Below are positions 1 through 35,415 of a stretch of DNA of 35,415 nucleotides, piece by piece; within the stretch, counting starts at the first letter, position 1, and every line of letters starts with the position of its first letter. Origin of the DNA: an uncultured Clostridia bacterium (GTDB lineage: Bacteria > Bacillota > Clostridia > Christensenellales > Borkfalkiaceae). The position numbers were made by a program, and so were the translations under genes. Under the pieces are notes generated by a model, which was not told the origin of the DNA, ran no database searches, and was given only the letters and a program-made list of their open reading frames with translations. Location: positions 1 to 35,415 of the forward strand of contig CALVWQ010000019.1 in assembly GCA_944367535.1 (NCBI GenBank), read 5' to 3'.

Positions 1-681
1 CCCGAACAGATATCCAATACGCCGTGCGGGATGAAGATGCCGTCGTTTAAGACAATATACCGTTGGATAGACGAAAGATACTTGCGTTCCACCCTGAAAA
101 GCCTGCGCAGGAAAGGAAAGACGAGAAAACGTTCAGGGAACGGCGGAAGGTTCACAACGGGGAAAAGCATACGGAAACGGGATAAAAGCGTATACAGCCG
201 CAAAGAGTTCGGGCATTGGGAAGCAGATACGGTAGTTTCAGGGCGCGGCAAAACAAGCGCTTGTTTTGCCACCCTTGCAGAAAGAAAAACTCGGTTTTAC
301 ATAGCGATAAAGATACCTGACAGGAAAGGAGAAACGATGGCGAAAGCGATAATTTGTGCACTTTCAGAATTTCCGAAAGAAGCGGTAAAGACGATTACCT
401 GCGACAGAGATAGCGAGTTTGCATGTTGGAGAGAAATAGAAAGCGCATTGAATTGCCAAATGTACTTTGCCGATCCGTATTGTGCCTGGCAGAAAGGTAC
501 GAACGAGAACCTAAACGGATTATTGAGAGAATTCTACCCTAAGGGACATAATCTTTCTCGCGTTTCTCCGAAAACGCTCGAAAAAAATCTGGCGTTAATT
601 AACGCCAGACCGAAAAAGATATTAAATTTCCAAAAACCACAAGATTTATTTGAACTTTTTCTCAAAAAGTGTTGCACTTAG
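1..681 (+). CDS. IS30-family transposase, 5'-truncated by window edge
   Basis: The reading frame is open from base 1, so the gene starts before the window and the N-terminal helix-turn-helix region is mostly missing. What remains is the C-terminal half of an IS30-type transposase with the DDE integrase fold. Counting from the first ATG at 31, the catalytic triad is D66 (in GHWEADTVV), D125 (in TCDRDSEF) and E159 (in KGTNENLNGLLREFYPKG). The last motif and the tail NARPKKILNFQKPQDLF are typical of the family. The usual DNG or DRG after the second aspartate is DRD here. The enzyme would cut and join the ends of its own insertion sequence. The gene is convergent with the aminotransferase gene, 57 bases away. 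Whether the left part is intact cannot be seen. Confidence 0.93.
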   Translation, partial: PEQISNTPCGMKMPSFKTIYRWIDERYLRSTLKSLRRKGKTRKRSGNGGRFTTGKSIRKRDKSVYSRKEFGHWEADTVVSGRGKTSACFATLAERKTRFYIAIKIPDRKGETMAKAIICALSEFPKEAVKTITCDRDSEFACWREIESALNCQMYFADPYCAWQKGTNENLNGLLREFYPKGHNLSRVSPKTLEKNLALINARPKKILNFQKPQDLFELFLKKCCT

Positions 682-706
682 TTTGACAAATCACCAAATT
701 TAACTC
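1..706 (+). mobile_element. IS30-family insertion sequence, right part
   Basis: This is the visible part of the insertion sequence that carries the transposase. The right end is placed only approximately, just after the stop codon. The sequence GTTGCACTTAGTTTGAC overlapping and following the stop resembles right ends of IS30 relatives, whose terminal repeats lie close to the transposase stop. The left inverted repeat is outside the window, so the exact end and the target duplication cannot be set. Confidence 0.6.
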
Positions 707-738
707 AATCAATATTAAAACGAATAATAATATAAATT

Positions 739-1938
739 TTATTGTTTAATCAATTTGTAATCTTCTGCAAGTTTTCTAAAATAAGGCAATGAATCGACAA
801 TGGTCTTTTTATCGACGCAGTAAGCGATTCTGACGTATCCCTTTACGCCGAAATCGTCGCAAGGGACAATCAAAAGTTCGTATTTTTTGGCTTTTTCATA
901 GAAACTTACGGCATCGACGTCGGGCGATTTGACAAAGAGATAAAACGCGCCGTCGGGCTTGACGCATTCAAAACCGAAATCCGTCAGATTATTATAAAGT
1001 AAATCCCTGTTTTCCTTGTAAGGAGAAATTTTCACTTTAACGTCTATGCAACGCGCCACAACCTGCTGAAAAAGAGCGGGCGCACAAACATATCCCAAAG
1101 ACCGTCCCGCGCCGCAGACGGCAAGATATATCTCGGCGCTTTCATGCATTTTCGGATTGACAGCTATATATCCTATACGTTCGCCCGGAAGCGAAAGCGA
1201 TTTTGAATAAGAGTAGCAAACAATCGAACTGTCGTAATAATTCATTATATACGGAACAAATATCCCGTTATATACGAGTTCTCTGTACGGCTCGTCGCTT
1301 ATTAGATATATCTCATGCCCGAATTCCCGCGATTTGCGTTTTAAAATTTCACAAACGTTCCTTACTGTTTCTTCCGTATACACGACGCCGCTCGGATTAT
1401 TGGGAGAATTGATTATAACGGCTTTGGTCTTTTCGGTTATGCGATTCGTAAAATCGGCAAGGTCAATCTGAAAAGTTTTATTCTCAGGCTCTGAAACGAC
1501 AATTTTCCCGCCCGCATTTGCGATAAAAACGCTGTATTCGGTAAAAAAAGGAGCAAATACGATACATTCATCGCCTTGGTCAAACAAAGCTTTCAAAACT
1601 ATGCTCAAAGATGCCGCCGCACCGCATGTCATATATATATAATCGGCAGAAATATCGACGCCGAATCTATTTTTAATGTTGTCCGCGACGGCCTTCCTAA
1701 CTGCGGCATCGCCCTGCGCGGAAGTATAACCGTGCAAAAGCGTGGGTTTTAATTCCTTCGTAAGAGAGAGTATCGCTTCGGTAACTTCCTCGGGAGGTTC
1801 GACGCTCGGATTGCCGAGACTGAAATCGAAAACCTTATCGTATCCGATTGCTGCTTTACGCGCTTTGCTGTATTCAAATATTTCCCTTATGACGGAACGT
1901 TTTGAACCGAGCGTATATGCGCTTTTATTATATGACAT
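739..1938 (-). CDS. PLP-dependent class I/II aminotransferase
   Basis: This 399-residue fold-type I aminotransferase exchanges an amino group between an amino acid and a 2-oxoacid in the cytoplasm. Visible landmarks are NSPNNPSG (residues 177-184, with the PLP-contacting asparagine), SDEPY (214-218, aspartate and tyrosine to PLP), the Schiff-base lysine K246 in SYSKSLSLPGERIGY, and the substrate-carboxylate arginine R370 near the C-terminus. It is the last gene of the minus-strand operon. Its ribosome binding site GGAGG lies inside the final codons of the amidohydrolase gene and only two bases separate stop and start, so translation is probably coupled. Beside iorAB and two aryl-CoA ligases it most likely interconverts aromatic amino acids and arylpyruvates. 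Specificity cannot be read from the sequence; alanine or branched-chain substrates remain possible. Confidence 0.93.
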   Translation of the reverse strand: MSYNKSAYTLGSKRSVIREIFEYSKARKAAIGYDKVFDFSLGNPSVEPPEEVTEAILSLTKELKPTLLHGYTSAQGDAAVRKAVADNIKNRFGVDISADYIYMTCGAAASLSIVLKALFDQGDECIVFAPFFTEYSVFIANAGGKIVVSEPENKTFQIDLADFTNRITEKTKAVIINSPNNPSGVVYTEETVRNVCEILKRKSREFGHEIYLISDEPYRELVYNGIFVPYIMNYYDSSIVCYSYSKSLSLPGERIGYIAVNPKMHESAEIYLAVCGAGRSLGYVCAPALFQQVVARCIDVKVKISPYKENRDLLYNNLTDFGFECVKPDGAFYLFVKSPDVDAVSFYEKAKKYELLIVPCDDFGVKGYVRIAYCVDKKTIVDSLPYFRKLAEDYKLIKQ

Positions 1939-1940
1939 TT

Positions 1941-2756
1941 TCAGCCTCCGATTTTCAATAACTTCAAGGCATTGCCGAAAAATATTTTATCTTCGGCAGA
2001 CTTGCCCAAATTATACGATTTAAGTATATCACTATGCGATGCGGTATCCTGCCACGGACAATCGCTTGCGAACAAAACTCTGTCGTCACCGTGTTTGTCG
2101 AGTATCTTTTTAAATAATTTTTCGTCTATTTCATGCAGAGTAAACGCAGTATCGAGATAAACATTGCAACCTGCAATTAAATCCAGCACATTCTGCCACT
2201 GTTTATGTCCGCCATAATGTGCCAGAACTAACTTTTCATGGCCTATTTTATCAATAACTTTTTTAGAAAGTTCCGGCGGACATTTTACGGGTTCTCCGAT
2301 ATATCCGTCATCTACGCCCGCATGCGTCACAACTATCATGTCATAATCTTTTGCGGCCGAAATAATTTTGATATATCCCTCATCGTCAATAAAAGTTTCC
2401 TGATAATCGGGATGAATCTTTACGCCGAGAAATCCGCTGTCTTTTAAAAACTTCATCTTATTTTTTATGTCTTCGCAAGCGGGGTGAATTCCCCCGAAAG
2501 AAATAAGTTTTCTTTTAGAGTCCTTATATTTTTCGTTTATCTCAATTGCGAATCTGTTCACACTGTCAAACTGCGACGGTTTTGTCAATACGGGCAGAGT
2601 TACGCAAATATCGGCATCCGCTCTTTCCATAGCATTTAAAAGACCTTCGGCTGTGCCATCGGTACAGGGATGACCATCAGATTTCATGGCAAGAAAATCT
2701 ATGGTTCTCTGCGCTATTTTTTCCGGAAATATGTGAGTATGAAAGTCAATAAGCAT
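1941..2756 (-). CDS. Metal-dependent amidohydrolase-superfamily protein (Amidohydro_2 type)
   Basis: A 271-residue TIM-barrel protein whose metal ligands are all in place: H6 and H8 (DFHTH), H115 (GVKIHP), H145 (THAG), H180 (LAHYGG) and D232 (ASDCPW). The C-terminal GNALKLL is typical of the Amidohydro_2 branch. Members are hydrolases of amide or ester bonds, or non-oxidative decarboxylases of aromatic acids. There is no signal peptide, so it acts in the cytoplasm. The ATG follows AAGGA at a six-base distance. It sits between the ACT protein and the aminotransferase in the aryl acid operon, so its substrate is probably an aromatic acid or a conjugate of one. That is inference from context; the exact reaction is unknown. 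Confidence 0.85.
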   Translation of the reverse strand: MLIDFHTHIFPEKIAQRTIDFLAMKSDGHPCTDGTAEGLLNAMERADADICVTLPVLTKPSQFDSVNRFAIEINEKYKDSKRKLISFGGIHPACEDIKNKMKFLKDSGFLGVKIHPDYQETFIDDEGYIKIISAAKDYDMIVVTHAGVDDGYIGEPVKCPPELSKKVIDKIGHEKLVLAHYGGHKQWQNVLDLIAGCNVYLDTAFTLHEIDEKLFKKILDKHGDDRVLFASDCPWQDTASHSDILKSYNLGKSAEDKIFFGNALKLLKIGG

Positions 2757-2779
2757 ATTCGTTCCTTATATTTTAATGT

Positions 2780-3211
2780 TCAGTTAAGCTTTGATATATC
2801 TTCTGCGGACATTGTCTTTACGCCCTCTGAAACCAGAATTTTATCCGCTTTTTTGAGGTCGGAAGGTTTCAGCACGACCGATGCCGTTTCGCCGTCGATG
2901 GAAAGCCCGTACATATATTCTACGTTTATCTGTTTTTCACTTAGAATTTTTAAAAGTTCCTGCAAACTTCCCGCTTTATGCTCTATTTTTATTACAAGCA
3001 CGTCCGTAAGCATAGTAGAAAAACCTTCCGCGGATAATTTTTCGCGCCCCGAAGCGGGGTCGTTTACTATAAGGCGTAAAAGCCCGTATTCGGTGGTGTC
3101 GGCAAGGCTCAAAGAAATGATATTGATTTTATTTCTTTTTAATACATCAAGCACTTCACCGAGCCTGCCCTGTCTGTTTTCAATAAATACCGATAATTGT
3201 TTAGCGTTCAT
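2780..3211 (-). CDS. Tandem ACT-domain protein
   Basis: A 143-residue protein made of two ACT domains and little else. The first covers about residues 5-68 (KQLSVFIENRQGRLGEVLDVL, then the beta strand NINIISLSL). The second covers about 71-135 (VLVIKIEHKAGSLQELLKIL, then INVEYMYGL). ACT domains bind small ligands, usually amino acids, at domain interfaces. Stand-alone tandem-ACT proteins are commonly found next to phenylacetate-CoA ligase and IOR genes in anaerobes. Lying 14 bases after ligase 1, with a strong GAGGGG binding site, it probably senses an aromatic or branched-chain amino acid for this pathway. No DNA-binding or catalytic domain is present, so it must act by binding a partner protein. 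Confidence 0.85.
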   Translation of the reverse strand: MNAKQLSVFIENRQGRLGEVLDVLKRNKINIISLSLADTTEYGLLRLIVNDPASGREKLSAEGFSTMLTDVLVIKIEHKAGSLQELLKILSEKQINVEYMYGLSIDGETASVVLKPSDLKKADKILVSEGVKTMSAEDISKLN

Positions 3212-3225
3212 AATAATCCCCTCTT

Positions 3226-4524
3226 TTAATATAATTTACGTTTATCAATGACGTGCACCGCTTTGCCTTCGCTACGCGTAAGCGTCTGCGGTTCGACTAT
3301 TCTTATTTTTGCATTGAGTCCGAGAGCTTGATTTATTGTGTGAGATATTTTCTGTGTCAGCGCTTCAAGCCCTTTGATTTCGTCGGAGAAATACTTTTCG
3401 TCGATTTCTACCTGTATTTCAAGGGTGTCGAGATTATTTACCCTGTCAACAATAATCATATAGTGCGGCGTTACTTCTTTGATATCAACAAGAGCCGCCT
3501 CGACCTGACTCGGGAAAACGTTGACGCCGCGGATTATAAGCATATCGTCTACACGGCCTTTGAATTTGCTTATTCTCGCACTCGTTCTACCGCATTCACA
3601 CGTGTCGTAATTTATACTGGTAAGGTCTTTGGTTCTGTACCTTATGAGCGGCAGACCTTCCTTTGTGATTGTAGTAAATACGAGTTCGCCCGTCTCGCCC
3701 GCCTTGACGGGTTTTAACGTCGAAGTGTCGAGAATTTCGGGATAGAAATGGTCTTCGCAGACATGAAGTCCCTTGTGATAAATACAATCGCATGCGACGC
3801 CCGGTCCCATAACCTCCGACAATCCGTAGATATCGTGTGCGTTTATATGAAGCCGACCTTCGATTTCAGAGCGCATTTTATCCGTCCACGGTTCGGCGCC
3901 GCAGATAGCCGCGCGAAGTTTCAGGTCTTTTATGAGATTTTCCGCTTCTAGAAGTTCTGAAATATGGAGAAGATAAGACGGTGTGCATGCGATTGCGGTA
4001 ACGCCGAAATCAACCATCATTGTTGTTAATTTCTTGGAATTTCCCGTACTCATGGGCACGACCATGGCGCCTATTTTTTCCGCACCGCCGTGTGCACCGA
4101 GTCCGCCCGTAAATAGTCCGTATCCATATCCTACCTGTATTATATCTTCCTTTGTTACTCCCGCCATGGTAAGGCACCTGGCAACACATTCGGACCATAT
4201 ATCTAAGTCGCGCCGGGTATAACCGACGACCGTAGCCTTTCCCGTAGTACCGCTAGAAGCGTGTATTCTGACAATCTGAGATTTTGGGGTGGCAAACAAG
4301 CCGAAGGGATAATTATCTCTTAAATCATCCTTAGTCGTAAACGGAAGTTTAGTTATATCCTCGACGCCCTTTATATCACCCGGCAAAAGTCCGAGCTGTT
4401 GCATTTTCTTACGGTAAAACTCTACGTTATGATAAACATAGTCCACCGTTTTGACGAGCCTTGCGCTTTGAAGCGCAGTCATTTCGTCTCTTGACATACA
4501 CTCCTTTGTTTCATTCCAAATCAT
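3226..4524 (-). CDS. paaK: Phenylacetate-CoA ligase 1 (AMP-forming, PaaK-like)
   Basis: A 432-residue adenylate-forming enzyme that activates an arylacetate with ATP and CoA to arylacetyl-CoA, AMP and pyrophosphate. Visible motifs are the P-loop-like SSGTTGKAT (residues 90-98), YGLSEVMGPG, RYRTKD, the hinge region GRVDDMLIIRGVNVFPSQ, and the catalytic C-terminal lysine K421 in SEGKA. The size fits the short PaaK family. The ATG at 4524 is preferred because GGTGAG precedes it and it matches the start of ligase 2 (MIW). A TTG 24 bases upstream would overlap iorB and has no binding site. One base separates the iorB stop from this ATG. The exact substrate (phenyl-, 4-hydroxyphenyl- or indoleacetate) is not readable. 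Confidence 0.92.
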   Translation of the reverse strand: MIWNETKECMSRDEMTALQSARLVKTVDYVYHNVEFYRKKMQQLGLLPGDIKGVEDITKLPFTTKDDLRDNYPFGLFATPKSQIVRIHASSGTTGKATVVGYTRRDLDIWSECVARCLTMAGVTKEDIIQVGYGYGLFTGGLGAHGGAEKIGAMVVPMSTGNSKKLTTMMVDFGVTAIACTPSYLLHISELLEAENLIKDLKLRAAICGAEPWTDKMRSEIEGRLHINAHDIYGLSEVMGPGVACDCIYHKGLHVCEDHFYPEILDTSTLKPVKAGETGELVFTTITKEGLPLIRYRTKDLTSINYDTCECGRTSARISKFKGRVDDMLIIRGVNVFPSQVEAALVDIKEVTPHYMIIVDRVNNLDTLEIQVEIDEKYFSDEIKGLEALTQKISHTINQALGLNAKIRIVEPQTLTRSEGKAVHVIDKRKLY

Positions 4525-4525
4525 G

Positions 4526-5095
4526 TTACTCACCGTATCCTTTTTCAAATGCTTTTAAATTTATATCTGTTGTTTTCGTGGGAACTGTAACTTTAATTAC
4601 ATCCTCCCATTCAGATTTACCAAATCCTATAAATTTTGCCGCGGCACCTAATACAACTGAATTAAGAACTTTACTGTTACCGAGATCTTTTGCGGCGGAA
4701 AGTCCGTCTATTGTGTGAATCCTATGCTTTTCACCGAGTTTTTTTATGATGTTTTCCGGATAACTTTCCGCACCTATTACGACCGTCATCGGATCAATTT
4801 TGCAATCATTAACAATTATAATACCGTCTTTTTTAAGGTAATGAGCATATCGCATAGCTTCAAGTATTTCAAAAGATATAAGAATGTCGGCGTCGCCCGC
4901 CTCGACGACGGGTTCGGCAACGTTTTCACCGAAACGTATAAAAGTAACGACGCTTCCGCCTCGCTGTGCCATTCCATGTACTTCCGAAAGTTTAACGTCA
5001 TACCCCGCGTTTAAAGCGGTATTGCCAATAATTCTGCTGGTTAAAAGCGTGCCCTGACCGCCCACACCGACAACCATTATGTTTGCACTTTTCAT
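4526..5095 (-). CDS. iorB: Indolepyruvate:ferredoxin oxidoreductase, beta subunit
   Basis: A 189-residue gamma-type domain of the 2-oxoacid:ferredoxin oxidoreductase family. GVGGQGTLLTSRIIG lies at residues 10-24, followed by the family's typical EVHGMAQRGGSV. With IorA it oxidatively decarboxylates arylpyruvates to arylacetyl-CoA using CoA and ferredoxin; the reaction is reversible with reduced ferredoxin. It starts one base after iorA ends, with AAAGGTGG as the binding site, and is followed after one base by ligase 1, so production of the two subunits and the ligase is tightly coupled. Confidence 0.94.
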   Translation of the reverse strand: MKSANIMVVGVGGQGTLLTSRIIGNTALNAGYDVKLSEVHGMAQRGGSVVTFIRFGENVAEPVVEAGDADILISFEILEAMRYAHYLKKDGIIIVNDCKIDPMTVVIGAESYPENIIKKLGEKHRIHTIDGLSAAKDLGNSKVLNSVVLGAAAKFIGFGKSEWEDVIKVTVPTKTTDINLKAFEKGYGE

Positions 5096-5096
5096 A

Positions 5097-6836
5097 TTAT
5101 CTTTCCACCTTTGATATCGCTCCGAATTTACACTTAGACATGCAAAGCCCGCAGCCGTTGCACATCGTATCGTTTATAGTAACCGTCCCGTCGACGTTGC
5201 GTGTTATCGCGGGACATCCGATTTTTAGACACATTCCGCATTTTTTGCATTTTTCGGCATCCGACACGCATTTATAAGGAAATTTCTGTCCTTTTAGCAG
5301 CGCACACGGCGCTTTTGCGATTATAACCGAAAGAACCGAACCGTTTACGCAATCCTTTATCGTCTTTTCAAGCGTATCGACGTCGAAAGCGTTTACGGTG
5401 CAAACGTTCGGGACGCCTATCGCTCGGCACAGAGTTTCCAGATTTACGGCATAAGTTTCTTCGCCTTTCAGCGTTTTGCCCGTTGCTGCATGGTCTTGAT
5501 GCCCGGTCATTCCAGTCGTGCGATTATCAAGGATTATAACAGTACCGCTTGCCTTATTATAGACCATGTTAATAAGTGAATTTACTCCCGTATGCAAAAA
5601 TGTCGAATCACCGATAACAGCCACCCAGTCTTTTATGAAATCTTTGCCTTTCGCCTTTTCCATTCCGTGGAGTACGGATATGCTTGCTCCCATACAGACC
5701 GTCGTATCTATTACGCTTAAAGGCGCAACGGCACCGAGCGTATAACAACCTATATCTCCAGCGGCATGAATTTTCAGTTTATTAAGAACAGAAAACACGC
5801 TTCTGTGAGGACAGCCCGAACAAAGTATGGGCGGACGCGCGGGGACTTTGTCGGCGGAGAATATTGCGTCGTCTTTGCCATATATTGCTTTTTTAAGCAA
5901 ATTCGCCGAATATTCGCCCTGTTTTGTGAAAAGTTCCTTGCCTTTTACTTCGATGCCCCATGATTTTATCTGTTCCTCAATCACGGGTTCGAGTTCTTCG
6001 ATCACATAAACGCATTCGACTTCTTTTACAAAGTCTTTAATGAGTTTTCTCGGAAGCGGATTTATTATACCGAGTTTTAAAACGCTTGCGTCGGGACAAG
6101 CCTCTTTTACATATTGATATGGTATTCCCGAAGTAATAAAACCAAGCTTGCGGTCTTTTATTTCTACCTTATTGACAGGAAATTCCGAAGCATCGCGCTG
6201 TAAAACGTTTTCGCGTTCTTCGACGGCAACATGCCTTCCTATAGCCGAACCCGGCATCATCACGTATTTTTTTATATTCCGCTCGTAAACCTTATCTGTA
6301 ACTTCCTCGCGTTCCTCGATATTCACAACGCTCTGTGAATGAGAAAGTTTCGTGGTTGTGCGAAGTATTACGGGCGTGTCATATTTTTCCGATAGTTCGT
6401 AAGCGAATTTTATAAACACTCTCGCCTCTTCGCTATCCGACGGTTCAAGAAGAGGAATATGAGCGGAGCGCGCAATCATTCTCGTATCCTGTTCATTTTG
6501 GGAACTTGCCAATCCAGGGTCGTCGGCAACAACGATAACCGAACCTCCGTTGACGCCCGTATATGCAAAAGTATAAAGAGGGTCGCTTGCGACGTTGAGT
6601 CCTACGTGTTTCATGCAGGCAAGGCTTCTTACTCCCGAAAACGAAGCGCCTATCGCAACTTCGAGAGCAACTTTTTCGTTCGGTGCCCATTCTGTATAAA
6701 CTTCGTCGTATTTTGCGAGAAATTCGCTTATTTCGGTACTCGGAGTGCCCGGATATGCACTCGAAACTTTAACTCCCGCCTCGTATGCGCCCCTTGCAAT
6801 CGCCTGATTTCCAAGCATTATTTTCTTTTTGCTCAT
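5097..6836 (-). CDS. iorA: Indolepyruvate:ferredoxin oxidoreductase, alpha subunit
   Basis: A 579-residue thiamine diphosphate enzyme subunit. The N-terminal pyrimidine-binding domain begins NQAIARGAYEAG with SAYPGTPSTE (residues 27-35). GCPHR is at 341-345, and the thiamine diphosphate motif runs from GDS (409-411) to N438 in ILDNRTTGMTG. The C-terminus holds two [4Fe-4S] ferredoxin-like motifs: C530, C533, C536, C541 and C559, C562, C565, C569. All are intact. It converts arylpyruvate plus CoA to arylacetyl-CoA and carbon dioxide with ferredoxin as electron acceptor, reversibly. The ATG overlaps the ligase 2 stop by four bases (ATGA) and has AGGAG nine bases upstream. NNPSG-type aminotransferase, ligase and IOR together point to aromatic substrates. 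Confidence 0.96.
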   Translation of the reverse strand: MSKKKIMLGNQAIARGAYEAGVKVSSAYPGTPSTEISEFLAKYDEVYTEWAPNEKVALEVAIGASFSGVRSLACMKHVGLNVASDPLYTFAYTGVNGGSVIVVADDPGLASSQNEQDTRMIARSAHIPLLEPSDSEEARVFIKFAYELSEKYDTPVILRTTTKLSHSQSVVNIEEREEVTDKVYERNIKKYVMMPGSAIGRHVAVEERENVLQRDASEFPVNKVEIKDRKLGFITSGIPYQYVKEACPDASVLKLGIINPLPRKLIKDFVKEVECVYVIEELEPVIEEQIKSWGIEVKGKELFTKQGEYSANLLKKAIYGKDDAIFSADKVPARPPILCSGCPHRSVFSVLNKLKIHAAGDIGCYTLGAVAPLSVIDTTVCMGASISVLHGMEKAKGKDFIKDWVAVIGDSTFLHTGVNSLINMVYNKASGTVIILDNRTTGMTGHQDHAATGKTLKGEETYAVNLETLCRAIGVPNVCTVNAFDVDTLEKTIKDCVNGSVLSVIIAKAPCALLKGQKFPYKCVSDAEKCKKCGMCLKIGCPAITRNVDGTVTINDTMCNGCGLCMSKCKFGAISKVER

Positions 6837-8137
6837 TCTTTGTTACTCCTAAAATCTTTTACGCGCTTTGCTTTACCCTCGAATCTCTGCAGTGTATTCG
6901 GCGACTCCAACTGCACTTTGGCGTCGAGTCCTAAAACGACGCGCAGTTTGTTTTTTACCCTCGAAGTCAAATCTGAAAGTTCGGCAAACGAATCGGTAGA
7001 CCGAACAAGTTCGACGCGAACGGTAAGTTTGTCGGAATATCCTTCTCTTTCCACAACTATTTCATAATGCGGACCGAGCTCCGAAAAGCCGAGCACCACT
7101 TCTTCAATCTGACTCGGGAAGACATTTACACCTCTTATTTTAAGCATATCGTCAGATCTTCCCGACAGATTCTCCATACGGCAGAAATTCCTCCCGCAAG
7201 CGCAAGGCTCGTAGAAAAGCCGCGTTATATCCTTTGTCCTGTATCTTATGAGCGGCAACGCTTCTTTCTTTATACAAGTTATCACCAATTCGCCCTTTTC
7301 ACCCTCGGGAAGAACTTCGCCCGTTGCGGGATTTATTATTTCGGGAATGAAATAATCCTCGTTAATGTGCATGCCGCAAAGTTTTTCACATTCTCCCGAA
7401 ACCCCGGGGCCCATGAGTTCGCTCATTCCGTAGTTGGACGTCACCAAAACATCGTCGCCCCACACCTTATGCATTTCCGCGCGCATGGATTCGGTCAAAA
7501 GCTCGCTGCCTAAAAGTCCGATTTTGATTTTGAGGTCTTTTTTCGGGTCGACACCCGTTTCCCTCGCAACTTCCGCAAGCCTTAAAGCATAGGAAGGCGT
7601 AGCAACAAGAAGAGTGGAACCGAAATCTTTCATATACATAATCTGCTTCTCGGAATTACCGGTCGATGACGGTATAACGGTAGCGCCGATTTTTTCAAGT
7701 CCGTAATGAAGCCCGAGCGCGCCCGTAAACATTCCGTATCCGAAACAAATCTGGGCTATATCCTTACTACTCGCGCCTCCCATACATGCGATACGCGATA
7801 CACATTCAGTCCAATTCGCTATATCGTTAGCAGTATAACCCACTACCGTGGGTTTACCAGTAGTTCCGCTGGAAGCATGTATTCTGTTCAGCTTATCGCT
7901 TTCAACGGCAAAAAGCCCGTAGGGATAGTTGTCCCTCATGTCCTGTTTTGTGATAAAAGGGAGCTTTGCGAGGTCTTTCAGTGTCTTTATATGTTCGGGT
8001 TTTACGCCTAAAGAATCCATTTTAGCCTTATACGGTTTTACCTTTTCATATACTCGCGCAACTGTTTCTTTAAGTCTTGCAAGCTGCATTTCCTCAATTT
8101 CTTTTCTGGAAAGCGTCTCCTCTTTTGACCAAATCAT
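6833..8137 (-). CDS. paaK: Phenylacetate-CoA ligase 2 (AMP-forming, PaaK-like)
   Basis: A second short PaaK-type ligase, 434 residues, clearly homologous to ligase 1 but with many substitutions. It keeps SSGTTGKPT near residue 90, YGMSELMGPG, RYRTKD, GRSDDMLKIRGVNVFPSQ and the catalytic lysine K422 in FEGKA. It should activate an aryl acid with ATP and CoA. The ATG at 8137 is chosen because GAGGTG stands six bases upstream; the longer frame uses a GTG that lies inside this binding site. It is 39 bases downstream of the symporter and overlaps iorA by four bases. Two ligases flanking one oxidoreductase suggest two acid substrates. Which acid each one takes is unknown. Confidence 0.92.
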   Translation of the reverse strand: MIWSKEETLSRKEIEEMQLARLKETVARVYEKVKPYKAKMDSLGVKPEHIKTLKDLAKLPFITKQDMRDNYPYGLFAVESDKLNRIHASSGTTGKPTVVGYTANDIANWTECVSRIACMGGASSKDIAQICFGYGMFTGALGLHYGLEKIGATVIPSSTGNSEKQIMYMKDFGSTLLVATPSYALRLAEVARETGVDPKKDLKIKIGLLGSELLTESMRAEMHKVWGDDVLVTSNYGMSELMGPGVSGECEKLCGMHINEDYFIPEIINPATGEVLPEGEKGELVITCIKKEALPLIRYRTKDITRLFYEPCACGRNFCRMENLSGRSDDMLKIRGVNVFPSQIEEVVLGFSELGPHYEIVVEREGYSDKLTVRVELVRSTDSFAELSDLTSRVKNKLRVVLGLDAKVQLESPNTLQRFEGKAKRVKDFRSNKE

Positions 8138-8176
8138 TATATACACCTCATGTCTTTGTATAACGTTCCGCGAAGA

Positions 8177-9721
8177 TTATTTTATTTCATTTTCTATAAT
8201 TTTATCGAAAGCTTCGCTTATAATGTCGTCAGACGGTTTTCGGGTAAACGCGCTTACGACAATGGTAACCAAAATAGAATAAATCATACAGATTACGCCT
8301 ATTGTTGGCGAAAGCCCTATCCCGCTTTTCAGAGCCTGTCCGAAAGAACAGTCCCAACCGTTGAAATCATAGCCTAAAACAAATATGAGCGCGACCGTTA
8401 TAAATAGCGTGCCGATTATCGATGCCCATACGGCGGATTTTGTAACTTTTTTAGAAATGAGACCGATAACGAAAGGTCCTATGAAACAACCCGCAAGCGT
8501 TCCCCAACTTATGCCCATCAAATAGGCTATTGCCGCTATACCATAAACTTCGTTAAGAATTGCAAGCGCAAGAGAAACAGCGACAAATATAAGGCAGAAT
8601 ATTCGCATATAATTGTTTACGCGCCTGTCAGAAGCCTCTTTTCTGATATTGCCTTTATAAATATCGATAGCGACAACGGAAGCGCTCGTAAGACATACCG
8701 ACGATAAAGTGGACATGCTCGCAGATAAAATAAGAATCACTATGACTCCCATAAGCCCCGCAGGTATAACAAGATTAAGCATTTCGGGAATCACGTTATC
8801 GGAAGAAATTCCCTGAACTTCTGGGAAAAGTCCGCTTAAACCGCCAACAAAATATGCACCGAATCCTATTATAAGCGCGAATAACGTGCTGACTATCATA
8901 CCCTGGGATATAGCCTTTCTGTCCCTTATCGCATAATATTTATGTACTGTCTGCGGCAAACCGTATACCCCGACGGAAGTAAGAAGTATAAGCGCGAGAA
9001 GCGATACGGTACTGCCGTAAAAACCCGTCTTTGTGCTGTTAAAAGTAAACCATGTGAGATTCGGGTCGTTTACAAGTTCCGTCAGATTCCAACTGACCTG
9101 GTCGCTGTTAAGGAAGAAAAACACCATTAAAATAACGCCGATAAGCATTATTATTCCCTGAATAAAGTCAGACAGCGCGGTCGCGAAATATCCGCCGAAA
9201 AACAGATAAAGCGCCGTGAGTACGGCAAGACAAAGCATTATAATCCAAGTATGATTTATTCCGAAAACTATTTTAAAAAGACTTCCGAGACCATTATAAA
9301 CCGAAGCGGAATACGGAATAAGAAATACGAAGATTATTATTGCCGAAACAAGTTTTAACGCCCTGCTTCCGTATCTTTTTTCAAAAAATTCGGGCATGGT
9401 TTTAGCCCCGAGTCTTTGCGTCATGTTTTTTGTGCGTTTAGCCAATATTTTCCATGCAACGAGCGAACCGAGAACGGCATTAAAAATTCCTATCCATACC
9501 GCCGCGAGTCCGTATTCGGCGCCGAACTTACCGGCATAGCCTATAAAGATAACAGCTGAAAAATAAGTTGTACCGTATGCAAAAGCACTCATCCAACCAT
9601 TAAGCCCGTCTTTTCCGGCAAACAAAAAGTCATCAACCGACTTTGACCGGTTACGCGTATATACGGCAACGGCAATCATGCCTATGACGTAAAGCACGAG
9701 AACTATATAATCGAAAACCAT
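8177..9721 (-). CDS. Sodium:solute symporter (SSS family)
   Basis: A 514-residue membrane protein with about 13 hydrophobic segments and no other domains. It begins FDYIVLVLYVIGMIAVAVY, followed by the family hallmark DDFLFAGKDGLNGWMSAFAYGTTYFSA at about residues 30-56 (quoted across two motifs). SSS transporters import amino acids, sugars or carboxylates with sodium ions. The ATG has GGGAG six bases upstream. It is the first gene of the aryl acid operon, so its cargo is probably an aromatic acid such as phenylacetate or an aromatic amino acid. This is inferred from position only; the sequence does not give the substrate. Confidence 0.92.
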   Translation of the reverse strand: MVFDYIVLVLYVIGMIAVAVYTRNRSKSVDDFLFAGKDGLNGWMSAFAYGTTYFSAVIFIGYAGKFGAEYGLAAVWIGIFNAVLGSLVAWKILAKRTKNMTQRLGAKTMPEFFEKRYGSRALKLVSAIIIFVFLIPYSASVYNGLGSLFKIVFGINHTWIIMLCLAVLTALYLFFGGYFATALSDFIQGIIMLIGVILMVFFFLNSDQVSWNLTELVNDPNLTWFTFNSTKTGFYGSTVSLLALILLTSVGVYGLPQTVHKYYAIRDRKAISQGMIVSTLFALIIGFGAYFVGGLSGLFPEVQGISSDNVIPEMLNLVIPAGLMGVIVILILSASMSTLSSVCLTSASVVAIDIYKGNIRKEASDRRVNNYMRIFCLIFVAVSLALAILNEVYGIAAIAYLMGISWGTLAGCFIGPFVIGLISKKVTKSAVWASIIGTLFITVALIFVLGYDFNGWDCSFGQALKSGIGLSPTIGVICMIYSILVTIVVSAFTRKPSDDIISEAFDKIIENEIK

Positions 9722-9775
9722 AAACTTCTCCCGAAATTCGTCTCAAGTAAAAAATCCCAAATTAAATAAACAAAT

Positions 9776-9800
9776 TTATCAATTTTATCAATTAATTATA
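9776..9800 (-). promoter_or_regulatory. Candidate -10 box and tandem operator ahead of the symporter operon
   Basis: The minus strand reads TATAAT at 9800-9795, about 67 bases from the likely transcript start to the symporter ATG. The -35 side is weak. Immediately downstream, at about +1, is a perfect tandem 9-bp repeat: TTATCAATT on the plus strand at 9776-9784 and again at 9785-9793. A repressor bound here would block initiation. No rho-independent terminator is visible after purB, so read-through from purB is also possible. Confidence 0.35.
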
Positions 9801-9811
9801 AGTCAAACAAA

Positions 9812-11242
9812 TCAGATATTGACGCTGCCCTTGCGGCCGAGAAGTGCTGAGTGCTCTTTAAGAACAGGGTCTACTTCTTCCCCGACAAATTCCTCGACCT
9901 GCGCAGGAGCGCGTCCTATATAGAGCGAAGCATTCAATACGTCATCTAACTTTCCGTGAACGGCTCTGAATACGTCGTCTCCCTTTATCAGCTCTATAAG
10001 ATTGTTATCTTTTCCGTACATTTTGACGTTTTCCGCCGCCTTCATGGACAAAACTCTTATTTCCTCATGAAGTTCCTGTCTGTTTCCACCCGCTTTAACA
10101 CATTCCATTATGATATTTTCCGTAGCCATGAACGGAAGTTCTGCCGCGACGTGTTTTTCTATCACCTTGCGGTATACGACGAGATTTTCGGTTATATTCA
10201 TATAAAGTTTCAAGAGCCCGTCCACAGCCAAAAAACTTTGCGCTATTACGATTCGCTTATTTGCGGAATCATCCAAAGTCCTTTCAAACCACTGCGTAGA
10301 CGCGGTCATGGCGGCATTTGCGGGCATGCTCATTACAAACCTCGCGAGAGAACATAGTCTTTCGCTTCTCATGGGATTGCGTTTATATGCCATTGCCGAA
10401 GAGCCAATCTGTGTCTTTTCAAATGGTTCCTCTATTTCTTTCATGTGCTGCAACAGCCTAATATCGTTGGCAAATCTGTAACCGCTCTGCGCTATTTCGG
10501 ACAAAACCGACAACACACTGTAATCGAATTTTCTCGGATAAGTCTGACCCGTAACTTTATATACTTTCTTATACCCCATTTTTCCGACTACGCGGCGTTC
10601 GAGTTCCTTTACCTTTTCACCGTCATTATCGAACAAATCCATAAAACTCGCCTGCGTACCGGTTGTACCCTTCACGCCGCGAAGTTTTACCTTGTTTTTC
10701 AAGTCTTTTAACGAACGATAATCCATAAGGAGGTCTTCGAGCCACAGACACGCACGTTTTCCGACGGTTGTAAGTTGCGCGGGTTGCAGGTGAGTAAATC
10801 CGAGCGTAGGTACATCCTTATAAGCAAGGGCAAACTTTTTAAGATTATCAATGACGTTTACAAGTTTAGCGAGAACTATGTCGAGCGCATTATCTATTAC
10901 AATGATTTCGGCATTATCGGTAACAAAACAACTAGTCGCTCCGAGATGAATTATTCCCGCCGCTTTTTTAGCCTGTTCGCCATAAGCCTTGACATGCGCC
11001 ATAACATCATGCCTTACCGAACGCTCGTATTTATCCGCAACGTCGAAATTTATATCGTTTTCGTATTTTTTCAGATCTATTATCTGCTCATCGGTGATAT
11101 TAAGCCCGAGTTCCTTTTCGCTCTCGGCAAGAGCAATCCAAAGCTTTCTCCACAGACCGTACTTTTTATTGTCCGAAAAATTTACCGACATCTCCTCTGA
11201 CGCATATCTGGTAATAAGCGGATTATTATAATATTCGTGCAT
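9812..11242 (-). CDS. purB: Adenylosuccinate lyase, long human-like type
   Basis: A 476-residue member of the fumarase/aspartase superfamily. It splits adenylosuccinate to AMP and fumarate, and SAICAR to AICAR and fumarate, in purine synthesis. The signature loop GSSAMAYKRNPMRSE begins at residue 280 with the catalytic serine; the usual proline after SSAM is alanine. The following STQWFERTLDDSANKR and ELPFMATENIIM closely recall human ADSL rather than the shorter Bacillus PurB. The start at 11242 is preferred because GGAG lies six bases upstream; the ATG at 11254 overlaps that binding site and has none of its own. No purine genes are adjacent. Confidence 0.95.
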   Translation of the reverse strand: MHEYYNNPLITRYASEEMSVNFSDNKKYGLWRKLWIALAESEKELGLNITDEQIIDLKKYENDINFDVADKYERSVRHDVMAHVKAYGEQAKKAAGIIHLGATSCFVTDNAEIIVIDNALDIVLAKLVNVIDNLKKFALAYKDVPTLGFTHLQPAQLTTVGKRACLWLEDLLMDYRSLKDLKNKVKLRGVKGTTGTQASFMDLFDNDGEKVKELERRVVGKMGYKKVYKVTGQTYPRKFDYSVLSVLSEIAQSGYRFANDIRLLQHMKEIEEPFEKTQIGSSAMAYKRNPMRSERLCSLARFVMSMPANAAMTASTQWFERTLDDSANKRIVIAQSFLAVDGLLKLYMNITENLVVYRKVIEKHVAAELPFMATENIIMECVKAGGNRQELHEEIRVLSMKAAENVKMYGKDNNLIELIKGDDVFRAVHGKLDDVLNASLYIGRAPAQVEEFVGEEVDPVLKEHSALLGRKGSVNI

Positions 11243-11284
11243 CGCCTTCTCCATTTTTTTATTTATATTTTAACATACTTTTTC

Positions 11285-11313
11285 AGTATATCATTTTTTG
11301 ACAGTTTTGTAAA
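11285..11313 (-). promoter_or_regulatory. purB promoter
   Basis: On the minus strand TTTACA (11313-11308) and TATACT (11290-11285) are separated by exactly 17 bases. The predicted transcript start is about 35 bases ahead of the purB ATG, too short a leader for a riboswitch. Confidence 0.6.
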
Positions 11314-11387
11314 TATAAAAATCCCCCATTTTACTCTTAATTTACATTTTTTTGTCCGATTACCCCGTCCATTCGATATATTATCAC

Positions 11388-11416
11388 TTGACTATGTTTT
11401 TGATTTATTATATAAT
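11388..11416 (+). promoter_or_regulatory. leuS promoter
   Basis: TTGACT (11388-11393), a 17-base spacer and a perfect TATAAT (11411-11416) form a strong sigma-A-type promoter pointing at leuS. Transcription would start near 11423, giving a leader of only about 50 bases. That leaves no room for a T-box. Confidence 0.8.
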
Positions 11417-11473
11417 ATACCATAAAGCGTAAAAGCAAATTTTTACTTGTTTTACGGAGGCTTAAAACCATAT

Positions 11474-13915
11474 ATGGACATGAAAAAGATTGAGAAGAAG
11501 TGGCAGGCGATTTGGGAAAAAGAAAAAATCGCCAATTTTAATCCAAAAAACATCGATAAGAAATATTATTGTCTTGAAATGTTTTCCTACCCTTCCGCTG
11601 CAAAACTGCACCTGGGACACTGGTACAACTACGGTCCCACCGACAGTTTTGTGCGCTACAAAAAAATGAAAGGTTACGAAACTTTTCAGCCCATGGGGTT
11701 CGACGCTTTCGGGCTTCCCGCCGAAAATTATGCAATCAAAACCGGAATTCATCCGAAAGACTCCACCGAAAAAAATATCGCCAACATGGAGCAGACGCTC
11801 AGAGAAATGGGCGCGCTTTTCGATTGGAATGCCGAAGTCAAAACATGCAACGAGGATTATTACAAATGGACACAGTGGCTTTTTCTTAAACTTTACGAAA
11901 AAGGACTCGCTTACAGAAAAGAAGCGCCCGTCAACTGGTGCCCCAGCTGTAAAACCGTTCTCGCGAACGAACAGGTCGTGAACGGCGAATGCGAACGCTG
12001 CGGCGCCACGGTCGTAAAAAAAGACCTCACGCAATGGTTTTTCAAAATAACCGATTACGCCGAGGAGCTTCTGCAAGGGTTAAAGGACCTTGACTGGCCC
12101 GAAAAGACAAAACTCATGCAGAAAAACTGGATTGGCAAATCGATAGGCGCGGAAATTGAATTTACTTGCGAAAGCGGCGATAAGTTCAAAGTATTTACAA
12201 CGCGCGCGGATACCCTGTTTGTTGTTTCGTTTATTGTATTTGCGCCCGAACATCCCCTGGTCAAAAAACTCACTTCCGACGGGCAGCGCGAAGAGGTGGA
12301 AAAATATCTTTACGAAGCTTCCAAAGCAAACGAAATTGAACGTCTTTCCACCACTCGCGAAAAGACAGGCGTATATATAGGTCATAACGCCATAAACCCC
12401 ATAAACGGGAAAGCCGTACCGATTTATGTCGCGGATTATGTACTCTATTCTTACGGAACGGGTGCCGTAATGGGCGTTCCTTCGGGCGACGAACGAGACT
12501 TTGAATTCGCCACGAAATACAATCTCCCCATCGTCAGAGTAACAAAGGGTATAAACTGCAACGACGATCTCCCCTTCCACGAAGAAGGCATTATAGTCAA
12601 CAGCAAAGGTTTCGACGGCATGACTACGCAGGAAGGCAGAAAAGCAATCGTCAACAAACTGATTCAGGAAGGCAAGGCGGAATATAAAATAAATTACAGG
12701 CTACGCGACTGGCTGGTTTCGCGTCAGCGTTATTGGGGCGCACCAATTCCCGTCGTATATTGCGAAAAGTGCGGCATAGTGCCTGTACCTTATTCGGAAC
12801 TGCCGGTCAGACTTCCTTACGACGTAGAATTTACGCCGGACGGAGAATCTCCTCTCGCAAAACACAAAGGGTTTATGGAAACCAAATGTCCAGTTTGCGG
12901 AGGTCCCGCTCACAGAGACCCCGATACACTAGATACGTTCGTGTGTTCGAGTTGGTACTATCTGAGATATCCCGACGCTCACAACGCAAAAGAGCCGTTT
13001 AATCCCGATATCATAAATAAAATGCTCCCCGTCGACAAATACGTCGGCGGCGCAGAACATGCCTGCATGCACCTTTTATACGCGAGATTTATTACTAAAG
13101 CGCTTCGCGATATGGGATATCTTAATTTTGACGAACCTTTCAAATCGCTTGTGCATCAAGGCGTTATACTCGGCCCCGACGGGCTCAGGATGAGTAAATC
13201 CAAGGGAAACATTGTTGCCCCCGACCCCTATGTGGAAGAATACGGCGCGGACGTTTTAAGGCTCTATCTTATGTTCGGTTTCTCATACACCGAGGGCGGA
13301 CCGTGGAACGACGACGGAATCAAGGCGATTACGAAGTTTCTCGACAGAATAGAAAGACTTGCCGCAAAAATCAATTCTCTGCCCGTTGACAAAAACGCCG
13401 ACAAGCACGCTCCCAACGGAAAAGAAGAAAAAGCGCTCTTATATGCCGTCAACTATGCGATTAAATGCGTGGACAGAGACATGGATTCCTTCTCGTTCAA
13501 TACCGCCGTCGCAAGGCTTATGGAATTATTGAACGCAATATATAAATACGACGGAGCTGAAACGGAAAAAAATATTCCGCTGTTTAAAGACTGTTTCAAA
13601 AAACTCGTTCTGCTTCTTGCACCCTGCGCGCCGCATTTTGCGGAGGAAATTTGGGAAGGACTCGGGAATAAAACTTCTGTTTTCTATTCCAAATATCCCG
13701 AATGCGATGAATCCGCTCTCACGCTCGACGAAGTCGAAGTCGCGGTGCAAATAAACAGTAAGATGCGTACAAAACTCGTCGTGCCGAGCGAAATAGACGA
13801 ACAGGGAATCAGGGAAATTATAGAAAAAGACGAAAAACTTGCTGCCGAAATTAACGGCAGAGAAATCAAAAAATTGATAATCGTGCCTAAACGGCTGATT
13901 AACATCATATTATAA
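11474..13915 (+). CDS. leuS: Leucyl-tRNA synthetase
   Basis: An 813-residue class Ia synthetase that charges tRNA-Leu in the cytoplasm. The HIGH motif is HLGH at residues 46-49 and the KMSKS motif is RMSKS at 572-576. Between them is the CP1 editing domain, with TTRADTLF and [16 protein letters not shown]. Zinc-type cysteine pairs are seen in CPSC...CERC and CEKC...CPVC. The C-terminal domain ends with the LeuS-typical [21 protein letters not shown]. The longest frame would begin with TTG at 11447, ahead of the GGAGG at 11456-11460. The ATG at 11474, 13 bases after that site, gives the usual N-terminus (KIEKKWQ). ATG 11480 is an alternative. It is followed after about 30 bases by the ATPase gene. 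Confidence 0.97.
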
Positions 13916-13945
13916 TTTACAAACTGAGAAACCGAGAGTGTGATT

Positions 13946-16369
13946 ATGAAAAAAAGAACCGAATCAGACGTTACGCAAATCGAAAGATTTTACCCATCCC
14001 CCAGCACCGGCCTTACCGCCGAACAAGTTGCAAAACGAACTGCGAGCGCGTTAACCAATCATGTTGAACAAAAATACTCAAAATCTTATTTGAGCATTTT
14101 TATCGGAAATATCTGCACAGTATTTAATCTTTTGGGACTTATAGTATTCATTGCGCTGTTAAGTGTCGGCGCAGGTCTTTTCGATTTTGTTTTCGTCATC
14201 ATTTACATAGCTAATTTCAGTATAGGTATTATTCAGGAAATCAGAGCGAAACACTGCATCGAAAAACTTTCGCTTCTAGCAAACAAAAACTTTAAGGTCG
14301 TGAGAGATGGTGAAAACAAAGAAATTGCAATAAGCGAAATAGTCCTTGACGACGTAATCGTTCTCGGTATCGGCGACCAGATTCCTGCCGACTGCAAAAT
14401 ACTGTCGGGCAACGTCGAAGTAAACGAATCGCTGCTCACGGGAGAATCCGTGCCCGTAAAAAAACAAGAAGGAGACGAACTTTTCGCAGCAAGTTTCATC
14501 GTAGCCGGAAATTGTTATGCGCAGGCTGTCAAAGTCGGCAAAGACAATTATGCCGCACAGCTCTCCGCAAAGGCAAAAAAATACAGAAAACCGCGTTCGG
14601 AGCTGATGCAATCTTTAAGAATTTTTATCAAAACCGTCGCGCTCGTCATTGTCCCGATGGCTACCGCGTATATGATTAAATCGGCAGTGATTTTAGATGT
14701 TTCCGTTCCCGAATCCATAAGACGCACATCGACTGTGGTTATAGGAATGATTCCTTCTGGAATGTTTCTTCTTACAAGCGTCGCGCTTGCCGTGGGAATA
14801 ATAAAACTCGCGAGACACAAAACGCTCGTTCAGGACCTCTACTCTCTCGAAATGCTCGCACGCGTGGATACAATCTGTTTCGATAAGACAGGCACCATAA
14901 CCGACGGGAATATGAGCGTTACGGACGTTGTTCCACTGCAAGACGGTTTCGATATCAAAAAAATTGTCTCATCGGTTGTCGGAACGCTTAAAGACACAAA
15001 TCAGACCGCTTACGCGCTTCGCAATTATTTCGGAGAAACAGCAGAGTTAAATGCAACTGCCGCCCTCCCCTTTAATTCTTCACGTAAATTGTCAGCCGTA
15101 ACGTTTGGAAAAGACGGAACATACGCAATAGGCGCCCCCGAATTTATCCTCGCTCACGAACAGTTTAAAAATATCCAAAAAGATATAGAGTCTTATTCCG
15201 CAAAGGGTTTAAGAGTAATACTTCTCGCACATAGCAAATCTGCAATCGAGAACGATAATGTCAAAAAAGATTTTTCGCCTGTGGCCTTAATTTTGATTGC
15301 CGACAATATTCGTCCCGAAGCATTCGATACGGTAAAATGGTTTAAGGATAACGACGTCGCAATAAAGGTAATTTCCGGCGACAACCCTATTACCGTCGCA
15401 GAGGTTTCTAAACGCGTCGGAATCGAAAACGCGGATAAGTTTATAAGTCTCGAAGGATTGAGCGACGAAGAAGTTGCGGCGGCCGCAAACGAATATACCG
15501 TATTCGGAAGAGTTACGCCCGAACAGAAAGCCATACTCGTAAAGGCTATGAAACAGGAAGGTCATACAACCGCCATGACGGGCGACGGCGTAAACGATAT
15601 AATCGCATTGAAAGAGGCAGATTGCGCCATTACGGTGGCAAGCGGCAGCGAGGCGGCGAGAAACGTTGCCCACCTCGTACTGATGGACAATAACTTTAAC
15701 TCCATGCCCAAAGTCGTGCACGAAGGCAGACGCGTTATTAACAATGTTCAAGGTTCCGCCTCATTGTATCTGATGAAAACATTTTTCACAATGATGCTTT
15801 CATTTATTATACTTTGGATTCCGAAAGTAGCCATTTATCCGTTTACCTTAAAACAAATGAATATCCTTGAAATCGCTGTAATCGGTATCCCCTCTTTCTT
15901 CCTTTCTCTTCAACCTAACGACGCGCGCATTAAAGGCACGTTTATTAAGAATGTCCTCTTTAAATCCGTCCCGAGTGCACTGCTTATGGTAATAAGCGTA
16001 GGTCTAGTGGGATTGATAAAAATTTTCGACACAACCGCTTCCGACGAAACTTATTCGACCATGGGAATACTTGCCCTCACTCTCGCGGGAGCCGTAAATT
16101 TATTTATGATATGCCGGCCGTTTAACAACTATCGCAGAATACTCTTTTCAATCGTAGCCGTCATAATTGCGGCAGTCATTCTGGTGGTGATTTTCTTAGG
16201 ACTTAATTTCCTCGGGCTTGTCCGCTTGGCGCTCGAAAATAACGGGTACAGACATATACTTTTCGTTTTGGCAATATTCCTTCTAGATTTCCCGCTGTCG
16301 CTGCTTTTGCAAAAAATATATTCGATGCTTAGAACAAAAAACATCAAAACGGAAAAAGATTGTGTCTGA
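13946..16369 (+). CDS. Cation-transporting P-type ATPase
   Basis: An 807-residue membrane pump of the HAD-type P-ATPases. It carries the actuator motif TGES (165-168), the phosphorylated aspartate D313 in DKTGT, and the hinge GDGVND (546-551). About ten hydrophobic segments are present: pairs near residues 50-100, around 225-290, and six after 610. The membrane-4 ion site reads IPSG (269-272) instead of the PEGL of classical calcium and sodium pumps. There is no N-terminal heavy-metal domain and no CPC motif, so copper and zinc type is unlikely. It may belong to the CtpE-like group, for which calcium uptake has been proposed, but the ion is uncertain. The ATG at 13946 is favoured over the upstream GTG because GAGAG precedes it. 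It is probably co-transcribed with leuS. Confidence 0.9.
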   Translation: MKKRTESDVTQIERFYPSPSTGLTAEQVAKRTASALTNHVEQKYSKSYLSIFIGNICTVFNLLGLIVFIALLSVGAGLFDFVFVIIYIANFSIGIIQEIRAKHCIEKLSLLANKNFKVVRDGENKEIAISEIVLDDVIVLGIGDQIPADCKILSGNVEVNESLLTGESVPVKKQEGDELFAASFIVAGNCYAQAVKVGKDNYAAQLSAKAKKYRKPRSELMQSLRIFIKTVALVIVPMATAYMIKSAVILDVSVPESIRRTSTVVIGMIPSGMFLLTSVALAVGIIKLARHKTLVQDLYSLEMLARVDTICFDKTGTITDGNMSVTDVVPLQDGFDIKKIVSSVVGTLKDTNQTAYALRNYFGETAELNATAALPFNSSRKLSAVTFGKDGTYAIGAPEFILAHEQFKNIQKDIESYSAKGLRVILLAHSKSAIENDNVKKDFSPVALILIADNIRPEAFDTVKWFKDNDVAIKVISGDNPITVAEVSKRVGIENADKFISLEGLSDEEVAAAANEYTVFGRVTPEQKAILVKAMKQEGHTTAMTGDGVNDIIALKEADCAITVASGSEAARNVAHLVLMDNNFNSMPKVVHEGRRVINNVQGSASLYLMKTFFTMMLSFIILWIPKVAIYPFTLKQMNILEIAVIGIPSFFLSLQPNDARIKGTFIKNVLFKSVPSALLMVISVGLVGLIKIFDTTASDETYSTMGILALTLAGAVNLFMICRPFNNYRRILFSIVAVIIAAVILVVIFLGLNFLGLVRLALENNGYRHILFVLAIFLLDFPLSLLLQKIYSMLRTKNIKTEKDCV

Positions 16370-16443
16370 TTTTATATTATTTTATAAATAATATATTTTA
16401 AATAATAACACATAAAAAAATTTTCTGCCCAATTTGCAAATAT

Positions 16444-16480
16444 AAACCCCCTGTCGGCAAATCCGCTAACAGGGGGTTTT
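16444..16480. terminator. Bidirectional terminator between the P-type ATPase and acpP
   Basis: A perfect 11-bp inverted repeat, AAACCCCCTGT (16444-16454) and ACAGGGGGTTT (16469-16479), with a further CGG/CCG pairing inside the loop. It is followed by T-rich sequence on the plus strand and by TTTATATTT on the minus strand. It lies between two convergent genes and should end both transcripts. Confidence 0.85.
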
Positions 16481-16539
16481 AATAAATAATTTTTAATGTA
16501 TTAAAAATATTAAAAGTGTTTATTAAAAATTTATAAACT

Positions 16540-16770
16540 TTATTTTACGGAATTTATAAGGTTAATTATATCGCCTACCGTCTTTATATTAACGGCGTCG
16601 TCTTCCGAAACCGTAATATTGAATTCTTCTTCAAGATTCATGAGCATTTCCATAACATCAAGTGAGTCTGCACCGAGGTCTTTGACCACCTCTTTATCTT
16701 CCGTAATTTCTGCAACGGGTTTATTGAGTTGTTTGGCGATAAGTTCCTTTATTGTTTCAGCCGATACCAT
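16540..16770 (-). CDS. acpP: Acyl carrier protein
   Basis: A 76-residue acidic four-helix protein that carries acyl chains on a phosphopantetheine arm during fatty acid synthesis. The arm is attached at S36 in LGADSLD; EEFNITVSEDDA and TVGDIINLI complete the typical ACP pattern. GGAGG stands ten bases before the ATG. No fatty acid synthesis genes adjoin it: upstream is the GH13 gene of the glycogen operon and downstream is the bidirectional terminator. It may serve general fatty acid synthesis as a stand-alone gene or a dedicated partner encoded elsewhere. Confidence 0.93.
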   Translation of the reverse strand: MVSAETIKELIAKQLNKPVAEITEDKEVVKDLGADSLDVMEMLMNLEEEFNITVSEDDAVNIKTVGDIINLINSVK

Positions 16771-16806
16771 TTTATTTTTTCCTCCATTGAATTATATTCT
16801 TATTTT

Positions 16807-16835
16807 ATAATATTTTAAATTTTTTTGCAAGTAAA
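16807..16835 (-). promoter_or_regulatory. Candidate acpP promoter
   Basis: On the minus strand TTTACT (16835-16830) and TATTAT (16812-16807) are 17 bases apart, about 30 bases before the ACP binding site and start. The region is very AT-rich, so chance matches are likely. No terminator is visible between the GH13 gene and acpP, so read-through from the glycogen operon is also possible. Confidence 0.4.
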
Positions 16836-16855
16836 TGTTTAGTCAATTTATATTT

Positions 16856-18661
16856 TCATGACTCACAAACGAATATTCCCATATCAAATTCGGTAAATTT
16901 TATTTCACCGTCATAAGTTTTACAGTCGATGAGGTTTGTGAGTTTGCCGGTAAATTCGAGTCTTCGTTCCTTTTTGCCCGCATTGACTGCAATAAGATAC
17001 TGTTCGCCCGCTTTTTCCCTGACAAAGACAATCATGCCTTCGGACGCATAAATTTCCCTGTAATCGCCGTCGGAAAACACAGCAGAACTTCTGCGAATTT
17101 CCCCGAGATTAACATACCATTCCCGAATTTCTTCATCGATATTATCCCAAGGAAAAAATCTTCTGTTAAGCGGGTCGCAAAACCCCTCCATTCCGACCTC
17201 GTCGCCGTAGTAAATTGCAGGCACACCTCTTAATGTAAACTGCAACAAAGTTGCGGCTTTAAGCCTTTTTAATGCAGCGACAAAACCTTTTCCTCGGCAC
17301 GACACTTCGGCAAGTTCGGCCTTGCTTTTTCCGACGGCGTCGAAATCGCTTACTGCGGAAAGCAACCTGGCCGTATCGTGTGTAGAGAGAACATTCATTG
17401 CACTGTCAAGTACGAAGTCGGGATAATTATCGATTTGTTCTTTTATTGTCACAGACAAGTGTTCGGCTTCTGCATGATTTACAAAACCGAGAATTGCATT
17501 TTTCAAAGGATAATTCATTACGGAATCGAGTTCGTAGCCCTGAAAATATTCACGGCGTACTCCGTAAGAAATTTTATCCGACGCATTTTCCCAAACCTCG
17601 CCTATAATCAGAGCTTCGGTGTCGCTATCCTTGACTGCCTGTCTGATTTTTCTTACAAACGGTGCGGGAAGTTCATCTACCACGTCGAGACGCCAACCGC
17701 CTATACCTAGTTTTGTATAGTGAGAAATTACCCCGTCCTTTCCCGTTATGAATTCAATAAATCCCGAATCCCGTTTATTCGTCGAAGGAAGCGTCTGAAT
17801 ACCCCACCATGATTCGTAAATTTCCGGATACATTATAAAATTATACCAACCGATATACGGAGAATTTATATCGGAATAAGCGCCTTTCCCGCCATAAGTC
17901 CCGTATTTATCGAAATATATGCTGTCATCTCCCGTATGATTGAAAACGCCGTCCAAAATAATTTTTATGCTTCGCTTTCCCGCTTCGGCAATAAGATTTT
18001 TCAAATCGTTTTCATCGCCGAGCAGCGGATCGATTGACATATAATCCGCCGTATCGTATCTGTGATTGGAATATGCGGCAAAAATCGGGTTAAGATAAAT
18101 CGCTGTAACACCTAACGACTTTATATAATCCAACTTTGCGGTTATGCCCTCCAAATCCCCGCCGAAAAAATCGTTATTCAGAACATTGCCGTACATATTC
18201 GGCATAAAAACGGGATTTTCTTTTTTATCCGCGTGAAAAGTTTTCCCGTGCATAGGTTTGAGATGTTTGCCCGAACTGTTGAATCTGTCCGGGAAAATCT
18301 GATATATAATTCCGCCTTTAAGCCAATCGGGAACCTTAAAAGATTCAGTGTATGCTGTCAGCTGATACGGGACGGGATTATCGCTGATAACACATTTGAA
18401 ATTTCTGCCTCTGCCGAGATAATTGCCGCTGCCTAAATCAAAATAATAACCGTAAAGTCCCCTTTCAAATACCGCACGGCATTCGTACCCGCCCGGAATA
18501 CGCCCCATTTCAACGCGTACAGGATTATCTTCACCGTCTTTGACGTATACCAAGAAAACAGAACCAAAGTTACCTTTGATTCTGAATGTGATTTCCCGTC
18601 CGGCACACACGGCGCCCGTTCGGCTTTTATAATATTTGTTCAAAGGGTCATACATGCACAT
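16856..18661 (-). CDS. GH13 alpha-glucanase (cyclomaltodextrinase/neopullulanase-like)
   Basis: A 601-residue glycoside hydrolase of family 13. An N-terminal beta domain (about residues 1-105) comes first, then the barrel starting at GGIIYQIFPDRF (116-127). Conserved regions are DGVFNH (237-242), the nucleophile D326 in GGWRLDVVDE, the acid/base E355 in IGEVWE, and D429 in LSTHDT. GVPAIYYGDE follows, then a C-terminal beta domain. The layout fits cyclomaltodextrinase, neopullulanase or maltogenic amylase, which cut alpha-1,4 and sometimes alpha-1,6 bonds in short glucans. No signal peptide is seen, so it works inside the cell. It is the last gene of the glycogen operon, 22 bases after glgP, and probably handles limit dextrins. 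The binding site is weak; the third codon, also ATG, is an alternative start. Confidence 0.92.
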   Translation of the reverse strand: MCMYDPLNKYYKSRTGAVCAGREITFRIKGNFGSVFLVYVKDGEDNPVRVEMGRIPGGYECRAVFERGLYGYYFDLGSGNYLGRGRNFKCVISDNPVPYQLTAYTESFKVPDWLKGGIIYQIFPDRFNSSGKHLKPMHGKTFHADKKENPVFMPNMYGNVLNNDFFGGDLEGITAKLDYIKSLGVTAIYLNPIFAAYSNHRYDTADYMSIDPLLGDENDLKNLIAEAGKRSIKIILDGVFNHTGDDSIYFDKYGTYGGKGAYSDINSPYIGWYNFIMYPEIYESWWGIQTLPSTNKRDSGFIEFITGKDGVISHYTKLGIGGWRLDVVDELPAPFVRKIRQAVKDSDTEALIIGEVWENASDKISYGVRREYFQGYELDSVMNYPLKNAILGFVNHAEAEHLSVTIKEQIDNYPDFVLDSAMNVLSTHDTARLLSAVSDFDAVGKSKAELAEVSCRGKGFVAALKRLKAATLLQFTLRGVPAIYYGDEVGMEGFCDPLNRRFFPWDNIDEEIREWYVNLGEIRRSSAVFSDGDYREIYASEGMIVFVREKAGEQYLIAVNAGKKERRLEFTGKLTNLIDCKTYDGEIKFTEFDMGIFVCES

Positions 18662-18683
18662 CGTCAGGCTCTTTATATTATTT

Positions 18684-21107
18684 TCAGTCTATTCTTTTTA
18701 AATGCCAGATTTTATCGGAATATTCCCTTATACTCCTGTCCGCGGCGAAAATACCGGAGGAAGCGATGTTATAAAGACTTTTTTTAGCCCATTCAGTCTT
18801 ATTCTTATACACCGAATCGGCTTTATCATGAATATCGAAAAAAGCTCCGAAATCCGCTAGACACATATACGGGTCCGCGACCGGACTGCCAGTAAGCAGA
18901 TAATTTGCGATATCCGAAAAAGACTGACCGTTAAAGCCCTTGTTTAATGCAGCGATAACTTTTTTCAGTTTTTCGTTATTCATGTAATATTGAGTCGAAT
19001 TATAGCCTTCCCGCCATAATTTATCCACTTCGTCCTCAGTTAGTCCGAAAATAAAAATATTATCATTCCCGCATACCTTTCGCATCTCAACGTTCGCCCC
19101 GTCAAGCGTACCTATGGTGAGCGCACCGTTTATCATGAATTTCATGTTGCCTGTGCCGCTCGCCTCTTTACCCGCCTGCGAAATCTGTTCGCTTATCTCG
19201 GTTGCGGGCATGAGTTTTTCAGCCATGGAAACACGGTAGTCTTCCATGTAAACGACGTTTATTTTTTTGTTTATGCGCGGATTTTTCTTTATTTCCTCTC
19301 CAATACAGCAAATAAGTTTTATGATTTTCTTTGCAAAATAATACCCGGGAGCCGCCTTCGCGCCGAAAATAAAGGTTTTGGGAACCATTTCCGCGTCGGG
19401 ATTTTCTAAAAGTTCATTATAAAGAGAAATTATATACAGGGCATTCAGGAGTTGGCGTTTATATTCGTGCATTCTTTTTGCCTGAACGTCAAATAACGTT
19501 TCGGGGTCAATTATCAAACCCTCCGTATCCTTTGCATATTTACAGAACTGATTTTTCTTAATTTTTTTGATTTCGTTGAGTTTATCGAGAACGCCTTTAT
19601 CGGACGCAAACTTTTTGAAGTCGGAAAGTCTAGAAGCATCAAGCACGTATCCGTCCCCTATACACTCGTTAAGAAGCGCGGAAAGTTCGGGATTCGACTG
19701 ACAAAGCCATCTTCTGTGCGCTATGCCGTTTGTTACGTTGGTAAATTTCTGAGGATATATATCGTAAAAATCCTTAAAAATACTGTTCTTGATTATATCG
19801 CTGTGCAGAGCCGACACACCGTTGACGGTATGCGACGCTATCACACTTAGATTTGCCATTTTTATCTGACTGTGCGAAAAAATACTCATCCTGTCAATCT
19901 TATCCCAATCACCGTAAAATCTGTTCCACATTTCAGCACAGAAACGCTGGTTGATTTCTTTAAGTATTGAATATATTCTGGGAAGTTTACGCGCAATTAG
20001 GTCTTCGTTCCATTTTTCGAGCGCCTCGCTCATGACCGTATGATTGGTATACGCCACCGTCCTCGTTACTATATCCCAAGCCTTCTCCCAAGAATATCCG
20101 TTTTCGTCTATGAGAATACGCATAAGTTCGGGTATACAAAGTGCGGGATGAGTATCGTTGATGTGTATTGCGGCTTTATCGGGCAAAGTGTCAAGAGAAC
20201 CGTATCTTCTTATATGGTCTGAAATTATGTCCTGTAAGGCCGCCGAAACAAGCAGATATTGCTGTTTTAAGCGCAGGGATTTTCCCTCAAAATTATTGTC
20301 ATCCGGATATAGTACTTTCGATATGAGTTCAGCCTCGTTATCTTCACGCATACAACGCATATAGTCGCCTTGAGAAAACGTCTTCATGTCGAATTTATGA
20401 ATATTCTGCGTTTTCCAAAGCCGTAAAATGGACACCGCTTCACTGTCTTTGCCGGATATCATCATATCATATGCGACAGCCTCCACCTCCGTCGCGTCGA
20501 TATGCTCGATTTTAAGCCCGTTTTCCGTCCAGTTTTCCTTTATATGACCATCAAACTTTACTTTATAAGTTTTATCTAGCCGCTGTGAAAGCCAAACTTC
20601 ACCGCCGGGCAACCAAATATCGGGGAGTTCCATCTGCCAACCGTCAACAATCTTCTGTTTGAAAAGTCCGTATTCATACCTGATAGAGTATCCCATGGCG
20701 GGATAATTCTGCGTGGCTAGAGCGTCCATAAAACATGCTGCGAGCCTACCCAGGCCGCCGTTACCGAGCCCTGCATCCGGTTCAATTTCATAAAGATCGT
20801 CAAGCGAACAACCGAATTCTTTTTTTAACGCTTCATCAAAAGATTTTTGTATATTAAGATTATAAGTGTTATTTTTCAGAGATTGCCCGAGAAGAAACTC
20901 CATGCAGAGATAATAAACTCTTTTTCCGTCACGGGCACGGTACTTCTTGTTAAAGGCACTGCGTTTTTCAAGCAGCATATCTTTAACGCACATAACCACC
21001 GCTTTATAAATCTGTTCTCTGCTTGCCTCTTTAGGTGAAACCGCAAAATATTTTGATAGTTTGCTTTTAATCAGTGATGTCGCTTCTTTTTCCGTAATTT
21101 TGTCCAT
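18684..21107 (-). CDS. glgP: Glycogen phosphorylase
   Basis: An 807-residue GT35 enzyme that releases glucose-1-phosphate from the non-reducing ends of glycogen using phosphate and PLP. The PLP lysine is K656 in EASGTGNMKFMINGALTIG. Other family blocks are PDAGLGNGGLGRLAACF near residue 110, HINDTHPAL near 315 and EYKRQLLN near 550. The ATG at 21107 is chosen because GGAG lies six bases upstream; the longer frame begins with TTG. It lies 45 bases after glgA and 22 bases before the GH13 gene in the glycogen operon, where it provides the phosphorolytic breakdown step. Confidence 0.97.
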   Translation of the reverse strand: MDKITEKEATSLIKSKLSKYFAVSPKEASREQIYKAVVMCVKDMLLEKRSAFNKKYRARDGKRVYYLCMEFLLGQSLKNNTYNLNIQKSFDEALKKEFGCSLDDLYEIEPDAGLGNGGLGRLAACFMDALATQNYPAMGYSIRYEYGLFKQKIVDGWQMELPDIWLPGGEVWLSQRLDKTYKVKFDGHIKENWTENGLKIEHIDATEVEAVAYDMMISGKDSEAVSILRLWKTQNIHKFDMKTFSQGDYMRCMREDNEAELISKVLYPDDNNFEGKSLRLKQQYLLVSAALQDIISDHIRRYGSLDTLPDKAAIHINDTHPALCIPELMRILIDENGYSWEKAWDIVTRTVAYTNHTVMSEALEKWNEDLIARKLPRIYSILKEINQRFCAEMWNRFYGDWDKIDRMSIFSHSQIKMANLSVIASHTVNGVSALHSDIIKNSIFKDFYDIYPQKFTNVTNGIAHRRWLCQSNPELSALLNECIGDGYVLDASRLSDFKKFASDKGVLDKLNEIKKIKKNQFCKYAKDTEGLIIDPETLFDVQAKRMHEYKRQLLNALYIISLYNELLENPDAEMVPKTFIFGAKAAPGYYFAKKIIKLICCIGEEIKKNPRINKKINVVYMEDYRVSMAEKLMPATEISEQISQAGKEASGTGNMKFMINGALTIGTLDGANVEMRKVCGNDNIFIFGLTEDEVDKLWREGYNSTQYYMNNEKLKKVIAALNKGFNGQSFSDIANYLLTGSPVADPYMCLADFGAFFDIHDKADSVYKNKTEWAKKSLYNIASSGIFAADRSIREYSDKIWHLKRID

Positions 21108-21152
21108 CTTATGCTCCGTTATCAATCTATAAATTTTGCTCTTTTCGTTAAA

Positions 21153-22670
21153 TTATCGTTCATATAATTTTTCATATCGTTCCGCAGATATCTTCCATGA
21201 AAAATCGGTGCTCATGGCGCGTTTTTGTACGTCTTTCCACTTAATCGGTTCCCTGTATGTTCTTACCGCTTCGTTTATTACGTAAAGCATATCGTGTGCA
21301 TTGTAATTTTTAAACGTAAAACCATTCCCGCTATCACCCGTATACGCTTTTATACTGTCATTAAGGCCGCCCGTTTCCCTTACCACGGGAACGGTTCCGT
21401 ATCTTGAAGCTATCATCTGCGATAAGCCGCAAGGTTCTGTTTTAGATGGCATAAGAAATATATCCGCCCCTGAATATATTTTCCTAGACAGGTCCTGATT
21501 ATACGCTATTATTGCCGCACATTTGCCGCTATACGCACGGGCTATATTTGTAAAGAAACTCTCATACGCTATTTCGCCCTTGCCGAGTATAATGACCTGA
21601 ACGTCGGAAGACAGAAGGTTTTCAATTATAGCCTTCACGAGGTCAAGCCCTTTATGCTGCACCAATCTCGATATTATCGCTATAACGGGCACGTCGGCTC
21701 TGACGGGTAATCCTAAAAGTTTTTGAAGTTCAGATTTACATACTGCCTTGCCCGACAAATCCATCAGCGAATAGTTCTTAAATATATATTTATCGGTCGC
21801 GGGATTATAGTAATCAATATCGATTCCGTTTAATATACCGTATAATTTATGAGCGTTGCGATTGATTATGCTTTCAAGACCATGCGCATAATAAGGATTT
21901 TTGATTTCTTCCGCATACGTGGGGCTTACCGTATTTACGACATCGCTCATTTCGATAGCCGCTTTCATTAGATTGACATTGCCCGAAAATTCAATATACT
22001 GCTTTATAGATTCAGGGAACCCGAACAGCGATTCATAAGTATCCATTCCGAAAACTCCCTGATACTCTATATTGTGTATAGTAAAAACGGTCTTTATCCT
22101 GCGATATTGCTCGTCGTTATAATACATGCCTTTAAGATAAATTATTGATGCGGCCGTTTGCCAGTCGTTACAATGCAATACGTCGGGATAAATATTTAAT
22201 CGTGACAACGCATCGAGCGCGGCGCGCGAAAAAAAAGCAAATCTCTCCCCGTCGTCGTAAAAACCGTAAATATTCCCTTCGCGACGGAAATAATATTCAT
22301 TGTCTATAAAATAAAATTTTACACCTTCATACTCATAAACAAAAACTCCGGCATACTGCCAACGCCAGCCGAGGCTTACATTAAAATTTTTTATAAAGCG
22401 AAACTGCGATTTAAATTCAAGGCTTATATTACTGTATAAAGGTAATATCACGCTGACTTCATTATGTTTATTTCGCGCAAGCGCTTTCGGGAGCGACCCC
22501 ATGACGTCTGCAAGCCCACCTGTCGCGATGAACGGCGCAGCCTCCGAACCGAAAAATACAATCTTTTTCTTTTCCGTCACCTTGATTTCAGGAAGTTTTC
22601 CCGCCTTGGGTCTCTTAACCGGCAATTTTGCCGCTTTCGGTTTTTCAGTAACTATTTTTTTCTCTGCCAT
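21153..22670 (-). CDS. glgA: Glycogen synthase (ADP-glucose), with N-terminal extension
   Basis: A 505-residue GT5 enzyme that adds glucose from ADP-glucose to growing alpha-1,4-glucan. The catalytic core begins at about residue 34 (KKIVFFGSEAAPF). The nucleotide-sugar loop reads ATGGLADV (49-56), where E. coli has lysine in KTGGL. C-terminal motifs include SRLVQHKGLDLV and SKTEPCGLSQM with the retaining-glycosyltransferase glutamate. Before the core is a 33-residue lysine- and proline-rich extension holding two copies of a PKAxKLP unit. GAGGT seven bases before the first ATG supports translation of this extension. The start is 10 bases after glgD. Confidence 0.96.
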   Translation of the reverse strand: MAEKKIVTEKPKAAKLPVKRPKAGKLPEIKVTEKKKIVFFGSEAAPFIATGGLADVMGSLPKALARNKHNEVSVILPLYSNISLEFKSQFRFIKNFNVSLGWRWQYAGVFVYEYEGVKFYFIDNEYYFRREGNIYGFYDDGERFAFFSRAALDALSRLNIYPDVLHCNDWQTAASIIYLKGMYYNDEQYRRIKTVFTIHNIEYQGVFGMDTYESLFGFPESIKQYIEFSGNVNLMKAAIEMSDVVNTVSPTYAEEIKNPYYAHGLESIINRNAHKLYGILNGIDIDYYNPATDKYIFKNYSLMDLSGKAVCKSELQKLLGLPVRADVPVIAIISRLVQHKGLDLVKAIIENLLSSDVQVIILGKGEIAYESFFTNIARAYSGKCAAIIAYNQDLSRKIYSGADIFLMPSKTEPCGLSQMIASRYGTVPVVRETGGLNDSIKAYTGDSGNGFTFKNYNAHDMLYVINEAVRTYREPIKWKDVQKRAMSTDFSWKISAERYEKLYER

Positions 22671-22680
22671 AATTTTTACC

Positions 22681-23787
22681 TCAAATCATTATCCCTTTTG
22701 CGATATAGAACGGATGGTTAGCACTGCCCGACAGATATTTTCTGTCGGTTACCGTTACGTTTTTATCGGTTATAATGCAGTCAAGCGTACAGTTTTCGCC
22801 GAGAACCGCATTTTGCATCACTATGCTGTTTCTGACAACAGACCCCCTGCCGACCTTGACGTTCCTGAACAAAATACTGTTCTCCACTTCTCCTTCGATG
22901 ACGCAACCGTCGGCAATCATTGAATTCTTGACGATTGCACTGTTGCCGTACTTGGTCGGTGCAGAGTCGCGTATTTTGGTGAACACGCTTCTGTCGCCGA
23001 AAATTTCGTCCCTTACCTTTCTGTTAAGCAGTAAAAGGTTACTGTCATAATATGCCTGCAAAGACGTTATTCCCGCAAAGAAACCTTTATGCTCATATCC
23101 GATTATACGCATGCTGTTTATATTTCGCGCCACAACATCCGACATAAAATGTGAATAGTTATGTGAAATACTATCTAAAACTATATTTTGCAAAAGAGTT
23201 CTTTTTATAACGAAAACATTTGCAAAAATATTGGCCTCGTTTCCATCGTTCTCTGATTTTTGATTAACGCCCGTGACCCTGTTACCTGTAAGTTCGAGTT
23301 CAGTAGCAATTTCATCTTCATTCAAAGTGCGTTTCTTATAAACAAGCGTTATATCCGCATGATTTTTTATATGATTATCTATAATTTCATTATAATTCAT
23401 TCGGCAAACCGCATCGCAGTCGGTCATAATTACATAATCTTCATCTGCCCTGAAAAGAAAATTTGTTATACCCTTCAATGCTTCAAGCCGCGAATTATAA
23501 AGCGTACTGTTTTGCGCGTTTCCGTATGGCGGCAGTATTATGACACCTCCGTCTTTTCTCGCGAGGTCCCAATCCTTACCGCTACCGACGTGGTCCATAA
23601 GCGACTGATAATTGTTTTTTGTAATTATTCCAACAGTATCTATTCCGGAATTGACCATATTTGAAAGCGGGAAATCAATAAGGCGATATCTTCCGCCGAA
23701 CGGAATAGAACCAAGAGTTCTTATACGGGCAAGCTCCGCAACGTTTTTATCGTGAATATTTGAAAAAATTATACCGACAGCTCTCAT
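22681..23787 (-). CDS. glgD: Glucose-1-phosphate adenylyltransferase, regulatory-type GlgD subunit
   Basis: A 368-residue homologue of GlgC that has lost the nucleotide loop: where GlgC has GGQGSRL, this protein has FSNIHD (residues 8-13). It keeps PFGGRYRLIDFPLSN and the C-terminal left-handed beta helix of hexapeptide repeats (NSMIADGCVIEGEVENS...). In Firmicutes GlgD pairs with GlgC in ADP-glucose pyrophosphorylase and raises its activity; on its own it is poorly active or inactive. Its ATG overlaps the glgC stop (TAATG) with GGAGG upstream, so both subunits are probably made in step. Confidence 0.95.
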   Translation of the reverse strand: MRAVGIIFSNIHDKNVAELARIRTLGSIPFGGRYRLIDFPLSNMVNSGIDTVGIITKNNYQSLMDHVGSGKDWDLARKDGGVIILPPYGNAQNSTLYNSRLEALKGITNFLFRADEDYVIMTDCDAVCRMNYNEIIDNHIKNHADITLVYKKRTLNEDEIATELELTGNRVTGVNQKSENDGNEANIFANVFVIKRTLLQNIVLDSISHNYSHFMSDVVARNINSMRIIGYEHKGFFAGITSLQAYYDSNLLLLNRKVRDEIFGDRSVFTKIRDSAPTKYGNSAIVKNSMIADGCVIEGEVENSILFRNVKVGRGSVVRNSIVMQNAVLGENCTLDCIITDKNVTVTDRKYLSGSANHPFYIAKGIMI

Positions 23788-24989
23788 TATTTTTCCTCCT
23801 TGGCAACGCTTTTATCCACGATTTCGCCGGGAGCGATCGTTGCGCCGTCGGCAACGGTTATATTCCTGCCGAGTACGGTAATTTTCCTTTTTGAATTAAC
23901 TAATCCTCCGACGATCGCACCGCTTCCTATAATAGTTTTCTCATCCACAATTGAATATTCTACGAGCGTATCTTCACCGATAACCGATTCAGACATTATA
24001 ATACTATTACGGACAACCGCGCCTTTTTTAACAATGACGTTACTTGCAAGCACGGAATTTTCTATTGTGCCGTTTATCTCGCAGCCCGACATTATTATGC
24101 TGTTTCCTATTTTTGCATTTTCTCCTATATAATGCGGAGGAGCAAGCGGACTTCTTGATTGTACCTTCCAACTTGAATCGGCAACATTAAACTTGGGATT
24201 ATCTCCTAAAAGATCCATATTCGCCTCATAAAGCGAATCGATTGTCCCGACGTCTTTCCAATAACCTGTAAACTCGTATGCCATCATCTTTTCGCCCGCT
24301 TTCAGCATTTTAGGAAGAATATCTTTGCCGAAATCATTTGACGAAGATGAGTCTGCACAATCTTCTTCAAGATACTTGTATAATTTTTTCGCAGAGAAAA
24401 CGTAAATTCCCATCGAAGCAAGAGTAGATTTTGGTTCTTTGGGTTTTTCTTCGAATTCGTATATGCTTCCGTCGTCATTAGTGTTAAGAATACCGAAACG
24501 CGAAGCGTCTTTTTTATCGACGTTTATTGCCGCTATTGTACAGTCTGCATCATTTAGAATATGATAATTGACCATAGTGGAATAATTCATTTTATATATA
24601 TGATCACCTGACAAAATAAGAACATAATCGGGGTCAAATTGTTTGATAAAATGAATATTCTGATAAATTGCGTTGGCTGTGCCTTTATACCAGTCAGACG
24701 AATTTTTCGCCTGATACGGCGAAAGAATATGCACTCCGCCGAATGTCCTGTCCAAATCCCAAGGCTGTCCGTTACCGATATAATCATTCAAAATCAGCGG
24801 CTGATACTGGGTCAGAACTCCTACGGTGTCTATACCTGAGTTGACGCAGTTGGACAATGGGAAATCGATTATCCTGTACTTACCGCCGAAAGATACGGCG
24901 GGTTTTGCGATGTTGTTTGTCAGCGCGTATAGGCGACTACCTTGTCCGCCCGCTAACAACATCGCGACGCACTTCTTTTTCCTTATCAT
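23787..24989 (-). CDS. glgC: Glucose-1-phosphate adenylyltransferase, catalytic subunit
   Basis: A 400-residue enzyme that makes ADP-glucose and pyrophosphate from ATP and glucose-1-phosphate, the committed step of glycogen synthesis. The nucleotide loop GGQGSRL is at residues 14-20, followed by [18 protein letters not shown]. Further along are the GlgC motifs [18 protein letters not shown] and [10 protein letters not shown]. The C-terminal third is a left-handed beta helix. GGAG stands ten bases before the ATG. It follows glgB by 25 bases and overlaps glgD by one base. Confidence 0.97.
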
Positions 24990-25014
24990 ATAGTTAAATC
25001 TCCTGTAATGATTT

Positions 25015-26907
25015 TTAGTTTTTCCTGTTTAAATACAAAGCCGAAAAACGCGGCAGACACAGCATAATCGAATTTTTTCTGCCGTGCGCCTGACGTTTTA
25101 CTGACTTATAACTCTTTCTCTTTACCCTGCCTTCGCCCCCGAACTTTAAGTCATCAGAACAAAGCACGCATTTATATTCTCCTTCATTTACGCCGAGTCT
25201 ATATTTTAAGTAATCATTTCCCGAAAAGTTTATGACGACGACGGTTTCGCCGCCGAGCCTGTCCTTTCTGATAAACGATATTACGTTATTGTCACGCTCG
25301 TCGGCAGAAATCCACTCGAATCCGTCCCACGAATCTTCCACGGTATATAACGCCGGTGTATTCTTATAAATATTATTAACCGTTTTGTTATATTCCGAAA
25401 GTTTGGCGTGATTTTCAAATCCCAGCATAAAAAATTCAAGCCCCTCTTTATAATTCCATTCTTTAAATTGACCAAACTCATTACCCATAAAGGAGAGTTT
25501 CTTGCCGGGATGAGCATACATATATGCAGTAAATGCCCGCAAATTTGCAAATTTTTCTGGAATATCGCCCGGCATTTTGTCGAGAAGCGATTTTTTACCA
25601 TGTACCACTTCGTCGTGCGAGATCGGCAAAATGAAATTCTCGCTGAAAGCATAAAACATCGAGAAAGTGATTTTATTATGATTGGACGAGCGAAAATATG
25701 GGTCGCACTGCATGTAACTCAAAACGTCGTTCATCCAACCCATATTCCATTTAAAATTAAAACCGAGCCCGCCTAAGTCCACGGGTTTGGTAATCATCGG
25801 AAACGCTGTCGATTCTTCCGCAATCATGAGCGCATAAGGATATTTCCCGAATACAACGGAATTAAGTTTTTGCAAAAAAGCTATCGCCTGCAAATTATAA
25901 TTACCGCCGTTTTCGTTGGGTATCCATTCACCGGGGCGCCTGTCATAATCCAGATACAGCATCGACGCCACTGCATCGACCCGCAATCCGTCGATATGGT
26001 ATTTTTCAAACAAAAAGACGGCGTTGGATATAAGAAAACTCTGAACCTCGTTCCTTCCCCAGTCAAATATGCGCGTTCCCCACGCCTTATGCTCTTGCCT
26101 GTCCCACCCCTGATTTTCATAGCAAGGCGTACCGTCAAACTCATACAGCCCGTGCATGTCTTTCGGAAAGTGCGCGGGTACCCAGTCAACGATGACCGCC
26201 AGCCCCTTTTTATGACAGCAATCCACAAAATACATGAAATCGTGCGGAGTGCCGAACCTCGAAGATACCGCATAATATCCTGTTATCTGATATCCCCACG
26301 AACCGTCAAAAGGATATTCCGAAACGGGCATGAGTTCTATATGCGTATATCCCATAGCAACGACATAATCCACGAGTTCCGACGCATATTCCGCATAAGT
26401 ATAATATCCGCCGTTTTCGTGTTTTTTCCATGACGCGAGATTGACCTCGTAAATATTTATCGGCTTATCGTAAGGCTGAGACCTTTTGCCGATAAAATCC
26501 GTATCGCCCCACACATAGCCCGAAAGGTCATAAATTTTAGAAGCGGTCTTTGGAGGAGTTTCCGCATGAAAAGCGTAAGGATCGGCTTTGAGTACTGTTT
26601 TTTTGCCGTGAGTTACAGCAAATTTATAGGCGCCATACTCCTTTATCCCTTCGATAAAAACTTCAAAAACCCCGCCTTCGCTTATTCGGCTCATGCGAGC
26701 GGAATCGACGTTCCAATCGTTAAAATCGCCTACAACCGAAACCTCTTCCGCCCGCGGCGCCCAGACGCGGAAAACCACACCTTCTCTATCGTCGCGTATT
26801 TCCTTATGCGCACCCATAAAATCGTACGCATTATAGTTTGTTCCCTGATGAAACAAATATAAGGGCAAGTCAATTTTTTTGTTTTTGTCTTCTTTATCTT
26901 TAATCAT
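25015..26907 (-). CDS. glgB: 1,4-alpha-glucan branching enzyme
   Basis: A 630-residue GH13 branching enzyme that cuts an alpha-1,4 chain and rejoins it through an alpha-1,6 bond. The N-terminal CBM48-like domain spans about residues 25-130 ([22 protein letters not shown]). The barrel carries the nucleophile D311 in GLRVDAV, the acid/base E364 in MIAEEST and D432 in SHDEVVHGK, all intact. The C-terminus is basic. The ATG lies six bases after the pgi stop and has no clear binding site of its own, so it probably depends on ribosomes finishing pgi. Size and motifs fit the family well. Confidence 0.97.
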
Positions 26908-26913
26908 AAGGAA

Positions 26914-28332
26914 TCAAATAATATATTGCTCTTTTTTCTTGGGCGCCTCTTCCATTTCTCTCTTAGTAGCCTCGTATCCTTTTTTCCCGAAAAGTGCATA
27001 CGTGGCGTTTTTGCCGCCCTCGACTCCTGGCTGATTATAAGTATCTATGCCCAGCATTTCACCGCAAAATGCCGTCTGCATTTCAAATAAATACAGCAAT
27101 TCCCCAACCGTAAAAGCATTTACCTCCGGCATTATGATTGTATGATTAAGCCTCCCCGCCGTTGTCAAAGCATATTCGGTGGCAACACGCTCCGAATTGA
27201 TAAGTTCATTCATTGTATGTCCGCAAAGAAATGATACGTCGGGAAATTCTTCGCATCCATTGCTTATAGTGACGTTGCTCCTGAATTTTTCCACCCCGAT
27301 TATCGTTATGACTTTATCAAATGGGCCTTCTCTGTACAACTGAACCTGTGAGTGCTGGTCTGTTACACCGAGCGCCTTCACGGGAGTTTGTCCCGCATAT
27401 ACACTGTTACCGTTTTTATCCGTCGCCTTGCCTAAACTTTCCGCCCACAACTGACAATACCAGTCCGCCATATATCTTAAACTGTCGGCATACGGCATCA
27501 TTACCGATATGTTCTTGCCCTTTTTCATTGCAAGATACTGCAAAAGCGCCGCAAGCAATGCAGGATTTTTCTTCATATCCTTATTCATGCATATCTTATC
27601 CATATACGCGGCGCCCGCGAGCAAGTTCTTTATATCTATACCGACAACTGCCGCAGGCAATAAGCCGACGGGACAAAGTTCCGAAAATCTTCCACCCACC
27701 CCATCGGGTATATAAAATGTTTTAAGTCCCTCGCTCTTTGCTATTTTTATAAGATTTCCCTTCTGTGCGGAAGTGGTGGCAATCATATGTTCATTGGCCT
27801 TGTCCCCGAATTTATTTTTAAGCAAATTCATAATTATAAGGTACTGAGCCATGGTTTCACTAGTAGCACCGCTTTTTGTAACGACATTAAACATCGTCTT
27901 ATTTAAATCGAGTACGTCAAGCAGCGCACTCATTCTTTCGGGGTCAACGTTATCTTCGACATAAAGTTTAGGATACTTACGCTTTGATTTCGGAAGTTCG
28001 TTATGTCTTAAATGACAGAGCGCCTGAAAGACGGCGGTAGGGCCCAACGCCGAACCGCCGATACCGAGAACAACGAAATTATCAAATTTTTTCTTTATTT
28101 CTTTTGCGGTTGCTAATATATCCGCCACAATCTCTTTCTGATTATACGGAAGTTCCGTCCAGCCCATCATCCCCTTACCGCGGTTTTCCGCCACTTTTGC
28201 ATATGCTTCGGCGGCAATCTTTTTTCCCTCCGCAATATCGCCGTCGGAAAAACCGTCATCACCGACGAATTCTTTCATCATATTATTATAATCAAACTTA
28301 ATTTGCATATTTTTACGCCACGTTGCATTCAT
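26914..28332 (-). CDS. pgi: Glucose-6-phosphate isomerase
   Basis: A 472-residue enzyme that interconverts glucose-6-phosphate and fructose-6-phosphate. GIGGSALGP (90-98), SGATSET (154-160) and GVGGRFSELCPVGLLP (211-226) match the family signatures, and DQHSQVQLYREGP holds the conserved histidine region. As first gene of the glycogen operon it connects glycolysis to the glucose phosphates that feed GlgC, or returns degraded glycogen to glycolysis. AAGGAG is 12 bases before the ATG at 28332. An ATG eight codons later (MQIKFDY) would match the usual N-terminus but has no good binding site. Confidence 0.96.
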   Translation of the reverse strand: MNATWRKNMQIKFDYNNMMKEFVGDDGFSDGDIAEGKKIAAEAYAKVAENRGKGMMGWTELPYNQKEIVADILATAKEIKKKFDNFVVLGIGGSALGPTAVFQALCHLRHNELPKSKRKYPKLYVEDNVDPERMSALLDVLDLNKTMFNVVTKSGATSETMAQYLIIMNLLKNKFGDKANEHMIATTSAQKGNLIKIAKSEGLKTFYIPDGVGGRFSELCPVGLLPAAVVGIDIKNLLAGAAYMDKICMNKDMKKNPALLAALLQYLAMKKGKNISVMMPYADSLRYMADWYCQLWAESLGKATDKNGNSVYAGQTPVKALGVTDQHSQVQLYREGPFDKVITIIGVEKFRSNVTISNGCEEFPDVSFLCGHTMNELINSERVATEYALTTAGRLNHTIIMPEVNAFTVGELLYLFEMQTAFCGEMLGIDTYNQPGVEGGKNATYALFGKKGYEATKREMEEAPKKKEQYII

Positions 28333-28379
28333 TACTATATTCTACTCCTTAATTATAAAAACATATTCAAACAATTGTA

Positions 28380-28408
28380 ATTCTAACATAAAAGCAAGAA
28401 TTTGTCAA
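28380..28408 (-). promoter_or_regulatory. Promoter of the pgi-glycogen operon
   Basis: On the minus strand a perfect TTGACA (28408-28403), a 17-base spacer and TAGAAT (28385-28380) form a near-consensus sigma-A promoter. Transcription would start about 40 bases before the pgi ATG. There is no visible riboswitch or attenuator in this leader. Confidence 0.8.
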
Positions 28409-28536
28409 TATCAACTTTCCAATTTTTACCTGTTTTACAAAATAAATACTTGTAATTTACTTATTTTTTTCAAAAGCAATCAAATATAATGCAAAAAGAC
28501 AAAAATGTGCCGATTTATAAAAATATTTATTTAAGC

Positions 28537-28566
28537 AAAAGCCCGAATACAAAGATTCGGGCTTTT
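28537..28566 (-). terminator. valS terminator
   Basis: A perfect 12-bp hairpin, AAAAGCCCGAAT / ATTCGGGCTTTT with a six-base loop, begins two bases after the valS stop codon and ends in TTTT on the minus strand. It separates valS from the glycogen operon promoter downstream on the same strand. Confidence 0.88.
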
Positions 28567-28568
28567 AA

Positions 28569-31196
28569 TTATTTTAACAAATCTTCAATCTGTTTTTTCA
28601 ACTTTACTCTAATATCAAGATATTTGTCGAGTTTTACCTTCTCTGCGTCAACCAAATTTTTCGGAGCTTTTTCAAGGAACCCATTGTTGGAAAGTTTTCC
28701 GCTCGCTCTCGCGATTTCCTGCTCAACATTTTCGAGTTCTTTTTTCAGTCTTAATGTTTCCTTTTCAAAATCGACAAGCTCTCCAAGAGGAATATAAAGT
28801 TCTGCCGAGTCTATGACCTGTGCAACAACCTTTTCTTTCAAGGCTGACTTATCGTTTATGAAAATTATATCGGAAACACCTGCAAGCCTCCCAATAACAG
28901 CCGAATTATTTTTGACCGTTCTTGTCTGTTCGGTGTTGATGTAAAGGCTTACTTTTTTTGAAGGCTGTGCGCCCGTCTGCGACTTTACATTGCGTACACT
29001 TTTTATGATGTTTTTTATAAGTTCGATTTCTTTGACGCTTGCAAAGTAATTAAGACGTGAATTATACCTTGGGAATTCCTCGGTCATGAGAGATTCTCCC
29101 GCCCCGGGAATACTTTGATATATCTTCTCGGTTATAAACGGTATAAAAGGATGCAATAATTTTAAAATATTGGTAAGAACATACACGAGCACGCCCAAAG
29201 TATCGCTCGCCTTTTTCTCATCGTCACCGTAAAGAACGGATTTGGTAAACTCGATATACCAATCGCAAAAATCACTCCACACGAAATCGTAAAGATTGGA
29301 AAGTGCGATACCGAGTTCGTATTTTTCCATATTTACCGTTACTTCTTTTATGACTTTATTAAGACCGGTTATTATCCACTTATCGGCAACCGTAAGTTTA
29401 CAATCCTTAACAGGAGTGATTTTTTTATTTTCGGCATTCAGAAGCACAAATCTGGAAGCATTCCAGATTTTATTCATGAAATTTCTTGCCCCTTCAATCT
29501 TTTCGTCGGAAAAACGCATATCGCTTCCCGCCGCGACGCCGTTAATAAGTGAAAATCTGAGAGTATCAGCGCCGTAGTTTGCGACCACTTCAGTAGGATC
29601 TATTCCGTTACCGAGAGATTTACTCATCTTTCTGCCCTGCGAGTCCCTTACAAGCCCGTGTATAAAAACGTCCTTAAAAGGAATTCGCTTCATATGTTCA
29701 AGTCCCGAGAAAATCATTCTGGCGACCCAGAAGAAAATAATATCATAACCCGTAACAAGAACGTCGGTAGGATAAAAATAATCGAGGTCTTCGGTCTTTT
29801 CCGGAAAACCGAGAGTGGAAAAAGGCCAAAGCGCGGAAGAAAACCACGTGTCGAGCACATCCTCATCCTGCCTGATATGCTCCGAACCGCATTTAGGACA
29901 CTTTTTCAAATCTTCCTTGCTAATTGTCATTTCACCGCAGTCATCGCAATAGAATGCGGGGATTCTGTGCCCCCACCACAACTGACGAGAAATACACCAA
30001 TCCCGGATATCATTCATCCAATTAAAGTATATTTTAGAAAATCTCTCGGGCGTAAACTTTACGCTCTTTTTTCTGACCGCGTCAATTGCAGGTTTGGCGA
30101 GCGGTTTCATTTTGACGAACCACTGTTTCGACACCATAGGTTCGACAGTATGATTACAACGATAACAATGCCCTACGCTATGATGAAGCGGCTCTATTTT
30201 TTCTATCAAACCCGCCGCTTCGAGTTCGGCCACCACTTTTCCGCGACATTCTGTAGCCGGCATTCCGCTGTATTTACCGGCAAAATCATTCATTATGCCG
30301 TCATCATCTATCACTTTAACCACAGGCAACGAATGTCTCAACCCGACCTCAAAGTCGTTGGGGTCGTGCGCAGGAGTAATCTTGACCGCGCCCGTACCGA
30401 AATCAAGTTCAACGTAATTATCCTTAATAATGGGGATTTCTTTATTTACCAATGGCAATATTAGAGTTTTTCCCGCAAGAGATTTATATCTTTTATCTTC
30501 GGGATTGACTGCAACAGCCGTATCACCGAACATGGTCTCGGGTCTTGAAGTGGCAACCACAACATATTCGTCAGAATCTTTTACAGGATATTTAATGTAC
30601 CAGAGATGACTGTCTTCCTCAACATATTCCACCTCTGCGTCAGAAAGCGCAGTTCTGCAATCGGGACACCAGTTTATGATACGGTTTCCCCTGTAAATAA
30701 GCCCTTTTTCATATAAATTTACAAAAACTTCTCTGACGGCGCGGGAACACCGCTCGTCCATGGTAAAAGCAAGTCTCGACCAGTCGCAGGACGCTCCGAG
30801 CAGTTTTAACTGTTCGATTATTCTGCCACCGTACTGTCTTTTCCACTCCCACGCTCTTTCAAGAAATCCGTTTCTGCCGACGTCGCTTTTGGTAAGCCCT
30901 TCTTTTGCCATACTTTCGACAATTTTTAGTTCAGTAGCAATTGAGGCGTGGTCGGTGCCGGGCAACCAAAGCGCGCTGTAACCCTGCATTCTTTTAAATC
31001 TGATAAGCGTATCCTGCAACGTAGAATCAAGTGCATGCCCCATATGCAATTGTCCCGTTATGTTAGGCGGAGGCATAACAATAGTGAAAGGCAGTTTATT
31101 GGGGTCTACTTTCGCTTTGAAATACCCTTTTTTCTCCCATTCCTCATAAATTTCTTTTTCAAATTCGGATGGGTTATATGTTTTTGCCATGTCCAT
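28569..31196 (-). CDS. valS: Valyl-tRNA synthetase
   Basis: An 875-residue class Ia synthetase that charges tRNA-Val. The HIGH motif is HMGH (residues 51-54), the KMSKS motif is at 523-527, and the CP1 editing domain between them has [13 protein letters not shown] and [16 protein letters not shown]. The C-terminal 70 residues form the tRNA-binding coiled coil ([15 protein letters not shown]...). The longest frame would start 34 codons earlier, but AAAGGAG lies nine bases before the ATG at 31196 and the promoter's -10 box lies inside the longer frame, so the shorter start is right. The gene stands alone between its promoter and terminator. Confidence 0.97.
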
Positions 31197-31227
31197 ACAG
31201 ACTTTCTCCTTTAATGTAACAAAATAA

Positions 31228-31256
31228 ATTATACTTGATAAAAGCGGGATTGTCAA
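31228..31256 (-). promoter_or_regulatory. valS promoter
   Basis: On the minus strand a perfect TTGACA (31256-31251), a 17-base spacer and a perfect TATAAT (31233-31228). The start would be near 31221, only about 25 bases before the ATG, leaving no room for a T-box leader. Confidence 0.88.
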
Positions 31257-31273
31257 ATTTTTATCCGCCAACA

Positions 31274-31303
31274 TTGTCAAATATAAGCCGTTTTTCATAA
31301 AAT
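31274..31303 (+). promoter_or_regulatory. Candidate promoter of the ABC importer operon
   Basis: TTGTCA (31274-31279), an 18-base spacer and TAAAAT (31298-31303) precede the lipoprotein gene by about 33 bases. The TTGTCA box is the complement of a second TTGACA on the valS strand. The region is AT-rich, so this is tentative. Confidence 0.4.
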
Positions 31304-31336
31304 AAATTATAAAAGAATCAAAACGGAGATTTATCT

Positions 31337-32326
31337 ATGAAAAAAATCATGCTGCTAATTTTATCGCTTATTATAATAGTCTTGCCATTTTCCGGATGCG
31401 GCGACAAAGACGACCTTAAAACAATCGAACTGAACGAAGTTACGCATTCGGTATTCTATGCACCGCTTTATCTTGCGATAGAAAACGGCTATTTTGCCGA
31501 AGAAGGACTTAAAATCAACCTTACAAACGGCGGAGGTGCGGATAATTCAATGACCGCGGTACTTTCGGGCTCTGCCGATATAGGACTTATGGGCCCCGAA
31601 ACAGTTATATATGTTTATAATCAAAACAAGGCGGATTATCCGAAGGTATTCGGGCAACTGACTCAGAGAGACGGAGCATTCCTCGTTTCGAGAAACGACG
31701 AACCGGACTTTGAATGGACCGACCTTAAAGACAAAGAAATACTCGCAGGAAGGCTTGGAGGCGTTCCCGCAATGACGTTTGAATACATTTTAAAAGAATT
31801 AGGTTTGACAAACAACGTCGATTACACTCTTAATTTCGACGTTGAATTCAACCTTATGACCAGTGCTTTCATAAGCGGAACCGCCGATTACTGCACCGTT
31901 TTCGAACCGACCGCTTCAGAATACGAACAGGCCGGCACTTGGCATATAGTCGCCAGCGTCGGCGAACAGGGCGGCGATATACCCTATACTTCCTTTATAG
32001 CGCTCGGAAGTTATATCGAAAAGAACGCGGACACCATAAAATCCTTTCTGAAAGCCATTAAAAAAGCACACGAATTCATGAATACTCACACCGAACTCGA
32101 AGTGGCGGAAGCCATAGTGAAACAATTCCCGTCAACCAGTATCAAATCAATCGAAACTTCACTTAAAAACTACAAAGCGATTGAAGCATGGAAGACCGAC
32201 CTGCAAGCCACAGAGAACAGTTTTACGAGATTACAGGATATTATGGAAAATTCGGGAGAACTTTCAGCGAGAGTACCGTTTGATAAAATAGTCGACAACT
32301 CATTAGCGCAAGAAGTTTTCGGATAA
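31337..32326 (+). CDS. ABC transporter substrate-binding lipoprotein (NMT1/SsuA/ThiY type)
   Basis: A 329-residue lipoprotein. A hydrophobic signal is followed by the lipobox FSGC with the lipidated cysteine at residue 21, so it is anchored outside the membrane. The mature part matches the NMT1/SsuA-like fold: FYAPLYLAIENGYFAEEGL near residue 40, SGSADIGLMGPE near 75 and a C-terminal helical lobe. Relatives bind sulfonates, nitrate, taurine or thiamine pyrimidine precursors. CGGAG lies eight bases before the ATG. The ATPase and permease genes follow directly. No TPP riboswitch is seen upstream, so the ligand remains open. Confidence 0.92.
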   Translation: MKKIMLLILSLIIIVLPFSGCGDKDDLKTIELNEVTHSVFYAPLYLAIENGYFAEEGLKINLTNGGGADNSMTAVLSGSADIGLMGPETVIYVYNQNKADYPKVFGQLTQRDGAFLVSRNDEPDFEWTDLKDKEILAGRLGGVPAMTFEYILKELGLTNNVDYTLNFDVEFNLMTSAFISGTADYCTVFEPTASEYEQAGTWHIVASVGEQGGDIPYTSFIALGSYIEKNADTIKSFLKAIKKAHEFMNTHTELEVAEAIVKQFPSTSIKSIETSLKNYKAIEAWKTDLQATENSFTRLQDIMENSGELSARVPFDKIVDNSLAQEVFG

Positions 32327-32352
32327 AATAAATTTTTACGGCGGAAAAAACG

Positions 32353-33108
32353 ATGAAAAAACTTTTGGAATTAAAAAACATATCCATGAAATACCAGACT
32401 CTGACCGACGAAATAACTGCGATAGATAATTTAAGTCTTGAATGCGGAGAAGGCGAATTTTTATCTATTATAGGTCCGTCGGGTTGCGGCAAAACAACGG
32501 TACTATCTATCATTGCAGGACTTATACAACCCACGTCGGGAGAAGTGCTCATCGAAGGAAAACCAATGGGAAAAAACTCGGAAGAACTCGGATATATGCT
32601 TCAAAAAGACCAGTTGTTTCCGTGGCGTACAATAGAAAAAAATATTTTTCTGCCGCTGGAAATTAAGAAAATAAACGACTTGGCGCACAAAAATTACGCG
32701 CTTTCGTTACTAAAAAAATACGGGCTTTACGAATTCAGAAAAAACTATCCCGACCAATTGTCGGGTGGAATGCGACAGCGCGCCGCACTTATAAGGACGC
32801 TCGCCTCATCACCCAAACTGCTCCTGCTAGACGAACCGTTTTCCGCACTCGATTATCAAACAAGGTTATCTGTTTGCGACGATGTTTACGGAATTATAAA
32901 AGCTGAGAGCAAAACAGCGGTTTTAGTTACTCACGACATCTCAGAAGCCATATCTATGTCTGACATAATCGTAGTACTTTCCGATAGACCATCAAAGGTA
33001 AAATCGGTTCACAAACCGATAATATCAGGAAATTCCCCGCTGCGAAAAAGAGAAAGTCCGGATTTCAGTATCTGGTTTGAAAAAATATGGAAGGAACTAA
33101 ACGGATGA
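32353..33108 (+). CDS. ABC transporter ATP-binding protein
   Basis: A 251-residue ATPase that powers import by the complex encoded here. Walker A is GPSGCGKTT (41-49), the Q-loop Q84 is in YMLQKDQLFPW, the signature is LSGGMRQR (136-143), Walker B is LLLLDEP (156-162) and the switch histidine is H194. QKDQLFPWRT is typical of the nitrate/sulfonate/taurine importer subfamily. The stop overlaps the permease start by the ATGA arrangement. Confidence 0.94.
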   Translation: MKKLLELKNISMKYQTLTDEITAIDNLSLECGEGEFLSIIGPSGCGKTTVLSIIAGLIQPTSGEVLIEGKPMGKNSEELGYMLQKDQLFPWRTIEKNIFLPLEIKKINDLAHKNYALSLLKKYGLYEFRKNYPDQLSGGMRQRAALIRTLASSPKLLLLDEPFSALDYQTRLSVCDDVYGIIKAESKTAVLVTHDISEAISMSDIIVVLSDRPSKVKSVHKPIISGNSPLRKRESPDFSIWFEKIWKELNG

Positions 33109-33914
33109 AAAAAGATAATAAACTTTCCGCAGAACATTTAAGATATATAAAAAACATAAAACGAGAAACATGCATCGTATGGATATTGAGAATCTCTATC
33201 CTCCTCTTTCTTTTAGGACTTTGGGAACTGCTCGCAAGAACCGGAGTGATAGACCCGTTTATCACAAGTTATCCGACTAAGATAATCGTAACTATCAAAA
33301 ACCTCTTCGTTGAAAACAATCTCGTTTATCACATGACGATAACATTATACGAAACGATTCTCGGATTTTTGATTGCAGTAGGTCTCGGATATGCAATAGC
33401 ACTTGCTTTATGGTGGTCGGAACGGGCGCGGAGAATACTTGAACCATATATAGTCGTGCTTAACAGTCTGCCTAAAATCGCCTTAGGTCCAATAATAATC
33501 GTATGGTGCGGAAGCGGAAGCAAAGCCATAATCTTCATGGCAGTGCTTATAGGCATAATTGTTGCGATAATCACAATGCTGAACGGTTTTCTCGCCACAG
33601 ACAAAAATAAAATCTTTCTTTTAAGGTCTATGGGCGCAAGCAAATTTCAGATACTGCTGAAATTGGTTATCCCGGGGAGCCTGCCCACTTTCATCAGCAT
33701 GCTCAAAATAAGCGTCGGAATGGCATGGATAGGTTCAATTATGGGAGAATATCTAGTTTCGCGTGCAGGACTAGGATATCTTATAGTATACGGCGGGCAG
33801 GTTTTCAAACTCGACCTCGTCATGGCTGCAACCGTTGTACTTTGCATACTCGCAACTCTTATGTATGCTCTTGTCGCGATGCTTGAAAAGTTGATAATAA
33901 AATATAAAAACTGA
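33105..33914 (+). CDS. ABC transporter permease (SsuC/TauC type)
   Basis: A 269-residue inner membrane protein with about six hydrophobic segments. The cytoplasmic coupling loop that docks on the ATPase is LLRSMGASKFQILLKLVIPGSLPT, at about residues 174-197 (read as two adjacent motifs). WELLARTGVIDPFITSYPTKI near the N-terminus is typical of the SsuC/TauC/NrtB group. The ATG at 33105 overlaps the ATPase stop, with AAGGA nine bases upstream; an ATG 18 bases earlier lies inside the ATPase gene and before that binding site. It is the last gene before the terminator. Confidence 0.93.
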   Translation: MKKDNKLSAEHLRYIKNIKRETCIVWILRISILLFLLGLWELLARTGVIDPFITSYPTKIIVTIKNLFVENNLVYHMTITLYETILGFLIAVGLGYAIALALWWSERARRILEPYIVVLNSLPKIALGPIIIVWCGSGSKAIIFMAVLIGIIVAIITMLNGFLATDKNKIFLLRSMGASKFQILLKLVIPGSLPTFISMLKISVGMAWIGSIMGEYLVSRAGLGYLIVYGGQVFKLDLVMAATVVLCILATLMYALVAMLEKLIIKYKN

Positions 33915-33928
33915 ATAAATTTTATCTA

Positions 33929-33973
33929 AATAAAGCCGCATTGAACCAAATTCCAACGCGGCTTTATTATTTT
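33929..33973. terminator. Bidirectional terminator between the ABC importer and spoIVA
   Basis: A perfect 11-bp inverted repeat, AATAAAGCCGC (33929-33939) and GCGGCTTTATT (33958-33968), around an 18-base loop. It is followed by ATTTT on the plus strand and T-rich sequence on the minus strand. It lies between convergent genes, 15 bases after the permease stop. Confidence 0.82.
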
Positions 33974-34027
33974 AAAAAATAATTTATAATATATAATTTA
34001 TTCTTCAATCAACATCATCGCAGATTA

Positions 34028-35415
34028 TCACAGAAGAATACAGATTACCCCGCCCTTATTTTCATTTACAATTCGAGTAACGGTTTTGCGCATTTTTCCC
34101 TGAGCATCCTTCGGCATCGCCGTGATTTTATCGTTTAAGCCTTCACTCACAAGGTCATGCAGCGATTTGCCGAACATGTTGGTCTCCCAAATTCCGGACG
34201 GATTGTCTTCAAATTTCTCACTTATGTATTTAATGAGATCCTCGCCCTGTTTTTCAGTACCTACTATCGGAGAAACTTCTGTCGAAACGTCCACTTTCAT
34301 TATGTGCAGACTAGGCGCCGACGCTTTGAGTTTCACGCCGTATCTTCCGCCCTGTTTTACCAGTACGGGCTCTTCGAGATTCATTTCATCGACAGTCGGA
34401 AGCACAACACCGTAACCGTTTTCTTCTGCCTCGGAAAGCGCGTCTTTTATCTTGGCATACTTGCGCTTTGCCTCTGAAAAAGTTTTAAGATAGCCCATGA
34501 GTTCATAATCGTCCTCTATGTTTTCTCCGCACTCATCAGACAAAACCCTATAAAAAAGACCTGATTTAGGCGTAAGTTTATAATCCGAGACGCCGCAACC
34601 GAGCCGCAATTCGTCAAGTTCTATGTCGTTAAAATCCTCATCGGCAGTAAATGTATTCGGTAATGCCGAAAAATCCTTCATTTTGACCATATCGGATGAC
34701 GCCTTTTTCACACCTTCTACGAGCCTTGTAATAATTTTATTATCGGCAGGAAGCGCCTGCATCCATTTGGGCAATTTCAGATTAAAACCGCTCATAGGGA
34801 ATTCGAGCAATACTTTTTCCATAATTTCGCTTATATCGTCAGACGATAAATTCAAAGCGTTTCCGCATACGACGGATACGCCGTATTTACTTTCGAGCGA
34901 ATTTGCAAGCGACGTCGTGCGATCCGCACTCGGGTCGACACAATTCAAGAAAATTATAAAAGGTTTACCGCAAATATTGAGTTCTTTTATGGTTTTTTCC
35001 TCGGCAGGAACATAATTTTCGCGCGGGATTTCACCGAAACTCCCGTCGGTAGTAACCAAAATTCCAATCGTCGAATAGTCTTCTATAACCTTTTTCGTCC
35101 CTATTTCGGCGGCTTTTTCGAACGGAATTTCCTCATCGCTCCAAGGCGTTTTTACGAGCCGCGGTTTATTATCTTCCTCGTATCCGTTAACGCCGTCAAT
35201 AAGATACCCGACACAGTCCACAAGACGGACATTTGCCGTAGATTTATTTTTAAAATGGACTTTTACCCCGTTTGCGGGAACAATTTTGGGTTGCGTCGTC
35301 ATTATCGTCTTTCCGTCGGCAGATTGCGGCATTTCATCGGTTGCAATCTGTTTCTGAAATTTATTGCCGATATTCGGAATTACGAAATTTTCCATGAATT
35401 TTGTTATTTTATATC
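34028..35415 (-). CDS. spoIVA: Stage IV sporulation protein A, 5' end beyond the window
   Basis: SpoIVA is a spore morphogenetic ATPase that polymerises on the forespore surface and forms the base of the spore coat. At least 455 residues are visible. Numbered from the first in-frame ATG (35395), DEMPQSADGKTIMTTQPKIVP (residues 20-40, with the threonine pair needed for ATP hydrolysis in Bacillus), RLVDCVGY (57-64) and TPWSDEEIPFEKAAEIGT match the Bacillus protein almost block for block. The tail GGVICILL resembles its conserved end. The frame stays open to base 35415, reading YKITKF before that ATG, as in the Bacillus protein just after its P-loop. The ATG is therefore internal, and about 35-40 residues with the Walker A motif lie outside the window. 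Confidence 0.96.
   Translation of the reverse strand, partial: YKITKFMENFVIPNIGNKFQKQIATDEMPQSADGKTIMTTQPKIVPANGVKVHFKNKSTANVRLVDCVGYLIDGVNGYEEDNKPRLVKTPWSDEEIPFEKAAEIGTKKVIEDYSTIGILVTTDGSFGEIPRENYVPAEEKTIKELNICGKPFIIFLNCVDPSADRTTSLANSLESKYGVSVVCGNALNLSSDDISEIMEKVLLEFPMSGFNLKLPKWMQALPADNKIITRLVEGVKKASSDMVKMKDFSALPNTFTADEDFNDIELDELRLGCGVSDYKLTPKSGLFYRVLSDECGENIEDDYELMGYLKTFSEAKRKYAKIKDALSEAEENGYGVVLPTVDEMNLEEPVLVKQGGRYGVKLKASAPSLHIMKVDVSTEVSPIVGTEKQGEDLIKYISEKFEDNPSGIWETNMFGKSLHDLVSEGLNDKITAMPKDAQGKMRKTVTRIVNENKGGVICILL

Follow-up and report, generated by a model that had tools for sequence, protein, structure and literature searches.

The window analysed here is a stretch of 35,415 nucleotides, and its minus strand carries an operon of eight genes running from 9721 to 739. 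The first gene encodes a PutP/PanF-like sodium:solute symporter of the SSF family (8177..9721; Pfam SSF 184.8 bits). Every NCBIfam match of the symporter remained below its cut-off, TIGR02121 being the best, and it is proposed here as a putative arylacetate importer. Two AMP-forming aryl-CoA ligases, PaaK1 (6833..8146) and PaaK2 (3226..4548), share 47.7% identity. Both contain AMP-binding and AMP-binding_C_2 domains above the Pfam cut-offs (52.5 and 96.6 bits for PaaK1, 43.4 and 113.9 bits for PaaK2), as is typical of AMP-forming acyl-CoA ligases. Against the PaaK equivalog model TIGR02155 (cut-off 646.3) the scores were 501 and 547.5 bits, respectively, which classes both ligases as PaaK-like but outside the equivalog. 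The nearest solved structure is the phenylacetate-CoA ligase 2y27 in both cases. In some relatives a FadD-type ligase occupies the position of PaaK1. The alpha and beta subunits of an indolepyruvate:ferredoxin oxidoreductase (IOR) lie between the ligases. IorA (5097..6836) scored 700.6 bits against TIGR03336 (cut-off 650.9) and IorB (4526..5095) 259.5 bits against NF005325 (cut-off 230). IorA also contains POR_N (61.4 bits), TPP_enzyme_C (78.4 bits) and Fer4 (25.5 bits) above their cut-offs. With both subunits past curated cut-offs and with TPP domains and ferredoxin-type Fe-S motifs at the C-terminus, IorAB belongs by sequence to the IOR family and is predicted to act on arylpyruvates. The remaining genes encode a tandem ACT-domain protein (2780..3211; Pfam ACT_8 92.3 bits), a metal enzyme of the Amidohydrolase_2/ACMSD fold (1941..2756; Pfam Amidohydro_2 69.4 bits) and a PLP aminotransferase of the PRK06836 family (739..1938; NF005305 562.5 bits, cut-off 376). 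The ACT protein is proposed to be an amino-acid sensor with a putative ligand. The nearest solved structure of the aminotransferase, 3ele, bears only the name 'Amino Transferase'.

The order and spacing of the eight genes in the initial annotation, including gaps of 0–23 bases from the second ligase onward, were borne out by coordinates, sequence and family searches. The measured gaps are 14 bases for PaaK2-ACT, 23 for ACT-amidohydrolase and 2 for amidohydrolase-aminotransferase. Upstream of these, coordinates and sequence show that PaaK1 and IorA overlap by 4 bases. IorA and IorB are separated by 1 base, as are IorB and PaaK2 when counted from ATG 4524, and the gap between the symporter and PaaK1 is 30–39 bases. 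The ligase frames were listed with TTG/GTG starts. Their starts are probably ATG 8137 for PaaK1 and ATG 4524 for PaaK2, because the relatives begin there. The importer had been said to head the operon, and it is indeed the first of the eight genes. However, purB lies on the same strand only 90 bases upstream, and the transcript may thus begin with a gene other than the symporter. The 90-base gap (9722..9811, minus strand) is a candidate promoter region, where the promoter-like match at 9746-9717 is weak (9/12 positions). No Rfam family was found in the window at the gathering score, and no regulator was found in the purB-symporter gap.

A search with IorA alone confirmed 573 relatives, and the best 80 of them, 70–85% identical, were kept. 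Among these best 80 of 573 loci, many of which are cut by contig ends, IorB was found in 80, the ACT protein in 66, the amidohydrolase in 65, PaaK2 in 61, PaaK1 in 59, the aminotransferase in 45 and the symporter in 43. The block thus recurs in gut Clostridia and its co-occurrence exceeds chance. In these close relatives the amidohydrolase is indeed part of the conserved unit, as the initial annotation held. The cultured Lachnoclostridium phytofermentans KNHs2131 (L085) carries IorAB and PaaK-like ligases, whereas no amidohydrolase match was found there. According to the record titles, many carriers are metagenome-assembled genomes (MAGs) from ruminant gut. A second sample consisted of 101 genomes of one family, 50 with IorA and 51 without, and 15 of its 50 loci are common to the best 80. 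In the 50 family clusters, an AMP-forming ligase accompanies IorAB in 49 and the ACT protein in 42, and the amidohydrolase is missing from 25. T-box control of the operon was considered and rejected, since Rfam at the gathering score detected no T-box in the window or in 12 of the 80 loci (L039, L027, L050, L032 and L082 included). A T-box-like 3' motif lies upstream of the operon in L039 with two mismatches allowed and in L027 and L050 with three. Those in L032 and L082 sit away from this region.

The AlphaFold model of the amidohydrolase has a pLDDT of 97.2. Its residues H6, H8, K113, H115, H145, H180 and D232 are invariant across the alignments, a pattern consistent with the metal site of amidohydrolases. 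Among the 50 listed matches, the nearest folds are mostly aromatic decarboxylases of the ACMSD/gamma-resorcylate decarboxylase family (PDB 2hbv, 2dvt, 3s4t), with a TM of about 0.65–0.73 and 13–19% identity. The protein has 271 residues compared with 305–380 in the matches (one has 267). At such a distance function is not transferable, and assignment as a decarboxylase was rejected. With a profile (A1) built from 44 of the 74 available sequences, the operon-type amidohydrolase was found in 26 of the 101 family genomes, every one of them with IorA (within-genus permutation p 0.048). Paralogues occur elsewhere. In the window genome and six relatives, an amidohydrolase paralogue belongs to a parallel operon that also encodes VOR alpha, an AMP ligase, the branched-chain aminotransferase IlvE and a LeuA-like protein bearing the regulatory domain LeuA_dimer, and another paralogue adjoins proBAC. 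These neighbourhoods point to anabolism. Sixteen regions bearing an amidohydrolase copy were examined, which lie apart from the main locus or belong to genome G062. Seven contain the VOR block, one ends at a contig end after the ligase, one lies beside proBAC and seven have neither, although in four of these last (L144, L150, L152, L158) the amidohydrolase copy itself is absent from the picked frames. IlvC is absent in 19 of the 21 genomes with a second-tier paralogue versus 41 of the 80 others. The window genome has IlvC, unlike nine genus mates. The amidohydrolase appears linked to operons of amino-acid synthesis, where it might perhaps remove a damaged or conjugated intermediate.

The initial annotation had asked whether genes of aromatic synthesis are missing from this genome. 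The tryptophan branch is: no indole-glycerol-phosphate synthase (IGPS) was found in the window genome. On the other hand, genes for each step to the precursors of phenylalanine and tyrosine are present, and a single cluster encodes DAHP synthase, TyrA, AroB, AroA, AroC, CM/PDT, an AroE/AroK fusion and AroQ. TyrA, PDT and AroE/K score below the NCBIfam cut-offs, and TyrA and PDT pass those of Pfam. A TrpB2 gene cut by a contig start scored 570.6 bits (cut-off 366). PDT and TyrA were also found in 47 and 45, respectively, of the 50 family genomes with IorA, and the suggested products 'Phe, Tyr or Trp' are therefore too wide. Replacement of all aromatic synthesis by the operon was rejected because AroC occurs in 98 of the 101 family genomes and the Phe and Tyr genes in the window genome. 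The gain from the operon is likely to be tryptophan rather than all three aromatic amino acids, because the host lacks the indole-making branch but retains the synthesis of the other two.

No IGPS above the cut-off was found in any of the 50 family genomes with IorA; a match of 23.8 bits with stops in G072 was counted as absent. It is also missing in 46 of the 51 without IorA, and its absence is thus a family trait. A TrpB-type protein is present in 47 of 50 genomes with IorA versus 14 of 51 without (16 if the two fragments in G011 and G087 are counted), matches of 17–35 bits to other PLP enzymes not being taken as TrpB. Genomes with IorA are also richer in HisD, PDT and TyrA, and in IlvC as a trend only. 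Traits in this sample are confounded with genus, and the IorA/TrpB association is largely a between-genus signal. Within genera the permutation p was 0.12 for TrpB2, which was assigned in the family sample by score (about 143–161 bits against the TrpB model), and hence not significant; it was 0.12 for any TrpB, 0.27 for PDT and 0.28 for TyrA. HisD, which is not aromatic, follows the same trend (42/50 versus 11/51, p 0.027), so IorA may mark general prototrophy. IGPS and TrpB were also examined in the genomes of 26 of the best 80 loci, two of which (L013 and L071) lie on contigs of family-sample genomes; the TrpB2 model was scored on these 26 genomes and the copy of the window genome only. IGPS is present in 9 of the 19 Lachnospiraceae-type carriers, and tryptophan need as a universal rule was therefore rejected. 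The ten without IGPS all have a TrpB-type match, and TrpB2 was found in three of them and in five of the nine with IGPS.

We consider it fairly probable that this block, conserved in many uncultured gut Clostridia, rebuilds aromatic amino acids from arylacetates such as indoleacetate by reductive salvage. The symporter would import arylacetates released by other gut microbes, and PaaK1 and PaaK2 would convert them with ATP to arylacetyl-CoA. IorAB, working in reverse, would form arylpyruvates from arylacetyl-CoA, CO2 and reduced ferredoxin, and the aminotransferase would yield the amino acids. The tandem ACT protein may detect an amino acid and damp the pathway. The main benefit would be tryptophan from indoleacetate, alongside a TrpB2 able to use indole and serine. 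An acyl-kinase motif, searched in frames of >250 aa and without a positive control, occurred in none of 130 stretches (115 distinct). This result, the AMP ligases, the retained synthesis genes and the LeuA-type VOR operon support the reductive direction better. The initial annotation is thus partly supported, its biosynthetic direction by ligases, prototrophy and the VOR operon, with the likely product narrowed to tryptophan. Its point that AMP-forming ligases favour activation is an argument and not a proof. The clusters without amidohydrolase, the HisD trend, IGPS in Lachnospiraceae-type carriers and the lack of a T-box at the window operon count against the reductive reading. So do the non-significant IorA-TrpB2 link within genera, the lack of IGPS in most genomes without IorA, the occurrence of TrpB2 in Lachnospiraceae-type carriers both with and without IGPS, IlvC in the window genome and the cited role of the B. 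thetaiotaomicron IOR.

The opposite direction is rather unlikely. Amino acids would be transaminated, IorAB would oxidise the arylpyruvates to aryl-CoA, and the ligases would run in reverse or recapture the product, yielding reduced ferredoxin and arylacetates. IOR chemistry is reversible, Pyrococcus IORs are oxidative and gut OFORs preferring aromatics have been assayed oxidatively. The IOR of B. thetaiotaomicron, also beside an AMP ligase, takes part in the conversion of Phe to phenylacetate, as cited in PMC13285125. Nevertheless, the AMP ligases of the family clusters, the lack of the kinase motif in the 130 stretches scanned without a positive control, the more prototrophic nature of the genomes with IorA and the LeuA_dimer in the paralogous VOR operon oppose this direction, and quantifiable indoleacetate came from only 5 of 206 gut isolates. 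A bidirectional buffer, recapturing arylacetates in shortage and disposing of reductant or arylpyruvate in excess with the ACT protein setting the direction, is still less probable. The retained Phe and Tyr genes and the frequency of the ACT protein would fit, but an importer with ATP-consuming ligases suits one direction better and the proposed switch depends on a putative ligand. That the ligases use other aryl or alkyl acids (phenylpropionate, plant acids) with a secondary IOR link is very improbable, since phenylacetate-CoA ligases are their nearest solved relatives and a ligase belongs to the IorAB cluster in 49 of the 50 family genomes with IorA, even though both score below the PaaK cut-off and a FadD type can replace PaaK1.

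Reductive salvage of arylacetates is already known, and the operon combination is most likely what is new. In Methanococcus maripaludis, an IOR-based route leads from aryl acids to aromatic amino acids (Porat et al., as cited in PMC4162585 and PMC3462420). As far as these citing articles describe it, that route is likewise reductive and a second one besides de novo synthesis, and IOR with an acyl-activating enzyme in one genome is also found here. In contrast, the present operon is bacterial and joins PaaK-type AMP-forming ligases to a symporter, tandem ACT protein, amidohydrolase and aminotransferase, and its host lacks the Trp branch alone. In Bacteroides, which belongs to another phylum, the same pairing is seen: an IOR adjoins an AMP-forming ligase active on arylacetates, and the authors suggest biosynthesis (PMC13285125). 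The word 'amidohydrolase' is absent from the main text of that paper. Catabolic aryl OFORs have been described with Ptb/kinase. The oxidative Stickland clusters, among them HpdDEFGJK of C. scatologenes and those whose OFORs are linked to Ptb/Buk (PMC13285125, PMC13290082), share with the operon an OFOR for arylpyruvates and sometimes a nearby aminotransferase, but they use a phosphate acyltransferase and a kinase instead of an AMP ligase and run for ATP. The rumen counterpart is physiology, and no genes named for it were found. Phenylalanine synthesis from phenylacetate in the rumen was reportedly the subject of Allison 1965, to judge from its title, and Allison and Robinson are said to have found the conversion of indoleacetate to tryptophan there. 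The net reaction is identical to that proposed for the operon, many carriers of which are the ruminant-gut MAGs.

Building on reductive salvage, we tentatively propose a wider model in which two entries to tryptophan, indole through TrpB2 and indoleacetate through the operon, replace its synthesis, with the VOR operon in parallel for branched-chain acids. Both operons would use a previously unassigned amidohydrolase subfamily as a new accessory enzyme in amino-acid synthesis driven by ferredoxin. The operon and its VOR counterpart supply candidate genes for rumen arylacetate reactions known since the 1960s, and the carrier clades include many uncultured gut members. If reductive salvage is true, the levels of indoleacetate and phenylacetate in the gut, both host-active compounds, would depend on the microbes that use them up and not only on those that make them, and finding IOR genes in a metagenome would be no evidence of indoleacetate production.

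All eight genes of the initial annotation are present on the minus strand, from 9721 down to 739, with almost contiguous reading frames. Their family assignments by profile searches are firm. Both IorA and IorB passed curated cut-offs; the two aryl-CoA ligases are PaaK-like, yet score below the PaaK equivalog cut-off. Upstream, 90 bases away, is purB in the same orientation. At the other end, 57 bases past the aminotransferase stop and convergent with it, is an incomplete IS30-family transposase frame (31–681, at the contig start). The assembly is 1.9 Mb in 55 contigs and 94% complete. A glycogen cluster occupies 16856–28332 (amylase-like protein, phosphorylase, glycogen synthase, two ADP-glucose pyrophosphorylase-like proteins, branching enzyme and PGI). 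The host is probably a spore former, because SpoIVA (34028–35395) scores 586.5 bits against a cut-off of 459.9.

A search with IorA only, limited to a single genome for each species, yielded 573 confirmed relatives, of which the best 80 (70–85% identical) were retained. Many of these are, judging by their titles, ruminant-gut Clostridia MAGs, and Lachnospiraceae also appear. The complete string of eight genes was found in 23 of these best 80 loci, and once more with an extra SSF match. Gene order and strand are mostly conserved across the 80, with IorB in 80, ACT in 66, amidohydrolase in 65, PaaK2 in 61, PaaK1 in 59, aminotransferase in 45 and symporter in 43. In the 53 loci uncut by a contig end within 1.5 kb of the cluster, the counts were IorB 53, ACT 46, amidohydrolase 46, PaaK1 40, PaaK2 37, symporter 33 and aminotransferase 31. 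Since PaaK2 and the symporter are absent from many uncut loci, the variants missing either gene are real. The clusters of all 50 IorA-positive genomes in the 101-genome family sample were also read (15 of the 50 are among the 80 loci). Their most frequent core is PaaK1-IorA-IorB-PaaK2-ACT; at least one AMP ligase occurs in 49, the ACT protein in 42, the amidohydrolase in 25, a same-strand symporter in 14 and the aminotransferase in 12. Four family genomes have the amidohydrolase ahead of IorA, with a FadD-type ligase after it; the link therefore outlasts rearrangement. Several Lachnospiraceae carry a 544-aa FadD-type ligase upstream of IorA in the place of PaaK1 (e.g. locus L067, 8352–9986). 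An AdoCbl-II (cobalamin) riboswitch was found in locus L039 (827–900), about 6 kb upstream of its operon, and an STnc490 Rfam match on the minus strand of locus L013 (19817–19925; 59.5 against a gathering score of 56) is odd for a clostridial MAG.

The amidohydrolase profile was built on 44 sequences, with membership set at E 1e-40 or better. The association with IorA is strong by genome, since 43 of the 44 carriers among the 101 genomes are IorA-positive, but weaker by locus, as the cluster counts indicate (25/50). Operon-type copies (at least 320 bits) occur in 26 genomes, all 26 with IorA; in the other 18 genomes, of which G062 lacks IorA, all copies score lower and lie outside the IOR cluster. 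AlphaFold modelled the protein with high confidence (pLDDT 97.2), and the closest solved folds are mostly ACMSD-group aromatic decarboxylases (TM about 0.65–0.73, 13–19% identity).

A second-grade amidohydrolase paralogue lies in a parallel VOR operon in the window genome and six others. In the window genome (L143, contig C22:3000–22000), the operon spans 6650–14710 and encodes the paralogue, a LeuA-like protein with HMGL-like and LeuA_dimer domains scoring below the LeuA cut-offs, a TIM-barrel/AMP-ligase fusion, IlvE, a P-loop NTPase and VOR alpha. Families were scanned on this copy and the other loci matched by BLAST; VOR beta and gamma, scanned on a relative's copy, scored below cut-offs. 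The same block occurs in L145, L146, L147, L148, L154 and L155, the P-loop NTPase being missing from some. Like the aromatic operon, it combines a ligase, an OFOR, an aminotransferase, an amino-acid-binding regulatory domain and an amidohydrolase, and it reads as a putative salvage of branched-chain acids to branched-chain amino acids. IlvC is lacking in 19 of the 21 genomes with second-grade paralogues versus 41 of the 80 others, a contrast confounded by genus. The window genome is one of the two IlvC bearers among the 21. Its IlvC is absent from its nine sampled genus mates (genus g1), and could reflect gain, loss in the mates or assembly contamination (3.5%). In one genome, a paralogue directly follows proB-proA-proC (L156, G031 contig C11, 4104–7970). 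Of the new evidence, we consider this distribution of paralogues the strongest in favour of an anabolic direction.

The check for missing aromatic amino acid synthesis found a gap for Trp alone. The window genome encodes all DAHP-to-chorismate steps, PDT and TyrA in one compact cluster with an AroE-AroK fusion (L092, contig C28, 829–8819); several of these genes score below NCBIfam equivalog cut-offs. Across the 101 genomes, chorismate synthase was found in 98, PDT in 81 and TyrA above cut-off in 68. In the profile search, IGPS exceeded its cut-off in five of the 101 and in none with IorA (0/50 versus 5/51); a match below threshold, interrupted by stops, occurs in one IorA-positive genome. We read Trp as the sole aromatic amino acid for which no de novo route was found. 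Canonical TrpB passed its cut-off in 11/101, and about 50 have a lower-scoring TrpB-like protein, which in the window genome is PRK12391/TrpB2, truncated by the contig start. IorA-positive genomes exceed IorA-negative ones in TrpB2-like proteins (42/50 versus 8/51), any TrpB (47/50 versus 14/51, or 16/51 counting fragments), PDT (47/50 versus 34/51), TyrA (45/50 versus 23/51) and non-aromatic HisD (42/50 versus 11/51), which parallels the TrpB trend; IlvC follows weakly (25/50 versus 16/51). From the TrpB, PDT, TyrA and HisD counts, we therefore read IorA as accompanying amino-acid-making genomes, not auxotrophs. The TrpB, PDT, TyrA and IGPS contrasts lie mostly between genera, and the within-genus permutation for TrpB2 was not significant (p 0.12). 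TrpB2 lies near the operon in five of the 50 regions read.

Twenty-six carrier genomes from the 80 loci were also tested: 19 of Lachnospiraceae type (18 so titled, one titled Eubacterium) and seven others, two of the seven being shared with the family sample. In the seven, IGPS was found in none and TrpB2 above cut-off in five. IGPS is present in nine of the 19 and missing from 10; all 10 retain a TrpB-type match, three as TrpB2 above cut-off and seven at 168–184 bits, presumably TrpB1. TrpB2 also occurs in five of the nine IGPS bearers, and therefore does not mark loss of the Trp branch there. Not every host's operon is tied to a need for Trp.

We infer the substrates and direction of the operon throughout. 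The oxidative direction, in which aromatic amino acids would be degraded, is unlikely. In its favour, B. thetaiotaomicron IOR takes part in Phe-to-phenylacetate conversion, according to work cited in PMC13285125. That paper describes a catabolic aryl OFOR with an acyltransferase and a kinase, and its authors propose a biosynthetic role as possible for a Bacteroides IOR adjoining an AMP ligase. Quantifiable indoleacetate came from five of 206 gut isolates, and the two producers studied have multiple OFOR loci with Ptb/Buk homologues (PMC13290082). An aryl-acid route via IOR in M. maripaludis is cited in PMC4162585 and PMC3462420, and PMC7356843 has among its references a 1965 paper by Allison on the formation of Phe from phenylacetate by rumen bacteria. 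Our literature search, covering few subscription papers, found no account of the eight-gene block or its amidohydrolase. On balance, we lean towards the operon serving these bacteria in the reductive salvage of arylacetates, from which the likeliest gain would be Trp from indoleacetate.
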